A stretch of DNA of 64,000 bases from Thermodesulfovibrio sp. 3907-1M (GTDB taxonomy: Bacteria; Nitrospirota; Thermodesulfovibrionia; Thermodesulfovibrionales; Thermodesulfovibrionaceae). The stretch is from contig NZ_CP144373.1 of the NCBI RefSeq assembly GCF_040450955.1, forward strand, positions 310,001 to 374,000, read 5' to 3'. This document shows, in pieces, positions 1 through 64,000 of this stretch. Both the position numbers and the translations under genes were made by a program. Below the pieces are notes generated by a model. The model was not told where the DNA came from. It did no database searches and saw nothing but the letters and a program-made list of their open reading frames with translations. Numbering within the stretch: the stretch's first letter is position 1; each line of letters begins with the position of its first letter.

Positions 1-1
1 A

Positions 2-217
2 CTGGCAAGAGAGTTAGAGATCTGTTATGCTGCAGTTGCTGTTGTTGGTAATTATGCTGCTGGAATATCAAAGATGCCTCTTACAGTTAAGGAAGTTATT
101 GAAACGATGCAAGACTCTGTTGATACATTAGGTTTACTTATAAGAGAAACTATCAAAAAACTACCTGATGAAAGGAACTGCCTTTGCAAAGATGCTCTTA
201 AGAACGCTTCTTTTTAG
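2..217 (+). CDS. mtnP: S-methyl-5'-thioadenosine phosphorylase, C-terminal end (partial)
   Basis: The open frame enters from the left edge and stops at 215-217. The visible 71 residues read like the end of MTA phosphorylase: an ARELEICYAAVAVVGNYAAG stretch matching the family's A-R-E-x-E-x-C-Y-A segment, then a helix with TVKEVIE, and a Cys-rich end (LPDERNCLCKDAL) matching the family's C-x-C tail. The enzyme phosphorolyses methylthioadenosine to adenine and methylthioribose-1-phosphate in methionine salvage. The catalytic part lies outside the window. The next gene begins inside its 3' end. Confidence 0.8.
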   Translation: MARELEICYAAVAVVGNYAAGISKMPLTVKEVIETMQDSVDTLGLLIRETIKKLPDERNCLCKDALKNASF

Positions 218-686
218 TTTTCTAATTTTTATTTTTTCAGTTAACCATGTCTTTGCCTATGAAACTGCTGATTTAGTGGTTGTTATTAAGTCAAAAAGAG
301 TTATGTTTCTTATGAAAGAAGGTAAAATACTCAAAGCCTATCGAGTTGCTCTTGGAAAAAATCCAACTGGAAAAAAAACATCTCAAGGAGATGGAAAAAC
401 TCCTGAGGGAAGATATTACATAGTGGGAAGAAATCCTAACAGCAGTTTTTACAGGGCACTGAAAATCTCATATCCAAACGAAAAAGATATTGAACAGGCA
501 GCAAAACTTCATGTAAATCCTGGTGGTGGAATAATGATACACGGGCTTTCAAAAAAAGTGGAGTATCTTGGCAAATATCACATAATTGATGACTGGACCG
601 AAGGCTGCATTGCTGTCACAAATAAAGAGATGGATGAAATATGGAGGATGGTTCCTGAGGGGACTCCAGTAGAGATTCTGCCATGA
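168..686 (+). CDS. Secreted L,D-transpeptidase (YkuD domain)
   Basis: A signal peptide (hydrophobic stretch ending near VNHVFA-Y) precedes a YkuD catalytic domain of about 130 residues. The domain holds the MIHG motif and the catalytic Cys motif TEGCIAVTN followed by a helix with EMDEIW. Enzymes of this family form 3-3 cross-links in peptidoglycan or attach proteins to it, in the periplasm. Two starts are possible: ATG 168, or ATG 192, which would give a cleaner signal peptide (MLLRTLLFSFLIF). Neither has a clear ribosome binding site. The stop overlaps the next start (ATGA at 683-686), so it is co-translated with the helicase gene. Confidence 0.85.
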   Translation: MKGTAFAKMLLRTLLFSFLIFIFSVNHVFAYETADLVVVIKSKRVMFLMKEGKILKAYRVALGKNPTGKKTSQGDGKTPEGRYYIVGRNPNSSFYRALKISYPNEKDIEQAAKLHVNPGGGIMIHGLSKKVEYLGKYHIIDDWTEGCIAVTNKEMDEIWRMVPEGTPVEILP

Positions 687-2233
687 ATGAGATTGATTTA
701 AATGAGGAGTTTCTTAAAGCTCTAAACTTAGCGGAAAATACAGATAAAAACCTATTTATAACAGGAAAGGCAGGAACAGGAAAATCAACATTTTTAACTT
801 ATTTCAGAGAAAATACAAAAAAGAAAGTCGCAGTTCTTGCACCAACAGGTGTGGCAGCAGTAAATGTTAAAGGACAGACAATTCATTCCTTCTTTAATTT
901 TAAACCTGACATCACCATTCATAAAATAAAGGAGATAAAGCCAAGAAATCCAGATCTTTATAAAAAGCTTGACTGTATTGTTATTGATGAAATATCAATG
1001 GTAAGGGCAGATGTTCTTGATTGCATTGATGCTTTTTTAAGAATACATGGACCAAAGAAAAAGAAGCCTTTTGGCGGCATTCAGATGATTTTTATCGGAG
1101 ACTTGTATCAACTACCTCCTGTTGTGACATCAAAAGAAAAAAGCATTTTTAAAGAGTTTTATAAAACTCCTTATTTTTTCAGCTCCAGTGTTTTTAATGA
1201 ATCTGAATTTGAATTCATTGAACTTGAAAAGGTTTACAGACAGTCTGACATTCAATTCCTTGAAATTCTCAACTCAATAAGAAACAACACTGTTAACGAT
1301 GAAATCATTGAAAGACTGAATAAAAGGGTTAATCCTGATTTTGAGCCAGGTGAGGATGATTTTTATGTTTATCTTACGACAACAAATAAAATGGCTGAAA
1401 AGATAAATTCTGAGAAGCTTTCAAAGATAAAAAGTAAAGAATTCAAGTATTATGGCTTTATTGATGGAGAGTTCAACGAACAGGATCTTCCCACATCTCG
1501 GGAGCTTATACTTAAAGTTGACTCTCAGGTAATGCTTCTTAATAATGATACAAAAGGAAGGTGGATAAACGGAGATATAGGTAAAATAGTTGAGATAAAA
1601 TTAAGAAAAACCGAGCCTGATATTATATCTGTAGAGCTTCAAAATGGAGAGACTGTTGAGGTTACCCCATTTACATGGGAGATGTATGAGTTTTACTATG
1701 ATAAAGAAAAGAAAAAAATTTTAACTCAGAGTATAGGACAGTTTACACAATATCCACTAAAACTTGCATGGGCTATAACAATTCATAAAAGTCAGGGGTT
1801 AACTTTTGATAAATTAATAGTTGACATAGGAAGAGGAACATTTTCTCATGGACAGCTTTATGTTGCACTTTCAAGATGTCGCTCTCTGGAAGGGCTGATA
1901 CTAAAAAGACCCGTATGCCAGAAACATATTCTTCTTGACAGAAGAATTGTAAGATTTCTCACTGAGTTTCAGTATAAACATGCAGAAAAAAATCTTCCCA
2001 TTCAGGAAAAAATCTCAATAATAGAGAATGCGATAAAGAATGGAAAAAAATTAGAGATTGTTTATCTTAAATCAACAGATGTAAAGTCAAAAAGACTGCT
2101 AAAGCCTGTTTACATAGGACCAATGCGCTACGGTGATAAAACGTTTCTTGGTTTAAAAGCTTTCTGTATGCTTAGAAACGAGGAAAGAAATTTTAATGTG
2201 GAGAAAATTCTTGATTTAAAGCCTGTTGATTAG
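683..2233 (+). CDS. Pif1-type superfamily 1 helicase with C-terminal WYL-like domain
   Basis: A 516-residue SF1B helicase. Walker A is GKAGTGKST (about residues 27-35), Walker B is VIDEISM, motif III is FIGDLYQLPPV, and the late motifs are AITIHKSQGLTFD and GQLYVALSRCRSL. These are diagnostic for the Pif1/RecD/TrwC branch. After residue about 440 comes a small domain, IKNGKKLEIVYLKS...FLGLKAFCMLRNEERNF...ILDL, which looks like a WYL domain. Pif1-WYL proteins are known in thermophilic bacteria such as Thermotoga. Role by family: 5'-3' unwinding of structured DNA. It forms a two-gene overlap with the transpeptidase, with no obvious functional link. Confidence 0.85.
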   Translation: MNEIDLNEEFLKALNLAENTDKNLFITGKAGTGKSTFLTYFRENTKKKVAVLAPTGVAAVNVKGQTIHSFFNFKPDITIHKIKEIKPRNPDLYKKLDCIVIDEISMVRADVLDCIDAFLRIHGPKKKKPFGGIQMIFIGDLYQLPPVVTSKEKSIFKEFYKTPYFFSSSVFNESEFEFIELEKVYRQSDIQFLEILNSIRNNTVNDEIIERLNKRVNPDFEPGEDDFYVYLTTTNKMAEKINSEKLSKIKSKEFKYYGFIDGEFNEQDLPTSRELILKVDSQVMLLNNDTKGRWINGDIGKIVEIKLRKTEPDIISVELQNGETVEVTPFTWEMYEFYYDKEKKKILTQSIGQFTQYPLKLAWAITIHKSQGLTFDKLIVDIGRGTFSHGQLYVALSRCRSLEGLILKRPVCQKHILLDRRIVRFLTEFQYKHAEKNLPIQEKISIIENAIKNGKKLEIVYLKSTDVKSKRLLKPVYIGPMRYGDKTFLGLKAFCMLRNEERNFNVEKILDLKPVD

Positions 2234-2234
2234 C

Positions 2235-3083
2235 CTATCTTAGAAGATCTCTAAGGTTTTGAGCAAGTTCATTGTTCAAAGGAAACAGTATGGAGACTTC
2301 TTTGTAAGCCCTGTCTTTGTTTCCGATTAAATAATAAAGAATACCTTTCAGATAATGCATATAAGCAGAATTTAAACCTGAATTTTTGATAAACTTTAAA
2401 GCCTCTTCAAAATCTTTCTCAATAATACAGATTCCAACAAGTCTTGCAACAGTCTGTTCATCTTTTGAAAGCATTTTAAAGTACTCCTTTGCTTTTTTAA
2501 AATTGCCAAGACGATAATAAAGAATCGCAATTTTATTTATAATGTTGCCCTCAGGTTTATGTTTCAGAATATCTTCATAAACTGATAAAGCCAAGCTCCA
2601 CTGCCCTGTTTTTTCGTATTGTTCAGCTAAGGCAGTATAGTCAGAGATTTTTTCTTTTCTGGCTTCTTTTTTTATCTCTGAAGGAAATAGGGTTTTAATT
2701 TTTGAGTAAGCTTCGTTCTTATTTGCAGTAAGCACTTTTATATCTCTGTCAATTAAAACTTCTTCTGGATTAAAATAAAGAGGTTTTTTTTGTGAAAAAT
2801 CAATCAATAGCAATGCAATCCCCTTTCTTTTATCCACAATAATAGAATCTCTTACAGAATAAACATACCCATCCTGCATAACAATCAGTTGCGAACGCAA
2901 ATTAGTAATCCATTTTTTTATAGGCTCTATTTTGCTGATATAAATATCGTCTCTTTGAGTTCCAAGAAGCTTATAACCCTGCACAGGATTATAGTTTTCG
3001 TCAATAACAAAAACATAGGTTGACTCACTGGCAAAAAGCAGGGATGGAAGAAGCAGTAAAATAATTACAATTAAACTCTGCAT
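2235..3083 (-). CDS. Secreted TPR-repeat protein, function unknown
   Basis: 282 residues with an N-terminal signal peptide (MQSLIVIILLLLPSLLFA-S). The first half is beta-rich and not recognised. Residues about 145-280 carry three or four tetratricopeptide repeats, for example TALAEQYEKTGQWSLALSVY and IAILYYRLGNFKKAKEYF. It is probably a periplasmic or envelope scaffold. The gene is convergent with the Pif1 gene, with one base between stops. A TAAAAT box ends six bases before the ATG with TG one base ahead of it (extended -10), and no Shine-Dalgarno is visible, so the transcript may be leaderless. Confidence 0.7.
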   Translation of the reverse strand: MQSLIVIILLLLPSLLFASESTYVFVIDENYNPVQGYKLLGTQRDDIYISKIEPIKKWITNLRSQLIVMQDGYVYSVRDSIIVDKRKGIALLLIDFSQKKPLYFNPEEVLIDRDIKVLTANKNEAYSKIKTLFPSEIKKEARKEKISDYTALAEQYEKTGQWSLALSVYEDILKHKPEGNIINKIAILYYRLGNFKKAKEYFKMLSKDEQTVARLVGICIIEKDFEEALKFIKNSGLNSAYMHYLKGILYYLIGNKDRAYKEVSILFPLNNELAQNLRDLLR

Positions 3084-3130
3084 TTAAATATTTTATCATA
3101 ATTGAAGATGCTAATAGGTTAAAATTATTT

Positions 3131-3652
3131 ATGCATCTTATAACTGAAAAAATAGAGAATTTAAAAAACAGGATAAAACAACTGCAGACAAAAGGGCAGT
3201 TATCCAGAATAGAATTCCTACTTGACCAGTTAAAAGAGTTTATACTTCAGGAAAACAGAGAAAGAGCTTTCTGTGGAATGAGTTTAATATGTGCTCAATG
3301 TGGAAAGGAAGGTAAAGCTTGTTGCGGGAAAAATATAGAGTTTAAATACTCTGACGAGCTTCTTTTAATAAATCTCCTTTATGGAGTGGAAATTCCTGAA
3401 GAACCTGAATTTCCTGAAATGTGTTTTTTTCTTAAAAACTCTGGATGCGTGCTCTTTGCAAGAGATGCCTTTTGTATAAATTTTATCTGCGATAAAATCA
3501 AAGAGCAGATTCCACTGGAGAAACTAAAAAAGCTCAGGCAACTGGAAGGGCTTCATCTAAACTTTCAGTTTCAGCTTGAACAGATGCTTAAAAGATTCAG
3601 TGGTGTTTATGATTTCCAAAATTACAGTAAATTGAACTGTTTTCGCACCTGA
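3131..3652 (+). CDS. Cys-rich YkgJ-like putative metal-binding protein
   Basis: 173 residues, cytosolic. The N-terminus is an amphipathic, coiled-coil-prone helix. The core has CAQCGKEGKACCGK and then MCFFLKNSGCVLF..AFCINFICDK, a C-x2-C...C-C...C...C...C...C arrangement like the YkgJ (zinc- or iron-chelating) family. The assignment rests on cysteine spacing only. Its last 56 bases run antiparallel through the end of the convergent CDF transporter gene. Confidence 0.5.
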   Translation: MHLITEKIENLKNRIKQLQTKGQLSRIEFLLDQLKEFILQENRERAFCGMSLICAQCGKEGKACCGKNIEFKYSDELLLINLLYGVEIPEEPEFPEMCFFLKNSGCVLFARDAFCINFICDKIKEQIPLEKLKKLRQLEGLHLNFQFQLEQMLKRFSGVYDFQNYSKLNCFRT

Positions 3653-4487
3653 TACACTCTATTTGAATAACACTATGTTTAATGCCTATGTCTCCCAGTT
3701 TCTCTTCAATCTTTTTTCTTATTTTATCAGCCTCACTTAAAAGTTGATTGTCCACTACCACGTGAGCTGAAAAGGCGGGAACACCGTAACCAATTGACCA
3801 GATATGAATATCATGAACATCAATTATTCCTTTAATCTTTTTTATTTTCTCTGTTATTTCCTCCACATCAAATCCCTCTGGGACAAAGTCAAGAAAAATC
3901 CAAAGAGAATCTTTAATAACTCTTACTCCACCAGTAATGATAATAAAGCCTACAAACCAGCTTATTATTGGATCAATTGTTAGCCAGCCTGTGTATTTTA
4001 TAATTAAGCCCGCTATAATGACTCCTGCTGATGATATGGTATCTCCAATTACGTGTAACCAAGCACTTTTAATATTTAAATCTTCATGCCTGTGTCCCAA
4101 AATCCATGCCATCATAAGATTTCCCAGAAAACCGAATACTGCCACAGGAAGCATTATATCAGAGTCAATTTTTGGAGGATTAAGCAGTCTTTGATAACCC
4201 TCAAAAAATATCAAACCGGCAATTACAATAAGACTTACTCCATTTATAAATGCGGCAAGTATTCCAATTTTATGATACCCATAGGTAGCTTTTCTGCCAG
4301 ATGGTTTTTTAGTAATAATTGATGCAAGAAGGCTTAAAATCAATGCAAAAGCATCTGTAAAAACATGTCCAGCGTCACTGAAAAGAGCAAGACTATTACT
4401 GATGAGCCCACCGATAACCTCAACAATGAAAATAAAAAAAGTTATTCCAACAGCTAAAGATAATTTTTTTGTAGATGACTGTTTCAT
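3597..4487 (-). CDS. Cation diffusion facilitator (CDF) metal exporter
   Basis: 296 residues with about six membrane helices followed by a cytosolic ferredoxin-like domain, the CDF layout. The metal sites of the family are visible: FSDAGHVFTDAFA in helix 2 (D...H..D) and HVIGDTISS in helix 5 (H...D). The C-terminal domain has HDIHIWSIG and ends in an HHKHH-like His cluster with two cysteines (IECIRCENS). It is likely a Zn2+/Cd2+/Co2+:H+ antiporter of the CzcD/ZitB group in the inner membrane. It lies three bases downstream of the inositol-phosphatase-like gene and is probably co-transcribed with it. Confidence 0.88.
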   Translation of the reverse strand: MKQSSTKKLSLAVGITFFIFIVEVIGGLISNSLALFSDAGHVFTDAFALILSLLASIITKKPSGRKATYGYHKIGILAAFINGVSLIVIAGLIFFEGYQRLLNPPKIDSDIMLPVAVFGFLGNLMMAWILGHRHEDLNIKSAWLHVIGDTISSAGVIIAGLIIKYTGWLTIDPIISWFVGFIIITGGVRVIKDSLWIFLDFVPEGFDVEEITEKIKKIKGIIDVHDIHIWSIGYGVPAFSAHVVVDNQLLSEADKIRKKIEEKLGDIGIKHSVIQIECIRCENSSIYCNFGNHKHH

Positions 4488-4490
4488 TTT

Positions 4491-5273
4491 TTATTTTATT
4501 AAATCCAGGGTTTTTTTATGAAGTGTTTCATTGGCAGAAACTAACAGGGTTGTTTTCGTATTAAAGGCAACTTTCAGATCATCAATTGAATTACCTTCTA
4601 TATCTGTAATGATTGCACCTGATTCTTTTGCAATTAGTATTCCTGCTGAAAAATCAAATATTCTTGATGGCGTTGGAACAACAAACACATTTATAGAGCC
4701 TGATGAAAGATATGCAAGGTCTAAAGCTGTGCTTCCAAAACATCTTACCCTGTTTGCCATTTTGAATACAGGCAGAATGTGTTTTATAGCATTATATGGA
4801 GTTGAGGCTTCAAATGCAATTATTACGGGCATTGTATTGTCTCTGGCTTTAATCCTCTTTCCATTAAAAAAAGCACCCTCATCTTTTTTAGCCCAGAATT
4901 CATCGCCATTTACGAGATTTATTATGTAACCCAATTTAAGACTTTTTAATGTGCCTCCATCAGCTATTGCAATTGATGTAGAAAAAAAGGGAATACCCGA
5001 TACAGCGTTTTTACTGCCATCAATTGGGTCAACTATGAGGCTTGGATAATTGTCCTGCATTATTTTTGAGCCTATCTCCTCTGAAATTATATTGATTTTG
5101 ACGCCTTCTTTTTCAAATGCCTCAATTATTCTGTTTTCAGCCAATTTATCAATGGGGAATGTGGTATCTCCAGAAGCACCTCTTCCCAGAACAGTTCTAT
5201 TGAACTGAGGCTTCAGTAAAGAGATTTCTTTAAAAAGGCTCTGTCCGATGTTTCTTAAGAATTCTATCTCCAT
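4491..5273 (-). CDS. Inositol monophosphatase / fructose-bisphosphatase family enzyme (SuhB-like)
   Basis: 260 residues of the Mg2+-dependent phosphatase superfamily. Visible metal-binding motifs are IISEEIG (EE motif), DPIDGSKNAVSG (the DPxDGTxN motif with S replacing T) and FDFSAGILIAKESGA near the C-terminus. The substrate cannot be told from sequence: inositol-1-phosphate, fructose-1,6-bisphosphate and NADP phosphatases share these motifs, and the length suits the thermophile dual-activity type. A TATAAT box (5282-5287) sits eight bases before the ATG, with no Shine-Dalgarno. Confidence 0.82.
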   Translation of the reverse strand: MEIEFLRNIGQSLFKEISLLKPQFNRTVLGRGASGDTTFPIDKLAENRIIEAFEKEGVKINIISEEIGSKIMQDNYPSLIVDPIDGSKNAVSGIPFFSTSIAIADGGTLKSLKLGYIINLVNGDEFWAKKDEGAFFNGKRIKARDNTMPVIIAFEASTPYNAIKHILPVFKMANRVRCFGSTALDLAYLSSGSINVFVVPTPSRIFDFSAGILIAKESGAIITDIEGNSIDDLKVAFNTKTTLLVSANETLHKKTLDLIK

Positions 5274-5281
5274 AAGCTTTT

Positions 5282-5287
5282 ATTATA
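5282..5287 (-). promoter_or_regulatory. -10 box of a probable leaderless promoter (suhB-like gene)
   Basis: TATAAT on the minus strand, separated from the ATG at 5273 by eight bases. A start site about seven bases downstream would fall at the start codon. No clear -35 box and no Shine-Dalgarno are seen. Confidence 0.5.
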
Positions 5288-5344
5288 GCCTAAAATGCCG
5301 GATAAAGAAAAAGAGATTTTAAGCCAGCAGAACTTCCACTTTCT

Positions 5345-5380
5345 GTCTCAGCCACCTGTCTTTGTCCTGCATGTTTGGAT
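5345..5380 (-). repeat. Degenerate terminal CRISPR repeat
   Basis: Exactly 36 bases that keep the two ends of the CRISPR repeat (GTCTCAGCC at one end, TGTTTGGA at the other, plus strand) but have a scrambled middle. It lies at the leader-distal end of array 1, beyond the two inserted hairpin elements, and is probably the decayed oldest repeat. Confidence 0.65.
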
Positions 5381-5396
5381 AAATGACAGATTAGGG

Positions 5397-5492
5397 TTGT
5401 CATTCCGAGGGGCTCGATGCCCTGAGGAATCTCTGAGTTCTTCCGATGCTGAAAGAAACTGAGGAGATTCCTCGCTTCGCTCGGAATGACAA
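5397..5492. mobile_element. MITE-like hairpin repeat, copy 1
   Basis: A 96-bp element with perfect 13-bp terminal inverted repeats (TTGTCATTCCGAG / CTCGGAATGACAA) and an inner inverted repeat GAGGAATCTC / GAGATTCCTC, so it folds into a long hairpin. It has no coding capacity. It is followed directly by a CRISPR repeat that has lost its first 11 bases. Confidence 0.8.
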
Positions 5493-5499
5493 AAAAGAG

Positions 5500-6487
5500 T
5501 GACGTCAGGGATTCCTGTTTGGAGACAGGGTTGTCATTCCGAGGGGCTCGATGCCCTGAGGAATCTCTGAGTTCTTCCGATGTTGGAAGAAACTGAGGAG
5601 ATTCCTCGCTTCGCTCGGAATGACAAAAAAAGAGTGACGTCAGGGATTCCTGTTTGGAGGTTGTAACTGTCGTAGTCGCAAGTGACTACGACGTCTCAGC
5701 CCCTGACGTCAGGGATTCCTGTTTGGACGTTACCCTAGGAATTAAGACACCGCAAGCCTGTCTCAGCCCCTGACGTCAGGGATTCCTGTTTGGAGCTATC
5801 TATAGAAAACAATAGTCTGGGCCATTTTTGTCTCAGCCCCTGACGTCAGGGATTCCTGTTTGGAGGGTTATAGCCTCGTATTTGGAAAAGGGGGGATAGT
5901 CTCAGCCCCTGACGTCAGGGATTCCTGTTTGGAGAAGAGCCCCCGAGAAGCAAAAAAAGCTGGGGATAGTCTCAGCCCCTGACGTCAGGGATTCCTGTTT
6001 GGACGAAATTAAGAAAATTATTATTGGAGCCCATGGGGTCTCAGCCCCTGACGTCAGGGATTCCTGTTTGGACTCACCAGGCTCGTGCTTTATCATGATT
6101 TGAAAAGGTCTCAGCCCCTGACGTCAGGGATTTCTGTTTGGAGTCACCCAGCTCGTGTTGATGCATGATTTAAAGTCTCAGCCCCTGACGTCAGGGATTT
6201 CTGTTTGGAGTAAATATAGTCGCCAAGTATGGCGACTACGATGTCTCAGCCCCTGACGTCAGGGATTTCTGTTTGGAGATCTTACAGGGTTTTTTCACAC
6301 CGCTTTCTAGTCTCAGCCCCTGACGTCAGGGATTTCTGTTTGGAGTCTCGTGCTTTACAAAGATTTAAAGAGAGCGGCTGAAAGTCTCAGCCCCTGACGT
6401 CAGGGATTTCTGTTTGGAGTTGAGACTCTTTTGGGGGTCCCAAGGGCCTGCGTCTCAGCCCCTGACGTCAGGGATTTCTGTTTGGAC
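5500..6487 (-). CRISPR. CRISPR array 1 (12 full repeats, 12 spacers, two truncated repeats)
   Basis: Full 36-bp repeats start at 5693, 5760, 5830, 5899, 5969, 6038, 6108, 6175, 6243, 6310, 6384 and 6452. Truncated 25-bp repeats lie at 5500 and 5635, each after a hairpin element. Spacers are 31-38 nt. In the transcribed (minus) sense the repeat starts TCCAAACAGG, holds the perfect palindrome CCCTGACGTCAGGG and ends GCTGAGAC. Cutting at the stem base would give an 8-nt crRNA 5' handle GCUGAGAC, as Cas6 does in type III systems. Orientation follows from the leader and cas genes on the right. The six leader-proximal repeats (6108 onward) carry ATTTCTG and the six older ones ATTCCTG. Confidence 0.97.
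5531..5626. mobile_element. MITE-like hairpin repeat, copy 2
   Basis: Near-identical to copy 1 (same terminal and inner inverted repeats), in direct tandem with it. Between them lie the truncated repeat 5500-5524 and a few bases. It is again followed by a truncated CRISPR repeat (5635-5659). Confidence 0.8.
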
Positions 6488-6641
6488 TATTCCTCTGTAA
6501 CCCATTGTTTTCAAAGAGCTTTTTTGGGCGTTTTTGCAAACCTCTGCAGTTTTGAAAGTTTTCAACAACTTTTCAACATAGGTTTGCATACTTGCATTGA
6601 AATTATACAATAAATGCATCTTTATCATCAATTGATGGTGA
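6488..6641 (-). promoter_or_regulatory. CRISPR leader 1 (duplicate, carrying the cas2 tail)
   Basis: It matches 8009-8162 over 154 bp with two substitutions (6591 and 6593). It contains, on the minus strand, a -35 TTGATG (6626-6631), an 18-bp spacer and a -10 TATAAT (6602-6607), so it should drive array 1. Its outer part still encodes the last 12 codons and stop of Cas2 (SPSIDDKDAFIV), a remnant that shows where the copy came from. Confidence 0.85.
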
Positions 6642-6720
6642 TTGAGTTTTCACTGTTTTTGCTCTCCTATGGAAGAAGAATGAGATTGCCACGCCTTTGG
6701 CTCGCAATGACAGCTTAGGG
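6642..6720. other. Junction between leader 1 and array 2, no gene
   Basis: Non-coding. It holds half of another short repeat (GAGATTGCCACGCC...CTCGCAATGAC, about 6681-6711). The bases just before copy 3 (CAATGACAGCTTAGGG) nearly match those before copy 1 (AAATGACAGATTAGGG), so the duplicated unit extended at least this far. Confidence 0.5.
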
Positions 6721-6816
6721 TTGTCATTCCGAGGGTGGCATTCCACCCGAGGAATCTCTGAGTCTTTCAATGCTGAAAAAAACAAAGGAGATTCCTCGCT
6801 TCGCTCGGAATGACAA
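6721..6816. mobile_element. MITE-like hairpin repeat, copy 3
   Basis: Same terminal inverted repeats as the other copies. The inner sequence differs slightly (GGTGGCATTCCACC in place of GGCTCGATGCCC). It is followed by a truncated CRISPR repeat at 6826-6850. Confidence 0.8.
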
Positions 6817-6825
6817 AAAAAAGAG

Positions 6826-8008
6826 TGACGTCAGGGATTCCTGTTTGGACTAAGGTTGTCATTCCGAGGGGCTCGATGCCCTGAGGAATCTCTGAGTTCT
6901 TCCGATGCTGAAAAAAACTGAGGAGATTCCTCGCTTCGCTCGGAATGACAAAAAAAAGAGTGACGTCAGGGATTCCTGTTTGGACAGCCCACCGTGGGCA
7001 TGGGGATTTAGCCCGTGTGTCTCAGCCCCTGACGTCAGGGATTCCTGTTTGGACTTCAAAAAGAAGTAAAAAGTATATCACTCTCAGAGAGTCTCAGCCC
7101 CTGACGTCAGGGATTCCTGTTTGGACACGAACTGATCGAATTTATAAGAAACATGGGTGTCTCAGCCCCTGACGTCAGGGATTCCTGTTTGGACATTTTT
7201 TGAGACTCTTTTGGGGGTCCCAAGGGGTCTCAGCCCCTGACGTCAGGGATTCCTGTTTGGACTGGGAAGCCATCTTTTATTGTCTGGATAAACAGAGTCT
7301 CAGCCCCTGACGTCAGGGATTCCTGTTTGGACTCCTGTACTAGAGTCTATAGAGAAAGATATTCTGTGTCTCAGCCCCTGACGTCAGGGATTCCTGTTTG
7401 GACTTAAGGTTGTAAAAGCTGTCTTCTGAGTGAAAGTCTCAGCCCCTGACGTCAGGGATTCCTGTTTGGACATTTTTTGAGACTCTTTTGGGGGTCCCAA
7501 GGGGTCTCAGCCCCTGACGTCAGGGATTCCTGTTTGGAGGCTTACTGAAGAATTTGGGTTGTCTACTGCAAAGTCTCAGCCCCTGACGTCAGGGATTCCT
7601 GTTTGGACTATGGCGACTACGATGTTATTTATTTCAACACGGGTCTCAGCCCCTGACGTCAGGGATTCCTGTTTGGACTTAAGGTTGTAAAAGCTGTCTT
7701 CTGAGTGAAAGTCTCAGCCCCTGACGTCAGGGATTCCTGTTTGGACACGGAGGAAGAGCTCCGTAAAGTCCCCTTTGTCTCAGCCCCTGACGTCAGGGAT
7801 TCCTGTTTGGACTGAGCCATTATGGCTAACCAGGCTCATACTTTGTCTCAGCCCCTGACGTCAGGGATTCCTGTTTGGAGTGCAGTTGAAGAACTATTTG
7901 TAGTAGGAGACAATGTCTCAGCCCCTGACGTCAGGGATTCCTGTTTGGAGTGTTACATGAAGGGATAATAAAGTCTCAGCCCCTGACGTCAGGGATTCCT
8001 GTTTGGAG
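6826..8008 (-). CRISPR. CRISPR array 2 (15 full repeats, 15 spacers, two truncated repeats)
   Basis: Same repeat as array 1. Full repeats start at 7019, 7091, 7159, 7227, 7297, 7368, 7436, 7504, 7573, 7643, 7711, 7777, 7845, 7915 and 7973; truncated ones at 6826 and 6961 each follow a hairpin element. All full repeats have the ATTCCTG form. Spacers are 30-36 nt except the leader-adjacent one (7951-7972), which is only 22 nt. The spacer at 7404-7435 recurs at 7679-7710, and that at 7195-7226 recurs at 7472-7503. The last repeat base (plus strand) is always C or G. The leader is at the right, next to cas2, so this is probably the active array. Confidence 0.97.
6856..6951. mobile_element. MITE-like hairpin repeat, copy 4
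   Basis: Near-identical to copies 1 and 2, in tandem with copy 3 and followed by the truncated CRISPR repeat 6961-6985. It repeats the arrangement at the old end of array 1. Confidence 0.8.
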
Positions 8009-8162
8009 TATTCCTCTGTAACCCATTGTTTTCAAAGAGCTTTTTTGGGCGTTTTTGCAAACCTCTGCAGTTTTGAAAGTTTTCAACAACTTTTCAACAT
8101 AGGTTTGCATATTCGCATTGAAATTATACAATAAATGCATCTTTATCATCAATTGATGGTGA
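8009..8162 (-). promoter_or_regulatory. CRISPR leader 2 with promoter inside the cas2 3' end
   Basis: AT-rich leader directly abutting the first repeat of array 2. On the minus strand it has -35 TTGATG (8147-8152), 18 bp, then -10 TATAAT (8123-8128). The -35 lies within the last cas2 codons, and the TAA stop of cas2 is part of the -10 region. The stretch from the -10 to the first repeat holds T- and A-tracts and repeated TTGAAAA motifs, which may bind DNA-bending proteins during spacer integration. Confidence 0.8.
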
Positions 8163-8417
8163 CGGTCTTCCCAGGGTTTTTGCATCTACTATGTCTGTAA
8201 GAAGATATATCTTTATGAATCCTGTTTTCACATTAAGAGCCTGTAGTTCAGCAATAAGCTTTTTCTTAAGAAATTCATTTAGTTTACACTCAAAAACGCT
8301 TTTTTGAACCCTGAATCCATAGTTTTTGAGAATCCTATCTACCTTAAGTCTCTCTCTGTTATCAGAAATATCATAAACTACTACATACTCATTGAATCTC
8401 TTACCACGGTATCTCAA
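8124..8417 (-). CDS. cas2: CRISPR-associated endonuclease-fold protein Cas2
   Basis: 97 residues. The ferredoxin-like start VVVYDISDNRERLKV (Asp 16) and GFRVQKSVFEC are the standard Cas2 motifs. It should bridge two Cas1 dimers during spacer integration. The start is TTG at 8417, supported by an AGGAG about seven bases upstream, and overlaps the end of the Cas6-RT-Cas1 gene by 17 bp. The C-terminal tail (SPSIDDKDAFIV) is encoded by DNA that also contains the array promoter, so tail sequence and promoter cannot change independently. The same tail is preserved as a fragment beside array 1. Confidence 0.95.
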   Translation of the reverse strand: MRYRGKRFNEYVVVYDISDNRERLKVDRILKNYGFRVQKSVFECKLNEFLKKKLIAELQALNVKTGFIKIYLLTDIVDAKTLGRPSPSIDDKDAFIV

Positions 8418-10932
8418 AGATCAGCTCCTCATCTTTTGTGATCCAATTTTTAATCTTTTCTACCTGAGCATAGATGAAATCGTTTAAGGTTGATGAACCG
8501 ATGCTATAAAATTTGTTCAGATACTCTTCATAATGAACTATTAAGGTATCAAGCATTGATGATTTTAATACAAAGGCACCGTCTATTTCTTTAAAGTCTT
8601 TTTTTTCAATCACTTTGAGGTTTATGAGGTTTACTATAAAGTTGTCCATCTTTGCTCTTAAAAGTTCCTGCAGGTCTGCTACAAGAGATTCATAGTTGTT
8701 GTCAGGACTATGAAGAAATCCAAGATAAGGATTAAGTCCATTGGAGCAAACAACGGTTCTGATTCTGTTGAATGTAAGGTGGCTGCATAGATTCATCAGG
8801 GAGTTTATAGGATCGGGAGTTTTTCTTTTTCGTGTTTTTATATGGAAGTCTCGGTTTTTTATGAGTAAGTTCAGTGCTGCATAAATCTCTTTTGCAGCTA
8901 TGGCTTCGTATCCGCGGATTGTCTCTAAGGTGGTTGCTTCTATGATTTTTTGTCTTAGATGTTTAAGTTTGTCCTTTATTGGACTGGCAAAAAGATTTCG
9001 CTTATAAGTGAGGAATATTTCATAGCTTTTTAGTTTTAAAGAGACAATTTGTTTTGCATAAAGGTTTATCATCTCATCTGTGAGAGAGTAATACTTTGTA
9101 GTGTGTCTTACTATGGATTCGTAGTGGGATTTATGGTCTGATTTGACAATGATTACAGGAGACATAAAGTTTGAAGCTATGATCAGAGGAATGTTGTTTT
9201 TTATACATTTTCTGAGCATGGGCGTGGTGATTACCGTATCAGTATTGATTATTATTTCGCTTATTCTGTTGAGTGGCACTGTTTGATTTTCTCCCTGCGC
9301 ATTGGTGATCTTTACTGTGTCGGAAGAGATGCTTAGATGGGTGTCTGGGGTGGCTATGTAGAGAGGTTTTCTCAATCGTTGTTGATGCTGTGGTGTCTGG
9401 ATGTCTATCCCTGCAAATGTTATGGATTCTTGACTGTCATATTTTATTGATCTTTCATTTATTCTGAGATTTAGATTTTGCAGTAACTGTTTTGCTTGAT
9501 TGAGTTTTTCATTTAACGCTTCTTCACTTAAGGAGAAAATAAGATAGGTATCGGCATGTCGGAGGGCAACTGTTTCACTGTCGTTTAAGGCTCTGTCTAA
9601 ATCAATAAGATAAATATTTGCAAGAAGAGGAGAGAGTGGACTTCCCATGGGGAGCCCTTTTTTGCGGGTCAGAAGCTTGCCTTCATGAATGTAGCCAGCT
9701 TTAAGAAGTTTTTCAATAAGTTTTATTATGAAGTGATCAGAAAGGGGAATGATTCTTTTTAGCTGGTTTAAGAGTTTAGTATGGTCTATCTGAGTATAAA
9801 ATCCGTCTATGCTGAAGGTGAGGATTTTATCATATCCAGAGGTTATGAGTTCGTCAATACGAGCTTTTATGTCTTTGCCTGAAATGTGGGGTCTAAAGCT
9901 CAGCACTGTAAGAGGCAGTATGTTGTCAACTGGATTTTTCAGGATTTTGTAGATGAAAGAGTGCAAAATCTGGTCTTTCCAGTATAGTTTTTCAGTAAGT
10001 ATATTGTCTGCAATGAAAGCTTCTGAAGCATTAGGTTCATAATCGGCAGTAATGAATGAGTTGTAAAGCTGTTTTGTTATTTCCTGTGAGTTTAAGCCAT
10101 TAAATTTTTCTTTGTTTTTGTCAACATAGAATTGGAGAGTTTCTATGATGGGAATTGAGTTGATGTATGATGGTGAATTATCTTGATAGATTATGTAGTA
10201 GCCTCTGCCATAGGATAAATGACTGCCTGCATGGAGTTCTGAACACAATATGAGATAGGGAAGCACGGTGTCAACTTCGCCACGAAGATATATTTTGCCT
10301 GTGCATCCGTTGATGTATCTTGTGTTGCCTCTTTGAGAAAGAGACTCTACAGCAAGTTCTTCATAACTCCAGTAGGGAAGAAAGACTGTTTTTTCTTCAT
10401 TAAATGTGATTGAGCTTTCTATATGGAAGAGTCTTTTAAGTCTTGATGACAGCAGAGAAAGAAATTCTGATAATGAGATATGAGCTCTTTTTTTGGGATG
10501 TGATGGTTTGAAAGCAAGAGGTGTGAGAAAATCAATACATAGCTCTTGCTGTTTTGCTAATTTTTCGTAAAGTTCCTCATAAAGTAGGGAGTAGTTTCTG
10601 AATTCAGGGGGTGAGATTTCCAGAAGCCTAATGTTTCTTGAGTTCCAAGGGTCTTGAAAGTAAACCTGAATGGCATTATAAAAAATCGTTGCTTGCTGTG
10701 GTGTCGTGAGAAGTAAAAATGTGACATGAAATTTTTTATTTTTACTAAGTCTGTATTTTAAGGGTTTTTCGTTAATGTGAAAAATTATTTTTTCATTATT
10801 AAAGGCGATTGCATTGTTGACTTCTTTTGTAACTGCTTCAATAATTGAGTAAACGGATGTGGATAGAGTATTTTTTGCCTCAAAGCCTGCCTTAACTCTG
10901 AACCAGTGAATATCACTGAAGAGATTTTGCAT
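8401..10932 (-). CDS. Cas6-reverse transcriptase-Cas1 fusion
   Basis: 843 residues in three parts. Residues 1 to about 270 are Cas6-like, ending in a Gly-rich loop (GSHLSYGRGYY, about 236-246). Residues about 300-525 are a group-II-intron-type reverse transcriptase: motif A FSIDGFYTQID (Asp 376), motif B GLPMGSPLSPLLAN (426-439), motif C at 459-462. Residues about 530-843 are Cas1 with its metal ligands GYE (Glu 676), GFLH (His 741) and Asp 753. Motif C reads HADT where active enzymes have YADD: the first Asp stays and the second is Thr. Known fusions of this shape acquire spacers from RNA. No other cas6 gene is in the locus, so this protein probably also processes crRNA. It lies 14 bases downstream of the 635-aa RAMP gene. 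Confidence 0.93.
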   Translation of the reverse strand: MQNLFSDIHWFRVKAGFEAKNTLSTSVYSIIEAVTKEVNNAIAFNNEKIIFHINEKPLKYRLSKNKKFHVTFLLLTTPQQATIFYNAIQVYFQDPWNSRNIRLLEISPPEFRNYSLLYEELYEKLAKQQELCIDFLTPLAFKPSHPKKRAHISLSEFLSLLSSRLKRLFHIESSITFNEEKTVFLPYWSYEELAVESLSQRGNTRYINGCTGKIYLRGEVDTVLPYLILCSELHAGSHLSYGRGYYIIYQDNSPSYINSIPIIETLQFYVDKNKEKFNGLNSQEITKQLYNSFITADYEPNASEAFIADNILTEKLYWKDQILHSFIYKILKNPVDNILPLTVLSFRPHISGKDIKARIDELITSGYDKILTFSIDGFYTQIDHTKLLNQLKRIIPLSDHFIIKLIEKLLKAGYIHEGKLLTRKKGLPMGSPLSPLLANIYLIDLDRALNDSETVALRHADTYLIFSLSEEALNEKLNQAKQLLQNLNLRINERSIKYDSQESITFAGIDIQTPQHQQRLRKPLYIATPDTHLSISSDTVKITNAQGENQTVPLNRISEIIINTDTVITTPMLRKCIKNNIPLIIASNFMSPVIIVKSDHKSHYESIVRHTTKYYSLTDEMINLYAKQIVSLKLKSYEIFLTYKRNLFASPIKDKLKHLRQKIIEATTLETIRGYEAIAAKEIYAALNLLIKNRDFHIKTRKRKTPDPINSLMNLCSHLTFNRIRTVVCSNGLNPYLGFLHSPDNNYESLVADLQELLRAKMDNFIVNLINLKVIEKKDFKEIDGAFVLKSSMLDTLIVHYEEYLNKFYSIGSSTLNDFIYAQVEKIKNWITKDEELIFEIPW

Positions 10933-10946
10933 ACTCGTTAGACCCT

Positions 10947-12854
10947 TTATTTTATTACATCTTGAGGTTTTGGTAAAATTTTTCTTTGTTTAAATTCTTC
11001 AAGAGAGAGGTATTCGGTATCCTTGTTGTCTGGTTTATGAATAAAATCAAGCATTATTCTGAGTCGTTTCATCCTTTCCTGATTCCAGAGGCTGGTTTTT
11101 GTTTTGTCTCCGAGTTTTTCAAGAATGTAGGACTCAAAGGCTTTTTTAAACTCTTCTGCGTTAACAGGTTCTAATGGTTCGTTCCATTCGGAGAATAAAT
11201 CTTTATATCTTTTGCACCTGTTTGAAAGATAAAGTTTTGGAGTAATTCTAATGGAGCCAAGTCCAAGAGGCTTTCCCATTCCAAGTTTATGGGCACAGCC
11301 CTCTGGTAGTTCAATGGCAAAAAGCAGTGCTCCAAGTTCAATCTTTGATAGGTTTTCAAAACGGATCCTGCCACGGAATAAGGTGCCCTCTTTTACAGGG
11401 GTGATCTTTGTGTGCTGGGTTTCGTAAATGCCTATGGCATCGTAGAATTTTAGTTTCAAATCTGCTGGTAGTTCTGTTAATTTAAGTTTTACTTTCCCTT
11501 TTTGTTTTACTTTCCCTTTTTGTTTTACTTTCACTTTTTCAGAATAGATGAATTTTTCTATGTCTTTTATGTTGATTTTGATGGTTTGTATAAATTTATT
11601 AAACTCTTTCTCGTCAAACGAGATTTCCTCTTCCTGCCATACCTCTGGCTTACTATTTGCATCCCTGTGCCAGTAGAGTTTGTAGCCACGAATATTATTG
11701 CTGTTGTTGTAATGGGCAAGATTATTGGGAAAAAATTCAAGATTTTTTTCATCCTGCTCCAGATAATGCTGGAAAGCCGTTGGTTTTGGTGAGGAGAGAA
11801 TTTTTGGGATTGACATATCAAGAAGTGGATTATCAGTGCCTGTGTAGTAGGCGTCTTCAAAGAATACCCTGCTTGCATGGCTTGTTTCTACGCCAAATAT
11901 AGCTTCTGCTATGTCCATGATATTTTTATTTTTAAGGTTTTCAGGGATATGGTCTCCAATGGTTTTTTCATAGGGAATGCGAAACATGAGAGTGTGTCCA
12001 AAGGCAATTCTCTTTTTCCCTCTATGATCATTGTATTCACTATAAAAGCATGGGACTTCTTTTTCAGTTTTAAGCTTTTCTATGAGATTTATCTCTGCTT
12101 TTCTTGTCTTATCATTCAAGTAATCATAAATATCATCTTCGGAAAGAGGAATTTTATCGTTGTAGTTTTTAGGTTTTGCAACGAAGTATTCATGTTTTTT
12201 GTTATCCATATGTCCTGACACTACCAGATATCCATCTTTGTCTTTGTATTTAACAGAATAGAAATTAAAGGGCTTTGCATCTTTAACCAATTCTTCTACT
12301 TCCTCTTTAGGTATCTTCTTATATTCTGTCTTAACTATGTAGTATTTTAAGCCTTCCTTAATAAGGAAGCCTGCTTTTGGTTGTATCTTGCTTGTATACT
12401 CATTTCTGAATCTTTTACATTTATCAGCAAAGCTTCTAAAGTATAGACGCCTGTTATCAAAAAACTCAAACTTTCCAAAACTCACTATCTCAACCATAGT
12501 TCTTATCATTCCTCTTAAGGAGCTACCTGGGATGCGAAGGATGCCTCCTGGTGAGAAGAAGTCTGGATTTATGTATTGCTCTTTATTCTTTTCCTTGATT
12601 AACTTCTCTCTGTATTCGTCCTCTGTAAGGGTGTCTCTGATATAAAGAGGCGTCAAGGTTTTTATCTCAAGATCAATGTAGCCAGTGTATCTGTCTTTAT
12701 GGTATCTGTCAAACTCAGGTATTTTTTCAGCAGGGATGACTTCTTTATTAAGTGGAATGAAGTTGTAAGGAGCATGAGAGTAAATATCTGTGGTTTGTTG
12801 CTGCTTATTATTTTGTTGCTGCTTAATATATGTTTTTTTTTGTTTATGCTTCAT
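10947..12854 (-). CDS. Large RAMP protein, TIGR03986 type (Cas7 with insertion)
   Basis: 635 residues. A Gln/Lys-rich start (about residues 1-22) leads into YNFIPLNKEVIPAE, typical of the TIGR03986 RAMP family. Next come a Cas7 core with IPGSSLRGMIRTMVE, a long insertion (about residues 140-300), GVETSHASRVFFEDA, and a Gly-rich end AHKLGMGKPLGLGSI. In subtype III-D complexes such a Cas7-insertion subunit sits in the backbone. Residues about 444-460 contain tandem copies of KVKQKG, encoded by an 18-bp DNA repeat. A strong AGGAGG precedes the start. Confidence 0.85.
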   Translation of the reverse strand: MKHKQKKTYIKQQQNNKQQQTTDIYSHAPYNFIPLNKEVIPAEKIPEFDRYHKDRYTGYIDLEIKTLTPLYIRDTLTEDEYREKLIKEKNKEQYINPDFFSPGGILRIPGSSLRGMIRTMVEIVSFGKFEFFDNRRLYFRSFADKCKRFRNEYTSKIQPKAGFLIKEGLKYYIVKTEYKKIPKEEVEELVKDAKPFNFYSVKYKDKDGYLVVSGHMDNKKHEYFVAKPKNYNDKIPLSEDDIYDYLNDKTRKAEINLIEKLKTEKEVPCFYSEYNDHRGKKRIAFGHTLMFRIPYEKTIGDHIPENLKNKNIMDIAEAIFGVETSHASRVFFEDAYYTGTDNPLLDMSIPKILSSPKPTAFQHYLEQDEKNLEFFPNNLAHYNNSNNIRGYKLYWHRDANSKPEVWQEEEISFDEKEFNKFIQTIKINIKDIEKFIYSEKVKVKQKGKVKQKGKVKLKLTELPADLKLKFYDAIGIYETQHTKITPVKEGTLFRGRIRFENLSKIELGALLFAIELPEGCAHKLGMGKPLGLGSIRITPKLYLSNRCKRYKDLFSEWNEPLEPVNAEEFKKAFESYILEKLGDKTKTSLWNQERMKRLRIMLDFIHKPDNKDTEYLSLEEFKQRKILPKPQDVIK

Positions 12855-12867
12855 TGAATTCCCTCCT

Positions 12868-13431
12868 TTATTTAAGTTGATTTTTGCTGTCTAAAAATTC
12901 AATGAATCTACAATCATTGTATGTAGCGAGATGAGTTTCAGAATTAAAATGGACATAGTTTCTCGTTCTGATAAAGAGACGATTTTTTTTGTTATCCACG
13001 GTAAATTTGCTAAAAGGCAGTATTAGTTGAGTCCCTCTTTCCTCAAAAATCCTTGTCCAGCCATTACCATAATCCTCTTTATCTGTGCCCCACAACACCT
13101 GACGGGCATCAACTACATGGGTTTCTTCTCCTTCTTCATCAATTCTCAATCTTCCTTTCAATCCTTCCTCTGTTTGCCATACTAAAAGTTCTTGCCTGAG
13201 GTTGAATATTCGTAACTTAATTAAGTAGTCTGGATTTATTTTTTTGTTCTGGTAAAACTCAAACTCTCCGTTTATAAACTTTCCAATCAGAACTTCATTG
13301 GTGAGATAGGCAACAGCATACGCAGGAGATTCAAAATAGCTTGAGACTGTCTTTTTTAGGTCATCAATTTCAGAGATGATTACAACTTTTGATTGTATTT
13401 TCTTTAGTTCAAGTCCATTGGCAACTAACAT
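12868..13431 (-). CDS. csx19: Csx19 family protein of the III-D complex
   Basis: 187 residues, mostly beta. AVAYLTNEVLIGKFINGEF, LRIFNLRQELLVWQTEEGLKGR, ARQVLWGT and RTRNYVHFNSET correspond to the Csx19 family, found almost only in subtype III-D loci. In the Synechocystis III-Dv complex Csx19 is a structural subunit near Cas10; its biochemical role is not settled. The start overlaps the end of the double-Cas7 gene by seven bases and has GGAGGTG before it. Confidence 0.8.
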   Translation of the reverse strand: MLVANGLELKKIQSKVVIISEIDDLKKTVSSYFESPAYAVAYLTNEVLIGKFINGEFEFYQNKKINPDYLIKLRIFNLRQELLVWQTEEGLKGRLRIDEEGEETHVVDARQVLWGTDKEDYGNGWTRIFEERGTQLILPFSKFTVDNKKNRLFIRTRNYVHFNSETHLATYNDCRFIEFLDSKNQLK

Positions 13432-14744
13432 GTTTCACCTCCATAGTTTACCAAAGCATCTACAAAATCCTGAAGCTTCTTTTTGTCTTCGCTTTTAAGT
13501 TTTGATGGATCATCAATTACTATGTTCAGGCTGTTGTATTTTATCTCTGCTGTTTTACCTTCAAGAACTCCTCTTCCTATGGACTTTTCTCCTCCCACAG
13601 CAATGTCTCCTGTCCAGAGGTCTTTTAGTAAAAGAAGTATTAGTCCTACTTCGTGGGGTTCAGGGTTTTCTATGGTCAATCTTACATGGAAAAGGCTTTC
13701 GTTTTTGCCTCTGAACAGAGGCTTTGTCTCCATAAGAGCAGTTTCAATTGTGCCACCTGTAAATCTGTCTATCTTTATTCTGGTTTGAACTTCAGAGGGA
13801 AAGTCTTTGAGAATTGTCTCTTCAACTATAAGCCTTCCTTTTATGGGTTTATCAACATTAGCTCCTGCACTGCCAAAGAGGAAATCCAGAATTTTCATTG
13901 GCTTTTCAAGTGTGTTTATAATTCTTTCTGCCCTTGCACGGATTGCACCTTTAAGTGAGGTGCCTGGAAGAACATAGTCATTCCCTGATTTTATATGCTC
14001 TGTGTCAGGTAGATTTGGATCCACTGAGTAGGAGCGAACAATAAGAGAGTTTTTAATTGTGAAGAAGGCATCTACTGTAAACTTATTTTCAGACAGTTTT
14101 ATGGGACTGTATTGAAAGACAGTGGATTCAGGAAGTATGTCAGTCCTGCGGTATTTAAACCAGTTGACAACGTCTTGTTTTCTTGAGAAGTCAAACTCAC
14201 AGATTTTGTGGTCTTTAAGTTTCATTCTGCCAAAGCCACTGCTTGTTTTTGCACCGACGCGAACTTTTTCATTTTTAAGAAGCTCAACTATGGTGGCGAG
14301 CATCTGTTTCTTAAAGTCGTCCTCAACTCCGTTAAGAGTTATCTCAAGATTGAGACTGAAGGTGCTACCTTTGTCTATTATTTCGTAGTCAAATTTTGCC
14401 TTATCCTCTGCAATGCCCTTTTTGTTGTTGATTCTGACTCCGTCACGAAATGACACAGAAACATTTCCAATGGGTAAAAGATCACTACAGGCAATGGAGC
14501 TCTGGGTTGAATTTTCCTCATCAGAGCGTTTTGTCCCCCAGAAGTATTCAATCTTAGAACTATCAATCCCTACATTTTCTGTCTTATGTCTGAGTACACC
14601 GATAAAGGATGTGGCAGGTATAAATGGTCTGCCAGCACTGTCTTTCATTACATCAAGGTCACTGTTTTCTTCCATACCAGAGCCGATAATTGCAGGCGAT
14701 AGAAGCTCAATGATTCCTTTAAGTATGAGTTTTCCCTTTACCAT
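13425..14744 (-). CDS. Double Cas7 (two Csm3-like RAMP domains)
   Basis: 439 residues made of two RAMP folds. The first (about 1-195) has IIGSGMEENSDLDVMKD and FIPATSFIGVLRHKTE. The second (about 210-439) has YVLPGTSLKGAIRARAE and a Gly-rich end GEKSIGRGVLEG. Csm3-type subunits cut target RNA with an Asp in the loop after the first strand; SDLDVMKD in domain 1 is the candidate. In domain 2 the equivalent region reads SYSVDPNLPD. This matches the Cas7-2x subunit of III-D complexes. Start supported by GGAGG. Confidence 0.85.
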   Translation of the reverse strand: MVKGKLILKGIIELLSPAIIGSGMEENSDLDVMKDSAGRPFIPATSFIGVLRHKTENVGIDSSKIEYFWGTKRSDEENSTQSSIACSDLLPIGNVSVSFRDGVRINNKKGIAEDKAKFDYEIIDKGSTFSLNLEITLNGVEDDFKKQMLATIVELLKNEKVRVGAKTSSGFGRMKLKDHKICEFDFSRKQDVVNWFKYRRTDILPESTVFQYSPIKLSENKFTVDAFFTIKNSLIVRSYSVDPNLPDTEHIKSGNDYVLPGTSLKGAIRARAERIINTLEKPMKILDFLFGSAGANVDKPIKGRLIVEETILKDFPSEVQTRIKIDRFTGGTIETALMETKPLFRGKNESLFHVRLTIENPEPHEVGLILLLLKDLWTGDIAVGGEKSIGRGVLEGKTAEIKYNSLNIVIDDPSKLKSEDKKKLQDFVDALVNYGGETC

Positions 14745-14746
14745 GT

Positions 14747-16255
14747 CTACCTCCTATTTTGCATTTTCCTTAATACGGAAAGAAGGGTTGAGAGATAGGT
14801 TTTTTTGAGTTTTGTCAAAATATCTGAGTTATTGATATCAAATAGCTCAAAATCCCTTAAGATTCTATTAAAATTATGCTCATTTAGAAGATTTTTGAGT
14901 TCCTCGTGATTATCTTTTTTCAGAAAATCAACGAGGAAATCATAGAGGGTTTGCTCACTGGTTTTGCATTTTGTAAGATGATTTTTCGCTGTTGTTTTGA
15001 GATTCTTAAGAAGTTCGGTAAGTTTATCCTCTGTAACAGCCTTTTCAAGCTTTGAAAGCAGGGATTTTGGCGGAATATTTTTTTCAAATTCTGATGCCTT
15101 GCGTATTGCAATTTTTTGAGTATTAGCGATGAGGAATTCTTCTGCAAGCGAACTAATGATGGATTTTAAAGCTTGTGGAGGAGTACTGACAGGTTTGCTG
15201 TATTTTTTATCTTTCTGTGCTATGTAGTATTTCTCACTTTCCTGCCATCCAATAACAAATCTTCCAAATCCAAGATGGGTGAGCATACCTATGCCTTTTT
15301 TCTGAAGCTGTCTGAGTCTGGGTATATCATCTTCTTTTACATCAATGATAAATGCAGAGCCTGCTGTAAAGCATATCTCAAGAGGTGTTTTAAGTCTCCA
15401 AACTGAGATAAATCCTTCCCATTCTTTAGCTCTGATAAAAGCTTTCTTTACAGGACAGCCTATAGCTCTCTCAAACTCCTTTATATCAACTACAGGAAAG
15501 CCATTTTCATTGTAAATGATCGTATCTGAAAGCAGTGTGAGAACAGCCTCACCAGCCTTAATATCTGAATCTTTTATCTCAGAGTAAAACTCAAAGGGTT
15601 CATCGCTAAGTATCTCAAATCTTACTTTTCCATACTGGTTACTTTTTGACCGTCCAAGATAGTAAACACCTTGGGGAAAACTCTTTTTAAATTCCAGCAG
15701 ATTCTCAGCACTACTGAGTATGAATCCCTCAAAAACCTGTCCTTCATCAATTGACTCGTAGTTGAATATAATTCCTTGTTTCGCAACTCCCGTGTGTCTG
15801 TCCCTTGAGTGGTGGAAGTTAATAGATTTATTGAGACTTTCAAGATAAATGCTGCTTTCTTTCAGTCTGCAGTAATTGCCATCAAAGGGTTTTGTCTGTA
15901 TTTCTTCATCTTCTATCTCTGTAAGGAGTAAATCGTAGATTTTACTGTCATCGTGCTTTTCCCTCTGTATGGAAAGAGGCACAGGATAATGTATCTGGAA
16001 TTCATTTTGGTAGTCTCTGCTTGCAATGTAGGCATTGAGGAATTTTATCTCGCCCTTTATAAACCACTTGAAAAATCTCTCATCGCTTTCTGCTACAGCA
16101 TTGAGCTTATTTTTCTCTATAAACTCATTTGCAAAAAGACCTCTTAGATGACTGCCAGGGATATAATCAAGGGTTGCAACCATGTTGGGATCTCCTGTGT
16201 TAGAACTAAAAATAAGTGGTGACAATGCAGTTATGCGATATCTTATTGCTTGCAT
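14747..16255 (-). CDS. csx10: Csx10 (Cas5-group RAMP) with helical C-terminal extension
   Basis: 502 residues. The RAMP part has YIPGSHLRGLFANEF near the start, LGRSKSNQYGKVRFE in the middle and the Gly-rich GIGMLTHLGFGRFVIG at about 321-336, matching Csx10, the Cas5-like subunit that marks subtype III-D. Residues about 358-502 are nearly all helical and charged, with no RAMP motif. Since the operon has no separate small subunit (Csm2/Cmr5), this tail may be a fused Cas11. That is inference; a Cas7-5-11 fusion is known in type III-Dv. Expected role: holds the crRNA 5' handle. It lies one base from the preceding stop, with GGAGG before the start. Confidence 0.83.
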   Translation of the reverse strand: MQAIRYRITALSPLIFSSNTGDPNMVATLDYIPGSHLRGLFANEFIEKNKLNAVAESDERFFKWFIKGEIKFLNAYIASRDYQNEFQIHYPVPLSIQREKHDDSKIYDLLLTEIEDEEIQTKPFDGNYCRLKESSIYLESLNKSINFHHSRDRHTGVAKQGIIFNYESIDEGQVFEGFILSSAENLLEFKKSFPQGVYYLGRSKSNQYGKVRFEILSDEPFEFYSEIKDSDIKAGEAVLTLLSDTIIYNENGFPVVDIKEFERAIGCPVKKAFIRAKEWEGFISVWRLKTPLEICFTAGSAFIIDVKEDDIPRLRQLQKKGIGMLTHLGFGRFVIGWQESEKYYIAQKDKKYSKPVSTPPQALKSIISSLAEEFLIANTQKIAIRKASEFEKNIPPKSLLSKLEKAVTEDKLTELLKNLKTTAKNHLTKCKTSEQTLYDFLVDFLKKDNHEELKNLLNEHNFNRILRDFELFDINNSDILTKLKKTYLSTLLSVLRKMQNRR

Positions 16256-16256
16256 A

Positions 16257-16919
16257 CTAACCCTCCATTTGCTTTATAAAATCTAACTCTTTTTCTCCTT
16301 CAAGTAGACTGCATCTTATCTCACCAAAGCCTCTGTTTCGCCTCGTTCCAAGTCTTGTGAGATTTAAACAGGCAAAGGAAAGAAGCATTAGAAATGAATC
16401 AGTGTTCTCTTTAAGTAAGACTGTGCCTTCAAAAACCGTTCCTTTTTTCAAAACTCTGCAGGTTCTAAGAGAGCCTTCCTTAGCCACTCCTTTTTCAATG
16501 GATGTTTGCTGTCTGATCTCTGTGTAGTATTTTCTGATTCCTTCAGGATTTACAATGTTTTGATATTCTTCCATACAGTAACTAAGCCATTGTCTGAGTT
16601 CATCATAATCTTTAACTGTGAGATTTGAGATAAACAGAGGGGAAGGCTTTTCACAGCCTGGGCTTCCAAAAAGTTGATTCACTATCAAGTATTCAGATGA
16701 GTTCTTTGTGAGGTCAAAGATTTTTATGCCAGCAGAACTAAGCATCTCACATACCTCTGTAGCTGAATCTCTAAGACATCCCTTAATTCTTTTTGAAGGA
16801 ACATATGGAATGCCAATCTCGTCAAACACTACATCTGAATCAATAACTGCACCAAAGCCTTCAGCAGAACCTACAAGGCAAGCAGACTTTAACTCAATCT
16901 TTAGTTTAAGCTGTTTCAT
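16257..16919 (-). CDS. Csm3-like Cas7 backbone subunit
   Basis: 220 residues, a single RAMP domain. LVGSAEGFGAVIDSDVVFDE carries the loop aspartates used by Csm3 to cleave target RNA. VPSKRIKGCLRDSA is the RAMP helix motif, and RLGTRRNRGFGEIRC is the Gly-rich loop. It should be one of the crRNA-binding backbone subunits of the III-D complex. Its ATG overlaps the Cas10 stop by four bases and has GGAGG upstream, consistent with coupled translation. Confidence 0.83.
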   Translation of the reverse strand: MKQLKLKIELKSACLVGSAEGFGAVIDSDVVFDEIGIPYVPSKRIKGCLRDSATEVCEMLSSAGIKIFDLTKNSSEYLIVNQLFGSPGCEKPSPLFISNLTVKDYDELRQWLSYCMEEYQNIVNPEGIRKYYTEIRQQTSIEKGVAKEGSLRTCRVLKKGTVFEGTVLLKENTDSFLMLLSFACLNLTRLGTRRNRGFGEIRCSLLEGEKELDFIKQMEG

Positions 16920-18481
16920 TGTTCGCCTCCATTTAGTGCAAACTCTGGATAAAGCTCCATGAGCTCTATCATGTCAAGATATGGAGTTTTCTCATCTATA
17001 ACAAGCTTTGTTCCATTAAAATGTTTGTATCCTGGTAATCGTATCCCCCTTGCTCTAAGCTCAATCTCAAATAATTCCTGTGCATGCCTGCCAGAGTAAA
17101 GGGCTTCTCTAAGTTTCATTATCTTTGTTCTTGGATACATGCTTTTGCCTCTTTTATCCTTTTTCTTTAGTTCATATACTCCTTTTAAGAGTTCGTCAAG
17201 CTCAGAGAGTTTATAGGGTCTTAATGTAAGCGAGTAACCGGAGAATTGATAGTGATTTTTTCTTATCTCTTCAATAGAGCCAGAGAATCCTCCATAGGAA
17301 AGATGAAAGTCAATCCATGAGCCATCATCTCTTTCGTATTTTCTTCTGTCTTTTGCTTTTTTAAGAAGCTGTTCGGCAAGAGCATAACCTCTGTAAAAAG
17401 GATATTTTGTCTTTGTAATTGCCACACCTGCACAGGCACTTATTCGTAATCCATCACTAACTTTTTGTCTTTCAAACTCTTCAAGAAACAACTTCGCAAG
17501 CCATACTCCAAGCCTGCCTTCAGATACAAAGGTTATGTCATCTCCACCTATGATTATCGGTCTTACTGGGAGTATCGTTTTATTATCTTTCTTGTGCAGT
17601 TCAAAGTCATTACTCATTCTTGGAATCTCTTCAATGAGTCTTTTGAGCATTATCTTAAAGCATCTGAGAGTTGCTTCAGTCAGGGAGACTGAGAGCTTCC
17701 GTAAATCAGGTAGAGTTTTCTGATTCATGAATCTTTTACTCATATTATTTCCATCTATGTGAACGATAGCTATGTGGCTGTCTTTATGTTTTTTCTGACC
17801 AAGCTGTTCAAGCTCATTTGTAAAATCATACTGCTCTGGTAGAGCATTTTCCTCAATCACATTTTTTAAAATCTCCCTGTATTTCTTAGTTGCTTGGTCT
17901 ACTACCGCTATCTTTGCATTGGCAACACTTGATATGTAATCCCTCTCATCAGATGGAAGGTTATCACACCATACCTCTCTGGAATAACCAGTTCTTGCAC
18001 AATCAGCTGTGATGCCATGTCTTGGAATCACTGTTTGCGGAACGAATTTTGCTTTGTTTTCGGCGAGAGTTTCAAAAAGAGTCTTCAGAGTTTGGGAGAA
18101 GTTGTCATTAAGATCAATTCTGCCAATAGCAGCAGCTACTGTGACCCCAGGACAGTAAACAAGAAGCATTTTACTCCATTGTTCAATAAACTGCCTTGCT
18201 TTGTTTTCATCGGCAAAAAGTAAGAAAGCATTTCCTCCACCGACATAACCTACTTCATAGGGTGCGTCTTTTTTTATTGCTATTTTTTCAGGTTTGTTTT
18301 TCCAGTCCTCCAGTAGTGAGCTGTTCACTTCACCAAATACTTCTTTGATTGCTTCTTCAAGATAGACTTTGTAGATTTTCTCTTCAACTATGAAGGATGC
18401 ACCCAGATTTTCTTTGAGATTGTTGGTACTGAAGATATACTTCTGGATGGATACTGTGTCAAGTAGCACGCCAAAACACAT
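16916..18481 (-). CDS. cas10: Cas10 large subunit without HD domain
   Basis: 521 residues. It opens directly with palm-type sequence (VLLDTVSIQKYIFSTNNLKE), with no HD nuclease domain, as usual for subtype III-D. The first palm domain has GGGNAFLLF (about 81-89). The second has the cyclase motif IIIGGDDITFVSEG with GGDD at 312-315, and VHIDGNNMSKRF before it. Intact GGDD predicts synthesis of cyclic oligoadenylates on target RNA binding, which fits the CARF effector encoded just upstream. The missing HD domain predicts no Cas10 DNase. A strong AAAGGAGG precedes the ATG. Confidence 0.92.
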   Translation of the reverse strand: MCFGVLLDTVSIQKYIFSTNNLKENLGASFIVEEKIYKVYLEEAIKEVFGEVNSSLLEDWKNKPEKIAIKKDAPYEVGYVGGGNAFLLFADENKARQFIEQWSKMLLVYCPGVTVAAAIGRIDLNDNFSQTLKTLFETLAENKAKFVPQTVIPRHGITADCARTGYSREVWCDNLPSDERDYISSVANAKIAVVDQATKKYREILKNVIEENALPEQYDFTNELEQLGQKKHKDSHIAIVHIDGNNMSKRFMNQKTLPDLRKLSVSLTEATLRCFKIMLKRLIEEIPRMSNDFELHKKDNKTILPVRPIIIGGDDITFVSEGRLGVWLAKLFLEEFERQKVSDGLRISACAGVAITKTKYPFYRGYALAEQLLKKAKDRRKYERDDGSWIDFHLSYGGFSGSIEEIRKNHYQFSGYSLTLRPYKLSELDELLKGVYELKKKDKRGKSMYPRTKIMKLREALYSGRHAQELFEIELRARGIRLPGYKHFNGTKLVIDEKTPYLDMIELMELYPEFALNGGEQ

Positions 18482-18511
18482 AAATACCTCCTTTAAGAGA
18501 GATTAAAAAAT

Positions 18512-19744
18512 CTATTTAATTAATTCTTTTATTCGGTCAACGAAGACCTCTTCCCTTAAATCCCTTTCACTGAGAACTATTAAGCTTTCACCTCCTCCTG
18601 TATCAATGCTGAGTTCTGAATTCAGTATTTTCGCTTGCTCTTCATCAAGTCTTGTTACTAAAATAGCTTTTGCTTCATCTCCACCAATCTGCCTTGTTCT
18701 GAGGAATATCTCAAATCCTTTGCTTTTACAAAGACCTCTTCTGTCAGAGGTGGTGCAGGAGATTCCAATTAGTTGATAGCCCTTGATGAGTACAACATCA
18801 AGTTCAAACTTTTGATTCCCCCACTCAGGCTTTTTTATCTCTATGTTGCTTTCTATATGGAAGTTACTGAAGGAAAAATGTTTTTTAACCATGTCAAAGA
18901 CATACTGTTCAAGCCATCCTCCATCAAGAAACCTTACAGTTTCTTTCAATTGCTTGTTTTTGGTAGGTTCTTTGAAGGAGCCATCTTTGTCGTATAACCT
19001 GAACTCTTCGGGCATGGCTTGAAAAATGCTGATCAGAGGCTCTTTTACTTTACTGTTTCTGAGTTCATCGGAGATATCTTTTACTTTTTCTATAAGATTA
19101 TCACCCTTTGTAAATAGCCTTCTATTATATGCATTATAAAATTCCTTAAGTCTGTCATTTTCTATGAGCTCTTTAAAACATGATAATGCTTTGCTGAAGT
19201 CTTCATGATAAATTTTTTTATCTTTTATATATCCGTGAAGCTCAATAATTTCATCTATTGTAAGAATTACTTCACATCTGAGATCAGGCGTGAATGATTT
19301 TTCTTTGTCAAAGACGATTCTGAAGTTTCTTGCATCAAGATAGGAAAAAGACGCTGAATGCTTGTATTCAGCAAGCCATTTGTAAACATGAATTCCCATT
19401 ACCTTTGTCCCACCTGTGTAGTTAAGATGAACTTCTAAAGAGGAAAGTTTATTTTTCAGATGTTGGTTGAGGTCATGATTAATTGCTGATGGCGAGCTTA
19501 CATCAGAAAGAGGAACGAAACAGAATTGTAAATTTCTGTTATGGTATCTTTTTTTTGTGAGAGTTTGAATGTTTTCTGCATAATTACGAGTTCCGCTTTG
19601 ATTAATCTGTCTGTTTTCTTCTGAGTATATGAGATAGATTTTATTTATATTGAGATTGGTTTTGAGGAAGTAATTAAGAACAACGAAATTTGGTAAAGGA
19701 TTTGTGCCAACCAGAAGTATTATGGTGTCAAACCTATTATTCAT
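18512..19744 (-). CDS. CARF-domain effector with PD-(D/E)XK-like nuclease domain (Card1/Can2-like)
   Basis: 410 residues. The N-terminal CARF domain has LLVGTNPLPNF at the ligand-binding first loop and NYTGGTKVMGIHVYK (108-122), the GGTK-M signature. The C-terminal domain from about 270 looks like the nuclease of Card1/Can2 proteins: GGWLEQYVFD (Glu 279), FELDVVLIKG (Asp 316). Where active members have E-x-K, this protein reads ISCTTS (Ser 329, Cys 330, Thr 331). Lys 340/342 and Glu 345 follow in KSKGFEIFLRTRQIGGDEAKA. It should bind a cyclic oligoadenylate made by Cas10. Whether it cuts nucleic acid is open. It is the first gene of the operon. Confidence 0.85.
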   Translation of the reverse strand: MNNRFDTIILLVGTNPLPNFVVLNYFLKTNLNINKIYLIYSEENRQINQSGTRNYAENIQTLTKKRYHNRNLQFCFVPLSDVSSPSAINHDLNQHLKNKLSSLEVHLNYTGGTKVMGIHVYKWLAEYKHSASFSYLDARNFRIVFDKEKSFTPDLRCEVILTIDEIIELHGYIKDKKIYHEDFSKALSCFKELIENDRLKEFYNAYNRRLFTKGDNLIEKVKDISDELRNSKVKEPLISIFQAMPEEFRLYDKDGSFKEPTKNKQLKETVRFLDGGWLEQYVFDMVKKHFSFSNFHIESNIEIKKPEWGNQKFELDVVLIKGYQLIGISCTTSDRRGLCKSKGFEIFLRTRQIGGDEAKAILVTRLDEEQAKILNSELSIDTGGGESLIVLSERDLREEVFVDRIKELIK

Positions 19745-19761
19745 AAAGTTTGATTTGAATG

Positions 19762-19790
19762 ATATAAAACATTATTGATATTTATGTCAA
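19762..19790 (-). promoter_or_regulatory. Promoter of the cas operon
   Basis: On the minus strand a perfect -35 TTGACA (19785-19790) is followed by 17 bp and TTATAT (19762-19767). Transcription would begin about ten bases before the CARF gene start. Confidence 0.7.
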
Positions 19791-19826
19791 CTTTTTATGT
19801 TATTCCGATGGTGCATCCTTTTTTCT

Positions 19827-19955
19827 TTGTCATTCCGAGCGTTTTTCTCTGACATTCCGAACCTGCCAGAGGCAGGTGAGGAATCTCCTCTTTGTCTTTC
19901 AGTATTGGAATTAGTCAGAGATTCCTCGGGCGGGATGCCACCCTCGGAATGACAA
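19827..19955. mobile_element. MITE-like hairpin repeat, copy 5 (variant, inverted)
   Basis: Same ends as the array-embedded copies (TTGTCATTCCGAG and CTCGGAATGACAA) but in the opposite inner orientation and longer, with an extra stretch including the small palindrome CCTGCCAGAGGCAGG. It lies upstream of the cas promoter, so related elements border both sides of the CRISPR-Cas locus. The rest of the 19745-20088 gap holds the cas promoter, a short repeated motif (19980-20041) and the next gene's -10 box. Confidence 0.7.
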
Positions 19956-19979
19956 GGAAAAGCCGAATGATAAGCGGAA

Positions 19980-20041
19980 GTAATTGAAAATTAGGGAAGC
20001 TATAAATTATTGATTTTCAAGAATTTGTAACTTTTTAAACA
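19980..20041. repeat. Short interspersed motif, copy A (copy B at 23945-24005)
   Basis: Starts GTAATTGAAAATTAG and ends GAATTTGTA...AAAC. A second copy of about three-quarters identity lies at 23945-24005, upstream of another gene. This copy could fold (TTGAAAAT with ATTTTCAA), but the pairing is not kept in copy B. Confidence 0.45.
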
Positions 20042-20076
20042 GTTTCATAAAAACATGGATTAATTTGGTTTTATGT

Positions 20077-20082
20077 TATAAT
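20077..20082 (+). promoter_or_regulatory. -10 box deciding the start of the DtxR-like gene
   Basis: TATAAT six bases before GTG 20089. A TTG codon at 20065 would lie upstream of the transcript, so GTG is the likely start and the mRNA is probably leaderless. Confidence 0.5.
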
Positions 20083-20088
20083 AATTAT

Positions 20089-20487
20089 GTGAATGCTGAA
20101 ATAAAATTAGAACTAACTGAAAATCTTGAAGACTATTTATATGATATCTTTGAAATTTTGAAAACTGCTCCTATTGCAAGAATAAAGGATATTGCAAAAA
20201 AAAGAAATGTAAAACTTTCCAGTGCAGTTATTGCTGCAAAAAGCCTTGCTGAAAAAGGTTTGATAAACTATCAGAAATATGAGTATATTACACTAACTGA
20301 AAAAGGACTTAAAATAGCAAAAGAAATTGAAAATAAAAAGAAAATACTTTATAAATTTTTAACTGAAATTCTTAAAGTAACTCCAGAATCTGCTCAAAGA
20401 GATGCTCATAAGATGGAACATGATTTATCAGAGGAAACAATAAAGAAGATTATTGAGTTTACGAAAAATTTTAAAGGCATCTCTTAA
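20089..20487 (+). CDS. DtxR/MntR-family metal-dependent transcriptional regulator
   Basis: About 132 residues from GTG 20089. LTENLEDYLYDIFEI is the characteristic first helix of the family. The winged helix-turn-helix (ARIKDIAKKRNVKLSSAVIAAKSLAEKGLI) and wing follow, then a dimerisation helix with AQRDAHKMEHDLSEETIKKI, containing the His/Glu metal-site residues of DtxR/MntR. There is no SH3-like third domain, so the size is that of MntR. Likely an Fe2+ or Mn2+ sensor. It is a single gene, convergent with the cysteine synthase operon. Confidence 0.8.
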   Translation: MNAEIKLELTENLEDYLYDIFEILKTAPIARIKDIAKKRNVKLSSAVIAAKSLAEKGLINYQKYEYITLTEKGLKIAKEIENKKKILYKFLTEILKVTPESAQRDAHKMEHDLSEETIKKIIEFTKNFKGIS

Positions 20488-20488
20488 A

Positions 20489-21397
20489 TTACGGTGGGCA
20501 TTTGCTGCAGATTGATGCAAAAAGTGATGTTGAAAGGTATCTGTCTCCCCTGTCAGGTAAAATTACAACAATAACTCCACTACGAAGTTCACTGGCTTTT
20601 TTCAATGCTACATGCATTGCAGCACCAGAGGACATTCCAACAAATACTCCTTCTCTTATTGCTAATTTCCTCGTTGTATCAAATGCTTCTTCATCATTTA
20701 CATAAATTTTTTCATCAAGCCTTGATGGATCAAAAATTTTAGGCACAATTGATTCAGACATATTTTTCAATCCCTGAATTCTGTGTCCTGGCACAGGTTC
20801 AACTCCGATGATCTGAATATTGCTATTAAACTCTTTAAGGCGTTTACTTACGCCCATAACTGTTCCTGTTGTCCCCATCCCTGCCACAAAATGAGTGACT
20901 TCACCCTTTGTTTGCTCTATAATTTCTTTTCCAGTTGTTTCATAATGAGCCCTTATGTTGGCTTCATTGTCAAACTGATTTGGCATAAAATAAAGCTCAG
21001 GTGCTTCCTCGTATATCTGATAGGCAAGCTTTATTGCTCCATCAGTGCTTTCTTCAGCAGAAGATAGAATTAATTCTGCACCAAGCGCTTCAAGGACTCT
21101 TCTTCTTTCCACACTCACACAGGCAGGCATTACAAGTTTTATCCTGTATCCTTTAGCTGCAGCAATCATCGCAAGCCCTATACCTGTATTGCCTGAAGTC
21201 GGTTCAAGTATTATTCTATCCTTTGTAAGTAAGCCTTTTTCTTCTGCTTCTTTTATCATGTAAAAAGCAGTTCTGTCTTTAACAGAACCACCAGGATTTG
21301 CTCCCTCAAATTTTCCGTATAGCAATACTTTCGGATTTGGATTAATTCTGTCAAGCCTTATAAGTGGCGTATTTCCTATAACATCTAAAACGCTCAT
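20489..21397 (-). CDS. Cysteine synthase family PLP enzyme (CysK/CysM)
   Basis: 302 residues of fold-type II. The PLP lysine is in NPGGSVKDRTAF. The phosphate/substrate loop is EPTSGNTGIGLA, GMGTTGTVMGVSKRL binds the PLP phosphate, and the C-terminal SSGAAMHVAL and LPDRGDRYLST are standard. It makes cysteine from O-acetylserine (or O-phosphoserine) and sulfide. The plain ending and length suit CysK/CysM rather than cystathionine beta-synthase. Last gene of the hisC-hisB-thyX operon; a TATAAT seven bases before its ATG could give it its own leaderless transcript. Confidence 0.88.
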   Translation of the reverse strand: MSVLDVIGNTPLIRLDRINPNPKVLLYGKFEGANPGGSVKDRTAFYMIKEAEEKGLLTKDRIILEPTSGNTGIGLAMIAAAKGYRIKLVMPACVSVERRRVLEALGAELILSSAEESTDGAIKLAYQIYEEAPELYFMPNQFDNEANIRAHYETTGKEIIEQTKGEVTHFVAGMGTTGTVMGVSKRLKEFNSNIQIIGVEPVPGHRIQGLKNMSESIVPKIFDPSRLDEKIYVNDEEAFDTTRKLAIREGVFVGMSSGAAMHVALKKASELRSGVIVVILPDRGDRYLSTSLFASICSKCPP

Positions 21398-21410
21398 AAA
21401 AATTATTATA

Positions 21411-22139
21411 TCACAATTTTTTAAACTTTTTCCTTACTTTTTCAATCTCTCCGCAGCTGAATTTACCTTCAGGACAGGCTCCTTTAAGACATGCGGGTCC
21501 TGCGTCTTTAAAAAGTCTTGGAGCAATTTTTTTTACAAGTTTCAGCATCTCTGTTGCGAGTTCTCTTATCTCCCATTGAGCACGATTACAGCAGCGAACT
21601 CTGAAAAAATGAAGTAATTCTCTTGCATTCATTGTAATAACTATCTTGGTTTCAGCAGCATTTGGAAGCACAAATCTTGCATCTTGCCGTGCTAGTTCTC
21701 CTTTTAATCCCTGTTTTTCCAGTGCCTGAAGAATTCTGCAGTAGTATTCATGAGCTTTTTGCATCGCCTCAAGAAAAATTTTCTTTATTTCTTCATTTTT
21801 ATTTATTGTATGAGGAATTATAAAGTCAAAGCCCTTTTCTTCACTCACATATCTCTGCGATTGTTGACTGTAGGAGGCAATTCTATGTCTTACAAGCTGA
21901 TGAGAACATGCCCTTGAGATTCCTTCAACAGCAAAACTGAAACTTACATGTTCAAAAGGGCTCAGATGTCCACTTTCTCTTAAAAGATTGATTAATCTCT
22001 CTTTCTCATCTTCTGTTAATTTCTCTTTTAATTCATCAACTCCTACAGAACTGTAACAGAGTCTTGCAGAGAGAGCAACCACCTCTTCAGGGTCTGGTGT
22101 ATGACTAAGAATTGATACTTTAAGAGAGGCTTCTTTCAT
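21411..22139 (-). CDS. thyX: Flavin-dependent thymidylate synthase ThyX
   Basis: 242 residues. The ThyX signature RHRxxSxxxxSxRY is present as RHRIASYSQQSQRY, with further motifs NARELLHFFRVRCCNRAQWEIR. It methylates dUMP using methylene-tetrahydrofolate and FADH2. The C-terminal part adds four cysteines (CLKGACPEGKFSCG) that may bind metal. Start overlaps the hisB stop (ATGA at 22136-22139). Confidence 0.95.
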   Translation of the reverse strand: MKEASLKVSILSHTPDPEEVVALSARLCYSSVGVDELKEKLTEDEKERLINLLRESGHLSPFEHVSFSFAVEGISRACSHQLVRHRIASYSQQSQRYVSEEKGFDFIIPHTINKNEEIKKIFLEAMQKAHEYYCRILQALEKQGLKGELARQDARFVLPNAAETKIVITMNARELLHFFRVRCCNRAQWEIRELATEMLKLVKKIAPRLFKDAGPACLKGACPEGKFSCGEIEKVRKKFKKL

Positions 22140-22711
22140 AGCGTGCCTTTTGTGGATGGCAAACTTTCTCCCACCACTCTGCTTGCTTCATGTATTGCTT
22201 TTGCAAAGGCTTTAAACATGGATTCAACAACATGATGGAGATCTTTCCCATAAAGGACATTAACATGCAAGCTTATTTTTGCATTGTTAACAACTGCTCT
22301 GAAAAACTCTTCAAAGAGTCCAATATCAATATCCCTGATACATCCTTCAAATGGAACATTGTAAACAAGAAAGGCTCTGCCTCCGATGTCTAAAGAAACT
22401 TGAGTCAGTGCCTCATCCATTGGAATTGATGCAAAACCGTATCTTTTTATACCTTTTCTATCTTCCAGAGCTTTATCAATACATTTGCCTAAGACAATTC
22501 CCATGTCCTCAATTAAATGGTGATAATCTACATGTATGTCACCTTTTGCCTCAATAGTTAAATCAAATTTTCCATGAAAAGCAAAAAGTTCAAACATGTG
22601 GTCTAAAAATCCAATGGATGTAGTTATATCAGCCTGCCCATTTCCATCTAAGTTAAACTCAATTTTAATATCTGTTTCCTTTGTTTTTCTTTTTAGTGAG
22701 GCTTTTCTCAC
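22136..22711 (-). CDS. hisB: Imidazoleglycerol-phosphate dehydratase
   Basis: 191 residues, the usual size of the monofunctional enzyme. SIGFLDHMFELFAFHG and HVDYHHLIEDMGIVLG carry the His/Glu/Asp ligands of the dimanganese site. The second half-repeat has SLHVNVLYGKDLHHVVESMFKAF. It catalyses step 6 of histidine synthesis. It overlaps hisC by four bases upstream and thyX by four bases downstream. Confidence 0.96.
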   Translation of the reverse strand: MRKASLKRKTKETDIKIEFNLDGNGQADITTSIGFLDHMFELFAFHGKFDLTIEAKGDIHVDYHHLIEDMGIVLGKCIDKALEDRKGIKRYGFASIPMDEALTQVSLDIGGRAFLVYNVPFEGCIRDIDIGLFEEFFRAVVNNAKISLHVNVLYGKDLHHVVESMFKAFAKAIHEASRVVGESLPSTKGTL

Positions 22712-23769
22712 GTCTCCTCCAATATCCTCTTTAATGTTTTTAAAAACTCCTCATTTTCCTCGCTTGTTCCAATTGTTACTCTTAAAGCATTATTTATAAC
22801 TGAAGAAAGGTTCCTCACAAGAATTCCAAATTTTATAAGCTTTCGGTAAATATTTTGACTATTTTCAACTTGCAGTAATATAAAATTTGCCTCCGATGGA
22901 TAAACTTTCACCTTTTGGATTCTTAATAGTTTCCTGTAAAGCCTCTGTCTTTCTTTTATAATCTGAGAGATGAATTTTTTTATCTCGGGATAAAACCTGT
23001 TAAGAGCCTCTGTTACCACATACTGGGTAATAGAATCCACATTGTAGGGAAGTCTTACTTTGTTTATTTCATTTAAAAATTTTTCTTCTCCTATGAGATA
23101 TCCCAATCTCAATCCAGCAAATCCGATTTTGCTCAGAGTTCTTAAAATCAAGAGATTATCATAATCCTTCAAAAATGGTAAAAATCCTTTTTCACTTGAA
23201 AATGGTTGATAGGCTTCATCAATAACCACGATTGATGAATTTTTTTGGGCAAACTCTATGATCTTTAAAATTTTATCAGTTGAAAAGATATTTCCTGTAG
23301 GATTGTTTGGAGAGCTGAGAAAAATTAAACGCGGTTTTTTTGACTTAATTAGTTTCAAGAATTCTTCCTCGTTTATATCAAAATTATTATCAAGACTGCA
23401 TTCAACTGTTTCAACTCCAACTGATTGAGCTATTATTCCGTACATTGCAAAGGTAGGTGCTGGATAAAGAACAGGACCTCCAAAGGTAAGAATCAGGTAA
23501 TAGATCAATTCATCAGAACCATTTCCAGGCATTATGTTTTTATGGCTGAGTTTTACTTTTCTGGCAAGAGCTTTTCTTAGCAGAATGGCTTCTGGATCAG
23601 GATATCTGTTTAGAGGAATATTAATTTCTGAAATAAAATCAGATAGTTTAACAGGGAAGGGAGATTCATTGGCATCAAGCTTGATTTTACAAGGAATCTC
23701 CTTCGCCTGATATGGCTTCAGTTTCTGAATATTTTTTCTTGTAATAGATTCCGGATTCAATTTGTTCAT
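22708..23769 (-). CDS. hisC: Histidinol-phosphate aminotransferase
   Basis: 353 residues of aminotransferase fold I. It starts with RKNIQKLKPYQ, then KLDANESPFP, PGNGSDELIYYL, SPNNPTGN and the PLP-lysine segment LRTLSKIGFAGLRLGY, all in HisC order. First gene of an operon with hisB, thyX and cysK/M. A TATGAT box lies eight bases before the ATG with no Shine-Dalgarno, again suggesting a leaderless message. Confidence 0.93.
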   Translation of the reverse strand: MNKLNPESITRKNIQKLKPYQAKEIPCKIKLDANESPFPVKLSDFISEINIPLNRYPDPEAILLRKALARKVKLSHKNIMPGNGSDELIYYLILTFGGPVLYPAPTFAMYGIIAQSVGVETVECSLDNNFDINEEEFLKLIKSKKPRLIFLSSPNNPTGNIFSTDKILKIIEFAQKNSSIVVIDEAYQPFSSEKGFLPFLKDYDNLLILRTLSKIGFAGLRLGYLIGEEKFLNEINKVRLPYNVDSITQYVVTEALNRFYPEIKKFISQIIKERQRLYRKLLRIQKVKVYPSEANFILLQVENSQNIYRKLIKFGILVRNLSSVINNALRVTIGTSEENEEFLKTLKRILEET

Positions 23770-24031
23770 AGATTTTTATCATAATTGGTCATTAAAATAT
23801 TGTCAACTAACTAAAAGACAACAACTGAAAGAGATTGCAAAATTAAAAGTTTTATGATAAAATTTTACATTTTACACAACATTGTAGCAACATTGTTTTT
23901 TTACTTTATGCCCAGAATTTGTTTTAAACTATTTAAGGATGGAGGTAATTGAAAATTAGAGAGAGTTGTAAGTTTTTGATTTACAGGAATTTGTAGGTTT
24001 AAACAATCTTTAAATTGCGGAGGAGTTAGTT
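23770..24031 (+). promoter_or_regulatory. Divergent intergenic region with repeated motif
   Basis: No gene. Includes copy B of the short motif (23945-24005). The last 20 bases before ATG 24032, with GGAGGAG, are the same as those upstream of the TraT gene at 25906. No convincing promoter pair was found. Confidence 0.4.
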
Positions 24032-24451
24032 ATGAGAAATACAAAAGTTTTTAAAGCATTATCAGGAGTAGTAGTTTTACTTTTAGCAGTTCAGCTTAAA
24101 GGAATCTGTAGAAGTATAGGATTAAACCAGGTACCTGCTCTTTTATGCAGGTGTCCAGATAAAACAACTATCTACTTTGGAGACTCTCAAATAATGAGTG
24201 TCCTTAAAAATTTGCTGGTGACACCAGCACAAGCAGAACCACAAAAAGAAACTCAAAAAACAAAGATAAGAAATAAAACAAGGTTAAACATTGTACGAGA
24301 AACTAACAAAAACAACCAGGCAAAAATAGATTCTGACTCTAAAGAAAACCCTAACGGTAAAGAACGAATGATTGAGAGTTTACCAAAAGAAAACACTTTA
24401 GTCCCACAAGGTGGTTTTTGTCCTATAGATCAGAAGGGAGATTGCAGATAA
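24032..24451 (+). CDS. Small exported protein with a TraT-derived N-terminus, function unknown
   Basis: 139 residues. The first 25 (MRNTKVFKALSGVVVLLLAV...) and the ribosome binding region repeat the start of the TraT-like gene at 25906 almost base for base. After QL the two diverge: TraT has TGCG (a lipobox) and this one KGICRS, so the lipid-attachment site is lost. The rest is hydrophilic, rich in Lys/Asn/Glu, with four further cysteines (LLCRC, GGFCPI, GDCR). It may be a live small protein or the relic of a recombination. Confidence 0.5.
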   Translation: MRNTKVFKALSGVVVLLLAVQLKGICRSIGLNQVPALLCRCPDKTTIYFGDSQIMSVLKNLLVTPAQAEPQKETQKTKIRNKTRLNIVRETNKNNQAKIDSDSKENPNGKERMIESLPKENTLVPQGGFCPIDQKGDCR

Positions 24452-24487
24452 AATGGTAATATCTAAAAGAAAGGAGGTGAAAAATCA

Positions 24488-25282
24488 GTGCGTAAACTTT
24501 CTGTATTGTTTGTAGCAGTCTTAATGTTTGTTGGGGTTAATGCCTATGCTTTGGAGCATGAGTTTACTGTTGGTCCTGAGATTAGCCACATCACTTACAA
24601 AGAACCTGACGTTATGACTGAGAAAGGTTGGTTTTACGGTATTGCAGGCAAGTACACTCTTAAGATTGACGTAGCAAAAGATTGGAAAATCGCAGTAGGA
24701 CCTGAGCTTAAGCTTGCAAAAGGCTCTGTTGACTACTCATCTCCAATAAGTGGCAATATGGACGGGATTGACGACGTCTTATTCGAAGCAAGACTTATTG
24801 CAGGGCCTGAGTGGAAAATTACACCTGAGATGACTCTTAAACCTTACACAGGATTTGGCTACCGTAGCTTAGTTGACGACTCTCAGGGCATGAAGACAGA
24901 CAAAGGTGCTTGGGGGTACAAACGCTGGATTAGATACTACTACATTCCTGTAGGAGTCTCCTATACTTATGAATTCGCTAAAGACTGGAAAGGAAACGTT
25001 TATGCTGAATATGACTTCTTCGTTCGTGGTAAGGTAACAAGCTATCTTGGGTATCTTCCTGGCTACGAAGACATTAAAAACACACAGAAGTCTGGTTATG
25101 GTTTAAGAGCAGGTATTAATGTGGAAAAGAAATTTACTTCATGGGGGCTGTCATTTGGTCCTTACGTTAAATACTGGAATGTTAAGGATTCAGAAGTTGC
25201 TTACGACTCACTTGGTAGAGGTTGGTTAGAACCACGAAATCACTCAACAGAAGTTGGTGGAGCTTTAACTGTTAGCTTCTAA
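24488..25282 (+). CDS. Outer-membrane beta-barrel protein, function unknown
   Basis: 264 residues from GTG 24488, preceded by AAAGGAGGTG. The signal peptide is VRKLSVLFVAVLMFVGVNAYA. Alternating hydrophobic/aromatic strands follow (GWFYGIAGKYTLKIDV, MTLKPYTGFGYRSL, WKGNVYAEYDFF), and the protein ends GGALTVSF with a terminal Phe, the outer-membrane insertion signal. The pattern suits an 8- to 12-stranded barrel. No specific family was recognised. It opens a run of envelope genes and is closed by a terminator. Confidence 0.75.
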   Translation: MRKLSVLFVAVLMFVGVNAYALEHEFTVGPEISHITYKEPDVMTEKGWFYGIAGKYTLKIDVAKDWKIAVGPELKLAKGSVDYSSPISGNMDGIDDVLFEARLIAGPEWKITPEMTLKPYTGFGYRSLVDDSQGMKTDKGAWGYKRWIRYYYIPVGVSYTYEFAKDWKGNVYAEYDFFVRGKVTSYLGYLPGYEDIKNTQKSGYGLRAGINVEKKFTSWGLSFGPYVKYWNVKDSEVAYDSLGRGWLEPRNHSTEVGGALTVSF

Positions 25283-25291
25283 AAACTAAAA

Positions 25292-25325
25292 ACAGGAGGC
25301 GAAACATGCCTCCTGTTTTATTTTT
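25292..25325 (+). terminator. Rho-independent terminator after the beta-barrel gene
   Basis: Perfect stem ACAGGAGGC/GCCTCCTGT with a seven-base loop followed by TTTATTTTT. Confidence 0.85.
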
Positions 25326-25343
25326 GCTTTAGAAGGATGAGAA

Positions 25344-25841
25344 ATGAAAAAATTTTTTACTTTGTTTTTAATTTTTACTTTATTTAGTCTGTCTGGCTGT
25401 GCATCTACGGGTTCAATCCAGCCTGTTGAATCTATGAACTTACAGGGCAAACTATCTAACTACAAAACGATGAATTTTGAAGTAACAACTACTTTAAATG
25501 ATAGACAGGACGAAGTTAAAGAGCTAAAAGAAAAACTTATTGAAAAAGCAAAAGAAAAGGGTCTTGACAAAAAACTGGTAGAAAATCCTGAGTTAAAAGT
25601 GGTTGTTAATATTACAAATGTGTCTGGTGTAAGTACCATGGGTAGATTAATGTTTGGGGCTCTTGCAGGTAGAGCAACAGTTGAAGCTCAGGTGGAACTA
25701 ATAGATTCTGCAAAAGGAAAAATTACTGAACTTAAAGCAGAAGGTAAATCCTCTGGTGGAAGTATTTTTGCAGGAACAACATCTCAAGCATTAGATAAAC
25801 TTGCTGAACAGATAATTGATTATCTCGTAGCTAACATGTAA
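25344..25841 (+). CDS. DUF4410-type lipoprotein
   Basis: 165 residues. The lipoprotein signal ends at FSLSGCAST (Cys 19). The mature part, with YKTMNFEVTT, a charged helix, LKVVVNITNVSGVSTMGRLMFGALAGRATVEAQVELID and a final LDKLAEQIIDYL, matches the DUF4410 layout: a conserved Gly-rich strand region between two mixed segments. Role unknown; located between the beta-barrel and TraT genes. Confidence 0.6.
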   Translation: MKKFFTLFLIFTLFSLSGCASTGSIQPVESMNLQGKLSNYKTMNFEVTTTLNDRQDEVKELKEKLIEKAKEKGLDKKLVENPELKVVVNITNVSGVSTMGRLMFGALAGRATVEAQVELIDSAKGKITELKAEGKSSGGSIFAGTTSQALDKLAEQIIDYLVANM

Positions 25842-25905
25842 TTTTTTAGCTTTTTTTAGTAATATTTGTAAATGAATAAAATATGGGGGTGTAAAGGAGT
25901 TAGTT

Positions 25906-26658
25906 ATGAGAAACACAAAAGTTTTTAAAGCATTATCAGGAGTAGTAGTTTTACTTTTAGCAGTTCAGCTTACAGGCTGTGGGCAGATGATTAATGCTAT
26001 TGAACACTCTGACATGCAAGTGAAACTTAAGATGACGGACACGATATTTCTTGACCCTATTGCTAAAGCAAAAAACAGGACAGTTTTCGTAGCAGTAAAC
26101 AACACGTCTGACATGCAGGAAGTTGACACAGGAATGCTACAAAATCTCATAGCAAGTAGACTAGTCTCAAAGGGTTATCAGGTAGTGCAGGATCCATCTC
26201 AAGCAGGATACATTATTCAGGTAAATGTGCTTTACATGGATTATTACAGACAGACTGGCACAAAGGAAGGTGCAGTTGAAGGCGCTCTGATTGGAGCAGG
26301 TTCAGGAGCCTTGATTGGTCAGTCCCGAGATACGTCTATAGCACTTGGTTTAATTGGAGGAGTAGTAGGTGGCTTAGGTGGTGCATTAATTGGAAAAGCA
26401 TTGAAAGTTGAAACATATGCAGGGGTAGTTGACGTTGAGCTTAGAGAAAAGACAGACAAACCCGTAACAGGACAGATGGTTACCAATGCTCAGACAGGCT
26501 CGTCAACCACCATACAGACAAAACAGGAGATAAACACAAACTGGCAGATTTACAGAACCAAGATAGTATGCACCGCACAGCAGACAAACATTGACAAGAC
26601 AGAGGCAGCAAGAACTATTGCAGAAAGAATAGCATCACAAATAGGGGGGATGTTCTAA
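25906..26658 (+). CDS. TraT-family outer-membrane lipoprotein
   Basis: 250 residues. The lipobox LTGCG follows the signal peptide. The body, with AKNRTVFVAVNNTSDM, LVSKGYQVVQDPSQAGYIIQVNVLYM and the Gly-rich hydrophobic GALIGAGSGALIG...GLIGGVVGGLGGALIG, is the TraT (complement-resistance / surface-exclusion) family. In plasmids TraT blocks mating-pair formation; chromosomal copies have unknown roles. Its first about 80 bases are copied at 24032. Followed by a terminator. Confidence 0.85.
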   Translation: MRNTKVFKALSGVVVLLLAVQLTGCGQMINAIEHSDMQVKLKMTDTIFLDPIAKAKNRTVFVAVNNTSDMQEVDTGMLQNLIASRLVSKGYQVVQDPSQAGYIIQVNVLYMDYYRQTGTKEGAVEGALIGAGSGALIGQSRDTSIALGLIGGVVGGLGGALIGKALKVETYAGVVDVELREKTDKPVTGQMVTNAQTGSSTTIQTKQEINTNWQIYRTKIVCTAQQTNIDKTEAARTIAERIASQIGGMF

Positions 26659-26687
26659 AGTTAAGTGTGTGATTAACAGGATTTAAT

Positions 26688-26711
26688 GGCTGGCTAATGC
26701 CAGCCTTTTTT
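26688..26711 (+). terminator. Rho-independent terminator after the TraT gene
   Basis: Stem GGCTGGC/GCCAGCC with a four-base loop, then six T. Confidence 0.85.
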
Positions 26712-26744
26712 AATAACTTTTATTTAAAAATGCGTGGAGGAAAG

Positions 26745-27314
26745 ATGAGAAACATTTTTCTCTATTTTAAGTTATACATTTTTTGTTTTTTATGTCTTAT
26801 TTATGGATGTTCCCCTTTAACCACTAAAGTAGAATGGGAAACGGGCAGAGTTATTAATCCTCAATTTGCTGAAAAAGTAGTTATTGTTGATAAATTTCAG
26901 TTTAAAGCAAATTTAAAGAGAGGACTAACAACTGAAGCAGTTGTGACAGGTGATATTTCAGACTGTCTTGTTAAGTCTTTAAGAAATAATCTCATTGGGT
27001 ATGCTGTTTTAAAAGATGAAGAGGTAAAAAATACATCTCCAAATGCGACGATTATCAGAATTACTCCAACAAAGGTGAGCACGGATTATAACTTCTGGGG
27101 GACAAAGATTCTGGGAGAAGTTTATGTTAAAGTTCAAGCCAATAACACAGTAACAGAACTTGAAGGAGAAGGTAAGGCAAAAGCTGAAATGAGTAAAGCA
27201 TGTTTTATCGGTAATCTTAAGTTTCCCTGTGCCTTTGAAGTAGCCTTCAGTGAAGCCTGTGATGATGTTGCATTGAAACTGGATAAACTGTTGAATAAAT
27301 TTACAAAAGATTAA
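26745..27314 (+). CDS. Lipoprotein of unknown function
   Basis: About 189 residues from ATG 26745, chosen because GGAGG lies just before it and it gives a proper signal peptide ending CLIYGCSP (lipobox Cys). An ATG-less extension upstream would overlap the terminator. The mature protein contains VIVDKFQFKANLKRG, SLRNNLIGYAVLKDEE and KILGEVYVKVQANNTVTELEGEG. That order of strands and helix recalls DUF4410-like proteins, but I could not assign it. Confidence 0.6.
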   Translation: MRNIFLYFKLYIFCFLCLIYGCSPLTTKVEWETGRVINPQFAEKVVIVDKFQFKANLKRGLTTEAVVTGDISDCLVKSLRNNLIGYAVLKDEEVKNTSPNATIIRITPTKVSTDYNFWGTKILGEVYVKVQANNTVTELEGEGKAKAEMSKACFIGNLKFPCAFEVAFSEACDDVALKLDKLLNKFTKD

Positions 27315-27352
27315 GAAACAGAGTTTTTCATAAATAACTGTAGGAGACAGAG

Positions 27353-29302
27353 ATGAAAAAAATAATTATAAGCTTTATTTTAACTTTGGTTTTATCAGCT
27401 GTCTCTTATGCTCAAACAGAAATTGACAAATGTTTCAACTATTTTAAAGCTGGAGATTATCATAGAGCCATTGAATCAGGTAAAAAAGCTGTAAAACTAT
27501 ATCCAAGAAGCGTTTATGCCTACTTCTGTCTTGGAATAGCTTATATTGAAACAGGAGATATAAATCTTGCTATTGAGGCTTTAAAGAAGACAGAGGCATA
27601 CGCAGTAAGGGATGATGAGCTGATGGTCATTTACAATAACCTTGGTTCAGCTTATAGTTATAAAGGTGATTTAGATAATGCTCTTTTATACTATAGCAGA
27701 AGCCTTGATCTTGCAAAGAAACTCGGAAAAAGAGATTTTGAAGCGACAAACCTTAATGATATAGCGTTAATTTTCCATAAAAAAGGTGAACTTGACAGAG
27801 CTTTAAAATATTTTGAAGAGGCATTAAAGCTTGAAAACAATGAAAAATATAAAACTCATACTTACAATAATATTGCAGCAGTTTACTGTGATAAAAAGGA
27901 TTACAAAAAAGCTATAGAATACTTCAAAAAGGCAATTGAGATAAACGAAAGACATGGAGACTATCATAATAGTGGAAAGATCATGCTTAATCTTGGATGG
28001 ACTTATCTCGAAATTAAAGATTTTGAGAATGCCTATTTTTATCTTGATGAGGGATTAAAAAGGGTAAAAAAGGTAGGAGATAAATACTGGGAGGCATATG
28101 GATATAGATATTTTGGACGTTATTATCTTAATAAAGAAGATAGGGAACTTGCCAGAGAGTATCTAAATAAGGCTTATAATCTTTATAAATCCATCGGAGC
28201 AGAAATGGATGCTCAAGCTGTATTATTAGACTTGCTGGAAATTGCTTCTCTTGAAGAGAAAGAGAAGAATAAAGCAGTTTATGGTGGAATAGAGATTGGA
28301 TCAAAGGGTGTAAAGGCTATGGTACTTTCTATTTCTCCATCAAAGGAAGAGGGATTCTATAATGTGGAAGAAAAATTCAGAAAAAGTATAAATACTGGGA
28401 TAATCACAGGTGTTAAAGAGACGGGAGTCTTTTCTGAAGAGGCTATAAAGGAAACAGTTGATGCTGTAAAAGAGCTTTTCAATATAATCAAAGGGCAATA
28501 TGGAGTTGATGAAAAAAACATTTTTATTGCTGCAAGTAGTGCCCTTGTGAATGTAAAAAACAGGGATGAACTTTCAGAAAAAATTAAGAAGCTTGTAGGG
28601 AAAGATGTGTTTTTCATTACTAAGCAAGATGAGGTTTTTTACAACATTTTAGGTGCTGTTCCGCAAAAATTTCATTCAAAAGCCCTTGTGATAGACATAG
28701 GAAGTGGCAATACAAAAATTGGCTATATTGAGGGCTCTCAGGCAGACAGTAGAATTGTTTCCATTGAAATTCCCTATGGAACCGTTTCCTTTACAGAGTT
28801 AATACAAAAGGATGCAAGCACTCAAAAACAGATGGCACAAGTGGCAGAAAAATTAATTCAGAAAGAAGTTTCTCAGAGTTTATATAGAGAGAGTCAGAGA
28901 AAACCAGCTCTTAGAAACAGAAATCCTGTATTTATGGTTGGCGGAATCGTATGGGCTATGGTTACAATGCTTCATCCTGAGAAACAGGATGCCTTTGTAA
29001 AAATTACTCATGAAGAGATTGAGAGATTTTACAGAGAGATTAAGAAAAACCCGGAAAAGCTATTAAACCTTGATTTATCAAAAATAAAGGATGAAAACAA
29101 AAGACAGTGGACATCAAAGCAGATACAGGCTGTTAAGGATACCTTCAGCAAAGAAAACCTTCTTGCAGGTGCATCTCTTTTGAAAGGGATTTCTGATAGT
29201 TTATATATTAAGGGAAAGGAAGTATATTTTTCCCGATATGGTAGCTGGTTATGGGGTTTTATTGCCTCATCAGGAGTGTATCTTGAACAAAATAAAAGAT
29301 AA
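27353..29302 (+). CDS. Exported TPR protein fused to a Ppx/GppA-like actin-fold domain
   Basis: 649 residues. Signal peptide MKKIIISFILTLVLSAVSYA. Residues about 25-300 are seven or so TPRs (AYFCLGIAYIETGDINLAIEA, NNIAAVYCDKKDYKKAIEYF). Residues about 308-640 resemble exopolyphosphatase/GppA: GGIEIGSKGVKAMVLSI at the first phosphate-loop position, IAASSALVNVKN, and VIDIGSGNTKIGYIEG at the second. The usual GppA motif DIGGGSTE is changed to DIGSGNTK. A signal peptide on an ATPase-like fold is odd, since the periplasm lacks ATP; polyphosphate or a pure binding role is possible. GGAG precedes the start. Confidence 0.7.
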   Translation: MKKIIISFILTLVLSAVSYAQTEIDKCFNYFKAGDYHRAIESGKKAVKLYPRSVYAYFCLGIAYIETGDINLAIEALKKTEAYAVRDDELMVIYNNLGSAYSYKGDLDNALLYYSRSLDLAKKLGKRDFEATNLNDIALIFHKKGELDRALKYFEEALKLENNEKYKTHTYNNIAAVYCDKKDYKKAIEYFKKAIEINERHGDYHNSGKIMLNLGWTYLEIKDFENAYFYLDEGLKRVKKVGDKYWEAYGYRYFGRYYLNKEDRELAREYLNKAYNLYKSIGAEMDAQAVLLDLLEIASLEEKEKNKAVYGGIEIGSKGVKAMVLSISPSKEEGFYNVEEKFRKSINTGIITGVKETGVFSEEAIKETVDAVKELFNIIKGQYGVDEKNIFIAASSALVNVKNRDELSEKIKKLVGKDVFFITKQDEVFYNILGAVPQKFHSKALVIDIGSGNTKIGYIEGSQADSRIVSIEIPYGTVSFTELIQKDASTQKQMAQVAEKLIQKEVSQSLYRESQRKPALRNRNPVFMVGGIVWAMVTMLHPEKQDAFVKITHEEIERFYREIKKNPEKLLNLDLSKIKDENKRQWTSKQIQAVKDTFSKENLLAGASLLKGISDSLYIKGKEVYFSRYGSWLWGFIASSGVYLEQNKR

Positions 29303-29312
29303 TGGAGGAGCT

Positions 29313-29876
29313 ATGAGAACAAAGATATTTTTATCTTTAATTTTTGTTCTACTACTATTTATTAATGCTTTTGCTGAAGAACCAAGACCCTTTGGCTTGA
29401 TTGTTGGAAAAACAACTAAAGACGAAGCTTTATCTATTATGAAAAAAGAAGGTGGAAGAGTTGTTAATTCAGGTTATAGAATAATCAAGGGAGATATTAG
29501 CAATCCTAATATTGAAGCTTTTGATTTTAAAGGCTTATCTATAGAAAATCTCTCTATGGCAAGATTGTGGTTTTTTCAAGGAACATTATTTCAGATAGTT
29601 TACTATTTCCCCCTTTCAATGAATAAGGACGAATTTTATGTGCTTTACGAACAGCTTAAATCCAAATACGGAAAACCATCAAAATATGTTAAACCATGGC
29701 TTGCAGATGGATTAGCAGTATGGAAGTTCAAGGATATTGAGATCAAAATAATAGCACCATGGGTATCATCAGAGGTATATGTAACTTACACTCATTTACC
29801 TTTATCTAAAAAAGCTGACCAGAGTGATAGAGAGGTAATGCAAAAGGAAACAAGCAAACCGAAGAGAGGATTTTAA
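29313..29876 (+). CDS. Small periplasmic protein, function unknown
   Basis: About 187 residues. ATG 29313 is chosen because of the GGAGGAG before it and the signal peptide MRTKIFLSLIFVLLLFINAFA-E; an in-frame upstream extension would overlap the preceding gene. The mature part (FGLIVGKTTKDEALSIMKKEG...LWFFQGTLFQIVYYFP...LKSKYGKPSKYV) looks like the repeated small fold seen in many periplasmic proteins, where G-x-T/S-xx-E/D is followed by a Phe/Tyr-rich strand and a second helix. No enzyme motif seen. Confidence 0.6.
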   Translation: MRTKIFLSLIFVLLLFINAFAEEPRPFGLIVGKTTKDEALSIMKKEGGRVVNSGYRIIKGDISNPNIEAFDFKGLSIENLSMARLWFFQGTLFQIVYYFPLSMNKDEFYVLYEQLKSKYGKPSKYVKPWLADGLAVWKFKDIEIKIIAPWVSSEVYVTYTHLPLSKKADQSDREVMQKETSKPKRGF

Positions 29877-29953
29877 AAGGGATTTATATGCAGTTGAAAT
29901 TAAAATTATATAGAAATTTTTGAGAAATTCAAAACTTAAAAAGGAGGTACTTT

Positions 29954-30322
29954 ATGGACAGAAGAATTATTGGAGTAATACTCGGTGTAGCTGGAATTTT
30001 TTTATGGTTCATGCCTCTTGTTTCATGGGAGGAAAGATTTTTCGGAAACATAGTTAATCTTTATCAAACGGGATATCATATTGGTGGTATAGCCTATTTG
30101 CTCCTGGTTTCATTATTTTCTTATGCTGCTTTATCATGGCTCAAAATGCACCAATTAAGAATTGTAGCCGCAGGAGTTTCTCTTTTGATATGTTTGATAT
30201 TTTTATTTCAGGCTAACGCAAATGCGGGCTGGGGGCTTATAGGGTTGACCATTTTATCAATATCTGGAATTTTTTTAAGTGTAAAGGATTTACAAAAAGA
30301 GAGAAAATCTAATAAAGTTTAA
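29954..30322 (+). CDS. Small four-helix membrane protein, function unknown
   Basis: 122 residues with four hydrophobic segments (IIGVILGVAGIFLWFM, IGGIAYLLLVSLFSYAAL, LRIVAAGVSLLICLIFLF, GWGLIGLTILSISGIFLS) and a basic C-terminus. AAGGAGGT precedes the start. No family recognised. Confidence 0.6.
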   Translation: MDRRIIGVILGVAGIFLWFMPLVSWEERFFGNIVNLYQTGYHIGGIAYLLLVSLFSYAALSWLKMHQLRIVAAGVSLLICLIFLFQANANAGWGLIGLTILSISGIFLSVKDLQKERKSNKV

Positions 30323-30337
30323 ATATCACGATTTAAA

Positions 30338-33046
30338 TTGAAAGACACACAGCTGGTAGTTGATTTAATTGACCACTATCTGGATTTTCTGTCCGCTGAA
30401 AAGAATCAATTTCTCATACCAGAAGAGCCTGATAATTTAGTCTTTCTGCCTGAAAACTGCATTGTTGATGTTTTAAATGGTATTAAAAACAAGGGATATG
30501 GAAATCTTGATCTATTGGAAGTAATTAGAGATGAGGAAATAGTAGCAAGGATTAAAGAGTTGATTGAAAAGGTCAAATCAGAAGAAGAATCTGAGCTAAA
30601 AATAGCTTTCGCTTTTCCTGTGATAAAGATTAAAGATAAAAAAGCTTACTGTGCTCTGACAAAAATAAAACTGGAAACATCTGAAGAGAAATTGATTGCT
30701 ACCTCAAGGGAGTTCAATAGAAATCTCATAGAGAAAGTAAAGGAACAGTCAAAATCTGACAATAAAGACTCAATATCTATCCCTAAAGAAAAAGATGACA
30801 GCAAGAGAGATTTTGAGTTCTACTTAAAAATGATGGAGATACTTGCAGGATTAAGTCATCTTCATTTAATAACACTTCCTGAACTTCTCTCCGAAGGTTT
30901 GATTGTATTGTCAATGCTGAATAGTGTTAAAGAGATTAGAGCAAAGTTAGTTTCAGATAAGCTTCAGGAAAATATTTTACAGGATGAGAATCAGAGAAAA
31001 AACTTAGATGGCCTTGAGGAAGATAAGATTGGCATTATATACCTATATCAGGATGAACGATTTACAAAGAAGATTGCCGATGATTTAAGTAAGTTGAAGC
31101 AAAAACTTGATGAAGAGACTAAAAATAAAATATCTCAGCTATGGAATTTTGAAAGTGAAAGACAAGCTAATAAGAGTGAGATAAAAAATATTGCTATTCT
31201 TGATTACGAGCTTACAAAATCTCAGCGAGAGGCATACGAAAGCATGATAAATAAACGATTTTCTCTTATTGAAGGACCGCCAGGAACAGGCAAAACTCAC
31301 CTTATTGCTACCTTTGCAGCAGATATGATTCTTGAAGGTAAAAAAACAGTGATAACGAGCACAAACAACAGAGCAGTTGACAATGTTTATAAAAAGCTTA
31401 AGGAGTTTGACTGTAAAATAGAAAGACATCTTAAAACAGGAAAAATTCTTCATGGATATGTAAGGCTTGGAAGCAGTAACTATATAAAAGACTTCGTTGA
31501 GTATTTATTTGACTTTGTTAATGAAGTTAAACAGATTCCTCCCTGGAGTATTGAAGAGAGTTTTAATTTGCTTGCCGAAGAAGTTGAGATTTTAAAAAAG
31601 TTTATAGAAAAATATCTGCTACTACAAAATTTTTCTACCACTGAATTTGAACTTTTTTTCACAGACCAGCAATCAATGAAAAATTTTGTTCAAGAGCACT
31701 TACTAACCCTTAATTTCCTCCTTGACAGGCTTAATCAATGGAATGCCAACTTATTTCCCTTTTCTCTATTCTTCGGCAAAAAATACAAGGAATCGCTCGC
31801 TGAATTTTGCCATGAGAGAGGATTGGTTCTGCCAGCATTAAAAGATAGAAAATACTTAACCTGTAGAGAAATCTACAATCGTGAAAAGCATACAATAAGT
31901 CTCCTGCCCAGAGTATGTGAATTAAATTGTATTAGGGAAGAGTTTGAAGATCTTGCTGAAAAACTACAAAGGATTGTCAATGAAAACACAGATAGCATGG
32001 AAAAACTCTTTGAAAAGGTTAGAAAGCTTTACTTTATCAGAAAAAGAGAGCTTAACTACTGGGAGTTGGCTAAAAATAAGCAGTGGCTTAACGACATTGA
32101 AAAGAAAAAGAATTCCATAGAAGAAGGAAAGTTCTGGGGGTCAGAGGATATAATATTTAAATTTGCACCAGTTGTAATCACCACTGCTCTCACATCTACC
32201 AATGTTTGCAAACAGGAAGTAGATTTAATTGATTATGTAATAGTTGATGAAGCAGCCCAAACACTTTTCTGCTATGTATTTCCTTTATTTATTAGAGGTA
32301 AGATTTTCATTGCCATTGGAGATGACAATCAGCTTGGTCCGGTTATAACAAATAGAGACTACATCCAGATACCTCAAGATATGAAGCCATACCTTACATA
32401 CGATAAAACTGCTTACTATGTTATAAAAGAAATAACCAAAGAAAAATATATAGGATTAAAGGAGCATTTCAGATGTGCAAGAACTATAATTGAGTTCTGT
32501 GATGCTCTGATCAACTATGGATTGAGAGTTGAGACAAAGGAGGACAGATTAGCTATAAAAAATTCTAAAATATCAATGCTTTTTGAGAAAAATCTTACAT
32601 TCATTGATGTAAAGGGTATTTCAAAGGGTAATAGAAGTAAGTATAACGAAAAAGAGATTAGAGTGATCTCTGAGATAATAAGTGATTTACAAATGGAGAT
32701 AGACTTAAAACAGGTAGGAGTTATTGCCCCTTATAGATTACAGGTTGAGAAGTTGAGAAACAGTCTTAGAAATTTGAGAGATCTCACTATTGGAACAGTT
32801 CATACATTTCAGGGAGAGGAGAGGGATGTAATAATCTTAAGTTGCGTATGTGCAAAGACAGAAGAGTTTCAGAGAAGCCGACTACTTAAGGACAAAAAAC
32901 TCATGAATGTAGCAGTCTCCAGGGCAAGAAAACATCTCATTGTTGTAGGCAATAAAGATGCCATTGAAAACATAGCTGATGACGACTTTCCAATAAAGGC
33001 TTTATTGAAGCATATCTCAGTAAATGGAACGATTGTATTGAGGTAA
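30338..33046 (+). CDS. UPF1-like superfamily 1 helicase/nucleic-acid ATPase
   Basis: 902 residues, TTG start at 30338 without a clear Shine-Dalgarno. Motifs in order: Walker A EGPPGTGKTHLIA, Ia TSTNNRAVDNV, II VDEAAQTLFCY, III GDDNQLGPVI, IV EHFRCA, V GTVHTFQGEERDVIIL, VI NVAVSRARKHLIVVG. These are of the UPF1/IGHMBP2/DNA2 branch. About 290 residues precede the helicase core and are not recognised; a long charged insertion of about 250 residues (around 390-640) separates motifs Ia and II. Similar proteins occur alone or in defence loci; no partner nuclease is next to it here. Confidence 0.8.
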   Translation: MKDTQLVVDLIDHYLDFLSAEKNQFLIPEEPDNLVFLPENCIVDVLNGIKNKGYGNLDLLEVIRDEEIVARIKELIEKVKSEEESELKIAFAFPVIKIKDKKAYCALTKIKLETSEEKLIATSREFNRNLIEKVKEQSKSDNKDSISIPKEKDDSKRDFEFYLKMMEILAGLSHLHLITLPELLSEGLIVLSMLNSVKEIRAKLVSDKLQENILQDENQRKNLDGLEEDKIGIIYLYQDERFTKKIADDLSKLKQKLDEETKNKISQLWNFESERQANKSEIKNIAILDYELTKSQREAYESMINKRFSLIEGPPGTGKTHLIATFAADMILEGKKTVITSTNNRAVDNVYKKLKEFDCKIERHLKTGKILHGYVRLGSSNYIKDFVEYLFDFVNEVKQIPPWSIEESFNLLAEEVEILKKFIEKYLLLQNFSTTEFELFFTDQQSMKNFVQEHLLTLNFLLDRLNQWNANLFPFSLFFGKKYKESLAEFCHERGLVLPALKDRKYLTCREIYNREKHTISLLPRVCELNCIREEFEDLAEKLQRIVNENTDSMEKLFEKVRKLYFIRKRELNYWELAKNKQWLNDIEKKKNSIEEGKFWGSEDIIFKFAPVVITTALTSTNVCKQEVDLIDYVIVDEAAQTLFCYVFPLFIRGKIFIAIGDDNQLGPVITNRDYIQIPQDMKPYLTYDKTAYYVIKEITKEKYIGLKEHFRCARTIIEFCDALINYGLRVETKEDRLAIKNSKISMLFEKNLTFIDVKGISKGNRSKYNEKEIRVISEIISDLQMEIDLKQVGVIAPYRLQVEKLRNSLRNLRDLTIGTVHTFQGEERDVIILSCVCAKTEEFQRSRLLKDKKLMNVAVSRARKHLIVVGNKDAIENIADDDFPIKALLKHISVNGTIVLR

Positions 33047-33150
33047 AAAATTTATTCTTTCTCTTTTTGTAGTAGTAGCTTTTATTGTTTTCCTTAACCA
33101 TAAGGCATTTGTAAAAAACATACAATTAGCTAACAGAATAATGTGTGTGT

Positions 33151-33156
33151 TATAAT
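33151..33156 (+). promoter_or_regulatory. -10 box upstream of ilvC
   Basis: TATAAT 33 bases before the ilvC ATG, which also has a GGAGGTGG ribosome binding site. The -35 region is weak. No leader-peptide attenuator is evident in the short 5' leader. Confidence 0.45.
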
Positions 33157-33162
33157 TGTTAA

Positions 33163-34819
<1,657 letters not shown>

Positions 34820-34820
<1 letters not shown>

Positions 34821-35641
34821 TGGTAAAAGCAAAAAAGAAAATAAGAGATCCGGATAAAAAACCCAGAAAAGGCGTTTACATTCTTCCAAATGCACTTACA
34901 CTTTGCGGTATGTTTTTTGGCTTTTATGCAATAATAACAGCAATAAATGGAAAGTTTATTCATTCTGCGTGGGCAATAATTCTTGCAAATATATTTGACG
35001 GACTTGATGGATGGGTTGCAAGACTTACAAGAACAACCACACGATTCGGTGTTGAGCTTGATTCTCTTTCAGACCTCGTTGCTTTCGGCGTTGCTCCTGC
35101 AATTCTTATATACAAATGGGCACTTTTTGATTTTGGAAGAGTGGGATTTGCAATAGCTTTTTTGTTTGCTGCCTGCGGAGCTTTAAGGCTTGCAAGATTT
35201 AATATTCAAGTTGGAGGCACAAAATCATTTAAAGGTCTACCAATACCGGGCGCTGCTACAATGCTTGCTGCTACAGTTATTTTCTGTCAGGAAATACTAA
35301 ACTTTACTCCCCAAAAAAATTTAATTTTTCCTGTGCTTACATTTATTTTGTCTTTTATGATGGTTAGCAATCTTAAATTCCATGGACTGAAAGAGGTTGA
35401 CTTTAAGGAAAAAAAGCCATTTTGGATACTTCTGTTTTTTATTCTTTTGATTTTCTTCATCGTAATCCATCCGCCTTTTGCCGTATTCATACTTGCAAGC
35501 CTTTATGTTATTTCAGGTATAATTGAAAATATAATAATTTTAATTAAAAAAGGAAGACAAAATGCTTTGCATTTTTCTGAGGGCATAAGCCCGAAAGAAT
35601 CAAAATTTGAGGTGCAGAATGAGAAGGATAAAAATATTTGA
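34820..35641 (+). CDS. pssA: CDP-diacylglycerol-serine O-phosphatidyltransferase
   Basis: 273 residues, multi-pass membrane protein. The CDP-alcohol phosphotransferase motif DG-x2-AR-x8-G-x3-D-x3-D is present as [10 protein letters not shown]...[17 protein letters not shown]. Start ATG overlaps the psd stop by one base (TAATG). The cytosolic C-terminal tail ([20 protein letters not shown]) overlaps the beginning of leuA by 23 bp. Confidence 0.93.
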
Positions 35642-37133
35642 CACAACACTTAGAGACGGAGAGCAATCTCCTGGTGCATCAATGAATGTGGATGAAAAAA
35701 TACAGGTGGCAAAACAGCTTAAAAAACTCGGTGTTGACATAATAGAAGCAGGATTTCCCATTGCATCACCAGGAGATTTTGAGGCAGTAAACAGAATTTC
35801 AAAGGAAGTAAAAGGAGTGGTTGTTGCTGGATTATGTAGAGCCCGTGATGAAGACATTGAAAGAGCAGCTGAGGCACTGAAACCGGCAGAACAAAAAAGA
35901 ATTCATACATTTATTGCCACATCAGATATACATTTAAAATATAAACTACGAATGAACAGAGAGCAGGTTATTGAAGCAGCTGTGAAAGCTGTTAAAAAAG
36001 CAAGGCAGTATACTGATGATGTTGAGTTTTCAGCTGAGGATGCAACCCGTTCAGACTGGGAGTATCTCTGTAAAGTTACTGAAGAAGTAATAAAAGCAGG
36101 CGCTACAACTGTAAACATTCCAGATACAGTGGGGTACACAATTCCGCAGGAGTATGGAGAGCTCATTGAGTATCTTTTGAACAACGTGCCTAACATAGAT
36201 AAAGCCACAATAAGTGTTCACTGTCATAATGATCTTGGACTTGCGGTGGCAAACTCTCTCACTGCAATTCTTAAGGGCGCAGGACAGGTAGAATGCACAA
36301 TTAATGGAATTGGTGAGAGAGCTGGAAATGCAGCTTTGGAGGAGATTGTTATGGCACTTAAAGTAAGAAACGACTTCTTTAAAGCTGACACAGGAATCGT
36401 TACTCAGGAAATTTACAGAACAAGCAGGCTTATAAGCAAGATTACAGGAATGGTTGTTCAGCCCAATAAAGCAATTGTTGGAGCAAACGCCTTTGCCCAT
36501 GAAGCAGGAATTCATCAGGACGGAGTTCTCAAGGAAAGAACAACCTATGAGATCATGAGACCTGAAGACATAGGAATTCCCAGCTCAAAAATAGTGCTTG
36601 GTAAACACTCTGGAAGACATGCATTCAAGAAAAGACTTGAAGAACTTGGCTTTAGCCTTACAGAAGAAGAGATAAACAGAGCCTTTGAAAGATTTAAAAG
36701 GCTTGCAGATCAGAAGAAATATATCTTTAATGAAGACATTGAGGCACTTGTTTCCGATGAAGTTTTAAGAATAGCAGAGGTTTATCAACTTATAGACCTT
36801 GAGGTGGCAAGCGGAACAAAGAAAAAACCGACAGCTACAGTAAAAATGAAGATAAACGGAGAGGAAAAAGAAATTACTATCTCAGGTGATGGACCTGTTG
36901 ATGCGGTTTACAAAGCTATAACTGAACTTACAGGTTCAAAGGCTGAACTCAATAAATTTGAGATTAAGGCAATAACAGGTGGAACAGATGCTCTTGGAGA
37001 AGTAACAGTTATTCTTGAAGAAGGTGGACATACTGTAAGAGGACATGGCTCTGATACAGATATAATTGTTGCCTCTGCAAAAGCCTACATCAATGCTCTG
37101 AATAAACTTGCTTTAAAGAATCTGAAGGCTTAA
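35619..37133 (+). CDS. leuA: 2-isopropylmalate synthase
   Basis: About 504 residues from ATG 35619, preferred over an in-frame TTG at 35607 because GAGGTG sits before it. [16 protein letters not shown] is the catalytic start of the DRE-TIM metallolyase. [13 protein letters not shown] and [14 protein letters not shown] follow, then the long C-terminal regulatory domain with [13 protein letters not shown] and [11 protein letters not shown], which binds leucine for feedback inhibition. First committed step of leucine synthesis. Last gene of the ilvC operon; ends convergently with a 21-bp overlap. Confidence 0.95.
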
Positions 37134-37850
37134 GACGAATTGATAAGCTGACCTTCCAGTGGTGCCGTGAACTAAAGCCCATTCGCGGGCTTTTTTCATT
37201 AATTCATCATGGGGCATAGTTATTCCATCTTTAGTTGCATAATAGTTAACTATTTCAAGGTATTGCTCTTCTGAAAATCTATAAAATCCAATTCTCAAGC
37301 CAAATCTCTCAATTAAAGATGCCCGCTCCTGCAGGCTATCCTCTGGGAAAAGCTCATTGTCAGAGTGAGAAAAAGAAGGCATAAGATTTCTTCTGTTTGA
37401 AGTGGCATAAATAACAGAATTTTCGGGAATTTCTTCAATTCCACCATCCATAATAATTTTTAAGTCTCTAAACTCCTGCTCATCTTCATTAAAAGATAGG
37501 TCATCAATGAAAATAATAAACCTGAAATTAGGATTTTCATAAATCATGTCATAAAGATATGGAATGGTGATAATATCATTTTTTAGTACCTGAATCATTC
37601 TTAAAGGTGTTTCTTTAAAGTAATTAAGTAAACTCTTTATCAGTGTAGTTTTACCTGTTCCTCTTTCACCCCATAAAAGAACATTATTTACTCTTTTGCC
37701 TTCAATAAAAACCTTAGTGTTTGCAATAAGCAACTGTTTCTGTTTTTCAATTCCGTAAAGTTCATTAATGTTTTGTTTTGGAATCCTTATAATAGGCTTT
37801 AGCTGTCTGGCTTTTCCATTCCATGCGAATGCCTGATAATTGTCAAACAT
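37113..37850 (-). CDS. DUF815-type AAA ATPase
   Basis: 245 residues. Walker A is [15 protein letters not shown], Walker B is [17 protein letters not shown], sensor 1 is [12 protein letters not shown], and the Arg/His region [18 protein letters not shown] is followed by a helical lid. The N-terminal [18 protein letters not shown] is typical of DUF815. The function in bacteria is unknown. A TATAAT (37858-37863) lies seven bases before the ATG. Confidence 0.82.
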
Positions 37851-37857
37851 AAATTTT

Positions 37858-37863
37858 ATTATA
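37858..37863 (-). promoter_or_regulatory. -10 box of a probable leaderless promoter (DUF815 gene)
   Basis: TATAAT on the minus strand seven bases from the ATG, placed at the end of the preceding ogt gene; no Shine-Dalgarno. Confidence 0.5.
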
Positions 37864-37865
37864 AC

Positions 37866-38348
37866 TTAAGATTTTATTAGAATCAAAGACTTTTCATGTT
37901 CTATAAGCCACTGTTTTGCCTCTACTCCAAGGCTATAGCCTCCTATGGTTCCGTCAGATCTTATCACTCTATGACAGGGAATAACAATCGGTAAAGGATT
38001 TCGCTTTAAAGCCTGTCCAACAGCTCTTGGCGACGTATTAAGCTTTTTAGCAATCCAGTTGTATGTAGTAGTATGAGCATATGGTATTTTACAGGTTAAG
38101 TCAAGAACTGCTCTATCAAACTCAGATACATTCTGGATGTTTACAGGATAATTAAACTCTGAGAGTTTTCCTTCAAAATACGCATTCAGCTGTTCAACAA
38201 AATTCAAGGCAATTTCTGGAATGCATGTTTTTTCAAAATTTGTTAAAGATATTTTCGTTAATGCTAATGAATTATCAAATAAAATTTCAAGAAAACCAAC
38301 AGGAGTTTTTACGCAGGCAGAATACATTTTTATTATGATAGCATACAT
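37866..38348 (-). CDS. ogt: Methylated-DNA-[protein]-cysteine S-methyltransferase
   Basis: 160 residues. The acceptor-cysteine motif PIVIPCHRVIRSDGTIGGYSLG and the helix-turn-helix with TTYNWIAKKLNTSPRAVGQALKRNPLP (Arg finger) are diagnostic. It removes O6-alkyl groups from guanine by a suicide transfer. There is no Ada regulatory domain. A second ATG at 38327 (MYSACVKTPVG) has a TATCAT box upstream and may be the true start. Confidence 0.93.
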   Translation of the reverse strand: MYAIIIKMYSACVKTPVGFLEILFDNSLALTKISLTNFEKTCIPEIALNFVEQLNAYFEGKLSEFNYPVNIQNVSEFDRAVLDLTCKIPYAHTTTYNWIAKKLNTSPRAVGQALKRNPLPIVIPCHRVIRSDGTIGGYSLGVEAKQWLIEHEKSLILIKS

Positions 38349-38399
38349 AAACCAATTAAAGTTGACCTTTTAGCTTATTTTTTTGTATTCTAAATTTGT

Positions 38400-38472
<73 letters not shown>

Positions 38473-38498
38473 TTGATTTTTATTCACCGCATATAGCC

Positions 38499-39254
38499 TT
38501 AAGCAGCTTTTTCCTCTATATCTTTTAAAACTTGACCAGCACTACCGTAAAATACTATTTCTGCTATCCAGTCCCAGTCTGTTTCTGCCTTATTTATGAA
38601 GATAAGCTTTGCACCTCTTTTATGGGCAATTCTCGGGATCGAAGCAGCAGGTTCAACCTGAAGAGATGTTCCTATCACGAGCATGAGGTCGCATTGATTG
38701 GCGATCTGCTGTGCCATAACGAGTTCTTTTTCAGGCATTGGTTCTCCGAAAAATACAACTGTTGGCTTTATTATGCCGCCACAGTCGTAACATCTTAAAT
38801 CAAGCTGTTCCTCAAGCATTTTCAATACTTCATCCATTTTATAAAGTTTTTCACAGTCAAGACAGATTGCACCTCTTTGATTCCCGTGAAGTTCAATGAC
38901 GCTCTTACTGCCAGCCATCTGATGAAGTCCATCAATGTTCTGCGTTATGACATGTTTAATAAATCCCTTTTTTTCAAGCTCTGCAAGGGCAATATGTGCA
39001 TTATTTGGCTTTGCATTCGTGAGATGATGAATGAGTTGTTTTTTCATTCTCCAGAATTCTTCTCTTGCTTGCCTGTCATAAATAAATTCCTGATATGTTA
39101 CAATTCTAAATCTCTGCCATAGTCCACCGGAACTTCGGAAATCAGGTATTCCAGATTCTGTAGAAATTCCTGCTCCAGTGAAAGCTACAGCATAGGTGGA
39201 GTTTTTAATAAGTTGTGAAGCCTTTTTAATTTTTTCCTGATAGGTTAAATTCAT
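38499..39254 (-). CDS. NAD-dependent protein deacylase (sirtuin, CobB/Sir2)
   Basis: 251 residues. GAGISTESGIPDFRSSGGLW is the NAD site and TQNIDGLHQMAG plus ELHG hold the catalytic His. The zinc site is CLDCEKLY...CYDCGG (two CxxC pairs). GTSLQVEPAASIP and INKAETDWDW close the NAD pocket. It removes acyl groups from lysines. The Tyr-x2-Arg pair that marks SIRT5-type desuccinylases is replaced (TYQEFIYDRQAR), so deacetylase is more likely. Single gene between tRNA-Lys and the B12 region. Confidence 0.92.
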   Translation of the reverse strand: MNLTYQEKIKKASQLIKNSTYAVAFTGAGISTESGIPDFRSSGGLWQRFRIVTYQEFIYDRQAREEFWRMKKQLIHHLTNAKPNNAHIALAELEKKGFIKHVITQNIDGLHQMAGSKSVIELHGNQRGAICLDCEKLYKMDEVLKMLEEQLDLRCYDCGGIIKPTVVFFGEPMPEKELVMAQQIANQCDLMLVIGTSLQVEPAASIPRIAHKRGAKLIFINKAETDWDWIAEIVFYGSAGQVLKDIEEKAA

Positions 39255-39298
39255 AGTTCTTTAAAAGATATCAAAAAGATTGGGTTATGTCAAGATAT

Positions 39299-39328
39299 TT
39301 GACCAGTTTTAGATAAATCTTGTATACT
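39299..39328 (+). promoter_or_regulatory. Promoter of the cobalamin operon
   Basis: -35 TTGACC (39299-39304), 18 bp, -10 TATACT (39323-39328), directly before the riboswitch. Confidence 0.75.
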
Positions 39329-39330
39329 TT

Positions 39331-39515
39331 CTTGGCTGGACTAAGGGAAGAGGGGTGAGAATCCCCCGCTGCCCCGCAGCCGTGTTGGGAACGAAAGCCC
39401 ATTAAGCCACTGGAGAGAAATCTCCGGGAAGGCGGGCAAGTAGGAGTCTGAGCCCAAAGCCGGAAGACCTGTCCAGCTGGAGGCTCCTTGAGCTTCCAAC
39501 TCCTCGAGGGAGGGA
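39331..39515 (+). ncRNA. Cobalamin riboswitch
   Basis: The 5' leader has the hallmarks of the AdoCbl aptamer: GAATCCCCCGCTGCCCCGCA in the first half, AAGCCCATTAAGCCACTGG in the core, and the B12 box AGCCGGAAGACCTG at about 39458-39472. After the aptamer come short hairpins, including CTCC...GGAG at 39500-39512, which can hide the btuB ribosome binding site GGGAGGG (39508-39514). It therefore probably controls translation initiation, shutting off btuB when B12 is plentiful. Confidence 0.93.
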
Positions 39516-39521
39516 TTTGCC

Positions 39522-41501
39522 ATGATTTTCCTTTTTTTTCTTTGTTTTTTCTTACTTTTCTATCAGCCAATCTTGGCAGCTGAAACTCAGCTTGATGAAA
39601 TCGTTGTAACAGCTACGAGGATTGAAGAGCCTAAAAAGGATGTTCCTTACTCTGTTCAGGTTATAACACAGGAGGAGATTAAAAATTCTACGGCAAAAAA
39701 TGCTGGAGACTTAATTACAGAATCAGCAATTGGTCATATTCATAAATATCCGGGATTATTAACAAGCAAAATCGGATTAAGAGGATTCTGGACAGACCTT
39801 TTTGATGACCTTAAAAGCAGAGTTCTCGTTCTTATAAATGGAAATCGTGCAGGAACAGTAAATCTTGCAACAATACCAATTGATGATATAGAAAGAATTG
39901 AGATAGTTAAAGGACCTGCATCAGTTCTTTATGGTTCTTCGGCAATGGGAGGTGTAATTAACATAATCACAAAGCAGGGTAAAGAAGAAGGCATACATGG
40001 TTCAGCTGGTATAGAGTCTGGTTCATGGCAGTTCTGGAAAACAAAGGCTGAATTAAATGGTAAGAAAGGAGATTTTGATTTTTATCTCTCTGGAAGCCGT
40101 TCTGCAATTGATGACTACTCAGCAAAAAATTATGGGAAAATAGAAAACACTGGCTACAATGATGAATCTTTATCAGCCCGCTTAGGATACAGCTTTTTTG
40201 ATAAACAACATATATCTTTTGGATTTCAGCATTGGAAAGGATGGAAGATCGGCTCACCTGGAGCAAGATACTCACCAGACCCTGATGATTACAAGGACAT
40301 TGAAAGAAACAGATTTGATTTAGAGTATAAAACAGAAACCTTAAAAGCTGGATACTACTTTACAAGGGATACAAGAGAAGATTATGAAGGTTCTATAGCA
40401 GGGGCTTGGGAAACACCGAATGATATTACCTTAAAAAAGACTACCACACAGGGAGCAAGCATTCAAAAGATATTCTCAATAGATGACCACAGAGTAATAA
40501 TTGGAGGGCAGTGGGACAGAATAGAGATTAAAAGCTCAAGAAACAAAGGTGCTCCTTACAATCCCAACTCAGAGTATGACAGCTACGGAGTGTTTACTGA
40601 AGGTAGATTAAGCTTTTTTAATAAAAAACTTTTTCTTAATGCAGGAGTTCGTTATGACTACTTTGAAAATGAAATACTGCCAACAGAGGGTATTAACAGT
40701 TTAAAGCCAAGAAAAGAAAGTCTTGACCATGTAACCATCAGAGGAGGCATTTTATACAAAATCATAGAGAATTTATCAATAAAAGCCAATGCTGGCACTG
40801 CTTTTAGAGCACCTGCACCCGATGAGCTCGCAGCTGACTATGTTTCTTCATGGGGAACTCATTATTTAGGTAATCCTAATTTAAAACCAGAAAAAAGTAG
40901 GTCCTATGATGTGGGAGTCTCTTATGCAAAGGATTTCCTCAATACAGAGCTTACATTTTTTAATTCAGAGTTCAGGGATAAAATCCTAAGCTATTATGAC
41001 AGCATTCTTAATGCTCAAACATTTAAAAATGTTTCAGGAGCAACAATTCAGGGTATAGAAGGAAGTATTTCATACGATATTGGATTAAGTAGCGGACTAA
41101 GTCTGTCACTTAAGCCTTTTGTTAACTTTACATACCATACGAGATACTCAACTAAAGATGAATCGGAGATTCAAAAATATGGGAAAACTCTTCAATACAC
41201 ACCAAAATGCATAGCTTCGTTTGGAATAATGGCTGGGAAGGATAAATGGGATTTACGATTAATCGCCAACTACAATGCAGATGAGAAGGTTGTTGATTGG
41301 AATCCTTCATCTAAAAATTATGGAAAAGTCGTTGATAAAAGCGATTTTACTGTGGTAAATCTTAAAGGTTCATACAGACCAGTAAAAAATCTTGAGTTTA
41401 CACTGTCTGTGGAAAATCTCTTTGACAGAGCATATGAGTATGTTCAGTATTATCCAATGCCAAGAAGAACAATTACTGGAGGAGTGAGATGGCTATTTTA
41501 A
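39522..41501 (+). CDS. btuB: TonB-dependent vitamin B12 receptor (BtuB-like)
   Basis: 659 residues. Signal peptide ending PILA-A, then the TonB box DEIVVTATRIEE, a plug domain (VLINGNRAGTVNLATIPIDDIERIEIVKGPASVLYGSSAMGG, given here in outline), and a 22-strand-type barrel ending in a terminal Phe (GGVRWLF). It imports corrinoids through the outer membrane with energy from TonB. The assignment to B12 rests on the riboswitch and on the eight cobalamin genes downstream. Its end overlaps the next gene by 13 bp. Confidence 0.92.
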   Translation: MIFLFFLCFFLLFYQPILAAETQLDEIVVTATRIEEPKKDVPYSVQVITQEEIKNSTAKNAGDLITESAIGHIHKYPGLLTSKIGLRGFWTDLFDDLKSRVLVLINGNRAGTVNLATIPIDDIERIEIVKGPASVLYGSSAMGGVINIITKQGKEEGIHGSAGIESGSWQFWKTKAELNGKKGDFDFYLSGSRSAIDDYSAKNYGKIENTGYNDESLSARLGYSFFDKQHISFGFQHWKGWKIGSPGARYSPDPDDYKDIERNRFDLEYKTETLKAGYYFTRDTREDYEGSIAGAWETPNDITLKKTTTQGASIQKIFSIDDHRVIIGGQWDRIEIKSSRNKGAPYNPNSEYDSYGVFTEGRLSFFNKKLFLNAGVRYDYFENEILPTEGINSLKPRKESLDHVTIRGGILYKIIENLSIKANAGTAFRAPAPDELAADYVSSWGTHYLGNPNLKPEKSRSYDVGVSYAKDFLNTELTFFNSEFRDKILSYYDSILNAQTFKNVSGATIQGIEGSISYDIGLSSGLSLSLKPFVNFTYHTRYSTKDESEIQKYGKTLQYTPKCIASFGIMAGKDKWDLRLIANYNADEKVVDWNPSSKNYGKVVDKSDFTVVNLKGSYRPVKNLEFTLSVENLFDRAYEYVQYYPMPRRTITGGVRWLF

Positions 41502-42148
41502 GAGCCTTTGTTTCATGGAGCGGAGGAAAGGATAGCTCATTAGCCTGCCACAGGGCAATGAAAAATGGTATTGATGTGGTCTATCTCGTTAATATGCTTT
41601 CAGAGCAGGGAGATTTTTCCCGCTCTCACGGACTAAGCTCTCAGCTAATTAAAGCTCAGGCAGAAGCTATCGGCATCCCAGTTATTCAAAGAAAAACAAC
41701 ATGGGAAAGCTATGAAGAGGAGTTTAAAAAAACTCTTTTGCAATTAAAAAAACAGGGAATTGATGCAGGAGTATTTGGTGATATTGACCTTGAGGAGCAC
41801 AGAGAATGGGTTGAAAGGGTATGTGGTAAGACAGGGATAAAGGCGATTCTGCCATTGTGGAATGAAGAGAGGGAAAAGCTTCTTAAAGAGTTTATAAAAT
41901 CTGGTTTTAAAGCAATAGTCTGCTCAACAAACTCCTCTTTTCTTGGTAGTGAATGGCTTGGAAGGGAAATTGATTTTGATTTCATTAAAAATTTAAAAGC
42001 CTTAGAAAATGTTGATCTGTGCGGTGAAAAAGGAGAGTATCATACATTTGTTTATGACGGACCGATTTTTAAGTCACCTATAAGATTTTCGTTTGGAAAA
42101 AAGATAAGGAAAGACAAAAATCTTTTTCTTGAGATATGGAGATGTTAA
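41489..42148 (+). CDS. DUF71-type ATP pyrophosphatase of the B12-linked group
   Basis: 219 residues. The PP-loop [15 protein letters not shown] marks an ATP pyrophosphatase. The rest ([55 protein letters not shown]) is the DUF71/COG2102 family. Eukaryotic and archaeal members are diphthine-ammonia ligases; a bacterial subgroup sits in B12 salvage operons and is proposed to act on corrinoids. Its position between btuB and cobT places it in that subgroup. Confidence 0.82.
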
Positions 42149-43185
42149 ATCTTGAAGTTCAACCATTAAAAAAAGAGTTTATTCAGATTGCATGGGAAAG
42201 GCTTAACAATCTTACAAAACCACCGGGAAGCCTTGGAAGGCTTGAGGAGATTGCAGCAAAGCTTGTTGCTATTTATGAAAATCCGATGCCTGAGATAAAG
42301 AAAAAGGCTGTGCTTGTTTTTGCCTCTGATCATGGAGTTACAGAGGAAGGTGTCTCTGCCTATCCAAAGGAAGTTACTGCCCAGATGGTCTTTAACTTTT
42401 TAAGAGGTGGAGCAGGTATAAATGTTTTGGCAAGACATGCAGGAGCAGATGTTGTGGTTGTTGATGTGGGCGTGGATTACGATTTTGGAAAGATTGATGG
42501 ATTAGTATCAAAAAAAGTTGTAAAGGGAGCTGGAAATATTGCAAAAGGAATGGCAATGACTCGCAGTGATGCAATAAAATGTATAGAAATCGGCATAGAA
42601 CTTGTAAAAGAGTATCACCAAAAAGGTTATAATCTCTTTGCTACTGGAGAGATGGGAATTGGCAATACAACACCTTCTTCTGCAGTTGTAAGCGTTCTTA
42701 CAAATTCACCGGTTGAGGAAGTTACTGGCAAGGGAACAGGCATAGATGAAGAAACCTTCAAGAGAAAAGTTGAAGTAATTAAAAGAGCAATAAAGATAAA
42801 CAAACCTGATGCTTCAGACCCTTTTGATGTTTTATCAAAGATTGGAGGGCCTGAGATAGGAGCAATAGCAGGAGTTGTCCTTTGCTGTGCCCATTTAAGG
42901 CTTCCAGTTATAGTTGATGGATTTATCTCAACAGCAGGAGCTTTGATTGCTTACTGTATAAATCCATCTGTGAAAGATTACATTTTTGCCTCACACAACT
43001 CTGTTGAAAGGGGGCATAAAAAAGCACTTGACTTTATTGGACTTAAGCCTTTAGTTGATTTAAACCTGAGGCTTGGTGAAGGAACTGGTGCAGCAGTTGC
43101 CATGACAGTTATTGAAGCAGGGCTAAAAATTTATAGAGAGATGGCAACTTTTGATGAGGCAGGTGTAAGTAAAAGTGATAAATAG
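42136..43185 (+). CDS. cobT: Nicotinate-nucleotide-dimethylbenzimidazole phosphoribosyltransferase
   Basis: 349 residues. [15 protein letters not shown] at the start, [33 protein letters not shown] and [12 protein letters not shown] are standard CobT motifs, the last near the catalytic Glu. It activates the lower-ligand base to its riboside phosphate for the nucleotide loop of cobalamin. Overlaps DUF71 upstream and cobS downstream by 11-13 bases. Confidence 0.96.
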
Positions 43186-43951
43186 ATTTCTCATTGCTCT
43201 TTCATTTTTAACTGTTTTACCTTTAAAAGCAGAGAAAATTAATGAAAAAAATATTGCAGGCTCAGTTATTTTTTTCCCTTTTGTGGGACTTTTAGAGGGA
43301 GCGGTTTCTGTTTTATTGATTAAAGGATTAAACTATATATTCTCGTCTGCTGTTATCTCAATTATTTTACTTTTATTTTTATTTTCACTGAGAGGAATAT
43401 TTCACATTGACGGAGTTTCAGACACCTTTGATGCTCTCTTTTACAGAGAAACAGGTCAGAAAGAAAAGGACATACAGAGAAGACTTGAAATAATGAAGGA
43501 TAGCACAGTTGGTGTTGCAGGAGTTGTGGTATCAGTATTTGATATTCTTTGCAGATTTGTTTTTTTTAAAGAACTTATTGAGATAAATCAATTCATGACA
43601 CTTATTTTTATCTTTACATTTTCAAGGTGGTCAGTAATTCCGTTAATGTATTATGGAAAACCTGCAAAAAACACAGGTCTTGGAGCTATATTTATTGGAA
43701 AAATCAATAAAGGTCAGTTTATTCTATCTTCATCCTTGCCTTCGTTTTTACTGATTTACTTTACATTAAAAATTTTTATTTTTTTGCCTCTGGTTGTATT
43801 TATACTTTGCATACTTCTAATAATTCTAAAAAAATTCTTTCAAACTAAGTTCAACGGAATAACAGGAGACCATCTTGGAGCTACTGTTGAGATAACAGAG
43901 ATTGTTTTTATTCTTTGCTTTTTGTTGTCTGTGAGATGGCTAAGTTATTGA
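43175..43951 (+). CDS. cobS: Adenosylcobinamide-GDP ribazoletransferase
   Basis: 258 residues, integral membrane protein with about six helices. The conserved cytosolic motif [21 protein letters not shown] (Asp-rich, for Mg2+) and [10 protein letters not shown] are diagnostic; [17 protein letters not shown] is the C-terminal motif. It joins adenosylcobinamide-GDP to alpha-ribazole. The start is GTG 43175, overlapping cobT. Confidence 0.94.
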
Positions 43952-45417
43952 TGATACAGGGAACATCTTCAAATTGTGGGAAAAGCCTGATTGTTACAGC
44001 TTTATGTAGAATTGCAAGGCTAAGAGGTATAAAAGTTGCACCATTTAAAGCCCAGAACATGAGTTTACAGAGTTTTGTTACAGAGGACGGAGGAGAGATA
44101 GGAGTTGCTCAGGCAATTCAGGCAGAGGCATCTGGTATTACTCCTTCAGTTCATATGAATCCTGTATTACTTAAACCAGCTGGTGAACAGGGTATTCAGG
44201 TTGTTGTTCATGGTAAGCTTTATAAGACTTTGAAATCAGATGATTTTTACTGGGGAAAGAAGAATCTGTGGGAAGCTGTAAAGAAATCACTTGATTATTT
44301 ATGCAGGGAATACGAATTCTTAGTGATTGAAGGTGCTGGAAGTCCTGCTGAGATAAACCTTCTTGAGAACGACATTGTTAATATGGCTGTTGCAGATTAT
44401 CTTAAAGCACCTGTTATTATTGTGGGAGATATTGACAGAGGTGGAGTTTTTGCCTCAATTTATGGAACTGTAAAGCTTCTTGAAGAATATGACAAACTTA
44501 TTAAAGGTTTTATAATTAACAAATTCAGAGGTTACATAGATATTCTTTTACCAGGAATAAAAAAGCTTGAAGAGATGATAAAAAAGCCCTGTCTTGGTGT
44601 GCTTCCATATATGGATGAAACCGGAATAGCAGAGGAAGACGGAGTTTCAGCGAGGCTATCAAACTCTTTTTCCTTTAATTCAGATGATGCAGTAAAGATA
44701 GTTATTTTAAGACTACGATACATATCAAACTTCAGTGATTTTGAGCCATTGAGATTTGAGCCAGATGTAGAGTTAGTTTATTCATTAAGAAAAGAAGACC
44801 TGTTTAATGCTGATGTAGTAATCATTCCCGGCTCAAAGAAAACCTTTGAGGATTTAAAGCTTCTTAGAGAGCTAAAGATTGATGAAACATTGAGGGAGCT
44901 TGCAAAAAATAAAGTTGAAATAATCGGAATATGCGGTGGATTTCAGATGCTCGGTGAAAAACTGGAGGACCCTTATATGGTTGAAACTCCTGTCAAGGAG
45001 TTTGATGGCTTAGGTATGGTGCCTGTTAAAACAGTGTTTTATCCTGAGAAAATAACCACTCAGGTTGAAGGCTATCTATGTTCTGAGCCTTCAGTGAGAG
45101 TTACAGGTTATGAAATTCATAAAGGAGTGAGTTATGGAGAGTTAAATCTCTTCAAAATAAAGAGAAGAGTAACAGATGAGACACTGTTTGATGGATTTTG
45201 CTCTGAGAATGTCTGGGGAACATATATTCACGGAGCATTTGAAAGTGATGCCTTAAGAAGATGGCTAATAAACAGACAAAGAACTAAAAAGGGATTAACC
45301 CCAATTAATTATACCTTTTCATGGAGAAAGCTTAAAGAATCTTTTTTAGATAGCCTTGCAGAAACAATGGAAAAACATCTTGATATGGATAAAATATGGA
45401 AAATATCAGGACTATGA
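43936..45417 (+). CDS. cobQ: Cobyric acid synthase
   Basis: About 493 residues from ATG 43936, preferred to an in-frame TTG at 43915. [18 protein letters not shown] is the DTBS-like ATP site and PFKAQNMSLQSFV follows. The C-terminal glutaminase half has the catalytic Cys in IIGICGGFQMLG and the His in TYIHGAFE. It amidates four side chains of adenosylcobyrinic diamide. Also called CbiP. Overlaps cobS by 16 bases. Confidence 0.95.
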   Translation: MAKLLMIQGTSSNCGKSLIVTALCRIARLRGIKVAPFKAQNMSLQSFVTEDGGEIGVAQAIQAEASGITPSVHMNPVLLKPAGEQGIQVVVHGKLYKTLKSDDFYWGKKNLWEAVKKSLDYLCREYEFLVIEGAGSPAEINLLENDIVNMAVADYLKAPVIIVGDIDRGGVFASIYGTVKLLEEYDKLIKGFIINKFRGYIDILLPGIKKLEEMIKKPCLGVLPYMDETGIAEEDGVSARLSNSFSFNSDDAVKIVILRLRYISNFSDFEPLRFEPDVELVYSLRKEDLFNADVVIIPGSKKTFEDLKLLRELKIDETLRELAKNKVEIIGICGGFQMLGEKLEDPYMVETPVKEFDGLGMVPVKTVFYPEKITTQVEGYLCSEPSVRVTGYEIHKGVSYGELNLFKIKRRVTDETLFDGFCSENVWGTYIHGAFESDALRRWLINRQRTKKGLTPINYTFSWRKLKESFLDSLAETMEKHLDMDKIWKISGL

Positions 45418-46388
45418 AGATACTTTATGTTGAAAGCTGGACAGTAGCTCTGGCATTTTTAATTGATTTTTTAATCGGAGACCCTAAAAGATACCATCCT
45501 GTTGTAGCAATTGGCAAACTCATTAAAAAAACTGAAGAATTTTTAAGAGATATGAAACTCACAGGCAGATTTGGAGGCTTTTTGCTTTTTTTATCAGTAA
45601 CATTCATTGTTTTCTTATTTTCAATTATTTTTGTTTATTTTTTAGATATTTTAAGCAAACTTTCGCATATTACGTGGCTATTTTCATTTATTTTTCTTGC
45701 CATATTCAGCAGTCTCTTTATTGCTTTAAGAGGTCTAATTAATGAAGCTAAGGGGGTAAATAAGCTTTTAGATGAAGGAAATTTAGTTCAGGCAAGGCTT
45801 TCACTGAAAGCTCTTGTTGGAAGGGATACAGGGAATCTTTCAGAAGAAAAGATAAGAATAGCAATTATTGAAAGCCTATCTGAAAATCTCTCTGATGCGG
45901 TCATTGCTCCATTGTTTTATTTTTTCATTGGTGGTTTTCCTTTTTTAGTTTTATATAAAACTGTGAACACTCTTGACTCAATGGTAGGTTATAAAAATGA
46001 AAGATACATAGATTTTGGATGGTTTTCAGCAAAGATGGATGATGTTTTTAACTATATTCCTGCAAGAATAACTGGAGTGCTCATAGTTTTAAGCTCATTT
46101 ATTGTCGCTGGTTTTTCTTCAGGAAAAAATTCATTAAAGACTATGTTAAGGGATGGGAAAAAACATAGTAGCCCAAACAGTGGAATACCTGAGGCAGCCA
46201 TAGCTGGTGCTTTAGGAGTAAGACTGGGAGGTCCCAACTACTATGAGGGCATTTTTGTTGAAAAACCCTTTATTGGAGATATTTTAAAAATTGTCAGCCG
46301 AGAAGATGTTAATTTAAGCATTAAAATTATCATCACAAGCAGCTTTATATTTATTTCAACATCTATTGTTCTCAGGAGCATTTTATGA
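45414..46388 (+). CDS. cbiB: Adenosylcobinamide-phosphate synthase
   Basis: About 324 residues, four or five membrane helices. ATG 45414 forms an ATGA overlap with the cobQ stop; an ATG at 45396 is less likely. AFLIDFLIGDPKRYHPVVAIGKLI is the CbiB start. ESLSENLSDAVIAPLFYFFIGG, NTLDSMVGYKNERY and GLRLGG-like GVRLGGPNYYEG are conserved. It attaches the aminopropanol arm to cobyric acid. The CobD aminotransferase that makes the arm precursor is next. Confidence 0.94.
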   Translation: MKILYVESWTVALAFLIDFLIGDPKRYHPVVAIGKLIKKTEEFLRDMKLTGRFGGFLLFLSVTFIVFLFSIIFVYFLDILSKLSHITWLFSFIFLAIFSSLFIALRGLINEAKGVNKLLDEGNLVQARLSLKALVGRDTGNLSEEKIRIAIIESLSENLSDAVIAPLFYFFIGGFPFLVLYKTVNTLDSMVGYKNERYIDFGWFSAKMDDVFNYIPARITGVLIVLSSFIVAGFSSGKNSLKTMLRDGKKHSSPNSGIPEAAIAGALGVRLGGPNYYEGIFVEKPFIGDILKIVSREDVNLSIKIIITSSFIFISTSIVLRSIL

Positions 46389-47422
46389 GACACGGAGGCG
46401 ATATTTACACTGTTTCAGAGCTTACAGGAAAGTCTCCATATGAAATCTTAGATATGAGCTCATCTGTTAATCCCCTTCCTTTACCTGAAAAAATAAAGAA
46501 AAAGGTTATTGAAAAATTTCCATTTCTCCACAAATACCCTGACACTGAAGCGAGAGCTTTTGTAAGAACCTTATCTGAGCTTTATGATATCCCATCAGAA
46601 AAGATTATATGCGGGAACGGTTTAACAGAGCTCATATATCTTACAGTTCAGGCATTAAAGCCTGAATCTGTACTGTTATTAGAACCAACATTCACAGAGT
46701 ATGAAAGAGCCTGTAAATTCAATGATATAAACGATATTGAGAGAATTTTTTCTCTGAGTAAAGAGAAAATTATTGAAATGCTATGGAAAACAATGAAAGA
46801 AAGAAAATATGCAATGGTTTTTATCTGCAATCCCAATAATCCAACAGGATGGCTGATTGAAAAGAGTGAAATCCTGAAACTTGCCTCTCTTTACGAAGAT
46901 ACCATTTTTGTTGTTGATGAAGCATTTATAGATTTTGTTCCAGAGGAAAGTCTTTTCAGAGAAGTATCACCGAATATTATTGTTTTACGCTCCCTTACAA
47001 AGTTTTACGGACTTGCTGGATTGAGATTCGGTTATGCTGTTGCTTCCATCCAGATTGTTGAAAGAATAAAAAAATATAGACATCCATGGAGTATAAATAG
47101 CCTTGCCCAATTGATAGCAGAAGAAATAATCAGGGATGAAGATTTTAAAAGACAGAGTTATGAATTTTTTAAAAGTGAGAAGGACTTTTTTGAACGATCC
47201 CTTAATGAACTTAAACTCAAATACTTTCCATCAGTAGCAAATTTTTATCTCTTTGAAATTCCCAAAAAAGGCGTTTTCCAGTACATGATTGAAAGAGGAG
47301 TCCTCATCAGGGATTGTTCAAACTTTTATGGACTCAATGAAAACTTCATAAGAGTTTCTGTAAAGAGCAGAGCGGAGAATGAGAGATTTTTTAAAGAAAT
47401 GAAAGAGTTTTTAAGGAGTTGA
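46385..47422 (+). CDS. cobD: L-threonine-O-3-phosphate decarboxylase (CobD type)
   Basis: 345 residues of aminotransferase fold I. RHGGDIYTVSELTGKSPYEILDMSSSVNPLP is the CobD-specific opening, given in outline. CNPNNPTGW and the PLP lysine in LRSLTKFYGLAGLRFGYA follow. Close to HisC in sequence, but the opening and the operon position decide for CobD. It makes aminopropanol phosphate for the cobalamin nucleotide loop. ATGA overlap with cbiB. Confidence 0.92.
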   Translation: MRHGGDIYTVSELTGKSPYEILDMSSSVNPLPLPEKIKKKVIEKFPFLHKYPDTEARAFVRTLSELYDIPSEKIICGNGLTELIYLTVQALKPESVLLLEPTFTEYERACKFNDINDIERIFSLSKEKIIEMLWKTMKERKYAMVFICNPNNPTGWLIEKSEILKLASLYEDTIFVVDEAFIDFVPEESLFREVSPNIIVLRSLTKFYGLAGLRFGYAVASIQIVERIKKYRHPWSINSLAQLIAEEIIRDEDFKRQSYEFFKSEKDFFERSLNELKLKYFPSVANFYLFEIPKKGVFQYMIERGVLIRDCSNFYGLNENFIRVSVKSRAENERFFKEMKEFLRS

Positions 47423-47423
47423 T

Positions 47424-47927
47424 ATGATTATTTTTATTCTTGGTGGTATAAAAAGCGGAAAAACAAGATTTGCCCTTAAAGAAGCAGAAATAAACAAGAG
47501 GCTTTTCTATATTGCTACAGCAAGAGCTATTGACAATGAGATGAAAGAACGCATTGAAAGACATAAAAAAGAAAGAGGCAGCCAGTGGATTACCATAGAG
47601 GAGCCCATAAATTTAATGGAGGCAATTATGAAAATCCCTGAGAACTCTTCAGTGGTAGTTGATTGTCTTACCACATGGCTTACAAATCTTATTATTGAAG
47701 GATATGATTATGAGGAGTTCACTGAATCATTTATTGATTCATTAAAAAAAGTTAAAGATAGCATTCACATATTTATCGTAGCAAATGAGGTTGGACTTGG
47801 AATAATTCCTGAAAGAGAGCTTGGAAGAAAATTCATTGATATTGCAGGAACTGCAAATCAGAGGATAATGGATATATGCGATAAAGCCTTTTTAATGATT
47901 GCAGGAAAAGCTCTAAGAATAAAATGA
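47424..47927 (+). CDS. cobU: Adenosylcobinamide kinase / guanylyltransferase
   Basis: 167 residues. The P-loop reads GGIKSGKTRFAL (usually GGARSGKS), followed by IERHKKERGSQWITIEEP with the catalytic His region, VVDCLTTWLTNL (Walker B) and VANEVGLGIIPERELGR, all CobU motifs. It phosphorylates adenosylcobinamide and transfers GMP to it. One base separates it from cobD, and it overlaps the next gene by four. Confidence 0.95.
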   Translation: MIIFILGGIKSGKTRFALKEAEINKRLFYIATARAIDNEMKERIERHKKERGSQWITIEEPINLMEAIMKIPENSSVVVDCLTTWLTNLIIEGYDYEEFTESFIDSLKKVKDSIHIFIVANEVGLGIIPERELGRKFIDIAGTANQRIMDICDKAFLMIAGKALRIK

Positions 47928-48706
47928 GGATTCTGGTATCTTTTATAACATTTTTAATTCTCGCGACAACAGGCTTTGCTGAGCCTCAGAGAATTATCTC
48001 TCTTGCGCCATCAGTTACAGAGGCAGTTTATTATCTTGGAGCAATTGACAGGCTTGTTGCAGTTTCCAACTACTGCAAATGGCCTCAGGAAGTAACTAAA
48101 AAACCAAAAGCTGGAGGTATGATGGATCCATCCTATGAAAAGATACTATCTTTAAAACCAGACCTTGTAATAATTTCAAAGGATGTCACTCCCAAGGAGG
48201 TTTACAACAGGCTGGTAGAGCTCGGTATAAAAGTTCATGTTTATGCTCCAGAGACTCTGAAAAACATGCCTGATGAATTAATAAGACTGGGAATTGCAAT
48301 TGGTAAGGAAAGGGAAGCTAAAATTGTTGCCCGTGAATTTAAAGAAAGCATTAAAAAAATAAAAAAGCCTTTCAATGGACAGAGGGCATTATTTGTAATA
48401 TGGGCTGAGCCTCTTACAGTTGCTGGGAAATCATCTCACATAAATGAGGTTATGAATCTGCTTGGACTAAAAAATATCGCAGAGACTTCATCAATCAACA
48501 TAGAGACAGTTATAAAGTTAAATCCAGAGATAATTTTTTTTGGCGCAGGGCATAAAACAGTCTATGAAAGACTTATTTTAAAGTTGAAAGACACGAATGC
48601 ATTCAAAAAAGGAAACATCTACTTTATAAGTGATAAAATATACCATCTAAGCCCAAGAATAATTGAAGGAATAAGGGAGATGGCAGGTGTAAAAATCAAG
48701 AATTAA
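47924..48706 (+). CDS. btuF: Periplasmic cobalamin-binding protein (BtuF-like)
   Basis: 260 residues with a signal peptide ([16 protein letters not shown]). The body is a class III binding protein: [49 protein letters not shown], and a second lobe with [18 protein letters not shown]. BtuF is the best reading given the operon. The matching permease and ATPase (BtuC, BtuD) are not in the window. Last gene of the B12 operon; it ends convergently with uvrB, with an 11-bp overlap. Confidence 0.85.
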
Positions 48707-50711
48707 GCTTTAATCCTAACTTTATCATCTTTTCTTTTATTTTAAATATCCTGTCTCTTATCTCTGCTGCTTTTTCAAACTCAAGATTTTCTGCTGCATG
48801 CTTCATTTCTGCTTCAAGCCTTTTTAATGTGTCTTCACTGAGTTCATATTCTTCCACCTCTTCTTTAACAACATCAGGAGTAAAGTAGTCTCTCTCGTAG
48901 ATTGATGATAGTATATCCTTGATTTTACTCTTTACTGTTTCTGGGACAATACCCATTTTTTTGTTATATTCAAGTTGAATCTTTCTTCGCCTTTCAGTCT
49001 CTTCAATGGCTTTTCTCATTGACTCTGTAGTTGTGTCTGCATAAAGAATTACAGTGCCATTTACGTTTCTTGAGGCTCTTCCTGCTGTCTGAATAAGTGA
49101 TCTCTCAGAGCGGAGAAATCCCTCTTTGTCTGCATCAAATATGGCAACTAAGGATACTTCAGGAAGGTCAAGCCCTTCCCTGAGTAAATTTACTCCAATT
49201 AAAACATCAAACTTGCCAAGTCTTAAATCCCTCAGAATTTCAACTCTTTCAAGGGTATCAATATCTGAATGAAGATACTTTGCTTTTATGCCAAGAGTTG
49301 TATAGTAGTCAGTCAAATCCTCAGCCATCTTTTTTGTGAGCGTGGTGACAAGAACCCTTTCTCCTTTTTCAACTCTTTTTTGAATCTCATCAAGTAAATC
49401 CTCAACTTGATTTGAAGCTGGACGCACCTCAATCTTTGGGTCAACAAGTCCTGTAGGTCTTATAATCTGCTCAACAATTCTGCCACCAGACTTTTCAATC
49501 TCATAATCACCTGGCGTTGCCGAAACATATACTACATAATTCATTCTATGTTCAAACTCTTTAAAGGTAAGAGGACGATTATCAAGGGCACTGGGAAGTC
49601 TGAATCCATAATCAACAAGCGTTTGTTTACGAGAGCGGTCACCCTCATACATTCCTCCTATCTGAGGAACTGTAACATGGCTTTCATCAATCACTGTTAA
49701 AAAATCTCCCTTTGAAGGACCTGCGTAAATGTAATCTATCAATGTAAACGGTGGCTCGCCGGGAAGTCTTCCACTCAGATGTCTTGAGTAGTTTTCAATT
49801 CCGTGACAGTGCCCAAACTGACTTAAAAGCTCAAGATCAAAACGGGTTCTTCTTTCAATTCTTTCAGCAAAAAGATTCTCACCTCTGTCTTTGAAATATT
49901 TAATTCTTTCTTGCAGTTCCTCTTCTATGGTTTCAACTGCTCTTTTCAGTCTTGGCTCAGGTGTTACCCAGTGGCTGTTTGGTGGAATAAATATTCTTTG
50001 AATTCTTTTGAGCCTTCGTCCTGTAAGTGGGTCTATCTCGTATATGGCATCAATTTCATCATCAAAAAACTCAACTCTATAAGCTTTATCAAGGCAGTGG
50101 GAGGCATAAATATCAACCACATCTCCTCTTACACGAAAACTTCCTCTTCTGAATTCATTCTCTGCTCTTGTATAGAGAATTTCAACGAGCTTTTTTAACA
50201 GTGCATCTCTTTCAGTAATCATTCCTTCTTCAATGTTTATGTGCATTGACATATAGTCATCGGGAGAGCCAATTCCGTATATGCACGATACAGAGGCTAC
50301 CACTATAACGTCCCTGCGAGTAAGAACAGAAAGGGTTGCAGAATGCCTCATTCTGTCAATGTCATCATTTATCAGTGCATCCTTTTCAATATATGTGTCT
50401 GTCTCTGGAATGTATGCTTCAGGTTGATAGTAGTCATAATAACTTACATAGTATTCAACAGCATTGTATGGGAAGAGTTCCTTTAATTCTCCATAAAGCT
50501 GTGCTGCAAGTGTTTTATTGTGGGCAATAACAAGGGTTGGTTTGTTTACTTTAGCAATAACATTCGCAATCGTAAAGGTTTTCCCAGAGCCAGTAACACC
50601 GAGTAAAACCTGATGCCTGTATCCTTTTTTTATACCATCAACAAGCTGTTTTATTGCTTTTGGTTGGTCTCCCTTTGGTTTAAAGGAAGTTTGAAGTATA
50701 TATTTATCCAT
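48696..50711 (-). CDS. uvrB: Excinuclease ABC subunit B
   Basis: About 671 residues. Walker A is [14 protein letters not shown]. The beta-hairpin region [25 protein letters not shown]-type is present, then [16 protein letters not shown] and the helicase motifs [20 protein letters not shown] and [12 protein letters not shown]. The C-terminal UVR domain ([20 protein letters not shown]) binds UvrC. ATG 50711 is preferred to a TTG one codon earlier. A TAAAAT box starts at the hemB stop, six bases before the ATG. Confidence 0.97.
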
Positions 50712-50720
50712 CAATAAATT

Positions 50721-51692
50721 TTAACTGTTAAGTAATTTTGCTGCCTTTTTTGCAAAATATGTAAGAATAAGGTCTGCACCAGCTCTTTTTATTGCTGTAA
50801 GAACTTCCATCATTACAGCTTCTTCATTCAACCAGCCAAGCTGAGCTGCAGCTTTAATCATTGAGTATTCTCCACTTACATTGTATGCAGCCACAGGAAC
50901 GGAAAAGTTATTTTTCACATCTGAGATAATATCAAGATATGCCAGTGCCGGCTTAACCATTACAATATCAGCTCCTTCTTCAATGTCAAGAGCAACTTCC
51001 CTGAGAGCCTCTCTCCGATTTGCCGGATCCATCTGATAGGAGCGTCTATCACCAAAGGCTGGAGCACTCTGTGCAGCCTCCCTGAACGGTCCGTAAAAAG
51101 CGGAGGCATATTTTGCTGCATAAGACAAAATAACAACATCACTAAATCCTTCATCATCAAGCATTTTGCGTATTCTCCCCACTCTTCCATCCATCATATC
51201 AGAGGGAGCAACAATATCTGCACCTGCCCGTGCATGTGATACTGCTTCAAGAGCAAGCAGTTCAAGGGTAGAGTCATTGTCTATTTTTCCATTTTTTATA
51301 ATTCCACAGTGTCCATGAGATGTGTATTCACAAAGGCATACATCAGTAATGACAATTAAGTCTGGCAGAGCATCTTTTATTGCCTTTACAGCAGTCTGAA
51401 CAATACCATTTTCATCATAGGCTGATGATGCCTTCTCATCTTTATGTTCTGGAATTCCAAATAGAATTATTGCAGGAATTCCTAAGGAAAACACATCTTT
51501 GGCTGTTTTTACTGCTTCATCAACACTTTCCTGAAAACAATCAGGCATTGAAGAAATAGGATTTTTAACTCCTCTCCCGGGGACAACAAACATGGGATAA
51601 ATAAAATTCTGAGGGGTGAGGGTTGTCTCCCTCACCATCTTTCTCAGAATCTCAGTTTTTCTCAGTCTTCTTGGACGATGAACTGGGAACAT
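50721..51692 (-). CDS. hemB: Delta-aminolevulinic acid dehydratase (porphobilinogen synthase)
   Basis: 323 residues. [14 protein letters not shown] is the zinc-type cysteine site. The two Schiff-base lysines are in [17 protein letters not shown] and [21 protein letters not shown] and [13 protein letters not shown] are also present. Joins two ALA into porphobilinogen, the precursor of haem, sirohaem and B12. Lies between the IscA-like gene and uvrB with gaps of three and nine bases. Confidence 0.97.
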
Positions 51693-51695
51693 CGC

Positions 51696-52016
51696 TTATA
51701 CGCCGCAGGAACCTCCACAGCCTGGTCCACATGAAGGCATTGGACCTTTAAGAATAAATCCTTCCTGTTCTTCATCCTCATAGTAGTCAAGTTCAAGCTC
51801 ATTGAGTAGATCAAAGGTCTGTTTATCCATAAAGACCCTTAATCCATCTTTTTCCACTACTTCATCACCTTCCTGAGGATTTTCATCAATATCAAGACCG
51901 AATGAGGGGCTGCAGTATCCTTCTGCTGAGAATATTCTCAAACCCCAACCTTCTTTGCCCTCCTGCTTAAGGATTGCTTTTGCCTTTTCGGCTGCTTTTG
52001 AACTGATACTAAACAC
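51696..52016 (-). CDS. HesB/IscA-type iron-sulfur carrier
   Basis: About 106 residues from GTG 52016, chosen because AGGAGG lies just before it; the in-frame upstream extension looks like promoter DNA. AAEKAKAILKQEGKEGWGLRI and SPSFGLDIDENPQEGD, DGLRVFMD give the A-type carrier fold. The C-terminal motif PSCGPGCGGSCGV is Cys/Gly-rich as in the family, but with three or four cysteines instead of the plain C-G-C. The first conserved Cys is YCSP. Delivers or scaffolds Fe-S clusters. Confidence 0.82.
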   Translation of the reverse strand: MFSISSKAAEKAKAILKQEGKEGWGLRIFSAEGYCSPSFGLDIDENPQEGDEVVEKDGLRVFMDKQTFDLLNELELDYYEDEEQEGFILKGPMPSCGPGCGGSCGV

Positions 52017-52093
52017 AGCTACCTCCTGAAAATTTTTTCTAACTTCAGAATAGCAGTTTTTTAAAATATTTTGCAAGAAAAAAATTAATGAGC

Positions 52094-52099
52094 TAAAAT
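52094..52099 (+). promoter_or_regulatory. -10 box of a probable leaderless promoter (fdhD)
   Basis: TAAAAT six bases before ATG 52106; no Shine-Dalgarno. Confidence 0.4.
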
Positions 52100-52105
52100 A
52101 CAATT

Positions 52106-52867
52106 ATGCAACCACTTGAAAATAAAAAAATAGTTAGAGTTAAACAAGATGAGGCTATAGAAGTGGATGATACTGTGGCTGTGGAAAAAAGAATAAAAAT
52201 TTATGTAAACAATGAGGAAGTTGTTTCTCTATCTGCTTCTCCTGTGCAGATCAAAGAACTCGTTATAGGCTTTCTTATGACAGAAGATATTTTAAAGGGA
52301 GAGTGGTGTCCTGAGAAAATAATTATTGAAGAAAATGAAAAAGAGATTAATGCCAGGGTTGAACTTGAAGGACATGTTTCTCTTGATGGTAAAACAATTA
52401 CCTCAGGATGTATGAGTTCTGTAAGTTTTTTAAGTGATGTAAAAGGTAGCATTGATGATGATCTGAAAGTCGGGCAGAATACTTTATTTCGTCTCTTTAA
52501 AGAGTTTCAGGAAAAATCAAATCTTTATAGAACAACAGGATGCATTCATGCTGCAGCACTGGCAGATGACAGAGAGATTTTATTTATTGCAGAAGATGTA
52601 GGTAGACATAATGCAGTGGACAAAGTAATTGGATGGGCATTGCTCAATAGAGTGGGCTTTAAAGGTAAAATTATGCTCGTAAGTGGACGGATTTCTTCAG
52701 AGATGGCACTGAAAACTGCAAAATGGAAAATTCCCATAATTGTAAGCAGAACAGCCCCTACTTCTCTGGCAGTAGAAATGGCTCAAAAAGTCAATTTAAC
52801 AGTAATAGGTTTTTTAAGAGGCAACAGATTTAACATTTACAGCAATCCTGAAAGGGTAGCTTTTTAA
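52106..52867 (+). CDS. fdhD: Formate dehydrogenase accessory sulfurtransferase FdhD
   Basis: 253 residues. FdhD motifs: VGFLMTEDIL, TSGCMSSVSF (active-site loop; the first Cys is kept and the second of the usual C-x2-C is Ser), TGCIHAAAL, IAEDVGRHNAVDKVIG and VSGRISSEMALKTA. It passes sulfur from a cysteine desulfurase to the molybdenum/tungsten bis-MGD cofactor of formate dehydrogenase. No formate dehydrogenase gene is in the window. Confidence 0.93.
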   Translation: MQPLENKKIVRVKQDEAIEVDDTVAVEKRIKIYVNNEEVVSLSASPVQIKELVIGFLMTEDILKGEWCPEKIIIEENEKEINARVELEGHVSLDGKTITSGCMSSVSFLSDVKGSIDDDLKVGQNTLFRLFKEFQEKSNLYRTTGCIHAAALADDREILFIAEDVGRHNAVDKVIGWALLNRVGFKGKIMLVSGRISSEMALKTAKWKIPIIVSRTAPTSLAVEMAQKVNLTVIGFLRGNRFNIYSNPERVAF

Positions 52868-53496
52868 ATCCCGCTACTTGGACAGATATCATTTAATGGA
52901 CATATTTTATGCTGTGGTGCTTTAGCTTTGCAGATTTCTCTTCCAAGCATTATGAGCAAGTGAGAGAGTTTTCCCCAGTATTCACGAGGTGTTATCTCCA
53001 TTAAATCCTGTTCAATTTTGTCAGGGTCTGTATTTTTGGTAAGGCCTAAAAGCTTTGAAATTCTTTTTACATGGGTGTCAACAGCCACTCCTTCATTTAT
53101 TCCAAAGGCATTCCAAAGCACGATGTTTGCTGTTTTTCTGCCAACTCCTGGAAGTGTAACAAGTTCATCCATTTTTTTTGGCACTTCTCCGTTAAATTTT
53201 TCAATTAATTCCTTTGCAAGGTTTTTTATATATTTTGCTTTGTTTTTATAGAAGTTAATGCTTTTTATGTCATTTTCAAGCTCTTCAATGGAAACATTTG
53301 CATAGTCACGAGCTGTCCTGTATTTTTTAAACAGATTTTCAGTAACCCTGTTTACGTTTACATCTGTGGTTTGAGCTGAAAGTATTGTTGCCACAAGTAA
53401 GTCAAGGGCAGTATTAAAATTGAGTGCTGTTTTTACATTCGGATATCTTGAATCAAGCCTCTTAATTATTTCTAAGACTTTTTCTTTATTGTTCAT
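52864..53496 (-). CDS. nth: Endonuclease III
   Basis: About 210 residues from ATG 53496, which has GGAGG before it. LPGVGRKTANIVLWNAFG is the helix-hairpin-helix with catalytic Lys, and VAVDTHVKRISKLLG carries the catalytic Asp. The Fe-S loop reads CKAKAPQHKICPLNDIC, where the usual spacing C-x6-C-x2-C-x5-C is kept but the second Cys is His. Glycosylase/AP-lyase for oxidised pyrimidines. One base separates it from the adh stop, and it overlaps fdhD convergently by four bases. Confidence 0.93.
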   Translation of the reverse strand: MNNKEKVLEIIKRLDSRYPNVKTALNFNTALDLLVATILSAQTTDVNVNRVTENLFKKYRTARDYANVSIEELENDIKSINFYKNKAKYIKNLAKELIEKFNGEVPKKMDELVTLPGVGRKTANIVLWNAFGINEGVAVDTHVKRISKLLGLTKNTDPDKIEQDLMEITPREYWGKLSHLLIMLGREICKAKAPQHKICPLNDICPSSGI

Positions 53497-53497
53497 T

Positions 53498-54526
53498 TTA
53501 TCCTCCAATCCTTAAAACTTTTGCCCCTCTTATTTTTCTTTGCTTTATCTCTTTGATTGCTTTGTTTGCTTCAGAAAAGGTATATATTTCAATCTCTGGC
53601 TTTATTGGAATTTTTGAGGCAATGTGAAGAAACTCCTGAATGTCTTTTCTCGTGATATTAGCCACAGTTTTAATCTCTTTTTCAAGCCATAAATCTCCTG
53701 AATACTCAATGTTCAAAAGTTCATTTTTATCAATTTCCTCTTTTCTTATTGCGTTTATTACGAGCCTGCCTCCTGGTTTAAGATGTTTAAGCACACTTAC
53801 AGGTGGCTTCCATACTGGAGTTGTATCAATTGCAGAGTCAAGTTTTTCAGGAGGATTTTCATCAAAGTTTCCAGCCCAGTATGCACCCAGTTCCATAGCC
53901 AGTTGTCTTTCTGGAAGTGTTCTTGAAAATACGAAGATTTTTGTATCAGGATGTAGAAATTTTACCATTTTCAAAACAAGATGTCCTGATGCTCCAAAAC
54001 CCACAAGACCAATGTTTTGCATGTTTTCAGGATTTGTAAGCTTTAAAGCTCTATAACCAATTGCACCTGCACAGAAAAGTGGGGCAACCTCTTCAAAATC
54101 AAGATTTTCAGGAATATGAAAAGCAAAATTTTCGTTAATTTTAAAATACTCTGCATATCCACCATGAGCATCCTTTCCTGTTGCTTTGAAGTTATTGCAT
54201 AAATTTTCCAGTCCCTTTAAACAATACTCACACTTACCGCATGCTGAATAAATCCATCCTGCACCAGCTTTGTCACCAATTTTGAATTTTTTCACTTCTC
54301 TGCCAGTTTCTATAACTTCACCTGCAATCTGATGCCCTGGAATTATCGGTAAAAATGAGGGAGCTGCTCTTCCTTCTATTTCATCAATTTCAGTGTGACA
54401 GACTCCACAGGCATGAACTTTTATAACTACTTCACCTGGTTCAGGTACAGGATTTTTCATTTCAATGAGAGTTAAAGGATCGTTATCTCTGATTTCAGTT
54501 ATTTCAGCTATGACCCATGCTTTCAT
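53498..54526 (-). CDS. Zinc-dependent alcohol dehydrogenase family protein
   Basis: About 342 residues from ATG 54526. ACGVCHTEIDEIEG and IPGHQIAGEVIETG are the catalytic zinc site. CGKCEYCLKGLENLCNN is the structural zinc site with four Cys. GLVGFGASGHLVLKMV is the NAD(P)-binding loop. It most resembles the AdhA/CAD-like group of medium-chain dehydrogenases; the substrate is unknown. Start chosen because a TATAAT (54534-54539) lies seven bases before it. Confidence 0.88.
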   Translation of the reverse strand: MKAWVIAEITEIRDNDPLTLIEMKNPVPEPGEVVIKVHACGVCHTEIDEIEGRAAPSFLPIIPGHQIAGEVIETGREVKKFKIGDKAGAGWIYSACGKCEYCLKGLENLCNNFKATGKDAHGGYAEYFKINENFAFHIPENLDFEEVAPLFCAGAIGYRALKLTNPENMQNIGLVGFGASGHLVLKMVKFLHPDTKIFVFSRTLPERQLAMELGAYWAGNFDENPPEKLDSAIDTTPVWKPPVSVLKHLKPGGRLVINAIRKEEIDKNELLNIEYSGDLWLEKEIKTVANITRKDIQEFLHIASKIPIKPEIEIYTFSEANKAIKEIKQRKIRGAKVLRIGG

Positions 54527-54533
54527 AGAAAAT

Positions 54534-54539
54534 ATTATA
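54534..54539 (-). promoter_or_regulatory. -10 box of a probable leaderless promoter (adh)
   Basis: TATAAT on the minus strand seven bases before ATG 54526; no Shine-Dalgarno. Confidence 0.5.
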
Positions 54540-54688
54540 TTACACTTTGTTGGAAATTTTGACCCCATTAGGTAAAAAATGCCTATTTTTTGACAGGTAG
54601 TGTTATTTAAATCGTGCTTTTAAAGTAAATTTTAGTCTGGCATGGATTTTGTTTTTTTTATTTCTTAAAAAACTTAAGGAGGAAGAGG

Positions 54689-55456
54689 ATGAATCCAAGA
54701 GTAATGGTAATGAGCATAACAAAAGACATAAATAAATTTTTTGCCTTAAACATTGCTGCTTTTATGATAATTTTATCTTTTATTTTTGTATTTGGGACCT
54801 ATGACAGAAAAGAGTTTATATTGCTGACTTCTTTATCAGGAATAATCACATTAGCAGTAAATTTATTAATTGCTAAGATTATGAGAAGAAAAATGGAGAA
54901 AATAATTCATACATCTTTGGAAAAATTTGAAAATCAGCTTTATTTTGATGAATTAACCTCAGTTTACAACAGAACAGCAGGAATGAACAGACTGATGGAG
55001 GAAATGGCAAGAGCAAAAAGGCACTCACAGCATTTATCTATAGCAATGCTTGATATAGATAACTTTAAATCCATAAATGACACTTACGGACATCTTGCTG
55101 GAGATAAAGTTTTAAATCACATTGCTCTGCAGATTAAGAATTTTTTAAGAACAGGTGATGTTGTTTCAAGATACGGAGGTGAAGAGTTTTTAATAATACT
55201 TCCAGAAACCGATGAAATAAAGGCATTCATGGCGATGGAAAGGGTAAGAGAAAATATAGCTAAAAAAGCAGTTAAAATCGGGAATGAAAAAATTTTTATA
55301 ACTGTAAGTATTGGTATAGCAGAGATTGAAACAAATGATACTTTAACAGAGGCAATACAGAGAGCTGACATGGCACTTCTTCAGGCAAAAAGGACAGGTA
55401 AAAACAGGATTGAACTTGCTTCAAGGCATGTAAATGCAGGATTTAAGCTGTCATAA
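54689..55456 (+). CDS. Membrane diguanylate cyclase (GGDEF domain)
   Basis: 255 residues. Two membrane helices (about 18-40 and 47-64) with a very short loop, then a GGDEF domain: DELTSVYNRTAGMNRL, MLDIDNFKSINDTYGHLAGD and the active loop RYGGEEFLIILPE (GGEEF variant, active in known enzymes). No RxxD inhibitory site is evident before it. It makes c-di-GMP at the inner membrane. AAGGAGG precedes the start. Its end overlaps recG by 14 bp. Confidence 0.92.
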   Translation: MNPRVMVMSITKDINKFFALNIAAFMIILSFIFVFGTYDRKEFILLTSLSGIITLAVNLLIAKIMRRKMEKIIHTSLEKFENQLYFDELTSVYNRTAGMNRLMEEMARAKRHSQHLSIAMLDIDNFKSINDTYGHLAGDKVLNHIALQIKNFLRTGDVVSRYGGEEFLIILPETDEIKAFMAMERVRENIAKKAVKIGNEKIFITVSIGIAEIETNDTLTEAIQRADMALLQAKRTGKNRIELASRHVNAGFKLS

Positions 55457-57506
55457 ATATCTCAACTTTGTTTCTCCAGAATTCTTCAAGCAGAGCTTTT
55501 ATTCTTGGATATGAATTAAGAGTTCTGTCTTCTCTTAAGATTATTTCTGCTTCTTTTCTTGCGGTATCAAGGACACTCTGGTCTCGTAATAGGTCAGCAA
55601 CTTTCAGATCAGGCATTCCTGACTGTTTAACTCCAAAGAGTTCTCCCGGTCCTCTTATTTTCATATCCTCTTCCGCTATTTTAAATCCATCAGAGTAGTT
55701 TACAATTGCTTTTAGCCTCAGCTTTGCCTCTTCCGTTAATTTATAAGGCATGAGAATGCATTTTGAAGGTCTCGCTCCTCTTCCCACCCTTCCTCTTAGT
55801 TGATGTAACTGGGCAAGTCCAAATCTCTCTGCATGTGTTATTATCATTAAAGTGGCATTTGGAACATCTACGCCAACTTCAATAACTGTTGTAGCAACAA
55901 GAATATGAATTCTTCCAGACCGAAATTCTTTCATTATTTCTTCTCTCTGTTTTGATGGCATTTTTCCATGAATAAGCCCAACTTTGTATTGAGGAAAAAG
56001 CTTTTGTAAGCCTTCATATCCCTGAGTTGCTGATTTCAGATCCATTGCCTCAGATTCTTCTATTAAAGGATAGACAACATAAACCTGTCCACCAGATTTA
56101 ACTTCTTCTTCTATCATCTTATAAACTACTTTTTTATTCTGTGGTTCTATAACCTTTGTTAAAACAGGTTTTCTTCCCTGAGGAAGTTCATCAAGCACAG
56201 AGTAGTCAAGGTCTCCATAAACAGTAAGTGCCATTGTTCTTGGAATAGGAGTTGCTGTCATTACAAGTGTGTCTGGATTAAGTCCTTTCTTTTTCAGTAT
56301 TGCCCTCTGGATTACTCCGAATCTGTGTTGCTCGTCTATAACAACAAATCCCAGGTTTTTAAAGTGAACATCTTCCTGAATTAAAGCATGTGTGCCAATA
56401 ATTAGATTTGCATCTCCTGAGGCAATAAGGTTCGCATGTTTGTTATAAGTGGACGTAAAAATTAAAACATTAACAGGTAATCCTTTTAGCATTGAATAGA
56501 TATTTATGTAATGTTGCTCTGCAAGTATCTCTGTTGGTGCCATCAGAGCTGCCTGATATCCACACTCAATGGCAGCAAGCATTGCTGCCACGGCAACAAC
56601 TGTTTTACCTGAACCCACATCTCCCTGAAGAAGCCTGTTCATTGGAACAGGTTTTTCCATATCCTGAAGAATCTCTTTTATAACCTTTTGCTGTGCAGTA
56701 GTAAGCTGGAAAGGAAGATTTTCAAGAAAATTTCTTAAAAGTTTTCCTTCTGGTTTGAAAGATATACCTTTTTCAGCAAGTCTGTTCTGTTTCATCATAA
56801 GAATTCCAAGTTGAAGTAAAAATAACTCATCAAAGATAATTCTTTTATGAAACTGAGAGCTTTTTTCATTTAAACTCTTTACATCCGCGTCTTTTGGTGG
56901 AAAATGCACATATTTTATAGCTTCGCTTAGATAGGGTAAACTCAATTTTTTTAATATTTTTTCAGGTAAATGCTCTTGTATAAAAGGAATTGAAAATTCT
57001 ACTGCAGCCTGCATTATTGATTGCATCTGCCTCTGGGATATACCTTCAGTGAGCCTGTATATAGGGAGAATTTCCTGAGCTTGAGAGTTTAAGTTTTCTA
57101 CGATTTCATATTCTGGATTGACAATCTCTATGTAAGCTCCTCTCCAGTCAATCTGAGCTTTGCCAAAAAGTTTTATTTTTTGTTTTTCCTTTAAAATCTT
57201 TTTTAAATAAAGCTGATTGAACCATTTTGCTTTAAGATAGCCTGTTGCATCTGAAATAATTGCTTCAATTATTGATAGATTGGTTTTTGTTTTTAATTCA
57301 TTAATCTGAACTATATGTCCTTCTACACCAACAATTTCTCCTGGTTTTATATCAAAAATGCTTTTTTTATTTCTTCTGTCTTCATACTGAAAAGGAAAAT
57401 AGTATAAAGCATCCTTAACTGTTTGTATGCCTAACTTTTTAAGAAGACTGGCTTTTTTAGGACCTACACCCTTTAGGTACTGAACGGGAAGGTTTAATCC
57501 ATTCAT
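55443..57506 (-). CDS. recG: ATP-dependent DNA helicase RecG
   Basis: 687 residues. The wedge OB domain at the N-terminus starts LPVQYLKGVGPKKASLLKKLGI. Walker A is GDVGSGKTVVAVAAML, motif II VVIDEQHRFGV, motif III MTATPIPRTMAL, and late motifs TTVIEVGVDVPNATLM and QLRGRVGRG. It remodels stalled forks and Holliday junctions. Third gene of the rimP-nusA-recG run, five bases after nusA. Confidence 0.96.
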   Translation of the reverse strand: MNGLNLPVQYLKGVGPKKASLLKKLGIQTVKDALYYFPFQYEDRRNKKSIFDIKPGEIVGVEGHIVQINELKTKTNLSIIEAIISDATGYLKAKWFNQLYLKKILKEKQKIKLFGKAQIDWRGAYIEIVNPEYEIVENLNSQAQEILPIYRLTEGISQRQMQSIMQAAVEFSIPFIQEHLPEKILKKLSLPYLSEAIKYVHFPPKDADVKSLNEKSSQFHKRIIFDELFLLQLGILMMKQNRLAEKGISFKPEGKLLRNFLENLPFQLTTAQQKVIKEILQDMEKPVPMNRLLQGDVGSGKTVVAVAAMLAAIECGYQAALMAPTEILAEQHYINIYSMLKGLPVNVLIFTSTYNKHANLIASGDANLIIGTHALIQEDVHFKNLGFVVIDEQHRFGVIQRAILKKKGLNPDTLVMTATPIPRTMALTVYGDLDYSVLDELPQGRKPVLTKVIEPQNKKVVYKMIEEEVKSGGQVYVVYPLIEESEAMDLKSATQGYEGLQKLFPQYKVGLIHGKMPSKQREEIMKEFRSGRIHILVATTVIEVGVDVPNATLMIITHAERFGLAQLHQLRGRVGRGARPSKCILMPYKLTEEAKLRLKAIVNYSDGFKIAEEDMKIRGPGELFGVKQSGMPDLKVADLLRDQSVLDTARKEAEIILREDRTLNSYPRIKALLEEFWRNKVEIFMTA

Positions 57507-57511
57507 TTATT

Positions 57512-58570
57512 TCAAACATTTTCTTTTAGTTTCATCTGAGCATATTCTGATTCACTCAATACATCAATACTCCAGCCTGTCAGCCTTGAAGCAAGTCTTA
57601 CATTCTGTCCTTTTTTACCAATTGCCAGCGAAAGCTGGTCATTTTCAACAACCACTACTGCTGTTTTTTCCTTTTCATTTATACCTACCTTGAGAACAGT
57701 TGCTGGAGTGAGAGCTTTTGCGATAAAGAAGCTCGTATCATCACTGTAAGGAATTATGTCAATTCTTTCACCCTTTAACTCCCTTACAACAGCCTGAACC
57801 CTTGTTCCTTTCATTCCAACACAGGCTCCAACAGGGTCCACTGAAGGATCTCGGGATGCAACAGCTATTTTTGTTCTTTCTCCTGGATCTCTTGCAATGC
57901 TTTTTATCTGGACTATTCCATCCTGAATTTCTGGCACTTCAAGTGTAAACAGTCCAATTACAAAATTTGGATGGGTTCTTGAAAGTTTTATTACAGGCTC
58001 TTTTGATGTTTGTTTTACTTCAAATATATAGGCTTTTATAATATCTCCTCTTTTTAGATTGTCCTGTGGCAGGACTTCCTTTTCTGACAGAACAGCTTCT
58101 GCTTTTCCAACGAGAATATAGAAATTCCCCTTTTCCTTTCTTAACACTGTACCGCTAACTATGTTACCAACTTTGTCTTTAAATTCTTCAAAAATCTGTA
58201 ACCTCTCAATCTCTCTTATTTTCTGAAAGAGCACATGCTTTGCGGTTTGAACAGCGATTCTTCCAAAATCCTGAATAGACAGAGGCACTTCTACTGTATC
58301 TCCAATACCTTTATCAACATATTTTTGCTTTACCTCTTCTATGGAGATTTCACCTGCTGGGTCTTTTACTTCTTCTACCACTCTCTTAATTTCAAAGATA
58401 TTAATATCAAAAGTTTGAGGGTCAATTTTTATTTTAATTGAAGATTTATTGCCATATTTCTTCCTTATAGCTGAAATAAGAGCTGCCTCAAGAAGCTCTA
58501 TTACAGCGTCTTTAGTAATTCCCTTTTCTCTCATTATCTGTTCTACCAGAAATTTAAGCTCTTTACCCAT
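57512..58570 (-). CDS. nusA: Transcription termination/antitermination factor NusA
   Basis: 352 residues: the N-terminal RNA-polymerase-binding domain (LVEQIMREKGITKDAVIELLEAAL), an S1 domain (VGNIVSGTVLRKEKGNFYILVG), and two KH domains (VDPVGACVGMKGTRVQAVVREL and VVENDQLSLAIGKKGQNVRLAS). There are no C-terminal acidic repeats, the compact form found outside gammaproteobacteria. Four bases downstream of rimP. Confidence 0.96.
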   Translation of the reverse strand: MGKELKFLVEQIMREKGITKDAVIELLEAALISAIRKKYGNKSSIKIKIDPQTFDINIFEIKRVVEEVKDPAGEISIEEVKQKYVDKGIGDTVEVPLSIQDFGRIAVQTAKHVLFQKIREIERLQIFEEFKDKVGNIVSGTVLRKEKGNFYILVGKAEAVLSEKEVLPQDNLKRGDIIKAYIFEVKQTSKEPVIKLSRTHPNFVIGLFTLEVPEIQDGIVQIKSIARDPGERTKIAVASRDPSVDPVGACVGMKGTRVQAVVRELKGERIDIIPYSDDTSFFIAKALTPATVLKVGINEKEKTAVVVVENDQLSLAIGKKGQNVRLASRLTGWSIDVLSESEYAQMKLKENV

Positions 58571-58574
58571 ATTC

Positions 58575-59066
58575 CTACCCTATATAGACCTGTGCTTTTA
58601 AAATTTTATTAAAAGGTATAAAGAGAAGTGCTGATTCTGATTTTTTTGTTCCTTTCCTTTTTGTTTCCTTGATTTCTATTCTTACCCAATCATCTCCAGC
58701 ATCAATAACTTTCCCTATAAAAAAAGTGCGATCAGCTATCTTTTCTTTTGTGGTGATTTTTACATTTCTTCCAATATTTCTTAAGAAATCCCTTTTCTCT
58801 TTAAGAGGTCTATCAATACCAGGAGAAGAAACTTCAAGAGTGTAAGAACTTTTTATAGGGTCTTCCACATCAAGTATTGCTTCTATAGCTCTTGAGAAAT
58901 TTTCACAGTCTTTAATAGTTACTCCTTCTTCTTTGTCAATAAAAATTCTTAAAATTAATCCCTTTCCTCCAGGATGTATTTCTACATTGAGGATTTCAAC
59001 TCCTTCCTGTTCGCTAACTTCTTTTGCGTATTCTGTTATTTTTTCTTTTAATTCTTTAATATTCAT
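58575..59066 (-). CDS. rimP: Ribosome maturation factor RimP
   Basis: About 163 residues from ATG 59066, which has GAGGAAG before it; an upstream in-frame start is less likely. LRIFIDKEEGVTIKDCENFSRAIEAILDVED-type sequence and YTLEVSSPGIDRPLKEKRDF are the RimP signature, followed by an SH3-like C-terminal domain. Needed for 30S assembly. Pairing with nusA is the usual order. Confidence 0.93.
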   Translation of the reverse strand: MNIKELKEKITEYAKEVSEQEGVEILNVEIHPGGKGLILRIFIDKEEGVTIKDCENFSRAIEAILDVEDPIKSSYTLEVSSPGIDRPLKEKRDFLRNIGRNVKITTKEKIADRTFFIGKVIDAGDDWVRIEIKETKRKGTKKSESALLFIPFNKILKAQVYIG

Positions 59067-59091
59067 GAACTTCCTCAAATCTATCAAAATA

Positions 59092-59115
59092 AAAGAGTGG
59101 GGAAACCCACTCTTT
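59092..59115 (-). terminator. Hairpin terminator or attenuator upstream of rimP
   Basis: Perfect 10-bp stem AAAGAGTGGG/CCCACTCTTT with a four-base loop. Read on the minus strand it is followed by TTTTATTTTG-type sequence, then rimP. Confidence 0.65.
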
Positions 59116-59146
59116 CAGAAAGTTTAACATTTTTAAGGAATTTAAA

Positions 59147-59176
59147 GCAACACCAGGAAAAGACTCCCGGTGTTGC
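59147..59176 (-). terminator. Hairpin terminator after the small Pro/Ala-rich gene
   Basis: Stem GCAACACC/GGTGTTGC, extended by further pairs toward the loop, flanked by A- and T-rich runs on either side; it could work in both directions. Confidence 0.65.
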
Positions 59177-59197
59177 TTTTGTTTGTATCCTGCTAAA

Positions 59198-59422
59198 CTA
59201 TTTTTTCTCAGCAGGTTTTTCAGGAGCTTTTGGAGCCTCAGGAGCTTTTTCAGGAGCTTTTGGAGCCTCAGGAGCTTTTTCAGGAGCTGGAGCTGGTGCA
59301 GGAGCTGGAGCTGGTGCTGGTGCCTCAGCAGGTTTTTTCTCCTCAGCCTTTTTGCATCCTAATGCAAAGCTAAAGGATACCATAAGAATTAATGAAACTA
59401 CCAATGCCAATATTTTCTTCAT
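59198..59422 (-). CDS. Small Pro/Ala/Lys-rich exported (lipo)protein
   Basis: 74 residues: a signal peptide ending SFSFALGCKK, where the Cys could be lipidated, then a low-complexity tail of APAPAPAPA followed by repeated EKAPEAPKAP units. AAGGAGGTGA precedes the ATG. Such tails often span or anchor to the cell wall, but no function is known. The Gly/Ala-rich frame on the other strand is its mirror image. Confidence 0.6.
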   Translation of the reverse strand: MKKILALVVSLILMVSFSFALGCKKAEEKKPAEAPAPAPAPAPAPAPEKAPEAPKAPEKAPEAPKAPEKPAEKK

Positions 59423-59534
59423 CTTCTTAAGTCACCTCCTTTCACGTTAGAATTTGAGCTAAAAACTGAAATCCCTTTGACTTTATTTTTTTACCATTGG
59501 TTTAATCTTTTTGTCAACCCCTTTATGAGATATA

Positions 59535-59906
59535 TTATTTTACCATTACTCTATGCCCTGTAAGGTTAATAATTAACACTACTAAGGCAATAATTACAAG
59601 GGCTAAGATAACAGCAGCTCCTGCATCTCCAGCAATTTTTATTTCATCAATTTTTAATGCAAGTTTATGTAATGTCTGTTCATCAAGGTTTGAAAGTCTA
59701 TCCATGATTTCCTTTTCAGAATAACCAAAATCTTTAAGTCTCTGAGAAACTATTTTCATTTCAAGAAATTTCTGAACTTTTTCCATATCCTGACTTTTTA
59801 CATTGAGGGTCATCTCCGATGGAATAACTCCAGCACTCAATGACTGAACTGTGCCAATAATAAGGATTGCTACGATGAGATAAACTGAAAGAAATTTCTT
59901 AAACAT
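59535..59906 (-). CDS. PA2779-family small membrane protein
   Basis: About 123 residues from ATG 59906 (MFKKFLSVYLIVAILIIG), which has AGGAGG before it. It has a signal-type N-terminus, a helical middle (MEKVQKFLEMKIVSQRLKDFGYSEKEIMDRLSNLDEQTLHKLA, given in outline) and a C-terminal membrane helix ILALVIIALVVLIINLTG. This order matches the PA2779 family, usually found beside a PA2778-type peptidase/TPR gene. Function unknown. Confidence 0.7.
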   Translation of the reverse strand: MFKKFLSVYLIVAILIIGTVQSLSAGVIPSEMTLNVKSQDMEKVQKFLEMKIVSQRLKDFGYSEKEIMDRLSNLDEQTLHKLALKIDEIKIAGDAGAAVILALVIIALVVLIINLTGHRVMVK

Positions 59907-59916
59907 AAGGCACCTC

Positions 59917-60366
59917 CTATTTTGATTTTTGATTTTTAATTTTTTCAAGTGTATCAAGATAAATCTTAACTTTATCAGGCTTGTTCTTTTCAATTTCTAT
60001 AGCTTTTTTAACTAATTCCTCAGCTTCTTCAAGTTTTTCACCTTTTAAGTAATAAAGCCATGCCAGATTATTATAAGCATCAGCAAGTTTGCTGTCTTTT
60101 TTCATTGCTTTTTTATAATATTCTTCAGCTTCATCATATTTAGTTTGATTTAAATATAAATTTCCGAGAAAGAGAAACCCTCTTGCATCAGATTTTGATG
60201 CATCCTGATAATGCTTTATTGCTTCATCAATAAGCCCTTTTTTTTCATAGCTCAATCCCAGCTGAAGATGTTCCTCTGCTGTCAAAGGGTCATGTAAAAC
60301 AACGACTTGCGGCATGCTGCAGCCTGTGATTATCAGACAGATTGCTATTAACAGTTTTAACAGCAT
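59917..60366 (-). CDS. TPR lipoprotein, PA2778-like without its peptidase domain
   Basis: 149 residues. The lipobox IITGCSM is followed at once by HDPLTAEEHLQLGLSYEKKG and three TPRs. In PA2778 proteins a C39-type cysteine peptidase lies between signal and TPRs. Here it is absent, although the partner PA2779 gene follows directly. A TATAAT with TG ahead (extended -10) ends six bases before the ATG. Confidence 0.6.
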   Translation of the reverse strand: MLLKLLIAICLIITGCSMPQVVVLHDPLTAEEHLQLGLSYEKKGLIDEAIKHYQDASKSDARGFLFLGNLYLNQTKYDEAEEYYKKAMKKDSKLADAYNNLAWLYYLKGEKLEEAEELVKKAIEIEKNKPDKVKIYLDTLEKIKNQKSK

Positions 60367-60372
60367 TGTGTA

Positions 60373-60378
60373 ATTATA
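60373..60378 (-). promoter_or_regulatory. Extended -10 box, leaderless promoter of the TPR lipoprotein
   Basis: TGGTATAAT on the minus strand, six bases before the ATG at 60366. Back to back with the priA promoter. Confidence 0.5.
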
Positions 60379-60390
60379 CCATAAAAGGGT

Positions 60391-60396
60391 TATAAT
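60391..60396 (+). promoter_or_regulatory. -10 box of a probable leaderless promoter (priA-like gene)
   Basis: TATAAT six bases before ATG 60403; no Shine-Dalgarno fits in the gap. Confidence 0.5.
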
Positions 60397-60402
60397 TAGT
60401 TC

Positions 60403-62268
60403 ATGCCTTATTTTGATGTATCAATTCCCTTTAAACTAAAAACACTTACCTATCAATATGATAAAGATGTAGATCTAAAGGGATTTGCTGTTAAAGTTCC
60501 ACTTAAAAATAGAACTGTTGAAGGCATTGTTATAAAAGGCACTGATAAACCTGAAGAAATAATGCAAATAAAGAGAATTCAGGCAATTATTGGTAGAGCT
60601 TATGAAGAAAAATTCATAGATTTTCTTTACTGGATGAGTTACTATTATGTTTCTGAGATAGGCTCAGTTTTAAGGGCTACTTTTTTTGAAGAGATTATGA
60701 GATTGCTTAAAGGAATAAAAAATAAAAAAGTATCAAGGCATCATACTGAGTTAACTTCTTTTCATTTAGAGCATTATTTTTTAAATGATGAAACTCTTTC
60801 AAAGATCGTTTATAGCACGAATATGGGGAATTATAAAGCATTTCTCGTTCACTGTCCTGATTTTTTCTATGAGATGAAGTTAATGGTTGAAACGGTTAAA
60901 AAACTTTTATCCGTAGACGGAGCAATTCTTTTAATGCTGCCTGAAAAAAAAGATGCCCAGAGACTTTACAGCACTTTAAAGGAATTGGACTGCAGAGTTG
61001 TCCTCCTTCACAGTGAAATGTCTCGCTCAGAGATTTTGTTTTCAATAAAAGAAATAATTGAAAACAGAGCAAAAATTATCGTGGGAACAAGATTTGCCAT
61101 ATTTGCCCCTGTAAAAAAACTTTCATTGATTATGGTATCACAGGAATCCCACTGGCTTTACAAAGAAGAACAATCTCCAAGATATCATGCAAGAGACTGC
61201 GCTATAATGAGAGGATTTATTGAAGGATGTCCTGTAGTGCTTACAGATTTTATGCCATCCACAACTTCTTACTACAATGCACTTAGAGGGAAGTACGAAT
61301 TTATAGAGGATTTCAATAGAGTGAAACATCCTCAGATAAAAGTTTTAAGGCAGCCATATCAAAGCATTTTTCATCCGGAAACATTGCTTTATATGAAACT
61401 TAATTATAAAGAGGGAATTCTTGTTACCTGTCCAAGGAGTGGCTACAGTCTTCTTCGTTGTTCAGAATGTGGAGAAGTGATTAAATGTGAAAAATGCGGG
61501 CTTAGCATGACTTTTCACAAATCCACCAAAACAGTTGAGTGTTTTAGATGCGGGTTTGTTATGAAAGCTCCGCAACAGTGTCTTTATTGTTCTGGAGTTG
61601 ATATACATCCAGTCGGAGTTGGTGTTGAAAGAATTAAAGATGAGCTTAAAAATATTTTTTTAGGCAGGCAGAGTGAGATTAAAGAAATGGAACTTGAGAC
61701 TGAAGAGTATCATGGAGTCTGGGTAGCTGAGACAGGAAAAGTAAAAAAAGGACATCTTCCTGTTTTTAAGGGAGTTGTTGTTGTGGATTTTGATTTTTTT
61801 CTTTTTATTCCTGATTACAGGACTCTTGAAAGAGCTTTTGCAAAAGTTTTATCTCTAAGCCAGCTGATCAGAGAAGATGGAGACTTATTCATTCAGACAA
61901 GAAATCCTTCAAATGAATTTTTTAAATTTATTCGCTCATACAATTTTAAAGATTTTTACCTTTATGAGTTAAAACACAGGCAGGAAGCGGCTTTCCCTCC
62001 ATTTTCAAGGCTTATAAAGTTGATAATAAAAATAAAAGAGTCTGCTTCCGAGTCTGTATTAAATGAGATTAAGGATTTTCTAAAAAGTCATGTAACCGGA
62101 GAAATTATGGGACCTACGAAAAATGAAAATGGTGAATTTGTTTTTATTCTGAGAGCAAAAGATAAAAAAAGGCTTATAGATGACTTCAATAAAGCTGCTC
62201 AAAAATTAAAATTTTTTAAAGGCATTTCTTTTAAAGTTGAAGTTGACCCTGTAAATTTAAAAATCTAA
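60403..62268 (+). CDS. priA: PriA-like primosomal protein with degenerate helicase motifs
   Basis: 621 residues, PriA by overall layout. The N-terminal DNA-binding domain (FDVSIPFKLKTLTYQY...LKGFAVKVPL) and the zinc-binding region with eight Cys (353-396: CSECGEVIKCEKCG...CFRCG...CLYC) are kept, as is the C-terminal domain with FPPFSRLIKL. The ATPase motifs are gone: the Walker A place reads VHCPDFFYEMKL (about 149-160), DEEH became SQESH (246-250), GSATPS became TDFMPS, and AGRAGR became SQLIRE. It likely loads the primosome without unwinding, as proposed for Deinococcus PriA. Confidence 0.88.
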   Translation: MPYFDVSIPFKLKTLTYQYDKDVDLKGFAVKVPLKNRTVEGIVIKGTDKPEEIMQIKRIQAIIGRAYEEKFIDFLYWMSYYYVSEIGSVLRATFFEEIMRLLKGIKNKKVSRHHTELTSFHLEHYFLNDETLSKIVYSTNMGNYKAFLVHCPDFFYEMKLMVETVKKLLSVDGAILLMLPEKKDAQRLYSTLKELDCRVVLLHSEMSRSEILFSIKEIIENRAKIIVGTRFAIFAPVKKLSLIMVSQESHWLYKEEQSPRYHARDCAIMRGFIEGCPVVLTDFMPSTTSYYNALRGKYEFIEDFNRVKHPQIKVLRQPYQSIFHPETLLYMKLNYKEGILVTCPRSGYSLLRCSECGEVIKCEKCGLSMTFHKSTKTVECFRCGFVMKAPQQCLYCSGVDIHPVGVGVERIKDELKNIFLGRQSEIKEMELETEEYHGVWVAETGKVKKGHLPVFKGVVVVDFDFFLFIPDYRTLERAFAKVLSLSQLIREDGDLFIQTRNPSNEFFKFIRSYNFKDFYLYELKHRQEAAFPPFSRLIKLIIKIKESASESVLNEIKDFLKSHVTGEIMGPTKNENGEFVFILRAKDKKRLIDDFNKAAQKLKFFKGISFKVEVDPVNLKI

Positions 62269-63207
62269 AAACAACTTCGTTCTGTCTTTTTTAAAAATTT
62301 TTTTCGCCTTTTCAATATCCCTGGCAATATTTTCCCTTAGTTCTTCGGGTGAATTAAATTTTCTTTCATCCCGAATTCTTTCAATAAAGTGAACCCTTAT
62401 GGTCCTGCCAAGCAGATTTTCTTTAAAATCAAGGATGTGAACCTCATAACTCATATTTATATTGCCAAAAGTTGGATTTTTACCAATGTTTGCCACTCCA
62501 TTACAGGTTTTTAACCCAGGTATTGTGACTTTAACTGCATATACTCCCTGTTTTGGAATAATCTCCTGCTCAGGAACAAAGTTTGCAGTAGGATATCCAA
62601 GAATTGAAGAGCCTCTTGACATACCTTTTATTACTTTACCATCCACATGATAGGCTCTTCCAAGAAACTGATTTGCTTCTTTAATGTTGCCTTCAAAAAG
62701 AGCATTTCTTACAGCTGTGCTGCTTAAAATTTTTCCTCCTTTTTTATAGGCTTTAAGCACAGTAACTTTAAATCCATAAATTTCACCAAGTTTTTTAAGT
62801 AGTTCTCTATCTCCTTTTCTTGCTCTGCCAAATCTGTAATCATATCCTACGACAATCCATTTTGCATTGAATTTTTCAACAAGAATGTCTTTTACAAAAT
62901 CCTCTGCCTCTATCTGAGCAAACTCATAAGTAAAAGGTATAGAAATTGTTAAATCTATCCCACATTTTTCAATTAGCTTTATTTTGTCTTCATTGGTTGT
63001 AATCAGTTTAAGGGGATGCTCTTTATAGAGAACTTTAATTGGATGGGGGTTAAAAGTTATGACCACTGAGGTTCCGTTAATCTCGGTTGCCTTTCTCTTT
63101 ACAAAATAAAAAATTTTCTGATGCCCGATGTGAACTCCGTCAAAGTTTCCTATTGTTATGACAGGGTTTGGATAATCAAGTTTTTCAATTTTTCTAATTA
63201 CCTGCAT
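62257..63207 (-). CDS. ribF: Bifunctional riboflavin kinase / FAD synthetase
   Basis: 316 residues. The nucleotidyltransferase half has TIGNFDGVHIGHQKIF, ITFNPHP and VGYDYRFGRARKGD. The kinase half has GMSRGSSILGYPTANF and YAVKVTIPGLKTCNGVANIGKNPTF-type sequence. It makes FMN and FAD. Overlaps coaE by 14 bases and ends convergently with priA. Confidence 0.95.
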   Translation of the reverse strand: MQVIRKIEKLDYPNPVITIGNFDGVHIGHQKIFYFVKRKATEINGTSVVITFNPHPIKVLYKEHPLKLITTNEDKIKLIEKCGIDLTISIPFTYEFAQIEAEDFVKDILVEKFNAKWIVVGYDYRFGRARKGDRELLKKLGEIYGFKVTVLKAYKKGGKILSSTAVRNALFEGNIKEANQFLGRAYHVDGKVIKGMSRGSSILGYPTANFVPEQEIIPKQGVYAVKVTIPGLKTCNGVANIGKNPTFGNINMSYEVHILDFKENLLGRTIRVHFIERIRDERKFNSPEELRENIARDIEKAKKIFKKDRTKLFLDF

Positions 63208-63805
63208 ATCTGTGCTCCAGTGCTGTTAATTTTTGAAATATCTCTTCCACCTGAGCTTTTGTTTTTTCCACACTCCCTGAATTATCTATTATATAATCTG
63301 ATTTTGATTTTTTCATCTCAATTGGAAACTGTGCTCTGAGTCTCTTAATTGCCTCCTGCTTTGAAATTCCTTTTTTCTGAAGCCTTTGTATTGCTATTTC
63401 ATCAGGAGTCCAAACAGTAATAATTACATCGAATCTGTTCTGATAGCCTCTTTCAAAAATAACAGGTGCTTCAATAACTACAATTTTAGGTTCTCCTCTT
63501 TCAGGAATTTTTTTTATTATTTCATCAATCTTTTCAAATACCTTTGGATGAAGAATATTCTCAAGATATATTCTCATAAGGGGGTTGTCAAAAACTATCT
63601 GAGCTATATATTTTTTGTTGAGTTTTCCCCCTGAAACAACATCCTGTCCAAAAAGTCTTTTAATTTCGTTTATTACTGAAGCTTCATTTAAGAGTTCCTC
63701 AACGATTTTATCAGTACTTATCACATAAGCACCAAGACTTCGGAAGATTTCAGCCACAGTGCTTTTACCCATTCCAAAGTTTCCTGTAAGTCCTACTTTA
63801 ATCAT
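63194..63805 (-). CDS. coaE: Dephospho-CoA kinase
   Basis: 203 residues. Walker A is GLTGNFGMGKSTVAEIF, then LGAYVISTDKIV, the conserved HPKVFEKID and VIEAPVIFERGYQNRFD, and RLRAQFP in the lid. It phosphorylates dephospho-CoA, the last step of CoA synthesis. Its start overlaps the mutS stop by eight bases. Confidence 0.94.
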   Translation of the reverse strand: MIKVGLTGNFGMGKSTVAEIFRSLGAYVISTDKIVEELLNEASVINEIKRLFGQDVVSGGKLNKKYIAQIVFDNPLMRIYLENILHPKVFEKIDEIIKKIPERGEPKIVVIEAPVIFERGYQNRFDVIITVWTPDEIAIQRLQKKGISKQEAIKRLRAQFPIEMKKSKSDYIIDNSGSVEKTKAQVEEIFQKLTALEHRYAGN

Positions 63806-64000
63806 TTTTCAGCATCTCCTTAAGCTCTTTAAGTTTTTTTAATGCTTTCTCGGGTGTGATATTTTCTATATCAATTTTTGCTATCTCGGCAACGATAGGG
63901 TCTCCCTGAAAAAATAAATCAAGCTGCTTTGCCTTTGGGCGAAAGGTCTGGAATTCTTTTTTCTCAAGTTTTTTTAATATATCCTTTGCCCTCAAGACAA
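63798..64000 (-). CDS. mutS: DNA mismatch repair protein MutS, C-terminal end (partial)
   Basis: The frame runs off the right edge with no stop upstream, and only the last 67 or so codons are visible. RAKDILKKLEKKEF, KQLDLFFQGDPIVAEIAKIDI and ITPEKALKKLKELKEML fit the end of MutS (the QLSLF motif and the tPxxAL-xxL-xxLk tail). ATPase and clamp domains are outside the window. Confidence 0.8.
   Translation of the reverse strand, partial: VLRAKDILKKLEKKEFQTFRPKAKQLDLFFQGDPIVAEIAKIDIENITPEKALKKLKELKEMLKND

Follow-up and report, generated by a model that had tools for sequence, protein, structure and literature searches.

A conserved, catalytically degenerate reverse-transcriptase domain in the Cas6-RT-Cas1 fusion of a Thermodesulfovibrio type III-D CRISPR locus

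The motifs of CRISPR-linked reverse transcriptases (RTs) have been called well conserved (PMC10415136), and a fusion gene of Thermodesulfovibrio sp. 3907-1M in which HADT stands in place of the catalytic box raises the question of what its RT domain still does. We analysed a window of 64,000 nucleotides around this gene, to which all coordinates refer unless another source is named. The gene lies on the minus strand, where the frame stays intact across all 843 residues as had been claimed, and the plus strand of the same interval is full of stops. Along this single chain, Pfam finds CRISPR_Cas6 (5e-7), then RVT_1 (1.5e-17), then Cas_Cas1 (2e-51), and the gene adjoins cas2 and a CRISPR array, i.e., it has the makeup of a Cas6-RT-Cas1 adaptation fusion. 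The surrounding features are as follows.

5693-6486, minus: second CRISPR array, 11 spacers, with a leader copy at ~6487-6671
7019-8007, minus: CRISPR array adjoining cas2, 14 spacers between full repeats, leader at ~8008-8193
8124-8417, minus: cas2 (TIGR01573), overlapping the end of the fusion gene
8401-10932, minus: Cas6-pseudoRT-Cas1 fusion, 843 aa, ATG start at 10932
10947-12854, minus: Cas7-type RAMP, III-D (PADLOC, NCBIfam)
12868-13431, minus: csx19, III-D (PADLOC, NCBIfam)
13425-14744, minus: Cas7, III-D (PADLOC, NCBIfam)
14747-16255, minus: csx10/Cas5, III-D (PADLOC, NCBIfam)
16257-16919, minus: Csm3-like Cas7 (PADLOC, NCBIfam)
16916-18481, minus: Cas10d, short (521 aa), with a GGDD palm and without a match in an HD domain search
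18512-19744, minus: Card1-like protein, CARF plus PD-(D/E)xK nuclease

Cas10d, Csx10/Cas5, Csx19 and the III-D Cas7 proteins are all present according to PADLOC and NCBIfam, and the type III-D system of the locus is complete, in the order Card1-like nuclease, Cas10d, Csm3-like Cas7, Csx10, Cas7, Csx19 and RAMP, past which come the fusion, cas2, and then the leader and CRISPR arrays. The assignment of a Cas6-RT-Cas1 fusion to a III-D locus, made in a preliminary description of this DNA, thus agrees with both the domain matches and the neighboring genes. Within the fusion, we located the following domains and positions.

10147-10932, minus: Cas6 domain, approximately residues 1-262 (Pfam PF10040 at residues 133-246), conserved with the relatives
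9388-10080, minus: RT-fold domain, approximately residues 285-515, catalytically degenerate (RVT_1 at 320-510)
9811-9813, minus: Ser374, at the position of the motif A catalytic Asp
9646-9648, minus: Met429, at the position of the motif B Gln
9547-9558, minus: HADT, residues 459-462, replacing [YF]xDD of motif C
9448-9450, minus: Ser495, at the motif D/RT-helix Lys position (K574 in the solved Cas6-RT-Cas1)
8404-9366, minus: Cas1 domain, residues 523-843, with Glu676, Arg703, His741, Asp753 and Glu756

Motif C reads LRHADTYL (residues 457-464), which bears out the HADT box reported earlier. The accompanying claim that RT motifs A and B were kept does not hold: The motif A Asp is replaced by Ser374 and the motif B Gln by Met429, where motif A was placed by alignments to the Cas6-RT-Cas1 structure 7kft (matching the RT region of the fusion at profile positions 273-511), to GsI-IIC RT and to 14 other CRISPR-linked RTs. 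An Asp within the sequence SIDG sits two residues beyond the catalytic position at Ser374, and across the fusion and its two closest relatives (see below) that position reads D, K and E, so that it offers no conserved acidic substitute. The K..G..R block of the RT fingers holds the dNTP; this Lys/Arg block is lost as well, and its Arg is absent in all three fusions. The residues of an active RT, i.e., the motif A Asp, [YF]xDD, the motif D Lys and the fingers Lys/Arg, are thus not found here. By comparison, other CRISPR-linked RTs, taken from further genomes of this phylum and from cyanobacterial, proteobacterial, Arcobacter and Rhodococcus plasmids, show no variation at the Asp of motif A, the Gln of motif B or the DD of motif C where the aligned rows cover them; the fingers Arg is present in the rows covering that position, and the motif D Lys is kept in all aligned sequences except one split MAG gene. 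One fusion in this set (G108:C29, L055) has a TAG that splits its RT from its Cas1; YADD is kept there and the motif D Lys is unaligned. Because five separate catalytic features are missing from the window fusion, and not one, the earlier suggestion that RT activity may be lost is better supported than when it was made. These residues give strong support for a loss of polymerase activity, and restoring the second Asp alone would not be expected to bring RT activity back.

The domain nevertheless appears to keep its shape. Modelled alone, it reached a pLDDT of 73.6, for a model built on three sequences only and with the other four of five models much less confident, and this model matched GsI-IIC RT (6ar1) with a Z score of 21.0 and an rmsd of 3.1 over 230 residues. 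Together with the RVT_1 match, this similarity identifies a group II intron-like RT fold, which on the model is retained in the degenerate domain. A full-length AlphaFold model of the fusion (pLDDT 49.7) was too poor to describe the RT-Cas1 contact.

Two full-length relatives were found, one in Thermodesulfovibrio sp. N1 (NZ_MAVV01000023, 53% protein identity) and one on a MAG contig (CALDSV010000043, 49%). Both carry HADT, with Thr or Ser at the motif A position, Pro or Leu at motif B and Ser at motif D, and the three HADT fusions group together as a clade in the RT tree and in the Cas1 tree, with 100/100 support in each. HADT does therefore mark a clade, as had been proposed, with a sample of three members from three heat-loving species, one of them from a MAG. 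The same III-D genes and the same succession of cas2, leader and repeats surround the fusion in N1 and in the MAG as far as their contigs extend. Beyond these three, no members were detected in 176 genomes of the order, in 396 of the phylum or in viral contigs, and a scan of 84,980 species genomes with short peptide patterns, which may miss some, returned the two relatives only. The nearest relatives outside the clade, in genomes G029 and G129 of the same order (~31-33% identity), resemble the window locus in the III-D gene order (G129) or in the repeat (G029); unlike the window fusion, they keep all RT motifs, with the motif A Asp, Y[AV]DD, the motif D Lys and the fingers residues present. 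A further relative, at positions 1817-3824 of a contig in genome G106 (G106:C23, L052), is broken, with a stop codon in its Cas6 part, the motif A region and the RT-Cas1 junction lost in frame, and a Cas1 truncated before cas2; either decay or an error in the MAG assembly could explain this.

The tempo of change differed between the RT and Cas1 domains. On the stem branch of the clade, the RT accumulated 2.87 changes per column versus 0.94 for Cas1, and on a fixed topology the ratio of stem length to length inside the clade was 1.13 (0.78-1.53) for the RT versus 0.48 (0.38-0.69) for Cas1 (bootstrap P ~0.003). Within the clade, identity is 48-55% for the RT, 53-58% for Cas1 and 41-46% for Cas6, stops and large deletions are absent from the RT domain of all three species at ~50% protein divergence, and dN/dS is well below 1, where dS is saturated and the exact value unreliable. 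Such a burst followed by renewed constraint fits a loss of catalysis and subsequent selection on the remaining shape. The best explanation of the aligned residues is that the catalytic positions were lost once, in the ancestor of the three species.

Is the adaptation machinery nonetheless in use? The active-site residues Glu676, His741 and Asp753 of the Cas1 integrase are all present in the alignment, in line with the earlier observation that the Cas1 ligands are complete, and Arg703, the equivalent of Arg835 in the solved fusion, is kept. The cas2 of the window is 66-75% identical to that of the two relatives, and Cas1 and Cas2 both look intact by sequence. A leader and repeats come after cas2 in each of the three clade species, the MAG contig stopping at the first repeat. 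Between full repeats we counted 25 spacers in the window and 8 in the available stretch of N1, none of them shared. The RT losses are older than the common ancestor, and spacers are replaced quickly; the spacers of the window and of N1 were therefore most likely acquired with the RT already dead. The two other Cas1 genes of the genome adjoin arrays with different repeats, which makes the fusion the probable integrase of the III-D array. We also considered a second RT acting in trans and rejected it, as a PF00078 search of the complete genome matched the fusion only.

Solved and engineered relatives indicate what such a protein might do. The Cas6-RT-Cas1 of Thiomicrospira (7kft/7kfu) has the same order of Cas6, RT and Cas1, a thumb-less RT, the Cas1 active site and Arg835, and works with Cas2; it makes cDNA and has the motif A Asp, FADD and the RT-helix Lys where the window fusion has Ser, HADT and Ser (PMC8102632; 7kft chain numbering equals paper numbering + 3, as derived from His873 and the FADD motif). 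In that protein, D540A or K574A abolished RT activity and cut RNA ligation by >80%, while DNA ligation fell by only 20-33% (PMC8102632). The fusion of Marinomonas mediterranea, again with the same domain order, differs from the window fusion in that the wild-type RT is active and acquires RNA spacers (PMC11014452, PMC10415136); its RT-deleted and mutant forms are the laboratory analogue, as DNA spacers were still acquired without the RT domain, and the RT domain impeded the integration of dN-tailed RNA if uncoupled from cDNA synthesis (PMC11014452). CART-CAPP fusions likewise retain an inactive polymerase domain in a CRISPR adaptation protein, although in their case it is the Prim-Pol that lacks activity and the RT that works, whereas here the RT itself appears inactive (PMC10415136). 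The Cas6-Cas1 fusion of Hydrogenophilus thermoluteolus plasmid pTH1 resembles the window fusion in having no RT chemistry, but lacks the RT domain altogether; it groups with the Cas6-RT-Cas1 family in the Cas1 tree at moderate support (87/80). This RT-less fusion, at 224-2071 of pTH1 (L067), is annotated as Cas1 only.

We consider it probable that the window fusion is a DNA-only Cas1-Cas2 integrase bearing a pseudo-RT lobe that has been kept as a scaffold or gate, a reading we favor because the protein resembles the laboratory RT mutants, with a natural loss of K574 plus others. Cas6 would cut the pre-crRNA, and Cas1 with Cas2 would integrate DNA prespacers beside the leader, as the intact active sites and species-specific arrays suggest. 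Synthesis of cDNA would not take place and RNA could no longer be converted into spacers, and RNA ligation would be expected to be poor as well, given the replacement of the Lys574 equivalent. Both the DNA-only acquisition and the gate or scaffold role are extrapolated from the published mutants; a retention of the domain for structure or substrate selection, as proposed earlier, would fit this reading.

The lobe may instead have been rebuilt, such that the LRHADTYL hairpin and the changed RT-helix let DNA in and keep RNA out, or bind a new ligand, and thereby control the Cas1 active site. All eight residues of LRHADTYL are invariant in the clade and one motif C Asp is retained, and such an Asp is not obviously needed by a purely passive scaffold, which counts against that simplest form of the favored reading. 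The invariance of the run by itself is not beyond chance (P 0.09), and we regard the rebuilt lobe as a tentative and rather unlikely proposal. The same retained Asp and invariant run, together with the fold kept in the RT-domain model, could also point to a functional variant RT in which HADT and its neighbors form an altered working site that is slow or uses different metals or nucleotides, and some viral RNA-dependent RNA polymerases do function with an altered second Asp of motif C. Against such a variant clade, which the preliminary description had offered as its alternative, speak the Ser or Thr in place of the metal-binding motif A Asp without a conserved acidic replacement, the missing motif D Lys and dNTP-binding fingers residues, and the loss of RT activity on D540A or K574A singly in the solved relative (PMC8102632), and we consider it very improbable.

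That the RT has no role and is drifting toward loss, with its frame kept open only for the Cas1 downstream in the same chain, would account for the accelerated RT stem and has parallels elsewhere, namely the Hydrogenophilus plasmid fusion, an RT loss event reported for Butyrivibrio Cas1 (PMC6753606), and the broken fusion with a partly deleted RT in genome G106. Decay in progress is at odds, however, with an RT domain that is about as conserved as Cas1 at ~50% protein divergence in three species, is free of stops and large deletions in all of them, and yields a full RT fold model, and we hold it to be unlikely. Least credible of all, to the point of being negligible, is that HADT arose by chance or as a misreading of YADD, for which no supporting point was found: Because the motif is identical in two further species at 49-53% protein identity, all three independently sequenced, and is accompanied by other catalytic losses, we rejected sequencing error.

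The open-access papers, which set the scope of our literature search, contained no description of a dead RT retained in a Cas1 fusion. If the favored integrase reading is right, this clade is a natural counterpart of the separation-of-function mutant that laboratories built, and it makes two questions testable: what role the RT lobe has apart from cDNA synthesis, and what type III systems gain or lose from RNA recording. It also means that an RT-Cas1 label alone is no proof of RNA spacer acquisition.

The arrays themselves displayed several further features. The leader is duplicated, so that each of the two arrays has its own copy (6487-6671 and 8008-8193, 93.5% identical). Searches for the origin of the spacers in phage records, in genomes of the genus, in the local sequence and by exact viral scans produced no convincing match; two of them form strong hairpins, with little excess of hairpins overall. 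Three spacers, at 6419-6451, 7194-7226 and 7471-7503, go back to one common source, two being identical and the third overlapping by 27 bases in a shifted position, and another spacer is present twice, at 7403 and 7678. Copies of the III-D repeat also occur outside the arrays, at 5400-5640 and 6715-6985 of the window and at 285.4-285.6, 748.8-749.0, 1029.8-1030.2 and 1824.2-1826.1 kb of G000:C1 (L075-L078). These copies alternate with an inverted repeat resembling a MITE, GTCATTCCGAGCGAAGCGAGGAATCTC. At three loci, they interrupt an apparent transposase gene, possibly of IS256 type, at the same site, and array fragments were apparently dispersed together with a mobile element.
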